Of a DNA stretch of 64,000 bases, positions 1 through 64,000 are shown one piece after another; the stretch's first letter is position 1; every line of letters begins with the position of its first letter. Source of the stretch: Microthyrium microscopicum (Eukaryota > Ascomycota > Dothideomycetes > Microthyriales > Microthyriaceae); contig MU004231.1 of assembly GCA_010405405.1 (NCBI GenBank), forward strand, positions 1,171,736 to 1,235,735, written 5' to 3'. Both the position numbers and the translations under genes were made by a program. Under the pieces are notes generated by a model. That model did not search any database. It saw only the letters and a program-made list of their open reading frames with translations, and had not been told where the DNA came from.

Positions 1-384
1 GCTGAAGCTGCCGACTCTTGTCTATGAAGCTTGTATGCATAATGAAACAGAAACCAGTGCCTAGTTCGGCATCCTCCACCACGTTCTCCAACCCGCCTAC
101 ATGATCATCAGTAAGGTACGAGACCTTACGCCGTTCGTCATTCCAGCAGCCTGAGTAGGTATGAGTGGCCTGTTGGACAAAGAGTGAAAAGTTGAAAGCT
201 AAAAGCCCGCTGGGCCTGTTTCCAGAAAGATAGCCGAGTCGTCAAAGCAGCAGTGTAATTTCGCTGGAGCTGCCTGAGTCCGAAAGAAGGTGCCAAAGGT
301 GGCATACGAACAATGCGAGTTTTAAATGCGAGCAAGAATGAACAAGAAACCAACTGGACGAGCAAGTAGTGTAACTTCTCTTGC
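1..384. other. Intergenic, nothing recognised
   Basis: No coding region, RNA gene or repeat is supported here. The reading frame that overlaps the start of this stretch on the minus strand is antisense to the end of the expansin-like gene and lacks protein character. The stretch is probably the 3' flank of that gene. Confidence 0.5.
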
Positions 385-1104
385 CTACGAGATGGACCAG
401 GTGACTCCGTGAACACGGCCATCTCCCGTGGGGAAGACAGTTGGGAACCAGCCTTGGCTAAGATCGATGGATCCGGCAGCGCAACCCTCACAGGTGTCGT
501 AGACTGTGCCTTGGAATGAGTTACCACCGTAGGTGATAGTAATGGTCTTGCCGCAGAGAGGGTTGGCATTGGGGTTGGCACCATTGGCCATGTCTGGGAT
601 GGACAGAGCGACGACGGGGTCGTTGTTGCCGGCTTGAGTACCGCATGAGCCTTTGGCTGGGCTAACATCGTAGTATGTAGCATCACCAGTTCCGCTCTTG
701 ATAGCGGCACCGCCGGCGGCGGGCGCGGCGGCAGCTGGAGCTGGAGCAGCTTTGGGAGTAACTGGAGCTACGACTGCTGGAGCGGATGAAACAGCTGGTG
801 GTGGAATGGATGGTGCTGCAACAGATGTAGGGGGTGGCGCGATTGAAGTTGGGATCACGACTGAGGAGGTGACTGCTGGAGCCGACGAAGATGGTACAGA
901 CGAGCTGGAGACAGAGACGGAGACTGAAGAAGTCTTGGATGCCTTCTCGGCAAAGTTGGCAGCAGTTGGGCCATCGACGAAGAAAGTGGTGGTGGTCCAG
1001 ACGGTTTCAACGACGATCTCGGTAAAAACATCGCGCTTTTGGTTGGCCATAGGGATCGCGGCAGCCAGGCCGGAGAGCAAGAGTACGGATGCGAAAGACT
1101 TCAT
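385..1104 (-). CDS. Secreted expansin/RlpA-like double-psi beta-barrel protein
   Basis: The single-exon frame gives 239 residues, starting at 1104 and ending at a TAG. Residues 1-16 form a signal peptide (MKSFASVLLLSGLAAA), followed by a KR dibasic Kex2-type site near residue 24 and a conserved VVETVWTTTTFFVDG segment. Residues 55-135 are a low-complexity Ser/Pro/Ala linker that is probably O-glycosylated. The last 100 residues are a barwin/expansin-like double-psi barrel, with GDATYYD at its start, the GTQAGNNDPVVALS region, a Cys pair around PLCGKTITI and DTCEGCAAGSIDLS. Family knowledge says such proteins act at the cell wall or in the host apoplast without a proven enzymatic reaction. A TTTATAG motif lies about 150 bp upstream of the start. 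The next gene upstream is more than 4 kb away. Confidence 0.9.
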   Translation of the reverse strand: MKSFASVLLLSGLAAAIPMANQKRDVFTEIVVETVWTTTTFFVDGPTAANFAEKASKTSSVSVSVSSSSVPSSSAPAVTSSVVIPTSIAPPPTSVAAPSIPPPAVSSAPAVVAPVTPKAAPAPAAAAPAAGGAAIKSGTGDATYYDVSPAKGSCGTQAGNNDPVVALSIPDMANGANPNANPLCGKTITITYGGNSFQGTVYDTCEGCAAGSIDLSQGWFPTVFPTGDGRVHGVTWSIS

Positions 1105-4100
1105 GGTGAAGAGTTCAAGTGGTATTTTTGGGAACTTTTGAGAATGTTCTTGGTGCCTGGAAAAGGAATTGGACGAAACGAATTGGCTAGCAACTCAGTT
1201 TCAATAACAGCTATTTGGAGTTGGAGTTTAAAGAGTGTGGAAGATTGAGTCTATAAAGACTGAAAAGAGAGTGACGGGGAAAGGAAGGACAGGACGCAAG
1301 GTGGATTTCTTGCTTGAACGAGCGACAGCAGCAGTTAAAAGAGAGTGGTGAAAAGGAGGAAGAAAGGAGTGAGAATGTAGACAGCGCTAAAATCGAAGTA
1401 ACTCTTCTGTTGTCGGGGGGCTATTGTTGGTTGTGGAAGTTGAGGAAGGCGTTGTGTTGGTGGCCCCTGCCGTTTTTAGCAGCGAGGCAGCCACCACTGA
1501 CAATCCAAGCCTTGGGGGAAGGTGCGAACCACTTGTAAGTTGTGTACAGGCTGGGCAGGAACCACCCACCGACACCAATTTCGCAATTTCGCAATTCCGC
1601 ATCAATTGCTTGCTCCATCGTGCTCTCTAAGCCCTGACTTGTCTAGACTTTCTTGGTGGTCCTGTTGGCATTTGGCAATTGACATTTGCTGCGCCTCTGT
1701 ATCTACCCGTCAGGGGTACTTGTTACTGGTACAAGTTGCAACCCGATTTGCGTTGGCAGCTACTCTGGCTACATGCATTACTTAACAATTCATCTTCTGC
1801 ACCCTCAACAACACCATCGCCGGCGACTTTGTAGCCATCCTGCATTAGAATCCAACAGTATGAGGCTCTCGGAGCCGTGTTGATGTGACGTGCCGCTCTA
1901 AAGCCAACTCATCTTGTCTTCCCCTAGGGGCCGCACAGGCAGCCAATGCTGTGGAGGCTCGTCAACGCCAGCGCCAGGGCGGCGCGACGCCTCAGATTCA
2001 AAATGAACATCTTCCAGCTGCTCACCCAATCGTCTGTGGCGAGTCTGGCCTGCTCTTCTTTTTCAGGCTTGTCTGCTTTCCTCTTCGGGACTCTGCTATG
2101 CTCTCTTCCGCTGCCACGCAATTTGCTTAAGCACAACCTTGGCGATTCTTTTTGCCTATATTGCCCCATGAGGAGATCATCATCTGCTTTTAGGTTTGTA
2201 TGGCCGTCAACTCTCTTCATTGTCTCAGGGACTTCATCACGATATGAGCCTTCTAACTTCGTCCTGCGTGGGCTGATGAATGAATGGCCTGGTTTTATTT
2301 GATATTCAATTTCCTCTCAAATCTGATCATCTTCAATATTCTCCGAGCACCCTCCAACAAATCAAGTCGCGAACGGAACCGACAAATTGCCTAAGAGAAC
2401 TAAACTCATCTCAGTACCAAGAATCAGCTTGTACACCTTCGGGACTTCCTTTCTAACCAGAAACCGAATGCTAAAATTGGTCACGGAATACTCTTGTTAC
2501 TGTGGTGCAAAAGAAGGGTCTGAAATACAAGCTGAGTGTCGTTATCGGCTGCTTCGCCTTACCCATCCCCCTTGTGCACAATTCCAAAGCTCAGCCTAGA
2601 AACTTCGATTCTCAATCCGAAGTACGTAACGGAAATTTAACATCTTAGCATCCAAACCCCACCGGCCGCCGTTGCTTCAGTCTGTGGATTTCAGCAAACT
2701 TCGGGGAATTACGATTGGGGGCTACGAAGAGCACGATTCAAAATGCTTTCCCCTTTAGACTTTTCCAGGAACAGCTCTCCAGTGTGCATGTCAGGGACAG
2801 GCATCAAATGCAGGCACCAACTGCAGCTAGCGGGTTTCATTGGCTCCACGTTTATAAGCAGCCGTGGGCACGTTTTGATGATCCCTTGAACTTGATTCGT
2901 TTGCGGTCCTGATTTTCTTCGTTCCTGAACGGCCCTGGCCGTGCGGCTGTTTCGAAACATCCAGCATTAACCAACATCAAGTCAGCTCAAATATAACCGC
3001 TGGAGATCAGTGGCAGAGATAACTTATGCGATTGTTGAGCTTTCAGCTAAAAACAGCGCAGTTGGTGTGCTTCTTGCAGTGCGTCCTGTACAATTTTTCA
3101 CAAATGTTAAGTGTTGTAACACAACGCTCGTTGGCATTGTGGCCTGGCGCATAACCCCGAAATGGACAGCGCATCAAGTCATAAGCAAATCCGACATCGA
3201 TCGCCAATCGTACTTTACAGGTAAATGCTTGGACAAATTAACATTTTCGAAGTTCCAACGACTCATACCCCAAAAGAACAAGTTTGTCTTTGTTCTGTGC
3301 TCACCGCAACTACGGATACTAACATACAAAACAAGAATTCAATTTGCTCTCATGCCTGGCCGTCTCAGGTCCTGCTTGATGCAGCACGCCGCCTTGAAGC
3401 GCTTCAAAGTTGTTTCTGCGAAGGCAAGGAGGCACATATCGATGCGAACGTTCTTGAGTGTCCAATCCCCTTGGAAGCTTGAGATTAGCAAAAGTCTATT
3501 GTCCATCTCGTGCCGCGCGTCCAAGTTTTCTGGATATTGATATCTTCGCTCATTATTGACCGCTGATTACACACTTATTTCCTACAAAGACGAGCGAGGA
3601 GACGTGCTGTTCCATGTCCTGGAATCTAGATTGTTTCTCATTGGATTATCATGTGCATTAGTTTGTCGATCTTTCAAACTGTGGACTTATATCCACATCT
3701 CGAAAACCTTGCTTCTCCAATTTTCCAACCTCGTTTGCCTCTTCGACTCTTTCCGGCTCTCTCCGATAATTTTGAAAATTTGCGCAATTCATGATGTCAA
3801 CTACAAGGTACCTTCTTCGTTGTAGTTGAGTTACGCACAAACGATATGGATGCTACGTTCCAAGCGCGATTACAATTTACTACTCAACGGGTGATTCAAT
3901 AAGGCGAAAAGCATTTGTGCTTTCACTTCCTAAAGAAACCAATCAATAAGGCACCCAACTTCTTGGAAATGATACCATAGAACTGGGAAGTCGTCGATCC
4001 CTTGCATGATGCAGACCTTGGACAAACGCCGTGGTTGGCAGTTCAATCTCTCGCCTTATTCTCTCGATCTGGACACAACATGAAGTGCCAACTCTCTTAA

Positions 4101-5595
4101 CCGCCCAAAATAACTTGGAAGTAAACACACCGCCAAATTCACTGACCAGAGACTATCGAAAGCATTATTTCCGCTCAGCGCATTTTCAACACGATTAAAG
4201 GCCCTTGTATCACAGTACCTGGTCTCGCGCATGAGCATACAGAACTCTGCTCATCAACTTGACTTCACCTCCTGCTGTGTCTTCAACGTCTTTACAGACT
4301 CCACCAACTTAGGTAGCTCGCAACTAATGCGCGGCCGTTACACCCGGCAACAGAACCCGTACATCCTCTGCATTCTTAGCTGCCAAAAGAAAAAGAACTA
4401 CATCTCACCAAACGTGCTGTCGCATTCATCCCAAAGAGGCAAGTTTAAGGCAGTCTACAAAGTACATGTCCAAGATATCTTAGGTACCGCCAAACCTCTT
4501 TTCACAAACCTGGCTTTTTCCAACCTAATGCCGAGCAACTGTCTGGAACAACACTTCTTGAGCTTACCATTCGCTACTACACTGTCTCTCCTGCATGCAC
4601 ACTGCATCCTCGTGGCAGCGAAAGGTCCAGTTACTTGCGTTCTGGATGCAAAACGTTTGCCTTGCCTACGTCAAGATCTCTAGTAATTCATCGCTGGCTC
4701 GGAGGGACCCGCCGAGAAAAGTCTCTGATAGACGGCGTGTTTCAGAGACTTCAGAGGGAGACGGGTATATTGGGAAGTAGCTGATGGGTATGCTTAACTT
4801 GGAGAGAGTTGAGGATTGCGATTGCGAGTTGTTTGAGTGGTTGATTGGGGATTGAAGACTGTTTGGGATTGGGGATGCTCTTTTGGGGCTGTGTTGTGAG
4901 ATATCAGTCTTGGATTTGGCATAAGTTGCTGATATCGGACTTTCCACTTTGGCTTCTAGATTGGTAAGTCACGCTGTGTTCTAATGCCTTGCTTATGCTC
5001 TTCTGTGACTTCTTTCCAAGATATGGCATTTGATCTCTTCGATTTCCGATCAGCTGTTGATTCGCTGATATACAACATTAGATGGTTGACGGATCTCGTG
5101 TTCCTATATTCTCAAGACCTGGCAGTTATGATGATGAAGAACATGAGTAGATTTGAATCAATTTCTTGAACACATTAACACAACTACGGGGCTGCCTTCG
5201 CATATACAAGACGGGCTCTGAGACCATTTGTATCCAATATTTGGAAAGTCACACGTCTTAGAACAAGATACTGACAATATCAAAACTTCAGACTAGTGGA
5301 AATGAAGATACAAGTCCATTGGGCAAAGGATCCGGACTTTCGTCTACGATCTCAATAACGATGTCGAGCCGAAGAGCAAGTATCGTGAACACAATATGAG
5401 ATTGGCTCTCTGTGCATTGGGCCAAGGCTTCAAGTTGAACCACGGTCAAGATTTTTGGTAGAGTACCAATCTCTCCAGGTGCCCAACATTAAAAAGAAGG
5501 AACATCTTTGGTAGAACTCTCAGAGTCCTCCCCATCTTTATTTCAAACATTAAGAAGTGACAAGAATCATCACCACAAAATCAATACAGCTCGCG
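1105..5595. other. Gene-poor interval with one short inverted repeat
   Basis: Short frames occur on both strands, but none has a signal, recognisable motif, splice pattern or length that supports a gene. A 10-bp inverted repeat (AAGTCTCTGA / TCAGAGACTT) with a 13-nt loop lies at 4719-4751. The stretch nearest 1105 is presumably the promoter of the expansin-like gene. Confidence 0.45.
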
Positions 5596-6079
5596 ATGGC
5601 ATCTGAAGCTCCCGCTGTCACTTACTGGAACCACCAAGTTCACCTACGCGGCCCTGCCATATATCTAGCAGCATACAGGCTCAGACTTCAGTTACCAGGC
5701 GAAATGAAGGATCCTGATTTCCGAAGCAAGCTAGAGTAAGTCAAGCAAAACCTATGAGTTGTTCACAGCTAATATGTACAGATATCCTCTTCGACGACTA
5801 ATTCGCTGTGGACTGGACACACCAGACAACTTTGAGATTCTATTTGGATCAGATTGGAAATGTGTGTTACGCACTCATGGAAGACTCCGGATTGGACTGC
5901 TCATCAAAGAGGCTTCGTCTGCTGGATCGGTCGGTGGGTTTGAAACCCATGTTAGGGACGAGAACTTCTTAGAGTGCCGATCGAGAACTATGAGGCCTGC
6001 AACGCAACATGAACTTGGTATTATGGACTACCTTGAACAGAATCCTTTCAATCCGCCGATGTGCCGCCTGCATCAGTGA
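5596..6079 (+). CDS. Small hypothetical protein, two exons
   Basis: Exons 5596-5735 and 5782-6079 join to 145 residues. The 46-nt intron (5736-5781) has GTAAGT at its start, a CTAAT-like branch site and a CAG end, and joins the frame so that one Glu codon spans the junction. The protein starts MASEAPAVTYW and contains RYPLRRLIRCGLDTP and a Cys-rich, charged second half (ENFLECRSRTMRP). I do not recognise a family. An in-frame ATG at 5557 would add 13 residues; the start at 5596 was chosen for its GCGATGG context. The clean splice junction is the main support. Confidence 0.5.
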
Positions 6080-6654
6080 CTGGGAGGGTTGGAAGCCGAC
6101 GTTCAGATAGCCTAGGGGGGAAGCAGGGAACCGCATTGTATTTTTATGTTTTCAAAAGGCACTAGATAGAACGTCTTCAATTCAAGAATCGCCAGAAAGT
6201 TCAACTGCGAATTATACTTCCTCTTGAGGTACAGCAATTCAAGAGGATATTCAGCGACTGGTACTTGGATTCCAATATCCAAGACGTAAACACAAGGGCC
6301 TGATTAGATCATCTCTTTGGTTGATTTGATTTGAAGTTTAGTCATTGCCGATTTTGGACGTATGACATACTAAGATGGGCTAGATACCCAGCACGGAAGT
6401 CACTGGGTGACATTTCACCTTAGTTACAGCAAGTGAAGATTCAAAAAGAAATGAAGTATCGGTGCCTACAAACATATTTCTGTCCTTGCGTTCTTCCATA
6501 TCTCTTCAATCGTAATATCACAGCTTTGATCCTCTGAAATTACAGCATTCGCGTCCTACAGACTTTTCAACAACCAAGTTCCTATACATCAAGCAGCCTC
6601 AGCAAGCCCAAATCTTCAACCACTTCTCAACTCAAATTCCTTCTCTCTGGCACA

Positions 6655-7131
6655 ATGGAGCTCCTCCGCTTCCTATTCGCCCTCCTCGCCACAATGAGCA
6701 TGAGCATGACCATGGCACTACCTACCTCCGACCTCGTAGCCCGCAATGTTACCGCAACTGCCGGCTACTATCCAACCTGCAACAACGAGAAAATCAGCAC
6801 AGTGGACGCCGAAAAGGCGTTTGAAGCCATCCCAGATGACCAAGACTGCGTTGTAAGTGCTCACAAGCTACCTGCTTCACGGTTTTTGAGACGACTAACC
6901 AGCTAGCAGGTTGGTCCCGATGGTGGTCACTTCGCCCATAAGGGCGATGTCTACATCACTGGACGCGCCTGGAACGATGGCTCAACGGGAAACATCGACC
7001 GCGTCTCCTGCGAGTTGGTCAAGCAGGCGGCTTTGACAACCATCATGGGTTGCGGTGAGAAGGGCGGATCGCGTGGATCGACTGGTGGCCATGCTGATAT
7101 TGTTGTACATGTTGGCAGTCACTTTGTTTGA
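6655..7131 (+). CDS. Small secreted protein with four cysteines, two exons
   Basis: Exon 6655-6852 and exon 6910-7131 give 139 residues. The N-terminus is a signal peptide (MELLRFLFALLATMSMSMTM, cleavage after about residue 22). The mature part has four cysteines (YPTCNN, DQDCV, VSCEL, MGCGE), enough for two disulfides, and a Gly-rich end (GGSRGSTGGHADIVV). The intron (6853-6909, 57 nt) begins GTAAGT and ends in tandem acceptors TAG then CAG, so a one-residue alternative is possible. No family is recognised. Size, secretion and cysteines fit a fungal apoplastic protein or candidate effector, but this is inference. Confidence 0.75.
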
Positions 7132-7984
7132 GAGGAGAGGAGAGCCTAGGTAGATCCAAGGTAGCATGAGACGGCTGGATCTTTACCAAAGGTTTCTGAC
7201 ATTGATGCTAAGTGGCGGTATTAATCAATATAAGATTCCATACCCAAGTATTTCTTCCATCTTTGTTTCTAACTATTTTTCATATAAGGCGAAATGAGGA
7301 CGTAGAGTAGCGTGAAAATATTGGCAGATGTGACACTGACCAAGAGGTCGGATAGAGCATTCAGCTTTCGATAATCTCTTTATTTAATTTGAAGTTGATG
7401 TGTTGTGGAATTGTTACTCTTGAATCTGAATGGCGGCTGTAAATAGCCTGGTATAACTGCTCAGGCGGATATGCGCGGAATCTGTCTTGGGTGTCGCCTA
7501 TCCAGCAGGCCAAATTGTCATGACTGGTGACCCAGAAAAGGGGGTTTAGAACAGCCGAGGTGGAAGCTTATAGAGAAAGACGCACCCAGCGACCTGCATA
7601 GTAATATGTTGCACCACCTTCTGAAATAAGCAAAAAATTGATTCGGCTGGGAAACGATAACGTGGCGACCTCTAGGCAACACATTAATATCACATGTAGC
7701 AAAGCATCGAGCTCAACCAAGCCATAGTAATCAGCGTGACCAAGAACAGCGACTCTTGATCACCTAACATTGAAAATTCACCGACGCAATTACCATTAAC
7801 ACCCAAAGACAAAGTCCGCGAAGCATATAACTCGAATACGCCGGACTGACCTCTTGACCTCCTCTGCTCCCAAAAAAACTCAAACACAACCTTCCTCCAC
7901 AGTCAAGTTCTTCGGCAAACGCGAAACAAATCCGACCCTTCCACGCAACGAATAAATCGAATCAAAATCCCCAAGTCACAAGCA
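7132..7984. other. Intergenic, nothing recognised
   Basis: Holds the 3' flank of the secreted-protein gene and the promoter side of the methyltransferase gene. The minus-strand frames here show no protein character. Confidence 0.45.
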
Positions 7985-8834
7985 ATGGCGTCCCAACCAG
8001 CTCTCCAACGCTTAAAAGGCCACTTCGCAGAATCCGGCAACACACCCGAAGCCTGGTCAGCACTTTGGGAGCAGGACTTCAAGCCGTGGGAACGTAGTAC
8101 TTCCTCACCAGCTTTGATTGATGCTCTCAAATCCCACGCAACACTCCAAGGCGGCTTACGCACCAATGGAACGCGCAAGAAGGCTCTGGTCCCTGGCTGC
8201 GGAACTGGTCATGATGTGATTGTGCTCGCGGACGCTGGCTATGATGCTGTTGGTCTCGATGGCGCAGATCTTGCGATTGAGGCTGGTGTTAAGCTTGCAG
8301 AGGAACATAAGCAGGAGTTGGGAAAGAATGGTGGTAGCGCAAAGTTTGTGAAGGCGGATTTCTTTGCTTCGGAGTGGGAGAAGGATGCTGATGCTCTGAG
8401 CGGGTTCGATCTGATCTATGACTATACGGTGAGTCAATTGACACGGAGTAGTTGGTTCATGCTGATATTGGTAGTTCCTGTGTGCTTTGAATCCATCTAC
8501 GCGTCCTGCTTGGGCTAAACGCATGTCTGATTTGCTTGCTCCAGGCGGTCACTTGGTGTGTCTAGAGTTTCCACTGTACAAGGACCCATTGACAGAGGGT
8601 CCACCGTACGGTCTGCGTGCGGAGACGTATACTCAGCATCTAGCTTCGCCGGGTGAGCAGGTTGAGTACGATGACAAGGGATTTGTGGTTCCCAAGGAGG
8701 GTCATAATGATCATGGATTGGTTCGGGTTGAGCGTTGGCAGCCGGAGCGTACACATGCTGTTGGTGAGGGTAGTGATCATGTCAGCGTCTGGACTCATGC
8801 AAATCCTGGATTGATGCAGCGAACTCGCTGGTGA
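7985..8834 (+). CDS. TPMT-family (thiol/thiopurine S-methyltransferase-like) SAM methyltransferase
   Basis: Exons 7985-8428 and 8475-8834 join across a 46-nt GTGAGT...TAG intron to 267 residues. The N-terminus carries the family pattern W...DFKPWERSTSSPAL. The SAM-binding glycine motif is VPGCGTGHD (residues 69-77), followed by GLDGADLAIEA at the acidic end of the second strand. The splice restores the diagnostic YDYTFLCALNPSTRPAW block, then LLAPGGHLVCLEFPLY. Fungal and plant members methylate thiols or halides (for example the 'harmless to ozone layer' proteins); the substrate here cannot be read. The length fits the family. The gene ends 144 bp from the converging OTU gene. Confidence 0.9.
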
Positions 8835-8978
8835 GAGATGGGAAATTTATGGGAGTATTGTGTCCTTTAAATGGCTGAACGCCGATGCTATGTGCTTTGG
8901 GGAGGGTTACTTGTCAAGTTATGTCCCGGGCAATGTGTAGATCAGTCGAACAAAGTAGACTGTCAATGTAGACTTTGT

Positions 8979-9893
8979 TCATGCTTTTTCTTTCACTTCT
9001 CTTAGACTGTTGTAATGTTCGCCGAGTCCAAAGCCATGACGGTAGTATGCCAACCAAATCTTGCGATCGTCTGGTGCATCTCCAATGGGAATGACATTGC
9101 CGTCGCCGTGAACGACTTGGATCTGGACTTTGTATGCATTCGCTAGAGCCATCAACTCAATTTGACCACCCCATTCGCCAGTGTCCCGGATCTTCTGGAC
9201 ATAGGTATCCAGATCTTCTTCCAGGAATGGAATGAAATCATCAGGGTGCTCAACGATATAGTCCGCAGCAACGTATCGCACAGTCCGAAAGTCATCTGGC
9301 AAATCTATAACTGACCCGACTTTTACTTGTTCTCCGCGCTGCCGTATTTGATCTGCCATCGCTGCATATAAACAATGGCCATCGGCTCGGACTTCTTTTT
9401 CTTGCAGACCTCGAGTTTTGACGATACTGCTCATGCGCTCCTTTTCCTGCGTCTTGAGGTCGGGGAGATTGTCAGCCTCTTCTTGCGCCAATTCAGCTTG
9501 TCGCTCTAAATCCGCTGCTCTTTTTGCCAAACGCGCTTTTGCTCTATTGGGCTTTTTGGGTCCTGGTGAAGATGTCGAGCCAGGTGTTACAGACAGATTT
9601 TGTACGCTTGACACAAGGCTGTCCGCATCGCCAACGGCATTGCCTGCAGATGCGTCCTCCTCGTTTACATCCGTTGTTTCATCGTGTTCCTCAACCTCGT
9701 GGACTTGGTCGTTTGCGTCATCATTCAAAGCGGCGACTTCTTGTGCATGGCGCTCTTGAAGCTCTTTCTCAAGTCTCTCACTTTCTTCATTCACACCTTT
9801 TCGTGTCTTTTTGGAAGCAGCTTTCTTCTTTTGGGTAACGCGAGCCTGCAGTTCTTTTTTCTCTTTACGTTGTTTCGCGAGCAGATCTTCCAT
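8979..9893 (-). CDS. OTU2: OTU-domain deubiquitinase, Otu2/OTUD6 type
   Basis: One exon encodes 304 residues. The first 150 residues are highly charged coiled coil (KQRKEKKELQ, KKKAASKKTRKG) with an acidic Ser-rich insert, as in yeast Otu2 and human OTUD6B. The OTU cysteine-protease domain follows. Catalytic Asp171 and Cys174 lie in RADGHCLYAAM, and the catalytic His293 is in GEHYNSL. EWGGQIELMALANAY is the usual OTU helix. Family members remove ubiquitin and associate with 40S ribosomal subunits. The gene shares a 570-bp divergent promoter with the b561 gene. All catalytic residues are present. Confidence 0.93.
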   Translation of the reverse strand: MEDLLAKQRKEKKELQARVTQKKKAASKKTRKGVNEESERLEKELQERHAQEVAALNDDANDQVHEVEEHDETTDVNEEDASAGNAVGDADSLVSSVQNLSVTPGSTSSPGPKKPNRAKARLAKRAADLERQAELAQEEADNLPDLKTQEKERMSSIVKTRGLQEKEVRADGHCLYAAMADQIRQRGEQVKVGSVIDLPDDFRTVRYVAADYIVEHPDDFIPFLEEDLDTYVQKIRDTGEWGGQIELMALANAYKVQIQVVHGDGNVIPIGDAPDDRKIWLAYYRHGFGLGEHYNSLREVKEKA

Positions 9894-10463
9894 TTTGTAG
9901 AGTGGTACTTTTGAGACTTTTTGATGGTTTTTCTGTTGCTAGGAAACCACCGTCAAATCAAGGCCGAGGGGTATTTTTGTCACGGACTGCCTCTTATTGG
10001 CTGTGACGCCGGCCCTAATGCATAAATGGTTAAATGCAGCTGAGCTGTCGGCTCTTTGCAGGGATTAGGCTCTAGAGTAGGCTTAGTGTCACCGTAGCTG
10101 CAGTAGCGGATCTAGGTCGCGGGGGTTTCTTTGGACAACAACACTTCAACAGCCAAGCACTCAAGCAGGATTGTGGGTCGACACACCAGACTCCATCTCC
10201 ACCATCTGACAATCTTCTGATTTTCTGATAATCAAGAATTCAATTACAACTTCAACTCTGCTATCGCTCTCACACAATTCAAATTCTTCGCTTTCCTTGT
10301 ACATATTCATCTGAGAGCGTTGTCATCTGCAGCTCGACAAACGCCATTGTTTACCTTCAACATGCTGCCCAGATAGGGACAAAGAACCACATCTATCAAT
10401 CGCTGATCTATACCAATCAATCGCTGGTCTACACAGTCAAGATTCCGACCTCTTACGTCCATC
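9894..10463. promoter_or_regulatory. Divergent intergenic promoter region
   Basis: This gap separates the OTU gene (-) from the b561 gene (+), so it must hold both promoters. The side next to the b561 start is rich in CAACA/CTTC pyrimidine tracts, typical of fungal leader regions. No single binding site stands out. Confidence 0.5.
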
Positions 10464-12902
10464 ATGTCGAATAGTCCTTCGATATCTGCCCCGGGCAGCA
10501 GTACATACAACTCCAAAACCCTACATGTTGGCGATGGCACCTGGGATTCCGCCCGAGATGATTTTCTGTTGCCCAACTTACAAGGCCTGAACTTTGCCAC
10601 AATGCAATACAATGGTATGATCAGACAATACATATTGTTTGTAGAGGAATGCTGTAGCTAACATTATGTCATAGGGATGGGCAATCGCTTCCAAGATCTC
10701 CCCGAATACCACAAGCTCGTCAAAGGCCACGGAGTCCTCGCAGCCATAACATTCCTCGGCATAGTACCGGCTGCTATATTCATTGCTCGCTTTTACTGGC
10801 GCGAACCTCGTTGGGCCCTACGGATGCATATCTGGCTGCAAATTCTCACCGTGTTCCTCTCCACTGTCGTTCTAGTACTCGGATGGTTCGCAGTAGGACC
10901 AAGTCGAAGTCTCACCAACCCTCATCATGGAATAGGCGTCGCGATATACGTGCTCATTATGTTCCAGGCGATATGGGGATGGCTAGTCAGAAAACTCGAC
11001 AAGGGACGAGTGGTGTGGAAGGTTTCGGTCAAATTAATGCTACATCAATGGGTTGGCCGCGCAACTGCGCTCCTTGCTGTTGCTCAGGTCCCCCTTGGAC
11101 TCACTCTCTACGGATCTCCTAAAGTACTCTTCATCCTATACGCTCTTTGGATGTTCCTCTTAGTCACTTTATATTTCTTCTTCTCACATCGATATCAAGC
11201 TGGTGGTGGAGGTGACGATGGGTCCATGAGTTATTACACGGATGGCACACGGACAGATATCACGACGGATCGCAGAAACCGGCGTTCAAGCGGCGGACAT
11301 GGTTTTCTTAAAGCTGCCGCGGCAGGTGGTCTCGCTGCGACTGCATTGGGGCTGTTCAGAAAACAGAAACACGACAAGGAAGAGACAGTAACATCAGTTT
11401 CAGACAATCGCCCACATGGACATGGTCGTCAATCCCGTAGTAGCTCTTACACTGGATCTTCATACGACGAAAAAGTTGAACATGGCGCTAAAGAGCACAC
11501 ATGGCGTAATCGCATACTCGCTGGTGCTGGTGCTGCAGCGGCTTTTGGGCTTGCAAAGAATATGTTTAGTCGCAAGAAGAAAACAGAGGAGGCTTCTCAG
11601 GTATCAGACTACACTTCACATTCTGGATATACGGGTAGTAGAACGGATGTCAGCCGAATGGAAGAAGGAAGAGTACCAGTCACTCCAAGCAGAACTCGCA
11701 TACGCCATTCAGAAGAAGACTTGTCGACTATAGGCCCCGGAGTTCCTGCCGCTGCGGCACTAGGAGGAAGCCCGTCAAGGCATGGTAGAAATAGACTACG
11801 GAAGAGTGGCGGTTCTATACTCTCTGAAGAGACGGCAGAAAGCTATTACAGCCCTGGGAAAGAAAAAATCAAGCGACGAAACGAAGAAGTCGGGGGAACT
11901 ATCGCCGCCCTAGGCCTGGCAGGTTATCTTAAGCACAAATTCGGCCAGCGCAAAGACCGACGAGAAGAGGAACGTATCGAGCGCATCAAAGAAGAAGACC
12001 GCGTTCAGGAAGAGCGTATCCAGCGCCGCAACTCTAACCGTCGCTTTACGGGCGACGGCCGTCCCTCAGGCGGCCGTCACAACTCCTTCACAGAAAGCGA
12101 AGTCACTCCTGTCACAGGCAGCACACCCGCTCTATCACGACACCACATGTCCCGTCCCGGCGCCGGCGCAGGTGCCGTAACAGCTGCCGCAGCAGCAGCC
12201 GAAGTCCTCCACGGCCACAACTCTCACTCACAATCTCGTCTCCACCAAGGCAGCCGCATTACCGTCGTCGACGAAGAATCAAACCTCTCCCACCTCCCAC
12301 CTCCCCCCATCATCGGCGCACTTAACGACTCCTCTGGCAGTGAAGCCTACACATCCCCCGGCGGCTCCCGCCGCACCCGTCACCACCAAGCTTCCGCATC
12401 CTATCCACCGCCTCCACCACTCGGCGGCGGCCGCGGTGCTGGCGTAAGTAGTCCTCCGCTCAGCATTAAGATGAAGATGCGCAACGACAATGGCCGCCAG
12501 CACGTTACGCTGCGCCGCTTATCACCCGCTGAAGCTGCCGCCGAGCGCGAAGCTGCACGGCGTGCACGACCTGGGCGCGCAGAGAGTGTGAGTTCGCTAG
12601 GCGGTGGCTCTGGCGATGAACGCTGGCGGCGCACCGAGGCAAGAGAACGTATTCAGGATGAGGAGATGCGCGCGTCAAGACAGAGTTTAGGCACGCATCC
12701 TAGTGCGATGGGCGGTGGTTCATATGCAGATATGCCACTACCTCCGCCGCCGCCGATTCCGGGCGCGGGGAGCGCAATGTATTCGGGCGATAGTACTGCC
12801 GCGGGTAGTGCGAGGGCGGATAGTAATCGGAGACGCAGACGGGCTGAGCGGGCGAGGGAGGCTGCTGCGGGGCGGAGTGGGAATAAGGTTGAGTTTACGT
12901 GA
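10464..12902 (+). CDS. Cytochrome b561-domain membrane protein with long disordered cytosolic tail
   Basis: Exon 10464-10614 and exon 10675-12902 give 792 residues. The 60-nt intron ends in GCTAACATT...ATAG, and the junction restores MQYNGMGNRF. The N-terminal LHVGDGTWD and DDFLLPNLQGLNF segment is seen in fungal b561 proteins of this type. Five hydrophobic helices span about residues 70-220. Conserved histidines suit heme ligation (VKGHG, MHIW, NPHHGIGV, HQWVG). These proteins carry electrons across membranes; the partner is unknown. The 570-residue tail has three Ala/Gly helices (GFLKAAAAGGLAATALG, RILAGAGAAAAFGLA, IAALGLAGYL), each followed by a basic patch. It continues with RREEERIERIKEED coiled coil and Pro-rich SPPLS/PPPPP segments. 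Confidence 0.88.
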
Positions 12903-15900
12903 AAAGGAGGATCTGGATGATGAAGCAGAGGGAGGAAGTTAGCATTGTTATGGTTGGGTTTTCGTACAAAATTCGTTTTCTTGTATAGTATTGATGCATG
13001 TATGGCCGGTTGGTATAGATCGGGTGCAATGAAGATGATGAATTTTCTCTTTGATCTATTATTGTTTGTGCTGTGTTTGGTGTAGCAGACGTGATGGTGA
13101 ATCAGTCGGTAAAGTTAAGTAAACCTATATCTGCGCTGTGTAAGAGTGAATAAAGGTTTGGTTTTGCTATGCCCTCGCTTCAAAACTGTTTATGGCTTGG
13201 CTTTTACTTATTACTTTGACAGCAGGCGATAGCGAACCAGTGGTCAGAGCGAATGACAGCTATATGTGTGTCTCGTAAGGTCTACTACAGTTATTCTCAG
13301 TATGTGAAATTGGGGGTTTGGAGGCAGACGCTGGCGAAATGGCGGATAAGGCGAACGGTACCTATATCTGTTGTACATAAGATCTAGTATATAGTCGTTG
13401 ATGTGCGCTCGTTTCGAAGTTGTCTATCGCTGTTTGTGTGATTCAGCGATGAGCTGTAAGCTCACAAGCTATTGTGTGCCAGTGTAAGGGGGCTGTTTGA
13501 GTTGGACTCCAACGCCTCGCTTTTCTCAGAAAAGTTGACCATTGATACATCGAGTTCCGCACTCGATGAGAAACGAGAAACAGAGTCGTCAGCTCTAGAA
13601 TGCTCTCATGAGAGCACATGGCGGCCAGTGAAGACGGCTGGCTGCATGGCAAATGTAGCTGATACCGCATTGATCATCGACTGTGGTACAACGGCCACTA
13701 TACCGGGCTCAGGAGCATAAAGATTGCACCTGAATTCGACCAGTGAACCACTGGAACGGGAAAGAACGAGCTTTTTGCATGGTCCCAGCCCAAAATCATA
13801 CAGTGATGTGCAGTTTTTGCACACTCAAAGCCAGCGGCGGCTTCAACTAAGCCATCAGAGAGGTATACGGGCATGAAGTACGCAATGAGGTTTTTCCTCC
13901 GGATCAGGAGTGCCGAATAAAGATGTTTCTTGCAGATTGTTCGTAAGTCTAGGCTAGACTTGCTGCCAAAAAAGTTCCAATTAAGGCGCCCTGCCAGTCT
14001 ATTCGGCCCTTTTATTATGCTCTGGTGGTCACCTGTGGGCATGACCCCCTGAAGGCTTTACCGAGATCAAGTCCAATCCATGAAGTCTCGAGGCGAAGAA
14101 GATGTTCTGGCGATACGCGAGGCGAGGCATCAGGGAAACACCGATATCTCATCGATCGTAATCTTAGCCTCCGATAGCAACCATAGCAGCCGGAATATTC
14201 GATCTTCAGCCCCTCTCATCTCCGAAAGAAGGTTGTAGCAAACTCCACTGTCATATACTAGCTGCAATTATTCAAAGCCAACGTCTGAGATGAATGTAAA
14301 AGATGTGGCCATCACGGAAACCGGCTAGGAGCTTCCGCTGGCCATGCGAATCCACACTACTTGGTCAACTTTAGTGGACATCAGAAGGGATCCATCCCAT
14401 TGCCGGCCCGAGCCCTTGTCACGAAGACCAAGCTACAGGTTGACGCAATCAAGAGGCACCGTCCGCGGTCAAATAACGACGATCGGAGTTCTAGTATTGG
14501 GTATGTCTTCGGCTCACCGCTCAGAGCCTGGACAGGTACATATTGCCTGCGTCCACCCCTACCAGTCCTGACACAGCAATCTCAAAGGGCTTGATCATAC
14601 AGTTGTAACGGATTAGGGAAGGTATTCGATTCAAGCACGGCCATGATCGTACAGTATATTGTTGTAGTGTGGAAATAACAGGCCAAGCTGGTGATCATCT
14701 CGCTATTGCCTTGCGGAAGGATTTGGCGCTCGCTAGCCTTTCCGCAAATGTCCACGTTGAGAGGCTGAAATGCAATTTTAGCTTGGATACCGCGTGGCTT
14801 CTGCATAGCGAGGACCTTTAGTTGAGACCTGTGGCAGCTTCTATTACTTAGCCACATGGTGGACTTTACAGAAATAATAGTGTTCCCGCTGTGCCGGGAG
14901 TAATAGCGTCCTTCAGCCAAGGTAAAACAAATAGGCAAGGGGAACTGGCTTACTACCAAGACTCAAAAAGATCCCACGTTCCATGTGGCGTATGTCCAAC
15001 GTTCCTCAAGACCTTGGAGTAGAATCAGGGGCCCACAAGGCCTTAGGTCGCACGGGGTTGGCAGTAGAGATCGCAACGACCCCCCAATTCTCCTCTGGCC
15101 CTTGACATTAGCCACATGCGTAGGCATTTCACGAAGGCTTCCTTAGACCGCGTGCTTGACGTTTACTAGTTCAAGCTCTCAATAGTTTCACAAAACTGGT
15201 CATAGAGCTGGAATTTCCGATAAAACCAAACAGTCCAAACAGGATCAAAAACCTGGGGCTTTGCTCATACAGATTTGGACTTGTCAAGATAAAGCTGAAC
15301 GCTGCGATTCTATCATAGTAATCTCGAGTTCAATACTTACTCAGCTGAGGTACAATTACAGAATTGGGAAACTGCTTGAAGGAGGTGATGTGCTGAAATA
15401 GATACTAGCTGAGGCAATGATGGCGGATCGAAATGGATTTGTTTCCAGGAAATCGTTCAGGCACCGTCAGGTGCCGGCGACCTACTTTTGGATCATGAAC
15501 GACTGTAGTTCGCTCGTGAACCATCCTTTGACCTGAGCACACAGCCCAAGGGAGCCAAAATGACCAAGCAAGTTTCAGAGGCGTCTATAGTGTAAGAATC
15601 AGAAACTAGCTGTGAGATGATCATGTAGGTAGCTTGGTAATAAGACTATTCTAGTGTAGATACGGTCTCCACTAGTTAGCAACAGTCTACAGGACACCTT
15701 ATTACCGGCACGACTGGTAGCTTCATCATGATCATTGAAGTCGTTCGGTAATTCGGGCTCACTGCCCTACATGTTCATCTGTTGGTGCTTAAGGAAAAGT
15801 TTCAAACAGTGTGCTGAGAATAGATAGCAAACCATAGAAAATGCAAACACGTGTGAAATAGTTTCTTTCTAATAGCGTGACAGCCCACTATTGCAATCAC

Positions 15901-18411
15901 TGAAGGATATTTGGGACCTATACCTCATAGTGTCCGTTTTAAGTGGATAGCATAGGTACAAATCCTTTCCTTGTGTGCACTATTTACCAGATGTAGTTGC
16001 TTCAATGTCCAGCATAAAGTTGCGTTCCCCCTGAAATTAAATGCAAAAGCTTTAGTTAATGATTTCTTCAACACGACAGGTAGATCAGATTGATCATCTC
16101 CGTCCCCGTCATCTTTGTGTATTAATTCTGAGGCTCAAATCACTTCCCAGGCTCAGATCACTGGAAACAATTAGGTTTGGTTATCATTTTTTCTTGTGGT
16201 CAATATGATAACCCGCACGAGGAACGAGGGCATGGTAAATGGTCTATTAGGCTGTAAATTTCGCGACGAATGAAGCATTCGTTGCGAAATCTATGTCGTG
16301 CTGTGTACAGGTTTCAAGACTAACTTCAAGACTACCAATGCGGCTGGCATGGCCCACTTACCCATGATAGGTGGAACAGTGAAACTTGAAACTCCGTCAT
16401 GACTGTTGATTTAGCAAACATTCCCAAAACTAAGTACACAGCCTCGTATCTCTGCGTGAAATGAAACCATCCAAGCGATATGGTTAATGGTATTTCGGAG
16501 AACCATTAGATCTGGGAATCTAAGTCGACATCATGTCGTTAATCAGCCTTGCTAGCATTAAATTAAGATTCAATTGTCCGAAATTGGCCGACGCTAAAAT
16601 GATATGTTCTAGTACCGATCTGTTGTGCGCTGTAAACAAAGTTTGGATGCGGTTTGCAGAAACCTGACCACTTCTGCAGTCAGTACGGTCACTTTGACGG
16701 AAGACCCGATAGTGAGGGATTGTGAGGTTGAGGCTTTGATCTTCTGTCACGATTACCTTGACCATGTTTGTAAGCCCGGGTCATGGACCTGGCAAGCATT
16801 GAATGCTGGAGTTGATTCTTAGATCGGAGGCTAGAAAGTAACCCTGTTCCACGTTGCTGGTGGTCTGTTTGAACTTCGGCGTAGGAGTATACGCTCAGGC
16901 TCAACATTCAAGCAGCGGAGTATGTAGTAAACCTTACGGTGTTGATGCAAGACCAGTCCTTTCCCACTATGATTGGACAGAAACTTCCAAGGTCGTTGAG
17001 GGCTGACAATACCATGCTGCAAGTCATCTGTACTTTATTTAGCTTATCCACTGAAAATTGGCATTGAAGAAAATGGTGCAGTAGTCTTGGTCGCTTTCTC
17101 AATAGTTCGGTGCCTCGACATGCTCGTGCTTCTCTTCTATGGTCAAGTTCATGATATTTGGGCTTATTGATTCTAGCTACGGTGGCTTTACATTATTGGC
17201 AAAGCATCCCGCTGATATATATTTATTGACGATGCTAACAGTTCCGTTCGAGAGCATGGCAATAACAACAGTTGGGGGTCATCGAGATTTCACTGCTCTA
17301 CATTTTGCTACCAAACTTTGTAATGACACAGAACGAATCAAACAATAGGATCATTTGTTTCCTTGCATAGGTTCAAAACATTCCAAGAAACAACAATATG
17401 AGCAGGAGGTGGTTAGTTGTCATGTTAGTCATGATAGGAAAACAATCCCCACCGATTATCAAAGCAATCCCCACAGCAGGTACGCCACTGAAACCCAAGT
17501 TTAGCTGTGTACAATATGACGAGCCCTGAGATGTTAGATCTTTAGCTTCAAAGGCCTAGCTTGAGAAATCAAACCTCCTAAATTCTTAATCGACATGTGG
17601 CGGATGCTAGATAATGCGCCGACACATTCTGGGCTTGAAATAAACGCCGAGTGGCTAGCCTGGACTTGCATGATATGCGTAAAACCACCGCAACTGTATG
17701 TCAATAGGTAGTATTAGACTAGTATGGAACGTTATTCTTTTTCACTCCTGGTCGTTGGCCAAGATCGTGTTATTTTGAAGGAGGAGACCCTAGAAGCGTT
17801 GACTCCAGCCAAACAGACTGGAAGCGTAGTATCGAATTTCCTAAAGTTCTATGACAGGGTTGACTTTGATGCTCCCGTCTCCCGCTGCCCTGGACAAGAG
17901 CTATGTGCACATATGGTTCTTCCCCGCAAGACTGAACAGGATCGGGCCCTGAGATGATTCGTATAAACCAACCTGCGGAGGTTGTCAAACAATGAAGACT
18001 AGCGACAACTGCAATTAGGATCGGTTTGAGCTGGCAGATACCTGGACAACACGTTTTTGGAGGTAGACAATTCAACTTAACCACCCATCGCTCCAACCAT
18101 GTCCATAGACGTATCAAACCTTTCAAGCAGATTTTCGTATCTTTTTGTCTCACGGTCCATCAAGGTCAATCCATCCAATCGTTGCGAACCTCCTCAGGGT
18201 GGTATCCCTAAACTCGCATACGATATCATCGCAAAGTTGCCATTTCGCAGGATACAAAGTGACTGAGACTCTTTTCTCTCTACATACTTCAGGGATCTCT
18301 GTTAGCGAGTGGGCGCCAATCAGGCCAACACAGCCTTTCTTGCTTTCCTTTCGACTAGCCATCGATCTTCTTTGGCCCCAGCAAATCCTCTGCCAATACC
18401 AAGAAGTTATC
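12903..18411. other. 5.5-kb interval with no credible gene
   Basis: Many short frames exist on both strands, but none shows a domain, a signal peptide, or a splice arrangement that lengthens it. Base composition is ordinary, not RIP-like. It could hold decayed sequence or noncoding transcripts. The only structural feature I can point to is the hairpin at 16258-16290. Confidence 0.45.
16258..16290. repeat. 15-bp near-perfect inverted repeat with 3-nt loop
   Basis: ATTTCGCGACGAATG is followed by AAG and then CATTCGTTGCGAAAT, which pairs with one mismatch. It could form a stem-loop in RNA or a cruciform. No gene abuts it closely enough to call it a terminator. Confidence 0.7.
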
Positions 18412-20327
18412 ATGTCATCTCCATCTCCATCAGCGTCGTCATCGCTAACCAAGCGAGCATGCGATTCAGTAAGTTTTTACCCAAGAAGCAAACGCAGCTG
18501 TGTTGAAGCTCACCCCGGCTATCAGTGTCATAGGCGAAAAGTAAAGTGTCTGCCGATAGGCGAAGATGCAAAGCCTTGCCGAAACTGCATGGCAGCGGGC
18601 CTTGAGTGCACATTTTACAACAAGGCCCAGAAAAAAGGACCGAAAGGAAGCAGAGCCAAAGTGTTATCTGAGATTCGCGAAACTCAAAAGTATTTCTCCC
18701 CCAGGCCGTCATACGATGGAGTTCCCACGGGCAGTCGGTCCGAATCGCCATCAATATTTGATCGCACACCTGGCCTCCTCACCCCAAATCTTCTGGACGC
18801 TTGCGTAGAGTATTACTTCAAACATCTCTATCAAAGCCAGCCGATACTCCATATACCAGGCGTATTACAATGCATAGCATCTATAAACCACTCGATAGAG
18901 GCTTACTGCCAGATGACAGCACTCTGTGGTTATGTTCTCCTGCAGCCTCAAGCGCTCTTGCCTCCAACGATGCGGTCAGGGGCCGAACCAAACGAATATT
19001 CCCATGAACGTTTGGCTCGTCTCTTGATAGACGAAGGTATGTTATTAGCCCAGGAAGGAAGACAGATACTAAGAGCCAAAGCAATGAGAGTTAGGAGAAG
19101 TTACGAATGGTCGGAGCGACCGCAAATCACGACAATATGTACCAGCTTCTTTATCTCTCGATGCTTTCACTGTTTAGACCGTCAAGATACAGCTTGGATA
19201 TATCTACGCCAAGCAACGACACTTGCGCATGTGCTAGGTCTTCACAATGAGGAGACTTACTCTCACGGATTGGACGCGGAAAATTGTGCCAAGAGGAAGC
19301 TCTTTTGGACGCTCTTCGTAAATGAGAGGTATAACGTCCTACGAGATACACGAGTCACATAGACTAATCAGGACATAGGGCGTACGCTGTGAAAATGCAC
19401 CGTCCTCTGACGTTATATCCTACGATACAAATGCCAACGCCCGAGACCGAAACCGAGAACCAGGCGGCAGTTTTTGGGTTCATCCAACTTATCAAGCTCT
19501 ATCGAATAGTGGATGATAGGTTCTTTGCCATCTGGAATCGAAACATCGAGAACGACTCTCCTCACTGGCTCGAAAATGTGCTCAGAACACTCGATGCTCT
19601 TGCAACATTGAATCACGAGCTCCCGGAGCTGTCCGCAATCGACCTAAAGATTTCACGGCACTGGCTTCGTTCGATTGTTTGGCAGCTTTCCCTGGGTCAG
19701 ATGAGTTTATCATCCGTACCTGTGGATAATAACATGATGTACAAAGGCCTGATTGATGCTTGCGGCGAGCTAGTGGAACAAGCTAGCACATTTCCTCTTG
19801 TTGCAATGGAGATCCATGGCCTTGACTTGGTGTGTGAGACAAAACATTTGATTTCCATTTCACTAACGCGTATGCTTCAGGCCGAAAAACTCTTCGATGT
19901 CACCTGCAGATTAGGACACTATCTTTCATTTCTGCCATACAATCTTGTTATGATTGGTCAAGACTATCATCAACGGCTATACAGCATCATAGCATCGCTT
20001 TCATGTGCCCAACCGCGATTGGTGCCTCTGTTACAAGCAAAGATAGTTCAGCAATCTTCCAGTGTACAAAACTACAACTTCCGTCCTGACCAAAGCATCA
20101 TTAGGGATAGTTCAATGCAACACCATATGATGGGTCTTGAGGAGTTGAGCCCAGCGAGCATGGCGTTGCATAGCAATCTGATGGCCCCTTTCATGGATAC
20201 TCGAGACCAGGGTTATGCCTCGGGAGTCAGTATGTCTTCAGAGGCATATAGTTCGCGAAGAAACACATCGAGTACAGTTTCAAGCGCGGAGCACGACAGC
20301 TACATCCCCTACCGCTTTGCAAACTGA
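18412..20327 (+). CDS. Zn2Cys6 fungal transcription factor
   Basis: Three exons (18412-18468, 18526-19328, 19379-20327) give 602 residues. The first splice creates the binuclear cluster ACDSCHRRKVKC ... CRNCMAAGLEC, that is C-x2-C-x6-C-x9-C-x2-C-x6-C. The cluster is followed by the basic linker KKGPKGSRAKVLSEIRETQ, as in maltose/sugar-regulator-like fungal factors. The second splice restores NERAYAVKMHRPLTL, the signature end of the fungal-specific regulatory domain (LFWTLFVNER). The domain runs through about residue 480, with TPNLLDACVEYYFKHLYQSQPI at its start split by normal variation. The C-terminus is Ser-rich. It binds DNA in the nucleus; the target pathway is not readable and no clustered metabolic genes surround it. 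The first intron is 57 nt without stops, see findings. Confidence 0.92.
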
Positions 20328-22005
20328 AAACCAAAAGAAAAGGTAATTCATTGAGCTGGCCACGTTGGCTTTTCCCACCTTTGTATTATGGCAGGGATTG
20401 TTTGTTTACAGGTTTATATCGGATTTATTTGAATACGGATACCCATATACAATAGATCATTTGTTCTTTGGAATTTCATGAGACCAGATAAGTGACGCTA
20501 ATGCGGCATTGCCATAGCATGGCGATGATATCGATGGTTCATTGACACTGACAGTGCAAGGAACCTTCTGCAATCTCTGATAATCATATCGACCGAAACA
20601 TACTTCTCTGTGCAACGATACTCCTATGTCCATATCCGAAAATCTTTAGGCCGTGCATGACCCGCAACTGATCCAGACAGGTATAATACCCGTTATCCAC
20701 AATGAAGAAGTATTGTCCAGTGCGCGTTACAAGTCATGCTTTGACAATACTAACAGGTAACAGGTAGCTACGACCTCAAGGTTATTTCTGGAGATGGTAC
20801 CGAGATTTGGCTCGCCCTAGTGTATGTGCACTATAGCACAACAGCAGTCGCGACACTAGTACGTGGTGGCTAGAATATCCAACCCGAATTGTTACAACAC
20901 TTGATTAAAGAAGAAGCAACATAGCAGAGCAAATTTCACAAAAATTCGCATGCTCGACACCCTTTTAGAGACATGGCGTCGGACTTCCAATCAGCTCTTT
21001 GCGTGGCCGGAAGTGAGACAGATCAGCTTAAGGCCGTATTACGGCTGATCTACGTCGCTTAAGATTGTGCAAAGATAAAAGCGAAGACTGGTTCTGCCCC
21101 ACAATGCTATCTAATGAGAAATGGATGGCTCTGATCAATTTGATGGATAAACCGGTCACAGAATCACAGAATCAGACTAACCAGGTAATGATGTGTCCAG
21201 AACGATGTGGAGAAAGCAACGGAGGAGGTAGTAGCTGCGGAATCAACATTCCGAAGATGCTCAATGCGTTGTTTCACCTGCCCTAGCAATTCAAGGCCTC
21301 ATGGAATTGCAGGGCCTGATAACCGAGATGCAAAAGGAAAGCACAGACTTATTCTTTCCACGTGTGTTTGTTGACGCAATAGTTTCAAGTTTCTGCAGAG
21401 ACACGGTGGGAACATGCGCAACAATGAGTGGCTCTATCTCTTGGATTTATGCCATTGAGAGATAGTTTTAGACTTGATACAGCCGCTTTGATCAGAATAT
21501 GTCAAAAAACAGCATCGAATACAACATGTGAACCGACCTCTCCGACCACCATCTTTATGTACATTGTTCGCAACTTGATCGATCAAATGCCCCTATTTCA
21601 ATCCGTAAATAGGTCACTCAGATGTCTTAGCCACTCTTTTTCCAGGCGGGTTTCACATGACGACTGGTTACAGAGGAGGATCAATGTCTCCGAATTGTTT
21701 TAGAGCAGGCGGAAGTTCTGGGCTCCATATCAACGGATCTCGATTGTCTCCTATTTCGCATTAAACATCTGAGGTTGTCGTTGACAAGGCTGAGATTAGA
21801 TATACAAGGCTGAAGATCAAGATTATCTTATCGATTGATCAAAAAGCGAGCTAGGCTCTAATGATCTTAGCGCTGAGCTGCAGACCATCAACAAATCAAC
21901 CATTGATCGCGTCCTTTCAATGAAGACATATCGTCATTCCGATGGGTGACCGTCCCATCAATTCCTCAAAGAAGAGAAACATTATCTCGTAACCATACTT
22001 GCGAA
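20328..22005. other. Intergenic with possible decayed frames
   Basis: A short frame opens at 20974 (MASDFQSALC...), and further + strand segments to about 21450 look protein-like (ELQGLITEMQKESTDLFF). They lie in different frames without convincing splice sites. This could be a degraded gene or chance. No function can be assigned. Confidence 0.3.
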
Positions 22006-22840
22006 ATGGAGATGTCAGCTACCGAGGCATTGCGACAGCAATCCACATCACCACCACCAGAGCCTCCGCCAGCCTCATCGAACATACGCGGTCGACGCGC
22101 CGAAGCCTTTGAAAAGTTACTAGACAACGCATTGGAGGCTACCTTTGCTAAAGTCTCATACGACAACTTTTCAGCATGCTTCCCGACTTGGGCTGCCTAT
22201 AAAGCGCGTACGCTGGCTGATTTCCATGGCAAATTTGTTGGCAGGCTAAGGACAACATGCAATGTACGTTTTATTTCCATAAAGAGACGCGCCCAAATGA
22301 TAGACCAGAGTCAAGTTAGCGAAGTGATATACTGACATTTCTTCCAGGAGAATTTCGAGTCCATAATTGAAGATCGAAAGGTCGTGCCTACGCTGAACTC
22401 ACTCGACAATCTCATTGCGGACGCAATTGCGCGAAAAGAAGCCGCTGAAGCAGAAGCCAGCGCATCAGGCAATCTCATAAAAACTCCTTCTCCGTACGCA
22501 CATGTCACGATCTTAAATTATACCAGCTAACGAACGCCTTCTTAGACCACATTCATGGCCTGCAGACGCGCTTTTCGCAGCGCATTTGGCCCCATTCCTC
22601 ACCCAACAAACTTCGACCCTTGGTGGCCAGCTGTCCTCAGTAGAAGAGCAGAATATATCACTAGCAGAAACAGTCGCTCAGCAGAATCGCGAAATTGACA
22701 TGCTTGTTGGCAATCTCGAGACAGTGATCCGAGACCTAGAGGCCGCTGCAGCTCTGGCTCAGGGTACAGAGTTACAAGGACTTTCTCAGGAAACACGGGA
22801 CATGTCCAATGAACTCCATGCCAATCATGCACCCACTTGA
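22006..22840 (+). CDS. NNF1: Kinetochore protein Nnf1 (MIND/Mis12 complex subunit)
   Basis: Exons 22006-22263, 22348-22493 and 22546-22840 give 232 residues. The Nnf1 domain is clear: RAEAFEKLLDNALEATFAKV, then SYDNFSACFPTWA, then FHGKFVGRLRTTC joined by splicing to ENFESIIEDRKVVPTL and LDNLIADAIARKEAA. The third exon supplies the usual AAHLAPFLTQQTSTLG and a coiled coil (VEEQNISLAETVAQQNREI). The second intron has a GCTAAC branch site. Nnf1/PMF1 pairs with Mis12/Mtw1 and links the Ndc80 complex to the inner kinetochore. A second ATG two codons downstream is an equally good start. Length fits fungal orthologues. Confidence 0.9.
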
Positions 22841-24129
22841 GGAGACGGTTTTCTGGCACTACCGGAATCTATCAATGACACGAGTGGAATCACATCAATT
22901 TGTCAGTGCCCGATATTGAAGAACCCAAACGCCTCTTCCGTCGCTCGATGATCTAGGATGCAAAAAAACCAACTACTAGCAATCCATACCAGGGACAAAC
23001 CATCAAAAGCGACGCCCGCGTGCATCAAACTCTGAGAGACAATCAATAGAACAGGAACCAATATCCTAAATCGACAACAACAGATGTAGGTATACCCCTC
23101 ATCCACCCCCCAAATTGCGCACATAGGTACACACACAGCGAAGACCCAAGTACTATTTATTTATCACCAGCAAAGCCCAGAATCATAACCCAAAAAAGTG
23201 AATGCACGCAACCCAAACCAGCTCCAGCTACACTGCCGCCAACCCCCAAAAAGTCCCTTTCAAACCCCACCACGTAGCACATCGACACCCAAACCACGAG
23301 AGGAAGGCAGGTGTGAACGGCCACGCACATCCCAGCTAACGAGCAGGGGGAGGTAAACAGACGGTCGGGTCTTGATAGGCCATAGATCCCAAAAAATGCC
23401 ATGGGATTTTCAAGGATCTAGGCTGTTCAGACACGTTGGTGCAATATCGGCAGGGCTTCTAGGATAGAGGATTTTTGGACTTGGGATCCTGGCTTGGTTC
23501 GAGAGCATGTGGGCAGTGCAAGGAATTGGTGGTAGTAGTGGGATGATTTATTACTTGTTGCAAGATCGGCTATCAGCGGGGTTGATGAAAGAAATGTTTC
23601 AAAAGATCTTCATCGTTTATGCGCGAAAAGTGAGGTCACGGAGGGGAAAAGAATATGCACAATCAGCTAGGAATAGTAGTAGGATAAGATTATATTTTGA
23701 TTCTTGCAGAGTCTTTGTCCTGCTTAGATCAGCTCTTGTGACTTGTGAGCTTTGAATGAATCCAATTAGCGCCGTTTCCGTCTGCCATGTTCCATCTGGC
23801 GACCAAATACATTAGGAAAAAGTTGGACAAAATGAATGCTGAATGGGGTATCTCAAAGATTTAACGACCAAAGGAAAAGCGTAGTGGTGGATCGTCGGGG
23901 TGAAACAAATAAATGATGCTGTCTGCGAGCTATAGATCGCTCGCGATATGAGATGCTAGGGGTAAAAACACCAGTATAGATGAATTCAAACGAGTTTGCA
24001 AAGTCGTGAAATCATGCAGATCTTGCGATATTCAAACTGATCGAGTAGTGCGTGTCAGAGACCCATCTTTGAACAAGCGTCTGCTTTGCCAGCGACTTTT
24101 GGGGGCGAGTCGTTGCACGCCATTTATAT
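22841..24129. other. Convergent intergenic region, nothing recognised
   Basis: This lies between the 3' ends of NNF1 (+) and the PH-domain gene (-). It is rich in A/C and T/G simple stretches but holds no supported gene or RNA. Confidence 0.45.
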
Positions 24130-25776
24130 TTATAAAACCAAGCCAGTGAATGCGTGCACTGCGCTGTCCTCGACATGACTTATTGTTCTCCTTCGTCGTA
24201 GTTCTGGAGCTTCTGCTGGCTTTCCCAAGTGCAGCAATGCCTTGACCAAGGGAAACTCGTCTTGTCGGTCATCTGTATTCAACTGATGATTGAGAGAGAC
24301 ACGAGTGGAGACTGGCTCGATTGCATCTCCAGATGATCCAACCGTGAGCCCCGCAGTGCTGTGAATGCTGTTGCCATCATTATCGTCTCCTCGTGTGGGA
24401 GAACGGAAAGCGGGACTATGTTCGTCGTCCGAGCTCATTGGGGCAATATTACTTTGCGGTCGCAATGAGCTGAGTGGTTGCACACGGTCGCGAGCTGACT
24501 GGCCGGAAACATCGCGTCGCTTCGGGCCGCGGGGATATCGCGGTGGGCTAAGTTCGAATGGTCGAAGAACGCCCTTCTTTGTGTCGATTCGCCAGCGGAC
24601 GCCTTTATGGAAAACGATATCTGAGGATCGAGGAGAGAATTTATACATGATTGGCATGCAACGACGACGGTATCTGAGAAGAGATTCGTGTGATATGTGG
24701 GTAGCCTGATCGCGGCTCTTTGGATCATATTCGTTATTGCGAGGATCTCCTCTCATTTCTGTGACATCGGCTGGGTCAAATTCGTCCATGTCGGCGTCGC
24801 CCGTAGAGACCACTCTCTCCAATGCATTGGGCACAGCTAGTCTATTTTGTGTGACAGGTTGCTCTTGACTTGTTGGATCGGCCAGGTTCGGATAGAATTC
24901 GCGTAATATACGCTCTTGCTGTTCGACAAGTCTACTGCTCACAGTTTCAAGATTGATTGCCGGCGTGGTAATCTCGTTCCTGTACCAATTCTCTAGCTGC
25001 CTTTGTCGCCTGGATCTTCGTGGTAAGCTTCGATACCTGGGATCAGTGCGATCCTCGATGGGTGGAGAGATATCAATTCCTTCGCATATACTCTCACACC
25101 AATCGAGCATGATCTGTTCGGAGTCGAACGAGAACAGTATTTGATAACCTTCCACGCGCATCCGCAATAGCCACTCTTTCTGTTGTTCGAATAGTTCTGG
25201 TCGGGTTTTTTGCAGCTTTTGCCGTACATTGCTAGGCAGCATGTTGAGTATAAGATTTTTGGGTGTGTTTTCATCTGGCTTCACATCGACCGCGAGTCCA
25301 ACTTCGGCATGTTGAAGACTAAATTGAGCCACCTTCTTGCCAGGCCTTGGTGCGGATTTCTTGGAGCCTAGGCTGGATTTGACCCAATGCAAAGATATTT
25401 GTGTCCCCCGAAGGCATGCATACACCTTCTGCCACATCCGGTCGCTCTGTCCGTCCATGAAAGGATCTCGAAATTCTATCATAAGACCAACCACTCCAGA
25501 CCGTTGGACTGAGCAAGAATATGCTGGGAGGGCAACATCCTTATCTGGAGTCAGCGATTGTTGTAGGGGAAGTGTCTTGGCGATATGGTATGTTGGCGGA
25601 GGATCATCGAGAGCGTGTGTATGAAAGGAATTGTGGTATCCGTAGGGTAATGGACCCTTATTGGCAATAAGTGCAGGCCTTGGAGATGATGTATTTGCGT
25701 GCGTTTCTGATGCTTGTATAATGTCTGCTCCCGGTTGAGCCATTCCGGTCGTGGTCATTGTTATTGTTGTTGACAT
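24130..25776 (-). CDS. PH-domain-containing fungal protein
   Basis: One exon of 548 residues starts at the ATG at 25776; the longer open frame upstream has no ATG. After a Thr/Pro-rich N-terminus comes a pleckstrin-homology-like segment at about residues 85-250. It begins RSGVVGLMIEFRDP, has DRMWQKVYACLRGTQISLHW (strands 2-4), an LQHAEVGLAVDV strand, and a long insert carrying QKEWLLRMRVEGYQILF, and it ends with the C-terminal helix QIMLDWCESICEGIDIS. A basic linker (LPRRSRRQRQLENWYR) follows, then HESLLRYRRRCMPIMYKF, a fungal-conserved basic block, and an acidic Ser-rich tail. A role in phosphoinositide or membrane binding is inferred from the fold only. A long, intron-free pyrimidine-rich leader lies upstream. 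Confidence 0.8.
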   Translation of the reverse strand: MSTTITMTTTGMAQPGADIIQASETHANTSSPRPALIANKGPLPYGYHNSFHTHALDDPPPTYHIAKTLPLQQSLTPDKDVALPAYSCSVQRSGVVGLMIEFRDPFMDGQSDRMWQKVYACLRGTQISLHWVKSSLGSKKSAPRPGKKVAQFSLQHAEVGLAVDVKPDENTPKNLILNMLPSNVRQKLQKTRPELFEQQKEWLLRMRVEGYQILFSFDSEQIMLDWCESICEGIDISPPIEDRTDPRYRSLPRRSRRQRQLENWYRNEITTPAINLETVSSRLVEQQERILREFYPNLADPTSQEQPVTQNRLAVPNALERVVSTGDADMDEFDPADVTEMRGDPRNNEYDPKSRDQATHISHESLLRYRRRCMPIMYKFSPRSSDIVFHKGVRWRIDTKKGVLRPFELSPPRYPRGPKRRDVSGQSARDRVQPLSSLRPQSNIAPMSSDDEHSPAFRSPTRGDDNDGNSIHSTAGLTVGSSGDAIEPVSTRVSLNHQLNTDDRQDEFPLVKALLHLGKPAEAPELRRRRTISHVEDSAVHAFTGLVL

Positions 25777-28700
25777 GGCGGATTGTGGAGGATGAAGTGT
25801 CTGCGTCGAGAACAAAGCGGCTGAGGAGGATTCAATAGGATCGACAATTGGCGAAAAGACGAGACGATAACTAAGTGTTGTTGAAATCGACCAAGGTGGA
25901 CAGATTGTTTAGCATGGCAGAGGCAAACAGGTGTCCATTCTTCTGCAGGGTCAGAGTAGGATGGTGACTTGTACAACAGCTGAGGTGAGACTACAACAAG
26001 ACAAGGGTGTTCCAAGGGAGAAGTGTCTGAGATTATGAGGGTGTTATCCAGGTGTTGTAGTGTTGGAAGCGGTAAGGATAGGACAAAGATAAGAAGAAAG
26101 GAATAAAAATAATAGGGATGAGATGCTCAGTTGAGCAGTATTGATGGAGAGCAGAGAAGGAGAGAAAGTGAAGCGGGAGAAGAAGTTGCAGGTCAGGCCT
26201 GAGTGGAGTCAATGGTAGTCTTTGGTGGTGACGATGGCGTTGGTTCCGCAACGACGCAAGCGCGAGCAGTAACACTGCTTACTGGTAGCGATCTCTTTTG
26301 GCGGATTTGGCGGTCGACGGAACCTTTCTTTCGCGAAGGATCGTGGCTAGTCTTTGTCTGAGCCTCCTACTTTCTGGGACTCTAGGTAACTCAGGAGTGA
26401 AAAGTCTCCGCTCAAGGTATGAGTGGATGAAGAGAATCGAGATGCGGAAGAGTAATGTGGGTTGGGCCAGACAATGGTCTTGACAGGCTGACTGCTTCAA
26501 GAATGGTGGAGATTTAATGGATTGGATGTAAAGGAAGTGCCAAGCTTATGTGAGAGACTGACAACTGCCCAAAACCCAGACAAAGAGTCGTCGACAGAAG
26601 CCTTGATTATTCCTTGTTGTTTAACCGGGCTATGTTTAAAGCTGCCTTAGTTCTGGAGAGTCACGCAAGCTTGCCTGCAAAGTCCCAAAAAGGATACTCA
26701 GAATTTGGTCTTTGTTTGATCATTTGCTGCCTGCTGCCACTGGCCTAGAGACTGGCAAGTCCCGCGCCTCTGGCTCCGTCTGTGAAGGAATGCATCCTGC
26801 GCCCACCCAAACCAACGCCTAACCCATCACCAAACTCATTTTGTCTTCTTTACTATCCACCACTCTCTAGCCTATGCACAACTACTGCACGGTATAGTAC
26901 GGTTGACGACTCTTCGGAAACACATCTGAAGGTCCAGAGCTTGGACAATCCAGATAGGAGGTCTCAAAAGAACTTGCTCCTGTCAATTTCCGCATCAAAG
27001 CATGAAGTGACCAAGTCATGTTTCTTCCATCTGTCTTTGGGAGATCTACGCTGGGATATATGTAGCTGGTCAAGCAAAAGTGATCAATAGAGGTTGATGC
27101 TGCCCACATATCAGCCAGGATCTTTCATATTATCCTTGCCAATCGAAACACTTTGACGACTCAAGGTCATTGAAACCATGCAGCGATCTGCTCCATCATT
27201 ATCCTCCATTTCTTTTCCACCTACTTCTTGTGCATACGCTGCATTACTCTCAACTACTAATCCTGGTCTGGCAGCGCGAGAAACTGGTTAAACCTTCTGT
27301 ATTCCTCCCCACCTGAAGGTAGCGCATGTCTTTCTCCGCTCTTAACCTGTTCATGTGCTCTCTAGCATCCTGCAGCTAACTCCACCACTATTCTGTGTCC
27401 ACCCAGATCCAGCCTTTTCCATTGCCCAGCTTTTGCTAGGTAATCATTACCGAAAACTTCCATTCAAACGCTCCAAGCTAGCGTGCCTATTTGGGTCAGA
27501 TCTTGATTTTTCTAGGGACAACCAATCACTAACTCGAAGGACGCCCACTAAATTTAGTGGCGCCGCGACCCAAATAGGCACGCTAGCTTGGAGCGTTTGA
27601 ATCGAAGTTTTCGGTACACATGTGCAGCCAAGTAGACACACAGCACAGCTCGTAGTACCCGTTCCTATTTTTCTCATCCTAGGTATGCCCATAGGCATCG
27701 TAAACTGATATCTGAAAACCCGACTACTAAAACACCCGGGTCAAGGATGGTGGTTTTCAAAGGCTCGAGCTTTGCTTTTGTTTCCTGCCATGCGGCTACT
27801 CCCAAAGACATCCCGCGTCTTAGCGTCCAGTCTAACGCGAGATATATTGCCCAATCTGCCATGATATAGATCTGACTGCCTACTATTGGCAGCCATTTGT
27901 CTGCTCAGCGGCACACAATCGACAACCTCTGGTTGGTTTTTTGCATAGCTGTTCTTTTTTTTATCTACCCCACTGGCCTTGCGCTGCTGAATGATTCAGT
28001 GTATTGGTATCAGTGATTCACGGCCCTTGAGCTTTTTCGTTGCACAAGCCAGGGACGCGCACGACACTCGCAAGCTGTATGCCTGTGGTAAAGAAAACAT
28101 TGTACCGGTATACGAATTATCTTGTCTCGTGCTCTCTGGGAACCGGATAAACTGCGAATGGGTCGTATGACGTCTCTTGTGGCGCGCTGGTAACGCCTCA
28201 TGTCCAATTTTGGACTTGCATCTCCACTCCGGAGAACTCCTCCTTCGTAACGGTCCTGGAGGCGTGATATTTGCGAACTGGCGGGTCCGGATTTGGGAAT
28301 GCCTTTGCGATGGGGCTGTTCGCTGGCTGTTCATCGGATCTCGGGAAATCGAAAGGGGAAATCAAGAATCAAGACAATCTCGAAGTGTGCAAAATGAATT
28401 TGTCGCGGCTTGCAGCGATGCTTGTAGTTGGTGTTTTCAAAGGTTATTTTGGATTACATTTTCCGATACCCCAGGTAATATCGCCTATGTAGTTGCGGTT
28501 TCTTTTTGATATCAATTTAGGGCCTTGAAACATCTGAGAATGCTTTGCTTGAATGATCTGATTGGTAGATAGTTCTCGTATATGCCCCATATCACAGTGG
28601 CTGATGATTTACCAATTTCTTTTTTATGCCTAACGTTCACGATGTTCGCCACTGCACTAGCTATTTCCAATTTGGTCGATCGTTACGCCTCTTCTTCACG

Positions 28701-29280
28701 TCAGTTCTGATAGCCGCTGTTGCCGTTCGATAACGTGGGGACAAATGTCGATCTTATCTTGGGTGTAAGCAGATTTAAGCTTTTCAGTCTTACTTCGTCT
28801 ATGAGGTTGCAGAGAACGTGAGTCGACTTGAAAAGCTGTTCTTGATCATATCAAAAGTAAACTCTTTTCATCGTCAAAGTCTCAAACATTTTATTCATTT
28901 CCCCCTATGATCTTTGGCATCTTCTGCTTCTAGAGCTATTTGGAAAGTATTGGCCTAGTAAATACTCTAGCCTTTACACGCATAGCAATGACTCGGGCAT
29001 CAAGTCACGAGTTTGGAACATACTTCGTCTCGACTTCAAGTGCAGGTTTTCTATAACTTAATGTGCGGCTAATTGAAACTGTTATTAAGTGTCTTTGACA
29101 TAGTTCGTGCTTGTAAGTATCTTCATTCAGAAGATACCTAGCAAAGACGCAGTCAAACTTATGGCATCTCGAGCGCTGGCACAATCTCGAGAATACCACA
29201 TTATTCACCATACCTTACCAACCCTTCCAGCCCAATCCATACCACCACTAACCCACTAACCCAACAATACCATCATCCCA
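25777..29280. other. 3.5-kb gene-poor interval
   Basis: The first 700 bases are a likely leader and promoter for the PH-domain gene. No coding region is supported in the rest. The only clear structure is the foldback element at 27448-27616. Confidence 0.45.
27448..27616. mobile_element. 169-bp foldback element (MITE-like) with 50-bp inverted arms
   Basis: The left arm 27448-27497 and right arm 27567-27616 are reverse complements over 50 bp with one mismatch. They begin TACCGAAAACTTC and end GAAGTTTTCGGTA. The 69-bp spacer contains ACTAAATTTAGT, a 12-bp palindrome. The outermost bases are TA on both sides, as expected for a Tc1/mariner-type target, but TA is itself palindromic so this is weak. 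There is no coding capacity, so mobilisation would need a transposase elsewhere. A foldback this clean implies a recent insertion. Confidence 0.7.
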
Positions 29281-29499
29281 TCAAGAACTCTCTCCCATCT
29301 TCCCTTGCCCTTTCCCCTTCCCACCACCACCTCTCTTCGCCGCCCTAGCAATCTTCCGTCCCTGCGCATACGTCGAAAGCGCCTCACCCGGTGACTTGCG
29401 ACTCCAGCCCACCGGATGATTATTCCGCGGATACGGCCGCTCCACAATCCCTCCCAAACCACTTCCTAGACGCTGCGCCCCTTGCAGCTGCGCAGAATC
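29281..29499 (-). other. Gene A: conserved in-frame extension beyond the UAG
   Basis: The frame of gene A continues for 72 codons after its TAG to a TGA. The tail begins DSAQLQ and contains ERPYPRNNHP and WSRKS, which match the post-UAG tails of copies B, E, F and G. It then ends in a very basic Gly-rich stretch (RKIARAAKRGGGG, KGKGQGK). It could be translated after readthrough or splicing. Confidence 0.6.
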
Positions 29500-30387
29500 C
29501 TACTCCGCAACAACAGCATGAGTCTCAACATATGCGCGATTCAACCGCTGGCCATTGGGCGCGATTTTGTAGTGGGAGAGGCGGATGTGCTCCATCATGC
29601 TGAGGAAGCCTTTTACCCAGTTGAAGGTTTTGCCGGCTTTGCGGCCGTTGCCATCTATGAAGCGTGGTCAGTGACGGATGGGAGGGTGGGAAGGAATGAA
29701 GGAAGGGCGTGTGTGAAAGGGGGATGGGGGGGTGGGGGTGGTGAGCTTACGGCATACTGGGCAGCGGAGCTCGACGATTTTGCCGGTTTCGAGCTCGACT
29801 AGGGATTTGTAGTAGCGGAGCTTGGTGTTGTGGCATTTTTGCCAGATGATGGGTTCTTCTGGGGCGGGTTCTGGGGTGGGTTCTGGGGCGGCGGCGACTG
29901 CTGGGTGCTCTATAGGGATGCTTGGGGAGGTTTGGGGGAGGAATGGATTCAGAGCGTGGTAAGTCTTGGGGGTATACGTACCAGCGGTCGCGTATGATGT
30001 TGGCGCGTATGGAGTATTGCTAAGGTAAGAAAGATCACTGTAATCTGGGACCAAGCCGGTGGTGTAAGAAGCAGTGGGATCATAAAAGCCCCCAAAATTA
30101 GTGAGAGGGGACGATATCTGGTTTGGCCCCATAGCATAATCTGTCGCGTTGAATGGTCCAGGAAACATATTGACTTGAGCATTAGGAAAATGAAAAGCGT
30201 CGTTGAATGGCACCGCAATATCTGGCACCGCTGGCTGGAAATTAAAAGGCATCGCGTTTTCAACAGTTTGTTGACTCTGCGTCTCTTCCATTCTGGGGTC
30301 AAAAACATGACCATATGGAATGCCCAGTCTCGCTACTGTCAATCGCACACGCTCCAGTCGACTCCATTCTTCTTCCGTAGGGTCCAT
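29500..30387 (-). CDS. Gene A: array C2H2-like zinc-finger protein
   Basis: Exons 29751-30387 and 29500-29654 (intron 96 nt) give 263 residues up to a TAG. The start is the ATG at 30387 (MDPTEEEWSRLERVRL). The middle is Pro/Tyr/Asn-rich and probably disordered. The C-terminal finger reads WQKCHNTKLRYY, LVELETGKIVELRCPVC, then HGNGRKAG, W..GF...MEHIRLSHYK, that is C-x2-C and H-x4-H. The intron begins directly after the second Cys codon, in phase 1, as in every array member. I do not recognise the family; a nucleic-acid or protein-binding role is only inferred from the finger. It is the most 3' copy of the array. Confidence 0.75.
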
Positions 30388-30606
30388 GAAAGAAGCGGTT
30401 ATCAATCGTACGACTCGGAGCGGTTTACAGAATTTGACCAGTCAAAGAGAGGAAACGAGATATCTCGCTTCGCCGTCAACTTGACATGCGCAGCGAAGCG
30501 GTATCAGACACATGCTGTCGATATGAAGCAGACTTATGAATGGATATCTGCAGTGTTGAGATATGGAGCGATGCAGGCATTACTTTAACACAGAAGAACT
30601 TTTGGT

Positions 30607-30864
30607 TCATGAGAACGTGTTGGCTTTGCTCCATGTTACTTGGAGGTTGTGCTCTACTAACGCTTTACCAAGCACGCTCAATATAACCGCTGACTCTTGA
30701 ACCACAGGAGGGACCGGTTTACACGGGGTGCAAAGATCACGTAGGCGGATGTCGTAATGCTGTGTGAGGTTCAAGCATACTTGATCTGCCAAACAGCGAG
30801 AAGCACATTCATTAGCTAGAGTAAGATGCACCGGAGAGGAGAAGGCCAATGTCAATATTATCAT
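30607..30864 (-). CDS. Small secreted cysteine-rich protein (candidate)
   Basis: A single exon of 85 residues starts at 30864. It has a signal peptide of about 17 residues (MIILTLAFSSPVHLTLA), followed at once by five cysteines in 30 residues (NECASRC, DQVC, DLCTPC) and then PVPPVVQESAVIL. A TATAAGG box lies about 35-45 bp upstream of the start. No family is recognised. It resembles fungal effector-like proteins in size and layout, but it could be a chance frame; no homologue is visible in the window. It lies between array copies A and B. Confidence 0.45.
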   Translation of the reverse strand: MIILTLAFSSPVHLTLANECASRCLADQVCLNLTQHYDIRLRDLCTPCKPVPPVVQESAVILSVLGKALVEHNLQVTWSKANTFS

Positions 30865-31267
30865 GATCTTGTATTGTGTAAAGGCTAAGATGAGGCTTCC
30901 TTATACAGCACAACGACAAGGAGCCTCTCGACAAACCTGGCAGTGGAAAGTCGAACCCGATTACACAACATCGAATCATTCTTTCAATTTTAGTCGGACC
31001 CAAGCAATTCGGCAGTATGAAACATGCATTATACGCGTTTGGCATCCCGAGTCGGGAAGGCAAACTCCAAAATCACACTGCCGAATTCTTCCATCATTAG
31101 TTCTTTCAAACGCAAGCAATTTAGCAGATACCTTCCCATAGAGGTAAGAGTATCTCAACAACCATGAGATTCTGACATGTCCATAGCATACATTTCCATC
31201 GCAGCAACAATACCAACAGGGGTGTTGCCAGTGCTACAGATCGAATCGAGCGGTACAAGTTGCCAGT

Positions 31268-31501
31268 TCAAGCAGCACGACGGCGCTTCTGTGGCTTTGA
31301 GTTCGCTGCTTCAGCAGGACGATGGCGCTTCTTTGCATCAGATGCGGCCGCTTCGGCAGCAGCTCTGGCCGCTTCTTCGGCAGCAAGCTTCTTCTTCTTG
31401 CGCATCGAGGCGGACCGATTAGATGACTTGCGATCCCAGTCGTCTGGATGCTTGTTCTTGGGGAAAGAACGCTCAGTGATGGTACGTGGATGGGATGGAT
31501 C
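31268..31501 (-). other. Gene B: in-frame basic extension beyond the UAG, with NLS-like end
   Basis: After the TAG the same frame runs 77 codons to a TGA. It begins DPSHPRTITERSFPKN, goes on with DWDRKSSNRS, then a Lys/Ala helix (RKKKKLAAEEAARAAAE). It ends with two basic clusters, KKRHRP and QKRRR, spaced like a bipartite nuclear localisation signal. The first part matches the tails of E, F and G. Confidence 0.65.
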
Positions 31502-32935
31502 CTAGTCATCCTTTTCCGCATGCTCCATCAGCCAACCGTAGTCCACTTTCTTTCCAATTTGGTGTCCCGCATGCACAACTCCTTCATGTGATAGCTGAAC
31601 ATGAAGTAGAAGCCCTTTGAAGCCTTGGACGCAGGCGAAAGACGCGTTGCCGATTTGGCGACCATTGCCTTCTATATTCGGGGTCAGTTCATGGTGTTGG
31701 ATGAATCAAGGAAGGGCAGACATCAACTTACTGCAGATGGGACACTGAATCTCAATGATTCGGCCATCCTTTAGCTGCACTCTACAGCCTTGGAACTTGA
31801 GCTTAGTGGTACTGCATTCCTTCCAGGTGGACATGGCCAAAGAATGACCTGTCATGACACCAACCACTTTGGCTTGCTCGAGTGATGGGACAAATGGGCT
31901 AGTCAGTGAAGTGTGCTCATTGTTGTTGGAGGCATCTAAATCGCCCGGAGAGGTGATTTGGTCTTCGTCAAAAGAGGAAGCGATGTCAGCTTCGTCATGG
32001 GCCACATCGTTATCTTCACCAGAATAAGCATCGCCATGGCTAGAAGCTGTAGCTTTCTTTCCCTTCCAAGCACGTGCCATTCGCTGCACCTGTTGCTTCA
32101 AAACTCGTTAGTCGAATAGATCCGAAACAAGTTAAAGAAAGTTACCTCGAGCACGTCGAAACGCTGACGGAAGTCGTTGTCGGGAGAGGCGGTTTCAAGG
32201 CTGTTATCAGAAGGTTCTTGAGATGTGCTAGGAGCAGGAGCGTGATCCTGATCAGCAGAAGTGAGTTTAACTTCGTTTAATTGTTTCTCCAATGCTTGTT
32301 AGCTGGGTAACTTCAAAAATATTTGAGAGAGACATACCTGCTGTATCTCGACGAGCTGAAGCAGTTCAGCGCGGGAAAGTCCTGCTGGGTTACGTTCCTG
32401 AAGCGGAATAGAAGATATAAGTCGCGCAGTAGCATTGGTGTCCATCACATCAACAACGGGCAGTGGTGCTTCAGCTCCTAGTGCGGCATTGCCGGCTTGC
32501 GCAGGCATGGCTGTTGGAGAGTATCCGCTGGAAGTGGGCGCAAATAGTTCTTGGCTCGGATAGTGCTGGATGCGGGACTGGAAGTCCTGGATACCAGAAA
32601 TGATGTCTTGGACTACTGCTTGGTCGGTCATAGGACTAAGGATTGGAGATTGTAAATGTTGCGACTCGAATTGGGGTGGTGGAAAAATGCTCTCAAATTC
32701 AGGTGTCGAGCCCGAGATTTGCGTACCAGGATCCTGGTGAAGATTGTCGTTATCGGTGAGATCGGTACTGTAACCGTTCCAGTAAGGCGGATTGTAGTCC
32801 ACGTCCTGGGACTCGTGCTGAAGGAGGTAATTAGCAAGCTGGCTTTTAGCAGAGGTACGTAGCAGAGGTAGATCTTGTGGAAATGTTCTCGTTAAAGCTA
32901 GCTGACAGCATTGAGACTTTACTTACAAAGGACAT
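31502..32935 (-). CDS. Gene B: array C2H2-like zinc-finger protein, five exons
   Basis: Exons 32927-32935, 32338-32817, 32146-32286, 31732-32095 and 31502-31671 join in frame to 387 residues up to a TAG. The first coding exon is only 9 nt (MSF); its ATG has a GCC context, and a TTTATA-type TATA box lies 100 bp upstream. Then come Asp/Pro/Ser-rich disordered sequence, an AGLSRAELLQLVEIQQ helix, a basic stretch (RMARAWKGKK) and an acidic part. The finger is TWKECSTTKLKF ... IIEIQCPIC, KGNGRQIG, and GLLLHVQLSHEG. This copy has more exons than the others. The family is unnamed; its other features follow copy A. Confidence 0.75.
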
Positions 32936-33035
32936 GGCGCCGACGAACAATCTGCGAGGCGTCTCTAACGAAGTGGTCGAGATGGTGTTTTGAGGTTTGG
33001 TGAAGATCTCGAACACCACCGGCAGAGGAGAAGAC

Positions 33036-33041
33036 TTTATA
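33036..33041 (-). promoter_or_regulatory. TATA box of gene B
   Basis: TATAAA on the minus strand lies about 100 bp upstream of the gene B start codon, in a GC-richer leader without an in-frame ATG. Confidence 0.5.
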
Positions 33042-33895
33042 GTACGCGGTGGCAGCGCGTGGATTAGCGCGGAAGCAGTGGAGGAAGGTACGGCCACGAG
33101 GATCAACCTCTAAAGGCAAGAACACTGTAGTGCACCTACTCCAAAAGATTGACTAGCGGGCTGCTCTTTCCTCACGGGGCCACGGGCACACAGATCTATC
33201 GGGCTAAAGCAACACCCTTGCAATCCATGGTCAAACTGGGAGGCTCTATGCGAGATCAATGGCAAGATCAATCGAGGTTTTGGCAAGAAGCACCAATTCC
33301 GATCATGGCGATAACATTGTTCTTCTGTCCCGTGAGCCATCATTCTATCCCTACAGAAAGAACTCAAAGTTGAGAGGAAAGTCCGGGTTTTATTGTGCGA
33401 TGATATCACTTTTGGATGGTAGGCTCTACTATCACTATGTTCCATATCAAAATAAAGACGTAACAAAGTCAAGCCCAATGGCGATAACTTGAACCTCCCG
33501 CCTCGTGAAAAAAAAAATGCATTCTCGCGAGTGGTGGCTTTGGACTGACTTGACGCAAAAGAGATTGAAGGATCGAGGTTGGGAATGAGTGAAATCATCT
33601 TCGTCGGTAGAGCTATCAATATCCATTGGATCCGAATCAGGGTTGTTCTCAGTGAGTCTCTCACCCATAAGAGTATCACCATCGGGATCGACTGGCGGCA
33701 CATTTGAATCTGGCTTCTTTTTTTTGACGGGCGTTGGCTTGGTGCGTCGCGGATCAAGAAGCCAATGGCAAAAGAACTTCATGAACTTTGATACTGTCTC
33801 TTCTTCGCCTGGTGCTGGATTCAACGGATCGACGTGAAGTTCGTTATCTTGCAACACAGCCCAGTCTGGCGCTCCATCGTTGCCCCGATGTTTCT

Positions 33896-34390
33896 TCACA
33901 TCAGTGTTTGGGCTGTCGCCACAGGTGGACCTGCTGCAATGGGGCCATAGACTAAAGTTGGGAGAACAAAAGGAGGCCGTGTCGGTTGTTGCGCGATCGC
34001 AGCACGTTGTGCCTGTGTGAGAGTTCCTGCACTTGTGACGCCAGTATTGGGAGTGCCTGCGAGGTATGAACGATGGGCAATGGTCAGTGGAATCGCCGGA
34101 CTCTATCGGGCATATTCCGAGTGTCGCATAACCCATGCCGGGTTTAGAGGACCTGCATAAGGACCTGCATTTGGTAGATGGCTGTGGTTTTTCCTGATAT
34201 GGCTGGAGTCCTTTTACTCCTTTAGTCGATTTGAAATGGCCTTCCATTCGGCCGTTACCACCTAGAGAGATTATGGTTAGATTCTATTGGAGGGAGGAAA
34301 GAGTGATATAGGACAGTACTTACCACATATCGGGCATCGGAGTTCTGCTATGAGGCTTCGGTTGACTAGGGCCAAGATACCACAATTGTG
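33896..34390 (-). pseudogene. Copy C: truncated and frameshifted array zinc-finger gene
   Basis: The homology begins at GILALVNRSLIAELRCPIC, just after a stop at 34391-34393, so the N-terminal part is missing. The intron (34262-34323, 62 nt) sits at the family position and has the same length as in copy D. GGNGR and KGVKGL follow. A 2-nt loss relative to D shifts the frame before the His pair, which continues as HIRKNH and LNPAWVMRHSEYAR. A TAG (34103-34105) stands at the family position. The tail after it, SPAIPLTIAHRSY then GTPNTGVT, matches D. A further frame, about 33560-33895, encodes an acidic segment (PMDIDSSTDEDDF) that may be a fused or separate remnant. The copy is probably dead. 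Confidence 0.6.
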
Positions 34391-35505
34391 TCAGATTCCC
34401 ATATTCAGACTAGACGTCGGTTTCATTCAAGTAAAGATATATATAAGTTTCGACTGATAGTTTCATCGGTCACTGTGATATATATGAGATAACACGACAA
34501 CACACATGAGCTCACTGATTAATGTTTCAGATACTGTCGTGGTGAAATGCTTGTATTAAGTACTAGTTCGTCATGCCTCCAGAAAGACCAAACTTCAATA
34601 TATAACGGTTGCTATAATCTATCTGCGATTCTATTTGACATATAGTCCAAAGGACGGCTCTTGTGCGGGAACAGATATGAAATAGAAGTAAGCAAATACG
34701 TTAAAGCCTCTAAGGTGACATCTTGGCTCATACAAGAGACAATCCGCTTGCAGTAGTACTCTACCAACAAGCTGCGCTTGTGATCGCAGACAAATTGGAT
34801 CAGGCAAGCCATAGAATTTGATTTCGTCGAACCTCAGTACAATTGCGGCCAGAGCTCTGAAGCATTAACCTATTCCTCCAGATACCTACTGTAATAGACA
34901 AGATTATTGTATTAGCAGAAGATTCTTTGATCTTAATTTCTCAGATATCTAGCAAACTGAAGGTTGATTAGACAGGTTTTCAGAGCATCAGGTGAGCAGC
35001 TCAGCTATGTGTGTTACTCTCGTGATGCCTGATCCGCATCCAACAGAGCTCATTTCGTAGTCACGAGAGTAAATAGTCCCTGTTGGAAAGGACTGTCGCG
35101 ATCAACTGTGCTTTGACTTGCATTTGCGCTGGTTTTTGCCGCAGAACAGCAATGACATATGTTTTCATTTAGATGAGAGGACAGAGATGACACATATGAG
35201 AAACATGGCGACTCGGTTTATTGTACATATTTCATATTCTGACTATTTTACAATAGTAATGGGGACTATCTAATGATGCAGAGCTTTTGGTTTGTGAAGA
35301 TACAGCACATGCTCGTCTTCAAAGAAGCAATAACAAAAACAAGGATTGACCAATGGACTCATGAGCAAGCTTCAAACACTTTTCTTCCCTCAACAACGCC
35401 TCTTGGATGACATCGCCAACGCCTCTGACCCTATGTATTAACTTCTCGTCAATTCAATGTCAATCTGGACGACAGCTCTTATGGTCTCGCTCCTGAGAGT
35501 CCTGA
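34391..35505. other. Intergenic, AT-leaning, with a 12-bp inverted repeat
   Basis: No gene is supported. TTACTCTCGTGA (35014-35025) and TCACGAGAGTAA (35061-35072) are perfect reverse complements separated by 35 nt and could be a terminator-like hairpin or a protein-binding pair. Confidence 0.5.
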
Positions 35506-35895
35506 CTATCCACTAGTAGCGGGACCTCCATGTGTGAGGAGTCGTCCATACGGTCCATTCGCTGCTTGCGCCATTGAGGGTCCAGCTGTCACCAAAGTTC
35601 CCGCAGCTGGGCCTGCTGCAGTGCTAGCTGGCAGCGGCGCTGGAGCGAGTGGAGGTTGTGCAGGCTGTGATATGGCAGGTGGCCCTGCTAGAGTTGAAGC
35701 TGGCGCGATAGGTGGTGCCGGAACAATAGCAGGCAGCTGTCGCTGTGCCGGGCCTTGTTGGCGAGGCGGCACCAAGCCAGCAGCTCGTGCAGCAGCAAGC
35801 CGAGCAGCAGTGAATGATCTTCCAGTTGTCGGTCCATGGTTGGGGGTGCCCACCGCGTATGCAATTTGGGGTATGTTCAATGGATTCACCGGATT
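35506..35895 (-). other. Gene D: in-frame extension beyond the UAG
   Basis: The frame stays open for 129 codons after the TAG of gene D and ends at another TAG. It begins NPVNPLNIPQIAY and GTPNHGPTT, closely matching the post-UAG tail of copy C (SPAIPLTIAHRSY, GTPNTGVT). It then has an Ala/Arg helix (AARLAAARAAG) and a long Pro/Ala-rich disordered end. The length without a stop and the match to C argue against chance. Confidence 0.65.
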
Positions 35896-36914
35896 CTATC
35901 TATGGTGGATCGCATTTCTCAACACCCACTGTGGATTGAAGATCCCTCCAAAGGTGGGAACACCGTGCTTCTTGCGAATGTGCTCCTGGAGACCTATCAC
36001 CCCTTTGGTCCACTTGAATCGTGGCCCAACTGGGCCTTGGCCGTTGCAATCTAGAGATCATGTTAGAGTCTGCTTGAAGAATCGACAGCTGTTAATGGAG
36101 AGGAGCACTTACGGCATATTGGGCATCGAAGCTCTGCTATCTCACCTTGGTCAACCGGGACTAGGATTCCGTGGTAGTAGTATCCAGATGCGGTGTCTGA
36201 CTGCCACTGCATCGCAGTTCCGTTGACCGTTGCGGTCAGCATGGGGCCGTATGGTACTATCACCGATGGGTGAAAAGGCCGTCGTCTATTGGGGCGTCGA
36301 GAGCCAGGAGCTGTTTGGGTAGGAGCAACTTGATGGGGAGCAGCAGCGTGACGACCAGAACGTCGAACACCACCTGCCGTAGCATTTGGCGCTTGAGGAT
36401 TTGGCACTTGAGGATTTGGCACTTGAGCGACTGGTATATGAGCGACTGGTATATGAACGACTGGTACTTGAGTATTTGGTACTTGAACGATTGGCAGCTG
36501 AATGTTTGGCACTTGAGCAGGTGTCAGTTGAGGCTGTGCTTGATTTAGACCAGTAGCAGTAGGATCCATGACTGGTGGATGTTGCACGATTGTATCCGAT
36601 AATATGTATAAACGTTGGTTTCGATTAGGAAGGGGGTGCGGACCAATGATAGGAAGGCCACTTGGGTGCGTATAAGTGTTGTCTGGAGAGAGCGGCCGTG
36701 GCTGTTCCATCGGAAGGAGTCCGTAGTTCACACGGTAATTAACAGGACTGTCTTCTTGCTCTTTGGCCTGACCATCGTGTTGCTCAGTAGCCCAGTCATC
36801 GTCCGATTTAGTGGCCTGACTATCGTTTTGAGGATCGTCGTTTCCCGAAGAGTCGTGTGGAGGGAATAGCACAGAGTCGCGTTCCATAGCGGAAGTCCAG
36901 AATGGCCCGGTCAT
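35896..36914 (-). CDS. Gene D: array C2H2-like zinc-finger protein
   Basis: Exons 36113-36914 and 35896-36050 (intron 62 nt) give 318 residues up to a TAG. The start at 36914 is the first ATG in the open frame. The N-terminal half is acidic and Gln/Pro-rich with pentapeptide repeats (see 36386-36520). It is followed by Arg-rich RRSGRHAAAP and SRRPNRRRPF, which look like a nuclear signal or nucleic-acid contact. The finger is divergent upstream (YYYHGILVPVDQGEIAEL) but keeps RCPIC, then HCNGQGP, W.KGVIGL, EHIRKKHG. D and C form a subgroup distinct from A, B, E, F and G. Function unknown. Confidence 0.72.
36386..36520 (-). repeat. 15-bp coding repeats inside gene D
   Basis: About nine imperfect repeats of CTTGAGGATTTGGCA-type units encode five-residue blocks such as QVPNP, QVPNT, HIPVA. 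Differences between units change Asn-Pro to Val-Ala. The repeat gives a Pro/Gln-rich, probably extended linker, and could vary in number between strains. Confidence 0.75.
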
Positions 36915-37667
36915 GGTTTCGGTTACCAGCCAAGGCAATGGGAGAGCTGGCGTGGATTTGGTAAGAAGTGATAGTTTTGAGAAGCGGCCGCGCAAAGAAC
37001 GACGAACTGTGACACTGATGAAGTATCGTACTTTGAGAACTCTTTTGATTTATAGAAGAAGTTATAGAACTGGGCGTGAAGGAAAAGTCAAGAACTTGGT
37101 TGGGAATCGGGATGGTGTGGTAGTAAGAGGTGTAGAGAATGGAGTATAAAATCAGGCTTGGGGCAACCAACGGATTGGATTGGACGGAGCTAGCGAGGTC
37201 GAATCGAGGTATTGACGAGGTGAGCTCACCTCGAGAATGTCGGGACATGTACTAAGCCAGAATCAGGTAGCGATTGCTCCATGAAAATGACAATATCAGA
37301 TATACGCCAACATTAAAGATCCCAAAGCAAGAATTTGACAGTATAGAGTTGGAGATACAAGCTGTATTGATATTAACGGCTATAAACAAGGTTTCCGAGA
37401 CACCGAACAGAAGCATGTCCGCTTTTATAGTCATAACAGCCATGACAATTCCAGAAGTCTGCTGTACTGTAATAATAACTGTTTGGACAAACAAAGGTCG
37501 AACCGCGAGGACAACATCACAAAGTCCTCGTTTCAAATCATGAATAATCCTGCAGTATGACCATCCTGGAATTGTCTATTTCCGTAACAAGAAGTAGCAT
37601 TTTCAAAGTCGTCCTGCCCATAATTGTCAAACCTCACACCTTCACCAATCACCGATGTGCTCAACCG

Positions 37668-37874
37668 CTATTCGATAATGATACCAGAAACCGTTCCTGC
37701 CGTGGAATCCAAGTGTGCTCGAGCAGCTTCTGCTCGTGCTCGCTCTGTCTTCTTGTGTTCCTTGCGCCGAGTGGTTTGTGACTGTGAACGGAGAGTACTT
37801 TTCCGATCCAATCCTTTGGTGTTGAGATTCTTGAGAAAAGGACGGATTGTAATGTCGCGCGGAGCTGCTGGATC
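37668..37874 (-). other. Gene E: in-frame basic extension beyond the UAG
   Basis: After the TAG the frame runs 68 codons to another TAG. It begins DPAAPRDITIRPFLKN, then GLDRKSTLRSQSQ and a charged helix (RRKEHKKTERARAEAA). The first 35 residues align almost without gaps to the tails of F and G. Confidence 0.68.
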
Positions 37875-38940
37875 CTAGCCAGCACAAGTTGCAACACGTA
37901 TCAGCCACTCGTAATTAAATCGCACCTTCTGATTCGGGTAGTGGGATAGGCGCATGTGCTCATAGATTCCCTTTAGGCCTTTAGACCATTTGTCCCGACC
38001 TTTGTGGCGGCCGTTACCGGCTAGATCACAAGTCAGTTGAAGTTACCGTGGTTAGAAATAGCTTTGGAAACTCACAGCAGATTGGGCATTTGATTTCGAT
38101 GATGCTGAGATCTTTCAGCTCTACCAAGTTGTTCGAATAGCGCAATTGGGTGGTAGAGCACCGCTCCCATGTCGATGGGTCGGTACTCTCGGGCGGTACA
38201 GTATTCCCAGTCTCTGCCTGTTTCGGTAATGGATTTGGAAGATCTTTGATTTCTCTCACCTCCGGGCGCTGTGTAGCGTCCTGAGAAGACATAGCCTGTG
38301 AATTTGCCAAGCTTGACAAAGGTCCAAGAGGATGGGCCGCATTATTAGTTTCGGCAGGGTGACCTCCAGATTGAGACGCAATTGAAACAAAGGGAGAAGT
38401 TGTCGGGTGAACAGCAGGAGCGATGCTGATAGGAGGCATTGTCCCTAAACGTCGACCTGAATTACGACGCGAGGAAGCTGATGTCAAGAGAGCATTATTG
38501 GGAGGAACTGGGGGTGGTGGCATCGAACCATGTTCGGCTTGAGCAGTTACTTGATGGGTAAAACCAGTATCGTCGTTCGAATATTGTAGTGTGGATTGCA
38601 CATTTGGAGCATAGGCGTTGTTGATGATATAGTGAGGTAGAGAGCTCATCTGAGGATGCGTAGAAGTGTGAGGGTTTCCAGTCGAGAGAGTGCCGGATGC
38701 TGCGCCGTCATCTCGAGCAACCGCACCGGAGGGCAGAGCTGAAGCTTGCCTATCTCGATGGTTGGTGTTCTCTTGGGCGTTGCGATCTGTGAGGAACGAG
38801 GTCACCATGGCATCGATGGCATTCTGGTCTAGAGAGACACCGCCATTTGGAGCTGGGCGTAGAAGGTAATGGTAGTTGTGAAGTGTCCCTATTACCAGTC
38901 GCACGCATTCCTCATGAGATAAAGCGCGATGGCCTGACAT
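37875..38940 (-). CDS. Gene E: array C2H2-like zinc-finger protein
   Basis: Exons 38076-38940 and 37875-38020 (intron 55 nt) give 336 residues up to a TAG. The start is the second ATG of the frame, chosen because MSGHRALSHEECVRLVIGTL aligns with the N-termini of F (MADSRPMSREECMELVHLTL) and G. This N-terminal helical domain is shared by E, F and G only. A disordered middle follows, then TWERCSTTQLRY, LVELKDLSIIEIKCPIC, SGNGRHKG, W.KGLKGIYEHMRLSHYP, and KVRFNYEWLIR before the TAG. The cysteines and histidines are all present, as C-x2-C-x21-H-x4-H. The element shared with F, G and I lies 165-267 bp upstream. Confidence 0.78.
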
Positions 38941-39104
38941 GATGATTTTGGGAAACAATGTGATCGACGAATATGTTGTTTGTAGTATAGAAACAGTGAA
39001 GGAGAGTCTTTGGTAACGGGGAGAAGGGTGCAGTAAAAAGTAGAGTTGAAGAAAGCGAGGTGAAAGAGATGTTGAGGGAATTTTATAAGAAAGACTCGGA
39101 GGAT

Positions 39105-39207
39105 GAACTCGGGGTTAGACTAGCCAGGGTATTGTTGTAATGCCATTGGACTGCACTTGGAGGTGGTATGGCCTGAACCTATGGAGCGTCTAAGGAGGTG
39201 GTATAAC
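39105..39207 (-). promoter_or_regulatory. Shared array upstream element, gene E copy
   Basis: AACTCGGGGTTAGACTAGCC and, further upstream of the gene, TAAGGAGGTGGTATAAC match words in the elements before F, I and G. It lies 165-267 bp upstream of the gene E start. This copy is looser and has an extra spacer. Confidence 0.5.
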
Positions 39208-39589
39208 TTGGGCCTATAAAGAGGTGCTAGAGCGTGAAAGTACCAGCAGTGTCTTCGCAAGACTAGACTCCCAATGTGTCTTGAAATCCTCAATCTCGAC
39301 TCGCGTTGACTTAAGAACTATAGATACAATGCTTGACGGCTCTAAATAGAAACCTGGACTCTATTGCCATGCTCAGACTTGTTGTTTGACTGCTAACAAC
39401 CTTGGTAATCGATTCGCCAAGGAATGTAGAGCCATTCTGACTATCGTTTTGGTATAGAAAAGCCTTGAAAGTTCTATCAAGTCTTTAATCTGTCACTCAA
39501 ATCCAATTCACGTTGTTGATAGTTGGTAACGTTTCATCGTAGTTCGCCACAGGAGTTTTCAAATACCAACAAGATTGAACACTGATCGT

Positions 39590-40400
39590 CATTATACTGC
39601 TATCTGGCATTTGTAAGAGATGTTGAGGGCATCGCAGCTAGAAGGATAAGCGCACATTACATATCGCAGTATTGATGAAATCGTCTGGTAGAATGGTGGC
39701 ACCATTTACTGCTCATTCGAAAAGTTGGACTGCTGTCGTATAGATTAATGGAAGTTGCCAACGTGCAACTCGCAGCCTTTAGAGGCCCTGCAAAACAGTG
39801 GCTTTGTGGAATATTCGAGCGAGAGGTATCGTTTTGAACTGACAGTGACCCGATCGGACCTGGAAAAGACTTTTATGACGGGTGTGCCAAAAATGCGGTT
39901 CAGTCAAATCAGAAGCGTGAGCTGCTGTACTCGGTGCAGCAAGCACATGAGGCGGTAGTCCTTGAGAATCAAGTATCGAGTCCTGATCAGCAAAAGCCGT
40001 GGCCTTAAAGTGCGCTTCATCGATGCGTGTTGGCGCCGTTCCTGACGGCACCGAGCTGCTTCCTTTCCGATTCCAGACATTTTTCAACCGTATTTGGATA
40101 CTCACGCCAATGATTGGCTGTATAAAATGTAGACTTGTGCTGTTACAGAGCTGAGGGTCCATTTGGCGCCAGTAATATAAGAATAGTCTCCTTTTATCGT
40201 GAAAGGGGACACTGTAATGCCATCATACCTACCTAAGTAGGTACTTAAGTAGGTGATCTGAGGAAGATATACGCATTTAGTAAGATTGATGGTGGCAGGC
40301 CGCCTCTTCGTCAATGAAGATATCCAAAACAGCATATATGTTATCGAGTTACAATGCGACGAGTTTCTCCTGCGATGAGGGGGGTTTAAAGATTGTTGAG
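39590..40400 (-). pseudogene. Relic array copy, G-like
   Basis: Three separated blocks match gene G in the right order and spacing. DNIYAVLDIFIDEEA (about 40345-40300) matches NIYNMVDAFIDEET. ADQDSILDSQGLP ... LAAPSTA (about 39990-39930) matches ADQMSIPQFQGLP ... LAASSTA. A nucleotide block at 39595-39640 (GGCATTTGTAAGAGA) matches the segment just before the G finger. The frame is no longer continuous and no intact finger or tail remains. It is an old, decayed tandem copy. Confidence 0.6.
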
Positions 40401-40875
40401 GGTATGCAACACAAATATCAATTCGGTTTCGCGGCCCCTGAGCCAGGACTCGCCATGTTGGCGTTGATACTCGAATTAGAGGACTAGGAGTCGCAAGATC
40501 GAAGACACTTTAAGAAATGTGCCAGAGAGAACAGACATTTCTCGTCCGTCAAAGATGCCCGAAAGCGGAAGTAGAGAACAATTCTTCTGTAATAATACAA
40601 TAGGACCATCGCTCGATATCAAAATCAATAACAAGAATTCGGATTGTTATGGCATAGTAGTCATACTAGTCCCGATATCTAAAAGCCTCAATGGACGTCC
40701 TCACACTAGCCATAATAAAATCAATCCGAAGCATCGCGCTGCTTGGCAGTCATGCATATTTCCATCGTCACAAATACCAGCCGCAAGGCATGGCTAAACC
40801 CCTGATTGCACGGATATTTTCGGTCCATGGCGACTGGACCCAGTCAATAGAAATCACCGTCACAGTGCTCAAGGT

Positions 40876-41022
40876 TTAGGAGGCAGGTGCCGCCTGAGCT
40901 CGCACTGCCTTCTTCCGATTCCGCTGAGCCTTAGAACGCAGCGTGGAAGTACGGTCTACTCCACGTGTGTTGGTGTTCTTTGGATATGGTCGCTTAATGA
41001 TGTCCTGAGCAGTCGCTGGGTT
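40876..41022 (-). other. Gene F: in-frame basic extension beyond the UAG
   Basis: After the TAG the frame runs 48 codons to a TAA. It begins NPATAQDIIKRPYPKN and continues GVDRTSTLRSKAQRN then RKKAVRAQAAPAS. It aligns with the tails of E and G along most of its length. Confidence 0.7.
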
Positions 41023-42114
41023 CTAAACAGCAACAGCAGCACCGCATCTAAGAAGCCACGCATAGTCGATTCGGACTTTTCGGCCATGGATCTGGTAATG
41101 TGACATTCGGACATGCTCTGCGAGGCCCTTGACACCTTGAGCCCAGTTCCATTGCCCGGTTTGTCGTCCGTTGCCGCCTAAAAGGTGTATTAGATCATGG
41201 CCAGGAAAATTTGGGCATATGTACTTACCGCACAAGGGACAACTCAAGGCTTTGACGGAGCCATCTTTTAGCTGTACATAGTTGTTGAAGTGCCGCAATT
41301 GGGTTGCTGAACACACCTCCCAAGTTGATGGGTCAGGTACCATGACCTGCACTGTTAAGCCAATTGCTGCTTGTTCGGGTAGCTGTGCCGGAGTTTGTCG
41401 TATCACTGGAATGGAAGGAGCAGCGGCGCGATGGTGGACCCGCTGGTTTTGTGCAGTGCTTATTTGAGAGTTTGCGACGTTACCATTCACTACCAGGGTC
41501 GGAGCATTCGTGTTGGCTGGCAAGGCTGGGCTTGGTCCTGCAGGATGTGGGAGTGTGGCGCGTGGGTTGCGATCAATTGCCATAGAAGGCATCATCTGTC
41601 CAGAAGAGTGGTTGGATGCTCCACCGTGAGCGAATATCTGAAAGGGCGGCAGTATCGTGGGCTGAAGGAACTGATCGAAGCTGTCGTCGCCTTCAGACGT
41701 AGCGAGATGTCCGATTACAGAGGTAGTGTCCCAGTGCGATTGCGAGAATGGATGCTGCATATTGGGTGAAGCTGTCAATGTAGTCGACGGGATCTGATCC
41801 ACTTGCGGGTGGCCGAACGTAATGGTGTTATCGAGAACTGAATTGGGAGAAGGGTCAATCGTAGATGCGGTACTTCCTGGCGTGGCAGGTTTGAACTCCG
41901 CGGAGGGACCAGAAGATCCTTGGCTGGATTTCTCATGTCGTTGGTGAATGAAATAGTCCACCATGTCGGCTATGGCATCCATGTTGTAGCTAAGGACACT
42001 CATTGACGGCTCAGTATCATTGGGCATGACTGTAACCAATTGATTTGCGGAAACAAGCGTTAGGTGGACCAACTCCATGCATTCTTCACGAGACATGGGA
42101 CGTGAATCCGCCAT
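41023..42114 (-). CDS. Gene F: array C2H2-like zinc-finger protein
   Basis: Exons 41229-42114 and 41023-41177 give 346 residues up to a TAG. The intron (41178-41228) is 51 nt without stops, so the unspliced frame also stays open. GTAAGT and TTTTAG ends at the family position show it is an intron. The start at 42114 (MADSRPMSREECMELV) was preferred over an upstream ATG by alignment to E and G. A disordered Ser/Thr/Pro middle precedes TWEVCSATQLRHF, VKALSCPLC, GGNGRQTGQ, W.QGVKGLAEHVRMSHYQ and KVRIDYAWLLR. It forms a tandem-duplicated unit with gene I. Function unknown. Confidence 0.78.
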   Translation of the reverse strand: MADSRPMSREECMELVHLTLVSANQLVTVMPNDTEPSMSVLSYNMDAIADMVDYFIHQRHEKSSQGSSGPSAEFKPATPGSTASTIDPSPNSVLDNTITFGHPQVDQIPSTTLTASPNMQHPFSQSHWDTTSVIGHLATSEGDDSFDQFLQPTILPPFQIFAHGGASNHSSGQMMPSMAIDRNPRATLPHPAGPSPALPANTNAPTLVVNGNVANSQISTAQNQRVHHRAAAPSIPVIRQTPAQLPEQAAIGLTVQVMVPDPSTWEVCSATQLRHFNNYVQLKDGSVKALSCPLCGKYICPNFPGHDLIHLLGGNGRQTGQWNWAQGVKGLAEHVRMSHYQIHGRKVRIDYAWLLRCGAAVAV

Positions 42115-42301
42115 CAGGAAGGGGGTGAGAGCTTTTGATGGAAATAGAATGGCTCGATAGGGTAGACGCGCAGTGATATGGAAGGTTGTTTGCAATAATG
42201 GATCGCTAGGTGAACAAAGAAGGGTTCTATGGGTTTAAAGGTGGAGAGAAGGTTGTTGTGAAGTGGAAAGGAAGAGGTTGTCGTAAGATGTACGCGAAAA
42301 A

Positions 42302-42390
42302 GTTGCTGTGAGATGTAGGAGAGACTCGGGCCAGGTTAGAATGGGGCCTTTTTGTTATGGCCTATAGGACGCATAAGGAGGTGTTATATA
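42302..42390 (-). promoter_or_regulatory. Shared array upstream element, gene F copy
   Basis: GTTGCTGTGAGATGTAGG, GAGACTCGGGCC, TTATGGCCTATAGG and CATAAGGAGGTG occur in this order, 188-276 bp upstream of the gene F start. The same words in the same order lie before gene I and, in weaker form, genes G and E. Confidence 0.65.
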
Positions 42391-43445
42391 GAATGAACGT
42401 TCAGGTGGTCTTTATTGTGGCGTTAACCCGTGAACCCGATGCTATTCCACAAAGCCGCAAATGTAATTGGCTATTGAGTGAAGAGTTCCTGTCTAAAAAC
42501 AGATACATCTATCCGACTTTCCCACTTTCAGGATCTACATCCCGGGTAGTTTATATGTTTATAAAAATCGTGGTTATTGCACATGTCGAAGGCAATGTAG
42601 GAAACCGCAGCGAGAGCAGCTACTAGAAGCGATCTATAGCCGCGAGCGGACCGAGTCAGTCAAATGACAGATCAAAAACTGCTTCTCTTGCCAGGAAGCT
42701 GTTTTTTGTCTAGAAATCTACCTGAAACAAATCCTGTGTATGACAAGCCAAAGTAACCAACAGGAGATGCACTGTGCACTCTTTATACGGTGGAAAAACA
42801 CCATGTGAAATAAATCAAATCGCAAGAACAGTGTTTGCATATTCTCATACTGCTGTCGTTGCTATCTAACAATATTCGGAAAACGACGTTGCAACTGTGC
42901 CGCCTCAGAGGTTGTCAAATACTCCGTAGTCCGTCTGCATATCCAGATGACTGCCAAATTCTGCCTCTTATTTTGTTTTCATATACCAAATAACCGGGCA
43001 AGCAGATTCTGACTACCCCCGGAACTTCATGGAGAGTCAAAAATAGAATTTTGATGGCGTAGAATTGCGTAAACGCGCAGTGATATATCTCAATTGGTGG
43101 AGCTCATCACTCCCATTCTACATATTTGCGCAAACTTGCGAGGCTTCGAATTTCTATCAGGCTAGGATTGCAGCTCATTATCGGATAACGTGAAATCAAA
43201 CTGTATTGCTTCTGTCTCAAACCCATCATTGTAACCAGAACCACGCTCAACGTCCACAGCAAATACCTTCCTCTGGTATGGGTACCTGGCATATATTCAA
43301 GTAGGTCACTATGTATGGTAAAGGAATCCATCAATCTGACTGCGACATTTGGGCAATAATCTCCTTTATTTCTAACCATCAGTATGCACCATTGACTAAT
43401 AGAATCCTTTCCAAACTCAGAAAGATCGCAAGTTTTAGTGGAGAT

Positions 43446-43530
43446 CACGACCATTTCATGAGGTGAAGTTGGAATAAAGATGGCGCTTGTGTCCGGCAGG
43501 GCAAAGCGGGTATGCGGGCCGGTCCCATCA
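43446..43530. repeat. Duplicated 85-bp fragment, copy 1
   Basis: CACGACCATTTCATGAGGTG through GCGGGCCGGTCCC matches 47875-47957 closely. On the minus strand both read like TGPH....PALP..SAVFI.TSPHE, suggesting the remnant of a coding exon carried along when the H-G unit duplicated. It sits about 320 bp beyond the 3' end of gene I. Confidence 0.65.
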
Positions 43531-43847
43531 TTCTGGCGCAGGACCAATTGCAAGAAACTTGGGGAAGACCATTTAATAACATCTACTTCTCATCGAAACA
43601 TGGTTGGAAATAATTGCTGCGTTCTGCGACACCAGGATTTGAGGCATATTAGGCTTCGATGCGGAGACAGCTGGGACTCGATTCAATCGTATTGTCGCAA
43701 GGCACGGCAATTTTTATGTAACTTTTAGTAAGTCACTTGCTGGATGTTGGTAATTATACAGAACAAGCAGAGAAAAGCAATAATTTTCGTAAATCCGGCG
43801 CTATGCACGCGATTAATTCTATTCATCATCATCCTCCTCCTGTTGTC

Positions 43848-44705
43848 CTATTTCTCCTGCTCCTCCTGTTCCTCCTTCCCTTGCTCTTCCGCAGCTACTG
43901 CTTGTGATGCGTTAGGCGCTGCAGCCGCTGGCGCATTGGAGCTGAGAGAAATGGCTAGACGTCTTCCAGCAGACACAGGAGTGGCGGTTGCAGCCGCAGG
44001 AACGCGAGCTGAACTGGCCGAGGCGGTCATAGGAGTTGCATGGATACCAGTCGAACTGCCAGGATTGGCGCTTGTATTTGCGGCTGTAATGATGTCCTCT
44101 ATGGAGTCTGTTAGCAGTGCTGAAGTTTACGGATGTTCGAACTTACCCGCAAATCTGATGAGTACGCTGGGCTCATTGAACGGCTGAATCGCGTTTGCGA
44201 CCTCACCCATTCGAATCAGCACTAATGCCAGATCCGGATAACGCTCAGCGACTATTGAGGGAGGAGTCGTACTCTCGACTAGAAGATGAAAGAGTACAGG
44301 CGACACTACATCCGCGCCTGCCGGGAGAGGACCATTCCAGTTGCCTCGCATGGAGTTTAGGTGTGCTTGCAGAGGCGGCAGACTATTGGCAACCATAGGG
44401 CGCACTTGTCGGCCATCGAAAATCGAAAGTGCCCGAGCCAGCATATCTAAGGTGGCGCTGAATTGGGCGTAGCCCTCCATCGGTGCAGATGTGCGGTTTT
44501 GATACCACAAACGAGCAACAGGGCGCCAGTACGGCTGGCTCAGACCAGTCTATTCGCACATCAGTAGGAATGCTATAGTCACGCATTAGATGGGAAGGAT
44601 TACCGGGCTGAAGAAGAGAACAGCGACGACTTCGCCTCTGTCCACCTGCTCGTTGAATTGAGCACACTGGGATTCAGACATCCAGCTCAGTGACATCTCG
44701 GCCAT
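43848..44705 (-). CDS. Gene I: unknown family, paralogue of gene H
   Basis: Exons 44604-44705, 44147-44549 and 43848-44098 (introns 54 and 48 nt) give 251 residues ending at a TAG. It starts MAEMSLSWMSESQC, and the second exon begins TGLSQPYWRPVARLWYQ. The core is helical (GNWNGPLPAGADVVSPVLFH, LVESTTPPSIVAERYPDLAL, VLIRFA). The tail is Ala/Ser-rich with VSAGRRLAISLSSNA and an acidic end (EEQGKEEQEEQEK). It matches gene H over its full length, with identical first-exon length and the same intron positions. No family is recognised and no signal peptide or membrane segment is seen, so a cytosolic or nuclear protein is likely. Confidence 0.78.
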
Positions 44706-44869
44706 AGTTGCGTGCTGGGAATATCAGGCGCAGAAGTATTGAAAGCGGTTTACAGATGACGGTGTTGGTAAGAGATTCCTTGGAGGAGTAAGTGATGAGC
44801 GCGCAAAGGCGTGGTGAATGAGAACGAAGAATTGAGCAAAGCAATTCCAGAAACCGGGAGTTGTTGTGA

Positions 44870-44948
44870 GTTGTAGAAGAAACTCGGGGCCACGCTAGCA
44901 TGGGATCCTACTGCCATGGCCTATAAGATGAATAAGGAGGTGGTATAG
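44870..44948 (-). promoter_or_regulatory. Shared array upstream element, gene I copy
   Basis: GTTGTTGTGAGTTGTAG, GAAACTCGGGGCCA, CCATGGCCTATAAGATG and AATAAGGAGGTGGTATAG lie 165-243 bp upstream of the gene I start. The match to the gene F element is notable because I and F encode unrelated proteins. Confidence 0.65.
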
Positions 44949-45551
44949 CATGGGCAAATGAAAAGCGTAACGAGGTAGCATAGCGTGGCAGTTCTAGCTG
45001 ATCTTCATTTCTGTCAATCGCATATTTTCTTCAGAAAGATTGCTTACACAATATACTGATGTAGAGGAATAGAGGCGGAAAGCATTATTGACAACATATC
45101 GCATTATGAGCAGCAATGGTAGTAACACATCTATTAATCTACATACAGTTGGGTCCAACTTCCTGGCCATGTATTTCAGGACTCTTCGAGCAACTTTGAG
45201 AACAATTGATTGGAGCTAGGGTGAGCAGTATATATTGATATAGAAGAACTAAGCACTAAAAAAGCGGGTGCTTTTAAGGCTAAGGCTGAAACTAAATTGA
45301 CAATTACAAAAGATATCGAGGACCCCGAACAATAACATCGCCACTTCCAACATTAAGACTTTGCGTATAGTAATAATAATCATAGAGAACAAGAGTGATG
45401 TTGGGGTAATGGGGCCAATGGTGATGGTGATCTTTGGAAGCAACAGTAAGAATACCCTAATCCAACAACAAGAAGTTCCCGTCCCATGGGCCACATGTTC
45501 GGTAATCTGAGATCAGACTTTCCAGAGATAGCTCTGTCGTTACCTACCCTC

Positions 45552-45746
45552 CTAATCGATGGTGGCACCGTCGAGTGCGTTCGTCACGTCGGAGGGGCGA
45601 AGTGCTTGTGACCGCATTGCCGCCTTGAGTGACTTGCGCTCTTGGATTTGCGATTGAGACCGCAGGGTTGAGCGACGGTTCAGTCCGCGACTGTTTCGAT
45701 TCTTGGGGTATGGACGTAGCGTAAGGTCTCGCGGTTCTGTTGGATC
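45552..45746 (-). other. Gene G: in-frame extension beyond the UAG
   Basis: After the TAG the frame runs 64 codons to another TAG. It begins DPTEPRDLTLRPYPKN, then GLNRRSTLRSQSQ and a basic helix (RKSLKAAMRSQALR). It is the best match to the E tail. Confidence 0.7.
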
Positions 45747-46762
45747 CTATACTCTCACAACCGCAACACGCATAAGCCATGCAGCATCGATTCTAACCTT
45801 CTGGTTCGGGAATTCTGAGAGTCGAATATGCTCCATCAATCCCTTGAGCCCCTGTACCCAATTGACCTTCTTGCTAGTATGGCGACCGTTTCCACCTAAT
45901 ACAACTATCAGATTTCTGAAGCAGTGTAGATATTTAAAAGAGACTTACCACAAATGGGACATTGAATCTCTCGGATAGTGCCATCCGGCATTTGTATGAG
46001 ACTGTTGGAGAAACGCAGTTTGAACGATGAACAAGTATCCCATGTCGCAGTATCGACGTTCTCTGGTGAAACATGTTCACCAACTACTGCTTGTTCAGGC
46101 AGTTGAGTTGGGAGTGCATTGATCAAGCGCAGTTGAGAGCGCGTAGTTTGTGATCCGGAAGAAGTTGCCTCTCGGTTGTGGGGACGGTGTCGTCGGGCCA
46201 TCGAGCGAGGGGTGATGTTCTGGAATGATAGTGGGCCAACAGCTGTACTCGATGCAGCAAGCGTATTGTAGGGTAGCCCTTGGAATTGGGGGATGGACAT
46301 CTGGTCAGCAGGAGCGGTGTCCATGAATGAAGCGGTAGTGATGTCTGTCATAGCGTTCAATGATTGCATTGAGCTGCTTGCGGTTGCAATTCTAGAAACT
46401 GCTTCGGAAGGCATTCGAGAACTGTTGCTGACATTGGGCTGCGAAGATTGGAAAGTTTGGTCGTTATAGAGCTGAAGCCCCATTTGAGGCTGTTCCACAG
46501 GGATATAGTCTTTTGCGATTCCCGTGTAGGATGCGGCAATGCTATCTTGACTAGCCGGGTCTAGAGAAGGCGCGCGTACTTCGGAGGTTTCGCGATGCAA
46601 TACAGTCTCTTCGTCAATGAAGGCATCCACCATATTGTATATGTTGGCGAAGTGTGGCTCGAGTCCACTTTCTCCTTCGAAGAGAAGTTGCTGAGGATGG
46701 AAGAGAGTTCGTAGCACCAGTTGCACGTAAGTGTCGCGGACCATTGATCGAGGAGTCGCCAT
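45747..46762 (-). CDS. Gene G: array zinc-finger protein lacking one ligand
   Basis: Exons 45949-46762 and 45747-45895 (intron 53 nt) give 320 residues up to a TAG. The N-terminus MATPRSMVRDTYVQLVLRTL and NIYNMVDAFIDEE align with E and F. A disordered middle with RRHRPHNREA follows. The finger is TWDTCSSFKLRF, IREIQCPIC, GGNGRHTS, W.QGLKGLMEHIRLSEFP, then KVRIDAAWLMR. The second His of H-x4-H is Glu here, so zinc binding is probably weakened or uses another ligand (a His or Asn nearby). The shared element lies 198-285 bp upstream. It pairs with gene H in one duplicated unit. Confidence 0.77.
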
Positions 46763-46959
46763 ATCGGCGTCTGTATTGGCGACGGAAGGCGAGTTGGGAG
46801 GACTGTGGAACCAAAGAGATGACGAAAAGGCGAAGAAGACGACTTAACCTTCTGGGTTGACAAGGAGAGGAGGATACAAGGCAAAGAGGATGGCCAAAGG
46901 GGATGAGCAAAGAAGATAGGCACAGAGGATGGACTTGGTGGGTGTGAGGTTGAGGGAAG

Positions 46960-47047
46960 ATTGTTGTGAGATGTAGGCGAGACTCGACGTGGCGATAGCA
47001 TGGGTTCTGGTTGCTATGGCCTTCGGAATGATTGAGGTGCAGTATAG
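46960..47047 (-). promoter_or_regulatory. Shared array upstream element, gene G copy
   Basis: ATTGTTGTGAGATGTAGGCG, GAGACTCG, GCTATGGCCT and ATTGAGGTGCAGTATAG lie 198-285 bp upstream of the gene G start, in the same order as before F and I. Confidence 0.6.
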
Positions 47048-48282
47048 GTCGAATGCTTAGGTGACTTTAAATGCTGTACTAACCGCTTATATTCCATCTT
47101 GCCGCAGATTCTCTTGGCCATCGATGGTAAGAGCTATATAGAAACGACTTTCTCTCTTTGATGAGCTCACTATTCTATTGAAATTGTAGAGCGCGATCCC
47201 TTTAGAGTTGAAAACTCCAGTCTTAATGAGCAACGCCGCGTGAGCATTTCAGGAGCGTATTGTGGTGTGAATCTAAAGAAACATCGCAATAATGACAAGG
47301 AAAATGCATTCCGCGTACAGGCTGTGAAAGCTCATCGAAGCTTAAGCCGGTAAATGTCCTAGAGTCCAGAAAACCTTTTCGTTCTAAGCTTATTCTTGAG
47401 ATTCATGTCCAACCACATGTTGGAGTATGTGGCGAGGCTACCGATTTGGGACACATGCAGAACTAGGCAAAAATGAAATTAGAACACAATTTTAATTCCA
47501 TGTATTTTATAGGGGTCCGCCAGATAAAGTACACAGAGGGAAGTGGTGATTATGGGTTGTTATGCCCCTGAAATTCACAATATATTCTGTCTCTCCAAAA
47601 ATCACAGATTACAGCGCATCATATGATACTAAATAATTCAGCTACCTGCTTTTGTGTGCAAATCATTTATGATCTAGCCAATTCCAATACACACACCTGG
47701 CGTAATTTAAAGGCAGAGTGAAACATCAAATGGTTACTTGGATTGGCAATAAAAGCACCGTTGACAAACAAAGTAATTCAAATGATAGGATTTCTTCTCG
47801 TCGAAAGGAGTCGTGTTTCGGAAGTCTTTTTTATCCCTTTCAAAATCTTGATGAGTAGAAATATTGTCAGATTTCACGACGATTTCATGAGGTGAAGTTG
47901 CAATAAAGACGGCGCTTGACGGTGCCGGCAGGGCGGGATGCGGGCCGGTCCCTATCATTCATGGGAAGTAGCAACCAGCGGAAAATAGAAATCGCGCTTT
48001 AATAATATTCGACGCTTCATTTGAATGTTTCTAGCAGAAGAGTGGCGCAATCTGGCGATGGGAGTCATAACCAGGTTTTTCAGCAACGAAAGTACTCTGT
48101 TCTCAAGAGTCAAGAAGGATATGGCGAACATCGGATCGCCTTCTTTATAGTCACAGACTCACAGGGCACTTCCTTAAGCATGCTACTTGTTTTCCGCAGA
48201 ATCATTCATTGACTTTTGGTAATAATATAAAAACAAAGCAGGGCCCCTCATAATTACGACTGCCACACAAATTCGCCTCCCT
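47048..48282. other. Intergenic between G and H
   Basis: Besides the duplicated fragment at 47875-47957 there is no supported gene or RNA here. Confidence 0.45.
47875..47957. repeat. Duplicated 85-bp fragment, copy 2
   Basis: This matches 43446-43530 and sits about 330 bp beyond the last coding exon linked to gene H, in the same order relative to its neighbours. It supports duplication of the whole H-fragment-G unit to give I-fragment-F. Confidence 0.65.
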
Positions 48283-48423
48283 TTACTCCTGCAGTCCAGC
48301 CCCAGCCATTCGAATGAGCTCCTGTCGAGAGAGACCTGCCATCTGAAGTGAGAGCAATAGCATGAGGATGGAAGTGAGACAAAGGAAGACACTTACCATA
48401 ATGCGCATCGTAGTGTCTATTTT
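48283..48423 (-). other. Possible spliced extension of gene H after its TAA
   Basis: In frame after the TAA come nine codons (KIDTTMRIM), then a clean 54-nt GTAAGT...TTCAG intron (48343-48396), then a 20-codon exon ending in TAA. That exon reads MAGLSRQELIRMAGAGLQE. The AGLSR-x-EL word also occurs in gene B (AGLSRAELLQL). It may be a separate mini-ORF in a spliced 3' leader, a second C-terminus, or a remnant. Confidence 0.4.
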
Positions 48424-49282
48424 TTACTCTTCGTCTGATGAAGCTGACGGATCCGCATGTGACGCGTCAGACCGAGGAGCCGCTGCCGCATCCTGGCTTA
48501 GTCGCATGGCTAAGAGTCGGCCAGCAGACAAGCCAGCTGTATTGCTCGGGGCGGTATTGTTACCTGCCTGGGTGTTACTTGAATTAGCAGCGGACGCGAC
48601 AGTTGCATGGCTTGAACCGGCAGTAGTAGCTGTCTGGGTGATAGCTGAATTCGCAGCGGTGTGTAAATCCCCTTGAAGAATTGTCAGCAAGCATTTCAGA
48701 GAATACCAAGGCGAAGCTTGCGCTTACCAGCGAATTTAATGAGTATACTATCCTCATGATCAGGGTCCACGGAGAGAATCTCGTCTGCCAAGAAGAGACA
48801 CACGGCCTTCAGATCCATGAATCCGGCAGCAACGTTCGATGGTGGGATGGTGCTGTGGATCAAAAGATGAAAGAAGACGCGGAGAGTCACGTCCACGCCT
48901 GCTGGTGCCAGAGGCCAAGAACCTCGAATGGAGGTAAGGTGTTTGTCAATTGAAGTAAGATCATTCGCCAGCATGTAGTACACTTGGTCGCTAGCAAATG
49001 TGGAAAGAATGCCAGCTAGGCGAGTGAAAATTACCCAGTGCTGTTGATAAGCCGGGAAGACAGCACCCGGAGCCTTTGGAAACCATAAGCGAGCTACAGG
49101 GCTGCGCTTCGAGTGGGTGATATCGCTCTATATGCGAATTAGGACGTTATACTCATCTCCAAAGCACTGGGAGAACTTACATCGCAGTAGAATAATACCA
49201 CAACGAATTCACCTAGGTCAACTTCCTGGTTGACTTCGTTGCATTCGGATTCGGGAATCCAACTCAGTGACATTTCGGCCAT
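48424..49282 (-). CDS. Gene H: unknown family, paralogue of gene I
   Basis: Exons 49181-49282, 48728-49127 and 48424-48671 (introns 53 and 56 nt) give 249 residues ending at TAA. It starts MAEMSLSWIPESEC with a 34-codon first exon, exactly as in gene I. The second exon holds SPVARLWFPKAPG, SWPLAPAGVDVTLRVFFHLL, IHSTIPPSNVAAGFMDLK and SILIKFAG. The third is Ala/Ser/Thr-rich with LSAGRLLAMRLSQDA and an acidic SASSDEE end. Homology to I covers the full length, yet identity is low enough to suggest an old duplication. No known domain is seen. Confidence 0.78.
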
Positions 49283-50047
49283 GATTGTACCTTGTAGCAG
49301 TCGAACGTGTATAGAAGACGGTGCAAGCAGGAGTCAAGACCTGATTCTTGCGGTGGCGAAAGGTGGTTGGTGATATAGAAAGTTGAAGGTGTAGGAAGAG
49401 GCAGAGGGATATTAAACACAGTGTGCTACTGCGGCATCATGTCATCTGAACCGTGCTCTTACCGACAGGAAAGAGCGACCGGATAGAGCTATAAGAAAGA
49501 GCGAATAAGCTCTCGTGGGAGGTGGAAGGGTGTTGAATTATAGGAAAGAGCGCTTAGGGTATCGTGAAGTCAGGAACAATGAAGCCACCATGTTTAAAAG
49601 CGTAGGTTTTCAAGGCAAGAACCACTAATGCATGTCGCTCAAGGGAAAACGCTACAGAGCGCAGCGACCTTTACTGGGCCTAATAAGGTCTCCACGTGGA
49701 GGGAAAGATAGACCAAGATGCGTGGTAATTTATCAACGTTGCCATAGAGGTCAGTCGTATAATTTTTGTGGAAAGTACAAAGGGCATGGATTGGGGGTTA
49801 GTTTCCAAGCGATTCCAAGCAGTTCCAAGCTGAGAGAATCGAGTTGATGGTTGACAGAAAGAACCGTATACATTCCAACACTCCTAGCTCTTGACGAAGT
49901 GAAAATAACCAGGCGTCTTGTCGTCGCTTATATACCGAGTATTTTGGACAGCCACTATATAGCAATGGGCTCAAACAAACTTTGTCAAATGCAATGTATT
50001 CATTTTATCATTGGGCTAAGTCATGAGAAAGAGGCAGCTGATGCTAT
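49283..50047. other. Intergenic between gene H and RET2
   Basis: Holds the H upstream repeats and the 3' flank of the delta-COP gene. No coding frame here is convincing. Confidence 0.45.
49467..49552. repeat. Three copies of AGGAAAGAGCG upstream of gene H
   Basis: AGGAAAGAGCG (49467-49477), AAGAAAGAGCG (49493-49503) and AGGAAAGAGCG (49542-49552) lie 185-270 bp upstream of the gene H start. This is the position occupied by the shared element in E, F, G and I, which H lacks. They may be binding sites for a regulator. Confidence 0.5.
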
Positions 50048-51730
50048 CTACACAATTCTGTAGTTGTCTGCCACGGAGCGAACCTCTTTGGAGAAAACGA
50101 CGTCTGCGTTCGTGCTGATAGCTGAGACATTTGATACCTGATATTTGTTAGCATTCGCTTGGAAAGGACATGTGAGATACTTACATCAACATCAACATAT
50201 GGTTTGCTCTTTGAGAATTGAACCGCCATTGGGAAAAATTCGGACTCGTCAGAAGCTTGAGCCTCAAACTCGAAAGAGCCGCTGGCATTTTCATCATCCA
50301 CAGAACCAATGGTCCAATCTATGCTATCACCAGAAACCTCATACACAGCATCAAAGCTTGATACTGCGGGTTCACTAGTTTGGTAGGGGATGGAGACAAG
50401 AACATCCTTCAAAGGATCACTACCACCCCATTCGTACTCGACCGTAATGTTCCACGTGTTTCCACCCGCATCGTTCACCCAAACATTGAATGTGATGGGC
50501 GTATCCTCGACGTTTTCGGCTTTCGGTGATAACTTCCATCGCATGACGCCAATTGACTGGTTTGCTGGGAAACCCTGACCAGCTTGTGCGATCTGAATGA
50601 CTTTTGAATTCTTGAAGAGAGCTTTGTCAACTTTCGGGTGCGCCATCAACTGGGCCCCATGACTATCACCCACTGCAAGATTGAGTTTGACTTGAGTAAG
50701 TTTTGGATCCGTGATGCGAAGATGTAGATCACCCTTGACTTCGAAAGATTCCAGGGAGCCTTCTCTGCTAACCTTGGCTGATATGGTCTCTGCTATGGTG
50801 ATATGTACCGGCTCACGGTCAAAGGTTGATGAAGAGGCGAGAGGTGTTGCGGCAGCCGTTGGTGTAGTTGCTTGAATTGGAGGCGGTGAGAGTTCGGCTT
50901 CAGGTCCAAGTTCTCCACGGATTTGTTCGAATGCGTTTGTTGTTTTGGACTTTTTGCCCAGTTGCATACCTTTTCCGCGCACTGGTACCGACCTTGACTT
51001 TTGTTCCGATTTATAGCTGTCGTAGGTATCCGGTACAGATTGTTGCGCCGCAGGAGTGTACGTTGGATAGTTTGGTGCCCGGGGAGCCATTCCACGACCA
51101 GATCTTGCCATTTCCTTCCGTTGCATTTCCAATTGTTTTGCCTTGCGTTTTCGTTCCTCGCTGGCTTCGAGTTCCTTGTTCTAAGAGGAAATGTTAGTGG
51201 CCATCAACAATACAGCAAACAAGGTCCATACTCTTGCGATGATTTCTTGGATTCGTTCCTCGTGGCTCTCCATATCCAAAAAGGTCTTGATTTGACTCAG
51301 GGTCAAGTTTTCCCGGTAGCCCAATGTAACCAATTCATCAAATGCGCTTAGCAACTCAAACGAGTGTCTAAGAATCTCTCTTTCGTCCAAGGACTTGCAA
51401 ATTGTGGAGACGACTTGCGCGAAGAGGTGTAACGAATCGATGTCTTGGAGGATATTGGATTGACGGTTGGTAATTAGGACCATATAGAGCTCATCTAATG
51501 GCTGGTATACGAAGCGGACATTGTCTTGTTCGACAGTTGTATGCTGGCTTCCAGAGGCGGCCAACTTGGGAAAAGACGCGAGCAGGCCTTCGATTCGTGA
51601 CTTTTGCATCTCCCGGAATTGTCTTGACAGAACAGCTTTTCCGCCTCGGGTGCATATCGAAGCTGCGAGTACAACCTAGCTCAGAGGTGAGTTTCTTGAC
51701 ACGAATGTTAGATCGAGAATGGCGTACCAT
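50048..51730 (-). CDS. RET2: Coatomer subunit delta (delta-COP)
   Basis: Four coding exons (51728-51730, 51232-51675, 50185-51180, 50048-50137) give 510 residues, the usual length. The first coding exon is the ATG alone; splicing gives MVVLAASICTRGGKAVLSRQ, the conserved longin start. YMVLITNRQSNILQDID and LHLFAQVVSTICKSL complete the longin domain. A charged linker follows (KELEASEERKRKAKQLEMQR). The C-terminal mu-homology domain starts near ESFEVKGDLHLRITDP and includes GVMRWKLSPKAE and NITVEYEW. The last splice gives YVDVDVSNVSAISTNADVV and EVRSVADNYRIV. Delta-COP belongs to the COPI coat for Golgi-to-ER retrograde traffic. All four introns are short and canonical. Confidence 0.95.
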
Positions 51731-52135
51731 CTTTACGACTTGAGAGTTTTGGAGGAAGGCGTGATAGAGAGCAGGAACAAGGTAAGGCGACAGTAGTAAA
51801 TAGGGCGCCAACCGTGTGATGTGGTCAGAATGATCAATTGAACAGCTGTTGTCTTTGGTATCCAGGAGAGCATGAAGTGTGGCCTTGAAGGTTCAATGGG
51901 CGGAGTAGCCCCTCCACTATTACAGGGGGTGGGATTCCGTTTGGCAGATGCTGAATAAGCGTCTAGCGTGATTTCTGCCTGCAACTTTCCAAAGGGAATT
52001 GCCCCTGCCCGATCTGGCCTTTGTTCCTCTCTTTGGACAAACTCGGAACTCATCCAGTCACCACCAACCAACCTAAGAACGCTCATTATTTCATTCACCC
52101 TCTCTTTGTCACCATCTTCACTTCACTCCTCCTAC

Positions 52136-55100
52136 TGGGCAGCGTTAGCAGCCCAAATCGTGCACCCTCGGAGAACGCCGTAGGATCAGATCTCTTCCTA
52201 TTCGGGCTAGAAAGCCAAAATCCTGCAAATGGCGCTAGAGCTTAGCTAAAGTGACTAACGTAGGATTTTGGCACAATAATTAGCGTATCTTTTACCTATT
52301 AAAGCCTAGCGTAGTGTATATTTTAACGTTATATCAATTTTAGTATAGTTCTATAGAATAGTATTGTTGTAAAGATTGTAAAGTAATTTGAACGTGCTAT
52401 ACGCGTTAAAGGCAAAAGAAATAATTAATAATACTAGAATTAATCTAGATATAGTATATAATTGTACTAGATATGTAGAAGAAGCTAAATTTAAATAATC
52501 TTATCTTTATTATTAGTAATTCTAATTAAAATATAAAATTAATAACTATTACTAAGTAATTTAATAGTAATGTTGTTTTAAATCCTATTAAACTAAATTA
52601 ATCTTAAGCTTTATAATCCTATTAAACCTTCTTTACTATATTTAGAGTATTCTAAGGATACTTTACTACTATTACTAGTATTATTACTATTAAAACTATA
52701 GTATATTTAACCTACTTTAAGATTAGTATTACTATATACCTTAATTCCTAGTACTTACTAGCTAAATCTATACTACTTTAACCTAGAGACTTAGGTTAAA
52801 CTAGATACTTAGGTTAAAGTAGAGACTTAGCTTTAGGATACTAATTATTTATGCTTAAATAGCTCTACTAAAGAGCTAGATAGCTTTATATAGGATTTAA
52901 TATCTTAGAGCCTAATATAGGCTCTTTATCTCTTGTCTATATAGGTACCTACTACCTAAAATACTACTATAGAGCCCTTAATATATTAGGCTACGCTAGT
53001 AGTTACTAGGACTTATACTCCTACCCTAACTCCTACTGCTAGTTTAAGCGCTTTAGTAGGTAATTATATAGGTAGGAAGTAAGGTCTAGTATAGAGATAA
53101 TAATATTTAATAATTATATTAATATGTGTATTAAGGTAAAAGGAGAGCTTTAGTAGTAATAGTAGCGACGCTATTACTAAATAGAAGATATAGTAGTAGG
53201 CTAAAGTTACTAAGTAATATAAATCTATTTAGGGCCTCTAAGATAGTCCTTTAGGATAAGTAATTTAGCTAGTAATTAATTGTACTTTTCTTTAATAGTG
53301 TTAAGAACTAAAAGATAAGTTAGGATATAATATACTAATAGATAAATTCTAACTTACTCTAAATGCCTTTATAGAAATATATAACTATTACTAAACTAGA
53401 GTATTAATAAAGAAAGCTTCTATAAATATTATTAAGTAATGTTATAAAGAAGCTATAAAATTACGTAATAAATTATGTAAGATATATTTAGAGCGTTAAG
53501 TGCTTCTATCTAGTGTTTAATAGGAAGATATTATAATAATTACTATTAAACTAGAAGATATTAAAGATATTCTTAAAACTTAGCTTTTAATTACTTTTAG
53601 TGTAGATTACGCCTCTATAAAGGAGTTAGTTCTACTTATTTAAACTTAACCTACTATAATGCTAGTTCTAGCGCCTATATATAGAACTTAAACTTCTATA
53701 TTTAGGGTTAATAGAATTATAGGTATTTATAATAGCTTAGTTTAATAGTTAGAATGTCTTAATTTAAATAGGTCTAGAACTTAAGATAATGTAGTTATTA
53801 GTAATAGAATTAGTAGTAGTAGTAGTAGTAGTAAAGGAAGTAAAGTTGTAGAATTAAGGAAAGAGGTAAGAGTAGCTTACTTAGAGATAACAAAGATAAA
53901 GAAGTTATTAAGGGAGTCTTTAGGTTAATTATAGTTATAAAGGTTAAGCTAGTGTTTTCTATATAAATTAGTAGTAAAGGTAGAATCTAGTTTTTATAGA
54001 AATGTTATAATAAATACTAAAAGCTTTAAAAGTATATAGAAGGGTTAAATAATTAGCTAACTCTACCCTATTAACTTCTCTTTCTTTAGTAAGAATATTT
54101 AACTTTACTCTATAATATCTACTTCTTTAATAACTACTACAACTATTTTATACTATTTGAATTGTCTTTTTATAGATAATCTAATGGTATCCTGCTATTA
54201 AATATACTACTAGGATTAAGATATCTATTAATAGTTAGTAGATTTACCCTAAAGTGCGTAGAAATAATATTTCTATAATAATAGGTATAGTAGTTAGTAA
54301 GTAAGAATGACACTGCTATATACGCTCTAACTAGTATTAATTCTATCTGTAGGCTTAACCTAAAATTAGATGTCCCTTCCTTAAATAAGGCTTTTATATT
54401 GCTAAACACCTGTTTTATATATACGTAGTATTTTAATGTTTCCTTATTCTATGCCTTCTGTACTAATGTAAGAATTCCTATATAGAGAGATATTATTAGG
54501 TCGTTATTTAGATATGCTATATTGCTATATAGTAGTAGTTTTTAGCCTTTATTAAATATCTAAAGAGGTAAGTTATATTTATATCTAGACAGAATTAATA
54601 CTAATTGTTTAAAGTTGTTCTTTAAGACCTAATATTAATAATATTCCTAGATTATTTAAACCCTCTAAATATAATAAATCTATTACTATTATTAATCCGT
54701 TAGGGCAATAAACTATTTAGTATTTAATATAATGTGCTTTATTATATCTAGAATATAATAACCTTTAGATATAACCTATTAGCTTATAGATATTAATATG
54801 CGTACCATTAATATAACCCTAGTATATATTACTACTACTAGCTTTATTAATTATTTTGCTATAGGTATAGATCTATTATAGATTTAATAATAGGTAGAAT
54901 CTTAGTAGGGTATTAGCGTATCTTTAATTAAGATAAGTTATAGTCCTATTAAAGCACTTCTTTAGATATATAGCACTTCTACTAAAGTGCTAATAGATAT
55001 CGTTATAAGTGTGGATTTTTAATAACTTGTATAATACTATATAAAGTAGAAAGGGCCCTTTCTATAGTAGCTTTAGGCGATTAGGTAAGGGAAGATTCTT

Positions 55101-55598
55101 AAGATTAAATAGCTCTACTAGCTCTAGGATTTTATACTTCTTAAATCTATTATATACTAATTAGTACTATAGATATTATCCTCTATTAATTCAAAGTAAT
55201 TACTAATATTCTACTATTATTAGGCAATTAGATCTATCCTTTAGATTCTAATTATAGTAAATATATTCTAGTAGAGGCCTATAATATTGTTCTTAAAGCT
55301 CTTTTTCTATAGTAATATATAATATTAATAGTACTACTACTATAGTAGTTATTATAGTTAATTCTTCTTAAAGAGGATCTATTTTAGATATTATTTAATA
55401 AAATTATAGTTAAAATACGCTAGATTATGATCCAAAAATAAGTATAAGGGAAATTTATATAACGCCGTTTATCCTTGCGTAATAATACCTATTTACACCA
55501 CTAGCGCGGATCACGACTCTATTAGGTTAGTACTGAATTCCTCCTCTACAATAATCGTGCAGGAATCCTGCACAAATCAGAACTGCTAACGCTGCCCA
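52136..55598. mobile_element. AT-rich, RIP-like dead element flanked by 16-bp inverted repeats
   Basis: From about 52250 to 55480 the sequence is almost only A and T with scattered CT/AG. TA is extremely common and CA/TG scarce, the pattern left by repeat-induced point mutation. No frame longer than about 80 codons remains. TGGGCAGCGTTAGCAG (52136-52151) and CTGCTAACGCTGCCCA (55583-55598) are perfect inverted copies. Beyond the 16 bp a GTGCA word also matches at similar spacing, so the whole block is probably one DNA transposon about 3.46 kb long. A target duplication is not clear and the superfamily cannot be told. It is far too damaged to be active and is old relative to its flanks. Confidence 0.75.
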
Positions 55599-55899
55599 CT
55601 GACTCTATCCTCATCCATGTTGCCCGCCACTTTCATCGACAAACCCCATTCTCTGCGCTTTCATCAACCCTCTAAATCCCGATACTGCGTTCCCTCTACC
55701 CAAGCCATATAACTCCCCTTCCTCTCTTTAAGCCAACGCGTACGCACGCGTTTTCTTCATCTCCTCCTTCTGTAAAGACTATAACTCCTTTTCAACGCCC
55801 CTCTATCCTCGATACGAACGTTTCAAACGCCGAACCCCGACTTACAATAACACGACCCCACCCAAACCTTTCAAGCTTACAAGCTCCACTCCAGAGACC

Positions 55900-58438
55900 A
55901 TGTCTCCGCCCTTTGATACCCTGCAACCCGACCCTGATGATATTGACCTGGAAATGATTTCGAACAACGACCCAACTGATACTGGACAACACGAATCGAC
56001 TGACATTGACATTGATCTGGAAGACCTCGATAACATAGTAGTTGACGGAGCCACCCAAGATGAAGATGAAGATTTCACCTTGACTGATGTTCAACATCAA
56101 GAAGACGCAGTTGTTGACGACACCTACTACCAAGATGAGACCATCGACGAAATCATGTATGAAGATGATGGTGACCTTGGTGTAGCTGTACAACCAGAAC
56201 ATACTTTCGATGAGCAGATGGACGATTTCACTGCTAATGGAGATGATGCAAACGCCGACACGAATGAGACCTACGATAATTTCGACATAGATTTCTTCGA
56301 TGAAGAGCCAGGCACTACGGAACAGGCAAGCAATACCGTCCAAGACCACGTCCAAGACTCCCTCTCTGTTACAGACCCAAATGTGCTCGCTCACACTAAT
56401 GAAGCCATTCCGGAACACGATCGGATAGCTAGCCATGTAGATTTGGAGCCCCTTGTTACGGATGTAACTGACACCTTGATCAAGCCAAATAGCACAAACA
56501 CCCAGGTTACCGATGCCTCCCAGATCCACACTGAATCCCAGATTTTCGCCGCAGCGACTAATACAGACGTGAATGATCACGATAATCAACCTACCAACGA
56601 GAATGTGATAAATTCACCAAGTTCCAAAGAAGCAGAGACAGCAGAAGACGACGTGTCAGGTGAATTTACCAACGAGAATCCAGAGGAAGACTTTTCACAC
56701 CAAGACAATGAAGGTCAACAGGCCAATGAGCATGAAGGCGAGAACTTCGACGATCAATATCAAGATGGCCAGTTTGTGTACAATGCCATCATCCAGTGGC
56801 AGGACAACACGATGTGTTTATTTCCACCCCTTGTGGACCCAAACCTCCCAGACCAGTACCTGTTGGATGATTCGAACCTAGCCAAGAGACCACTCTCAGA
56901 CCTATTTCGTGAATGTAGAGAAGCTCTTGGCGATCATGTCAAGTCTGATTACATATTGTGTATTGATGTCGACAGCCTGGATCTGAACATTAGTGAGGTA
57001 CGTTTGTATTCCAATAGCCCCCATTGACTTTGAATCACACTAACAAATTCAGGATCTTTCTGATTGTACCACGGCAACCATTTCGCAGATCATTGATGTG
57101 TACCATCATTTGAACAACAATGACGAAGTCTATGAACTGGAACCTTTGACTCTCACTCTATTCCAAAAACCTAAACTAATAACTGCCCTGAATAATCTCG
57201 CCAGAATTGCGGAAGAAGGTCGAGGCTATGAGACCTTCCGTGACTATCTGCACTCACCCGATGGAAGCGTGCTACAGAATGATTTACCTGTTACCGAAGG
57301 AGTTGCTGAAGGTGTATCTACGATAGAAGAATCAGTGACCGAATATGCCGCACCAGAACTGACGGAGTACACCGAGGCGGAGGATGTGGATCACCAGACG
57401 GAGGACTATAATCCTGATGAGCCCATTGGCAGCAAGGGTGTAGTGGATATAGCTGCCCAAGAACCCGAGTCAGTTGAAGAAGTTCAACCTCCTGCCAGAA
57501 AAGACGAGATTGATTATGACGACGATGATGATGAAGCTGTTCCAGCAAATCAAGAAGAAGAAGAAGAAGTCACAGCATATCAAGAGGGAGAAGAAGATAT
57601 AACAGCGCCTCAGGAGGAGGAAGATGTATCAGCTACTCAGCAACCAGAAGTATATGTGCCAGCGCCTCGGCTGCACCCCGAAGCTAAACAGACTGGCATT
57701 CAAAGCGCTGTCCAACCTCAAGACAGCACGAAAGACATTGATGACGATCTGATTGATTACTCGGATGACGAAGAAGATGTCCCAACTTCACGATCTTCCA
57801 CTGTTCAGGGAGATAAATCAGCACATGAAGATGGTACGGCTTCAAACCCCTCATTCGCACTTGATCAGTTTCTAATGGATGGACCATCAGATACCGTGCC
57901 AGCGGATCAAGCAGCTGCAGATACGCAACCGCAATCCAACGGGAAAACAAACATGCGCTATGCAGATCCAGTTGTGGTTGAGGAAGATGAAGATTTCCTT
58001 CTGGATCTTGATGACCCTGATCTACCATTGGACGCTACCAAGGTGAACAGTGAGCAGGTCGCCGAAACTTATGATGAGACTTATGGATTCGATGCCGCAC
58101 CTACAGTGGACACTGCTACTACGGGTGACATTGCCCAATTTGCAACGGAAGAACCCCTGGCAGACGAGGATAATCTCTTTGGTGACGATTTTGACTTTGG
58201 ACCCGAGGATGATGTCGCTCAAAACACGAGCCACGGAGACGATGGTCTGAATGTTAAATTAGGCCAATCAACAATACTTGGAGATTCCAAATCCAACTCT
58301 CCTTCAGCAAAGCGGACTTTCGAGCAGCATTCAGAGGATGTTCCAGAGATTAGCGAGCAAGGTCAGTGCTCACTACCCAATACATCATCTTCACAAGCTA
58401 ATCACAATGCAGATGTCAAACGAGTAAAGTCAACCTGA
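55900..58438 (+). CDS. Large acidic protein of unknown function
   Basis: Exons 55900-56997 and 57053-58438 give 827 residues. The 55-nt intron has CACTAAC and TTCAG, and the start has an ACCATGT context. The protein is strongly acidic with long Asp/Glu/Gln tracts (IDIDLEDLDNIVVDG, DYDDDDDEAVPA). One folded-looking core straddles the splice: MCLFPPLVDPNLPDQYLLDD, LSDLFRECREALGDH, SDYILCIDVDSLDLNISE then DLSDCTTATISQIIDVYH, LTLTLFQKPKLITAL. A second acidic hydrophobic motif is DEDFLLDLDDPDLPL and NLFGDDFDFGPEDD. The C-terminus has AKRTFEQHSEDVPEI and a KRVKS end. Such proteins are often nuclear or chromatin-linked in fungi, but I do not recognise this one. Confidence 0.8.
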
Positions 58439-59678
58439 TCTTTCAAAGCTTAGCTAGCTTTGTGAAGCTCCGGCTAACCTTCCAATACATCTTGCTACTG
58501 TCTCTGGTACCCTCTGGGCACTCTTGGACCGCCAAACTGATATTTAGTCGTGGCTCGGGTGTTGAGTTATGCGCCCTCAACTTAATCTGTGTGTCAGTTG
58601 TCACACTGCTGTTGGCAATACTTCTGTTACCGACTGACGGTTTCGCATTCGAACACGCCTCTTGTTACGCTATCTCTCGACATCTACCGCACATGCACAT
58701 CGGCAACTAACCTCCAGGACAGGACAAATTCAGCGTTCAACGATAACAAGTAAGTACAGCCCGCTAATACTAATGTTCTAGGTCAGCTCTCTATCCCAAC
58801 ATTCTTCCCATGCTTAATGCTATGGCACTATGATTCTATCTTTTCACGTCCCATGTCCTATCAAAAGGAAGGTCGACTATCGTCCTCAATATTGAAGAAC
58901 GATACAATTGGGCTTCGGGGGATGAAGCACTACAAGAGCATTTTCAGGGCGTATATGGCTATAAGCCGTACGCACCATGACTTCACAGGGTTAGATCCCC
59001 TACTTTCAGGTTTCATTCACATATGTATAGTAGGTGTTGTTTTGCGCTTGTAGGTTCAGGAAAAGGGCATTGAAAAGAGCAGGTGATACCCAGCCCGGTC
59101 ATTTTGTTTTGCAGCTATCATTCTAGGTATCAATTTATCATACAAATTTTTAAGGTGTTGCCCATTTCTCACAGCTACTATGTTGCCACAATGTTGCAGG
59201 GTTGAAAAACTGGTCGTGAGCCCGTATCAATTTAAAATTATACATGCTCGTTTCTGTGTTTGCTTTGATCCTCTGGAGTGAGCTAATTTACCATATGTCA
59301 GGAAAGGACAGTATGCTCATGCTGTAACCATCTGCATTATGATAACGGTTTATGCAAAGAGTAGGATCATTTGTAGACATTGGAGCGACTCTTAACTTGA
59401 GGGATTTAGGATAATATATTACTGTCTAGAAAGGAGAGGAACGGGATAGGAATGGCCGGTGGATGCCAAATTGTCCTCAGTATTCCCAGTCTCACATACC
59501 AATACTCCTGCTGCAAATTGAAATCCCCCCTCCGATCTTCGATGTCGATCTCACGGTCGCCGCTGGAGGATGTATCATAGTTCGTAGGAGTGGTTGAAGT
59601 GATGTTATCGGTGTTGGTCAACTACGGTTCCTGTGCCTTTTTCGCTGTTGTTCCATCATCTGGAAGATCGGTTGAGCT
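58439..59678. other. Intergenic, nothing recognised
   Basis: Small frames on both strands show no protein character. It is the convergent gap between the acidic-protein gene (+) and the GGCT-like gene (-). Confidence 0.45.
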
Positions 59679-60427
59679 TTAGTGTCGTCGTGTCCGTCTA
59701 GTATTAGGTATGTCGTATTTGACTTTCTCTTTAGTCCCATAGATCCACTCCCGAATAGCTTGCTCTATATATGCGCGAGGCACACCTAAGCTAAGCGCAT
59801 CTCTCACACCTTGGTGCATTCGATCGCGATACTCCTTCGAAGGTGTACTTAGACCGAACAGCTCCTGATAATATGTCGTTACGTTCACGTTACGTACCGG
59901 CGTTTGTTGTACATCGACCGCTGGTAATTTGTGGGTCAAGTTTAGGGGCTGGAAGTTGGCGGCTGGCCAGAAGTCTGCGGCGTAATGTGTCTTGAACCAT
60001 CTTGGTTGCGTTTGCGTTCTATGACGTTGATGGATCATGGATTCGTCTGTGTCTTCGAGCTGATAAACCAGGCCCCATACTTCAGGGAGGAGTTTCCATG
60101 TAGAAGCAATTTCTTTGTTGCTCTTCGTGTGCGCAATATTGGCGATGCCTCTCTCATTGAGCATCCAGCTAATACCTGGCACGCGCGCGACTCCCAAGTA
60201 ACGCGCTGTTGAACATCGTTTAGCCATTTGATTGAGACCTAGGTTGGTTCCATAGGCCAGATACTAGAATTCGCCCTTGGGAGGCTCAACACGACTGTTG
60301 ATTGCTGATGACGAGATCCTTGAAGAGGTGGTTGGTAGGGTTGTAATAGGATTTGTGTATGAGATCGTTGCCGTCTCTGTTGAATGATGCGAAGAAGTGT
60401 AAGGGTTACCAAGCGATTGCGCGACCT
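59679..60427 (-). pseudogene. Gamma-glutamylcyclotransferase-like gene, probably inactive
   Basis: The frame from 60263 to 59679 encodes 194 residues beginning YLAYGTNLG, the glycine-loop signature of the GGCT fold. It continues MAKRCSTARYLGVAR, WMLNERGIANI and VWGLVYQLEDTDESM, and near the end YRDRMHQGVRDALSLGVPR and YIEQAIREWI, all typical of fungal GGCTs. The catalytic Glu expected just after DES.. (family LD-x-x-E-G) is replaced by IHQRHR. Upstream the same frame is open from 60425 to 60267 (SSRISSSAINSRVEPPKGEF) but is separated from YLAYG by a TAG (60264-60266), and another TAG stands at 60426-60428. Either TAG could be a splice acceptor, since GTAACC is a possible donor at about 60404, or they are nonsense changes. 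Confidence 0.6.
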
Positions 60428-60986
60428 AAGCGCAAGCAAAGAGGATCATTTGAACGCGAGCCATGATTATTGTGAGGGGATTTCCAAAACAGGCCAATGA
60501 TAGAGAGATGCAAGATAACAAAAGACGTAAGCTAACAAGGAGACGGTGAATGCTATCGAGATATAAGATGATAGAGAGAGACGAGAAGATAAGAGAGACG
60601 CAAGAAGATAAGAGACGAAGATGGCGAGTCTTTGAAGCATGAACGTGGAGGAAAGAGCTGTCCATACTCTAAACCAGCAGCATCTACACTTGCTTCTTGT
60701 CAATACGACCGGACTCGGTAAGTACCTGGTCTCAACTGCCACTTAGCCTTCCATGAGATTCATATCATAAGAATAGCCTTGGGACAGTCACAAAACGGAT
60801 TAAAAAAAAAAACTTGAGATTAAAGCGGGTATCTAGCGGACGAAGTAGTGAAACTCCAAAGTGTTATAGAAATGTATTGTCCTCTCTTTTCGAAGTTGCT
60901 TCAACTGACGGTTGTAAACATTACCAGATAAGATATCAGTCGTAGAACACATAAGTGTATTTTTGTCATTCATACGTTAACAGCCG
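60428..60986. other. Intergenic, with A/G-rich simple stretches
   Basis: It contains a GAGA-rich segment (60520-60650) and a run of ten A's near 60805. No supported gene lies here; an N-terminal exon of the GGCT-like gene could be hidden near 60460. Confidence 0.4.
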
Positions 60987-63461
60987 CTAAGGTCTATCCG
61001 TAGCCGCTGCACCAGCCGCGGTGTCTGCTCCCAAACAGTCCAAGTCGAAGACTCTGAACTGCCGCAGATCACTACCCAGCAGAACGCATAGTCGCCGCCC
61101 CTGACGACCATTCACTTCGATGCGCACTGGCTGGAATCCATCCTCATCAGTAAATGACATTCGTGTCGCAATTTCCAGAGCATCATCAGTCAACTCGATG
61201 TGCCCGTTGACTTGAGGCGCCGAGCCAGATGGCCACTCCATGCTTTTTGCAGACCCGTCAATGCGGCTGAAGGCAGGACCGACTTTGGAGGAGTCCTTGT
61301 CGATAATTGGAATGGCAACAAGCCTCGAGGCAGTTGCAGTTTTAAGCAAGACCAGCAATTCATGATCATCCACGAATTGCAGATCCTTGACTTGGCCAGG
61401 TAGCTTCACCAAGAAAGCCTCAACCTCTTGTATGCCATCATTCATATCATCCAGAATATCAGAGTGCAGAACACGACGGACTGTGACCACTGCCGGCTCT
61501 TGCTTTGTCGTGGTAGCCACATACGTCCACAGAGCACCAGCTGGAGTCGAGTCACTGACCGCCATTCGCATATCGCAAGACGCGACCTCAACATCGCCAT
61601 TCTCAAGCACGATTGCGCCCGGTATCAGCGCGTTAGCACGCTGCCATTCAGTGATCTGCTCAATCAGCGCAGTATTATGCTGGCACCACTCGTTGTGATA
61701 CGCCAACAATTTGAGCATCTCCTTCTTATGCGCCTCTCCGTTCTTGAACGCTTCAAGTGCTTGTCGGACTACCTCATAGATGTCCGATTTGATTAGAATG
61801 GTAGGTGCATCAGCTGGCGGGCATAAGAAGGCATCTAGTTTGCTTCCATCAAGTCCAGACTCGATATAAGACAACACCAGCGTATGGTCAACACCAGCAT
61901 CCCGCTCTACAAGCTCCTGGCCTGCCTGAGTCGCCGCGTCCGCGGTCTGTACTTCAATTTGGTGACGCAGCCATTTTGAAAATGTAGCGAAGCGTTTTTG
62001 CTCGACGCTGGCGAATAGTAGCATGTGATGCGCGAGGAGACGCATACATTTGATAATATCTTGAATGATGAGGAAGGACGATATTGGCACGTCAAAAGCT
62101 GGGCTATGTTCGTAATATTGCGCCAGGCCTTGTAGATTGGCGAGGACAACGCTGCAGCGATCTAGCGCAGGGAGCAGATTTTCTTGTAGCAGTTCGATGA
62201 TTTTGGTGTGGCCTTGTGTGATGGCTTGATCCCAGCGCTTGTGGCCACGTTCAGCAAGCTCGTCTTTTAGCCATTCGTTCATAGTTTCTGAGCAGTAGCC
62301 TGTGGCAGCTAGTTGGTAGAGGCTCTCGCTGAGGCTGGGCTCGTTTTTTTCGGCGAGAGATTCGCTGATGTTGGCTTGGAAGCGGGAGGGGAGGTCGTGA
62401 GATGTTTTCCAGTGGTGGTAGATGGCGAGGATGGATTCGCCGACGTATTTGACTAGAGTGTCTAGTTGTGCTGTTTTGTAATCAATGAAGCTAATGTTTT
62501 TGCCTGCCTTTCTGAGGAATCGTAGCGATATGGGAACCAAGGCCAGAACTGGATTCTTCGTTCCCTGCTGTATCTTCGATAACACCACATGGCAGTGAGC
62601 TAGAGGATGTGAGTAGTGCTTGATATACTCAATCTTGTCGTCAACAGCAAGACCAGGCAGTGCGATACTGCCAATGCTCAACGAGTCGTAAACGATCAAC
62701 TGCACAACACCGCTAGCATTGGACAGCAAGAACGTATTCAAAGCATTGAGCTCCCTCGACGAGCCTCTATGCAACGCAGCATCAAGCAACGTCTGCGACG
62801 CAAACAACTCCGCCAACGACAACTGCCCATTCTTGTACGCCGAAGAAGGGAGCACCGCAAGCGTAGGCAGTTTAGGCATCAACTCAGTCGCATCAAACGT
62901 CGCCAACTGATCTGGCAATTCCGCCGGCAAATCCAGCTTCTCCAAATCCGGTTCACGATCCAAAAAATCATCAGCCGAAACAGCCTGCTTCTTGGAATAC
63001 GAACCCAGCGACTCGCCATTCGTCTTCGTCCGCGCTCTCGCAGCCTCAACATCAAGCAAACTCATCCCCCAGCCCAAACACATCGCCGCATTCGATCCAG
63101 TAAACTGGCGAAAATTCTGCAATGCATTGCCCGTCTCTGCTGAAACCACATCGACTTCGCCATCGCTCCACGAGACCGCAATGTATTGACCCAATGAACC
63201 ATCAGCAAATCTCCATATCACTCAGAGTACGCGCTTACCATTATATTTCCAGCACAAAGAAGTGACTTTAGTATCCTTCTTCTTGCGTTGAACGCTGAAA
63301 GCGCGCTGCCCGCTAAGGCGGAACACCTCGACGCGTTCGTCGCGGGTGACGGTCGCGATCAGATCCATTGTGGGGCAGCATCGCAGCAGATTGGGCTGGA
63401 CTTCCTGTCCCAGTATCTTGCTCACTATGAGCGATCGGTTTTCCGTCTTCTCATCCGCCAT
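60987..63461 (-). CDS. APC4: Anaphase-promoting complex subunit 4
   Basis: Exons 63239-63461 and 60987-63190 would give 808 residues. The N-terminus (MADEKTENRSLIVSKILGQE, CCPTMDLIATVTRDERVEVFRL, KVTSLCWKYN then GQYIAVSWSDGEVDVVS) is the APC4 WD40 start. LFASQTLLDAALHRG and the long helical middle (SLYQLAATGYCSETMNEWL, LKDELAERGHKRWDQAI) are the APC4 long domain. The end (ELTDDALEIATRMSF, LLGSDLRQFRVFDLDCL) closes the propeller. APC4 is a scaffold subunit of the APC/C ubiquitin ligase that drives mitotic exit. The 48-nt intron begins GTAAGC and has a CTGAT branch site but ends in GG in this sequence. Read unspliced, the frame meets a TGA. Confidence 0.88.
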
Positions 63462-64000
63462 TTTGAGGAAAGGCACAGGAGTTGGTGTAAGATGTTGCCA
63501 TGGGTGTTGTTTGTTGCGGAAGAATGGGAGTACAGCCAGCTCCAAGGAGCAAAGTAGAGTAGTAGTAAGTTGGATATCGTCCAAATTCTTTATTACGCAC
63601 GAAGCAGCCTTTATTTTTTCAGGTCATGTTTAGGCCTCCATTACTTCACTCGATTCAGGCAATTAGAAATGAAAGCTCTTCGACCTGGGCGGCCGCAATT
63701 TTGGAATGTCAACCATCTGCGGATAATCGCACTCATTCACATCACAAGGAAACCAACAACTTTAATAATAGATTCTTTTCTCAAGCGAGTGACTCGGCAT
63801 CAGCTTCTTCAGCCGTCGCCATGTTTTCATTCCTGTTGTACAAACTACAATTGGGCGAATTTTTTCAAGCCCATTTAATACAATATTCGCCAATCTCCGT
63901 CCCGCCTTCCAATATTCTTATGCCGTTACACAATATCTATAGTATGTACAAAAGTCCCGGGGTTCCAAAAGGGGCACCTGTTCCCGTCACAGTGCCAAAA
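63462..64000. other. APC4 upstream flank, nothing else recognised
   Basis: This is the promoter side of APC4. Short + strand frames here have no protein character. The window ends in non-coding-looking sequence. Confidence 0.45.

Follow-up and report, generated by a model that had tools for sequence, protein, structure and literature searches.

CHE1 of Fusarium graminearum is a C2H2 zinc-finger gene in which a conserved premature UAG is corrected by A-to-I editing (PMC11169179). In the published accounts, as far as they are drawn on here, the signature of fungal A-to-I editing is a U at position -1, a location in hairpin loops and a change of UAG to UGG, and the gene models at such sites contain false introns or end at the site (PMC4817773, PMC11156358, PMC11169179). 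The sections of these and related papers that bear on range report A-to-I editing in Sordariomycetes and Pyronema only (PMC11156358, PMC11087585, PMC7306014). The Ame1-Tad3 interaction is said to originate in Sordariomycetes (PMC11087585), and the relevant passage of one review states that editing was not found in fruiting bodies of Botrytis and Aspergillus (PMC11156358). For Dothideomycetes we found no report of A-to-I editing in the open-licence literature searched, where one paper mentioned the class, for orthologue distribution. In a review it is a stated open question how mRNA editing is distributed over the classes of filamentous ascomycetes (PMC11156358). Another review names fungi that form pseudothecia as worth investigating (PMC7306014), and the AMD1 paper describes the pseudothecium as a fruiting body of Dothideomycetes (PMC5496914).

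The Dothideomycete Microthyrium microscopicum lies outside the lineages with reported editing, although belonging to them is not a logical requirement. We analysed a window of 64,000 nt from its genome (GCA_010405405.1, contig MU004231.1, 1,171,736-1,235,735; window positions are used throughout) and found seven zinc-finger-like gene copies, A-G, each with a TAG on the minus strand that ends the finger frame ahead of a further open frame. The locus combines a conserved UAG, coding conservation on both sides of it, a predicted hairpin in which some changes are compensatory, and a lack of splice signals. We believe that the best explanation of the conserved UAG and tail is a C-terminal extension that depends on editing. 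We give this reading, which draws on sequence comparison and folding models, a probability of about 0.6.

Seven gene copies and their tails

In copy A, the upstream gene (29503-30387; exon 1 30387-29751, intron 1 29750-29655, exon 2 from 29654; the start codon is our choice) leads to a UAG at 29500-29502, and a conserved tail of 72 codons then runs to a TGA (29281-29499). The UAG of copy B (31502-31504) separates an upstream gene whose 5' end is uncertain (31505-32080; last exon-1 stretch 32080-31732, intron 1 31731-31672, exon 2 from 31671) from a conserved tail of 77 codons, also ended by TGA (31268-31501). Copy C is frameshifted; its UAG lies at 34103-34105 and its tail frame stays open for 68 codons, to a TGA (33896-34102). 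Copy D has its upstream gene at 35899-36914 (exon 1 36914-36113, intron 1 36112-36051, exon 2 from 36050), its UAG at 35896-35898 and a tail of 129 codons before a TAG (35506-35895). For copy E the upstream gene is at 37878-38940 (exon 1 38940-38076, intron 1 38075-38021, exon 2 from 38020), the UAG at 37875-37877 and the conserved tail, 68 codons and then TAG, at 37668-37874. Copy F follows with its upstream gene at 41026-42114 (exon 1 42114-41229, intron 1 41228-41178, exon 2 from 41177), UAG at 41023-41025 and a conserved tail of 48 codons, then TAA (40876-41022). Last, copy G comprises an upstream gene at 45750-46762 (exon 1 46762-45949, intron 1 45948-45896, exon 2 from 45895), a UAG at 45747-45749 and a conserved tail of 64 codons, then TAG (45552-45746). 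A further relic lies at 39.7-40.3 kb. TAG is the first stop in 7/7 copies, but no single codon closes the tails (3 TGA, 3 TAG and 1 TAA).

The C-x2-C ... H-x4-H ligand pattern of a C2H2 finger is present in A, B, D, E and F; copy G has a Glu at the second His, and in copy C the pattern appears only across its frameshift. The two copies scanned against Pfam, F and G, had no match above the cut-off, the best sub-threshold match being that of G to PF08273 (E 0.086). A profile of 6/7 copies had no significant match in PDB, Rfam had no match within the window, and AlphaFold2 gave a mean pLDDT of 41 on the four database proteins. No homologue outside this genome was found among 5.8 billion proteins, which yielded four M. 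microscopicum proteins only (one search scored only the 8000 candidates with most shared words), and no database protein was found for A, B or C.

The first-pass annotation had ended the finger frame at these seven TAGs and had described a frame open for 48-129 codons past each. Both statements are correct for A-G. Its claim that the tails can be aligned with each other also held: over the first 40 codons, 15 of the 21 pairs reached a shuffle p<0.01 in the TAG frame compared with 3/21 in each shifted frame, and the median z of the 21 pairs was 5.9 in the TAG frame versus 0.5 in each shifted frame. The tail motifs that it quoted were found, save that A begins with DS, not DP. The tails are basic in composition.

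Codon-position identities in the six tail pairs of B, E, F and G were 0.48-0.74 at the first position, 0.61-0.77 at the second and 0.29-0.42 at the third. Tail dN/dS, computed over 31 codons, was 0.11-0.24 in 4/6 of these pairs and the other two were saturated. Thus the earlier claim of a translated tail under purifying selection is supported by the sequences of B, E, F and G, which suggest that these tails are translated, but it does not extend to copy C. The tail of copy C gave a dN/dS of 0.72 against D, with flat codon-position identities (0.65, 0.61, 0.61). The annotation had counted seven readable copies; the TAG and the open frame are present in 7/7, but in copy C the finger start and the stretch that the TAG ends are in different frames. 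Copy C looks like a decaying copy because it is frameshifted and its tail is relaxed against D. It was omitted from the protein alignment (6/7 copies used) and from the in-silico spliced set. The annotation named no mechanism for translation of the tail.

Predicted hairpins around the UAG

In 61-nt folds, the A of the UAG lies in a predicted hairpin loop in 7/7 copies. Its ensemble probability of being in a loop is 0.85-1.00 across copies (0.896-1.00 in the main sampling; repeats for F gave 0.85 and 0.96), and with flanks of 15-100 nt the means are 0.97-1.00, the lowest single value being 0.83 (B, flank 15). By comparison, the other 1741 TAGs of the window average 0.29, with 13.7% reaching 0.89, and 991 TAGs of similar GC average 0.33, with 17% reaching 0.89. 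The intron-1 acceptor TAGs of the same genes have a high loop probability in only 1/7. The neighbourhood is itself rich in hairpins: within 120 nt there are 51 other UA sites, whose loop probability averages 0.43 and is at least 0.89 in 24% of cases.

The predicted stem-loops lie within 29491-29509 (A; 7 closing pairs) and 31493-31511 (B; 5), at 37866-37884 (E; 6 pairs) and around 41014-41032 (F; 7). C and D have 3 closing pairs each, and G has 2 inside a larger stem. The MFE loops of A-G differ in size (3, 9, 3, 3, 7, 9 and 8 bases), stem strength varies, and the U of the UAG is paired in the MFE folds of A, C and D. In copy E the loop is CUAGGAU, with the A third. A likeness to the tRNA anticodon arm (a seven-base loop with the A third) was considered as a general claim and rejected, because only E has that MFE loop and a register with a three-base loop equals its score of 31/42 pairs.

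When 106 offsets were compared, the A of the UAG was best for fixed-register pairs, with 31/42 and a next best of 23 (D has 3/6 shared-register pairs and G 1/6). Offsets 0 to +2, which fall in the same loop, had the top mean loop probability (0.98-0.99), and the next away from the stop had 0.65. In the shared helix register 73.8% of cells are paired, compared with 29-45% when the register is slid, and 2/500 shuffles were as high. Its covariation score was equalled by 5/500 shuffles, and there are some compensatory changes; pairs changed on both sides number 4/6, which was matched by 26/500 shuffles and by the +1 slide. RNAalifold gave a weak consensus (-0.78 kcal/mol) with a covariation term of +0.2, that is, no bonus.

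Synonymous-codon draws reached the observed loop probability in 0/200000 cases for the seven copies and at rates of 1.5e-5 to 5e-5 without C, but these figures, like the other chance rates for loop probability and register, treat the copies as independent. As the copies share ancestry, the cautious figure is that with one copy per lineage, for which the synonymous null was ~0.0025. For this null, and for the spliced set, the upstream part of D was taken from 45 codons ahead of the database start. Scoring by MFE alone, as a product over seven copies, gave 0.003 with synonymous codons and 0.0024 with shuffled codons.

Splicing, readthrough and decay as alternatives

The alternative that survives best is a second intron, weakly spliced, for which the TAG would serve as 3' splice site. 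Splicing would then link finger to tail, whereas retention would stop translation at the TAG, in the manner of an exitron. We initially preferred an intron ending at the TAG from the NCBI models of G and E (P0001 and P0002), in which a 51-nt 'intron' ending in TAG skips the stop. Additionally, TAG is the sole stop that ends in AG, so its presence in 7/7 copies would be explained, and the intron-1 acceptors are likewise all TAG (7/7). We then downgraded this reading, given the coding conservation of the stretch, the lack of splice signals and the disagreement among the database models of the four copies, and we now regard it as unlikely. The D model (P0004) skips another stretch, removing W..GR with the stop included, and the F model (P0003) takes the TAG as its end.

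At intron 1 both signals are present in 7/7 copies, a GTRAGY donor and, 12-15 nt short of the intron end, a CTRAY branch site. In contrast, no copy (0/7) has a GTRAG donor for a 40-130-nt intron ending at the second TAG, and none (0/7) has CTRAY 8-22 nt ahead of it, although CTGAT occurs at 26 nt in B and E. The position of such an intron is not conserved either; the in-frame GT at the donor place used in E and G is absent from A, C and D. After this GT comes G in E, C in F and T in G, as in free Val codons.

Conservation starts 5' of the TAG, with the motif (V,I,L,F)(D,N)xx(W,Y)(L,V) 9 codons before the stop (10 in F). With the one extra codon of F set aside in the alignment, the in-frame score of the 16 codons before the TAG was reached by 0/2000 codon shuffles in each of five copy groups. 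E, F and G are similar in this stretch (z 3.7-4.4) but not in intron 1 (z -0.9 to 0.2). Apart from frameshifted C, the copies thus show coding conservation in a single frame before and after the stop. The intron reading draws some support from the last five codons before the TAG, where conservation is lower than over the other codons (p 0.092; E, F and G), and from dN/dS over the 16 codons against B, which was 1.59 for B-E and 0.75 for B-G. It leaves the predicted hairpin centred on the UAG unexplained. Thus RNA-level recoding of the UAG appears better supported than an intron ending at the TAG, and we prefer this route since each of the seven copies is predicted to place the UAG in a hairpin loop.

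Translational readthrough of the UAG would also yield a C-terminally extended isoform, with the mRNA unchanged. The open and conserved frame after the stop, the stop kept in 7/7 copies and the coding conservation on both sides are what this process would predict, yet we consider it improbable, slightly more so than the intron. Leaky contexts are of the UGA-CUA type, whereas the TAG is followed by GAT, AAT, AAC or AGT in the seven copies. Readthrough signals usually lie 3' of the stop, whereas here the stop sits inside the loop of the predicted structure. Readthrough is not known to need UAG rather than UGA or UAA.

In a last alternative, which we consider very improbable, the genes are pseudogenes, with tails left over from longer ancestral proteins and TAGs that arose as old inactivating mutations, perhaps through RIP, a process able to convert TGG to TAG. 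In its favour, copy C is frameshifted and relaxed and there is a relic at 39.7-40.3 kb. Against it, the tails of B, E, F and G are under purifying selection despite near-saturated synonymous sites, and RIP is not expected at one homologous codon in seven copies with the rest left open.

Proposed editing of the UAG and known systems

Based on these comparisons, we propose a model in which each intact gene encodes one continuous protein broken by an in-frame UAG. A small mRNA hairpin would keep the UAG in its loop, where the A has a U 5' and a G 3' of it, and an ADAT-type (tRNA-editing) deaminase would turn this A to inosine. The edited UAG would be read as UGG (Trp), allowing translation to run on into the conserved basic tail, whereas the unedited mRNA would give a shorter protein, ending shortly after the finger. 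By analogy, editing may take place in the sexual fruiting body. As the tails are basic, their role may be in nuclear or nucleic-acid binding.

Fungal ADAT-type editing sites have a U directly 5' of the target A (-1) and a G or A directly 3' of it (+1). The site context here agrees with this, with U and G at these positions in 7/7 copies; further out, +2 is G in 4/7 and +3 is A or G in 7/7. Position +4 is U or C in 7/7, against the Fusarium preference for A or G. Among stops of the window flanked by long open frames (24 TGA, 20 TAG and 13 TAA), TAG is not in excess, and so there is no sign of recoding across the whole window.

It is possible, at somewhat less than even odds, that M. microscopicum is a Dothideomycete with stop-recoding A-to-I mRNA editing, which may have arisen independently of that in Sordariomycetes and Pyronema, and that a tandem family has kept an editing hairpin around one UAG within its coding sequence, despite extensive divergence, and has its basic C-termini switched on together. 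The locus supplies seven concrete candidate sites that bear on the range of editing in ascomycetes. A screen without RNA also follows from it, namely a search among paralogue families for an in-frame UAG that is conserved and falls in the loop of a hairpin that is conserved as well. According to a review, stop-loss editing has no reported function in sexual reproduction (PMC11156358); if editing is borne out here, a conserved gene family would become available for testing stop-loss editing.

Exitrons, or retained introns of 3n length, are in-frame 3n stretches between coding parts that allow two possible products. The stretch before the TAG is like them in these respects, but it lacks a consensus donor or branch site and its position is not conserved.

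The Sordariomycete stop-loss sites, as described in the relevant part of the review, are similar in that UAG editing adds a C-terminal extension and that hairpin loops and U at -1 are preferred (PMC11156358). Here, in contrast, paralogues share a conserved extension. PUK1 and AMD1 of F. graminearum, in the portions of the two papers that deal with them, also have an in-frame UAG between coding parts, false automated introns and a change of UAG to UGG, but they belong to other protein families and their editing was measured in perithecia (PMC4817773, PMC5496914). Judged by the published passages on it, CHE1 is likewise a zinc-finger gene whose UAG is kept among orthologues in a predicted hairpin loop, and its gene models had the same errors, a false small intron or an end at the UAG (PMC11169179). 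It differs in that its fingers lie 3' of the UAG, whereas the finger here lies 5', and in that its site is kept in close Fusarium relatives and ours in seven diverged Dothideomycete paralogues. Lastly, editing was demonstrated in CHE1 (PMC11169179), whereas we infer it here.

Constraint on the frame beyond the stop

The first-pass annotation had placed an in-frame TAG after the finger in each of seven diverged zinc-finger-like paralogues, and these stops were confirmed on the minus strand at 29500, 31502, 34103, 35896, 37875, 41023 and 45747 (copies A to G). Beyond them, the frame stays open for 72, 77, 68, 129, 68, 48 and 64 codons, respectively. The first stop is TAG in every copy, but the stops that end the tails are mixed (three TGA, three TAG and one TAA). 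The tails had also been described as alignable, and this held up: in the TAG frame, 15 of 21 pairs scored above shuffles (p<0.01; median z 5.9), compared with 3 of 21 in each shifted frame (median z 0.5). Among B, E, F and G, identity was 29-42% at codon position 3 and 48-77% at positions 1 and 2. The further claim of purifying selection stood for pairs among B, E, F and G (dN/dS 0.11-0.24; Nei-Gojobori, first 31 codons, four of six pairs with unsaturated dS), but not for C versus D (0.72). In copy C, the start of exon 2 and the TAG-ended stretch are in differing frames. Based on the frame-specific alignment, the codon-position pattern and the low dN/dS, the tails are constrained as protein, with the exception of C.

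In the six copies A, B and D to G, the tails have isoelectric points of 10.9-12.0 versus 5.8-9.7 for the upstream parts. Thus, the tail could confer nuclear or nucleic-acid binding. Lysine and arginine make up just 5% of the copy D tail. In the finger of copy G, the second histidine is replaced by glutamate (RLSEFPNQK, 45798-45824).

The surrounding sequence may hold a decayed extra family member at 39690-40350, in which short segments match exon 1 of G (46607, 46201 and 46080) and the end of the G tail (45559); no finger motif was detected in this interval. Additionally, an element shared by 42303-42388, 44861-44965, 46961-47037 and, partly, 39156-39223 lies before F, a gene at 44.1-44.9 kb, G and, partly, E, which suggests common regulation. 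Behind the family's upstream element, minus-strand open frames at 44127-44730 have no finger motif. Positions 52001-56000 are AT-rich (GC 0.28-0.30 versus 0.44-0.54 elsewhere) and are perhaps RIP-affected repeats.

Database models and a candidate second intron

Protein searches assigned the window to Microthyrium microscopicum, and the four database protein models give three treatments of one homologous site. P0001 and P0002 are copies G and E apart from one removed stretch, annotated as a 51-nt intron whose last bases are the TAG; these proteins keep the tail and lose the preceding 16 residues. P0004 likewise matches copy D, with the residues from W to GR taken out, stop included. P0003, which matches copy F, stops at the TAG. 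It also drops 45 in-frame nucleotides at 41272-41316 (VCSATQLRHFNNYVQ) that line up with conserved residues of other copies, perhaps another false intron. Protein searches returned no match from other species (E cut-off 1e-3 in one search and 10 in two, the third confining its scoring to the 8000 candidates with most words in common) and no database protein for A, B or C.

If the stretch before the TAG were an intron, it would be the second in each gene. Intron 1, which interrupts CPxC|xGNG, is canonical throughout: all seven copies have GTRAGY at the donor and, 12-15 nt before its end, a CTRAY branch site. A 40-130 nt intron closing at the second TAG would have no GTRAG donor in any copy and no CTRAY 8-22 nt upstream of the TAG (CTGAT occurs at 26 nt in B and E); the in-frame GT at the E/G splice position is absent from A, C and D. 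The 48 nt that precede the TAG are similar among E, F and G (z 3.7-4.4), whereas intron 1 is not (z -0.9 to 0.2). This contrast is not universal: for intron 1, both A-B and C-D reached z 4.2, and the pre-TAG stretch gave z -0.1 in A-B.

The 16 codons before the TAG are conserved as protein in the TAG frame only. The sum-of-pairs score for the seven copies was 392 in that frame, fell to -107 and -87 in the two others and averaged -330 after codon shuffling. Conservation was weaker in the last five codons, with p 0.0015 across the seven copies and 0.092 among E, F and G. Values of dN/dS, from few codons, were mixed: 0.24 (E-G), 0.11 (E-F), 1.59 (B-E) and 0.75 (B-G), with other pairs saturated. 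The TAG is preceded by a (V,I,L,F)(D,N)xx(W,Y)(L,V) motif, 9 codons away in six copies and 10 in F. Thus, the stretch behaves like coding sequence.

Predicted hairpins around the UAG

In a test that was specified before folding and was passed, the A of the UAG fell in a predicted hairpin loop in all seven copies (30 nt on each side). Its ensemble loop probability was 0.896-1.00 (copy F on resampling, 0.85 and 0.96), and the mean was 0.97-1.00 for flanks of 15-100 nt, with a minimum single value of 0.83 (B, 15 nt). For comparison, means were 0.29 for the window's 1741 remaining TAGs, 0.33 for 991 TAGs of similar GC and 0.43 for 51 further UA sites lying no more than 120 nt from the stops; 13.7%, 17% and 24% of these, respectively, reached at least 0.89. 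Of the intron 1 acceptor TAGs, one of seven had a high loop probability. A further minus-strand TAG at 51181 has a loop probability of 0.98; it separates open stretches of 164 and 378 codons, the ORF after it presumably resembles coatomer delta, and it may simply be intronic.

When offsets from -45 to +60 were slid across the seven loci, offsets 0 to +2 (one loop) had the top mean loop probability (0.98-0.99; next, away from the stop, 0.65). In the helix register, picked only after the folds had been inspected, the UAG A ranked first of 106 offsets for fixed-register pairs (31 of 42; runner-up 23), and the pair total had P 1e-5 against random TAGs. This register is shared to 5-6 of 6 pairs by A, B, C, E and F, to 3 by D and to 1 by G. 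In the ungapped alignment, 73.8% of cells were paired; sliding lowered this to 29-45%. The covariation score was matched or beaten in 5 of 500 shuffles. Changes on both sides occur in four of six pairs, a count also reached in 26 of 500 shuffles and by the +1 slide. RNAalifold gave -0.78 kcal/mol on this alignment and no covariation bonus. MFE loops had 3, 9, 3, 3, 7, 9 and 8 bases (A to G), with the U of the UAG paired in A, C and D. From these comparisons of register, RNAalifold and MFE loops, the predicted placement of the A in a loop is common to all copies, but the detailed shape is not.

Under a synonymous-codon null, none of 200000 draws reached the loop probabilities of all seven copies; without C, the value was 1.5e-5 to 5e-5. 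As cautious chance values we take 0.003 (product, MFE-only scoring) and about 0.0025 (one copy per lineage).

Proposed editing and known systems

We favour an editing-dependent C-terminal extension because the sites resemble known fungal editing sites and that of CHE1. The A of the UAG would be converted to inosine, the UAG decoded as UGG (Trp), and translation would run into the conserved tail.

Fungal A-to-I mRNA editing is described as favouring an A that has U at -1 and either G or A at +1 and lies in a hairpin loop, as turning UAG into UGG and as misleading automated annotation into false introns (PMC4817773; PMC11156358). The enzyme is reported to be the tRNA deaminase Tad2-Tad3 with Ame1 (PMC11087585). 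In Fusarium, the bases adjoining the A are said to outweigh structure (PMC9600606). Our sites match the Fusarium base preference at -1, +1 and +3 in all seven copies, at +2 in four and at +4 in none.

Reports of such editing come from Sordariomycetes and Pyronema (PMC11156358; PMC11087585), and none was detected in Botrytis or Aspergillus (PMC11156358). The Ame1-Tad3 interaction is thought to be of Sordariomycetes origin, and editing in Pyronema to be separate in origin (PMC11156358; PMC11087585). For Dothideomycetes, we found no report in the open-licence literature collection searched. A similar case is CHE1, a zinc-finger gene of Fusarium graminearum, in which a conserved UAG lies in a predicted hairpin loop, as here, and which is described as having the same annotation errors as the M. 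microscopicum copies (PMC11169179).
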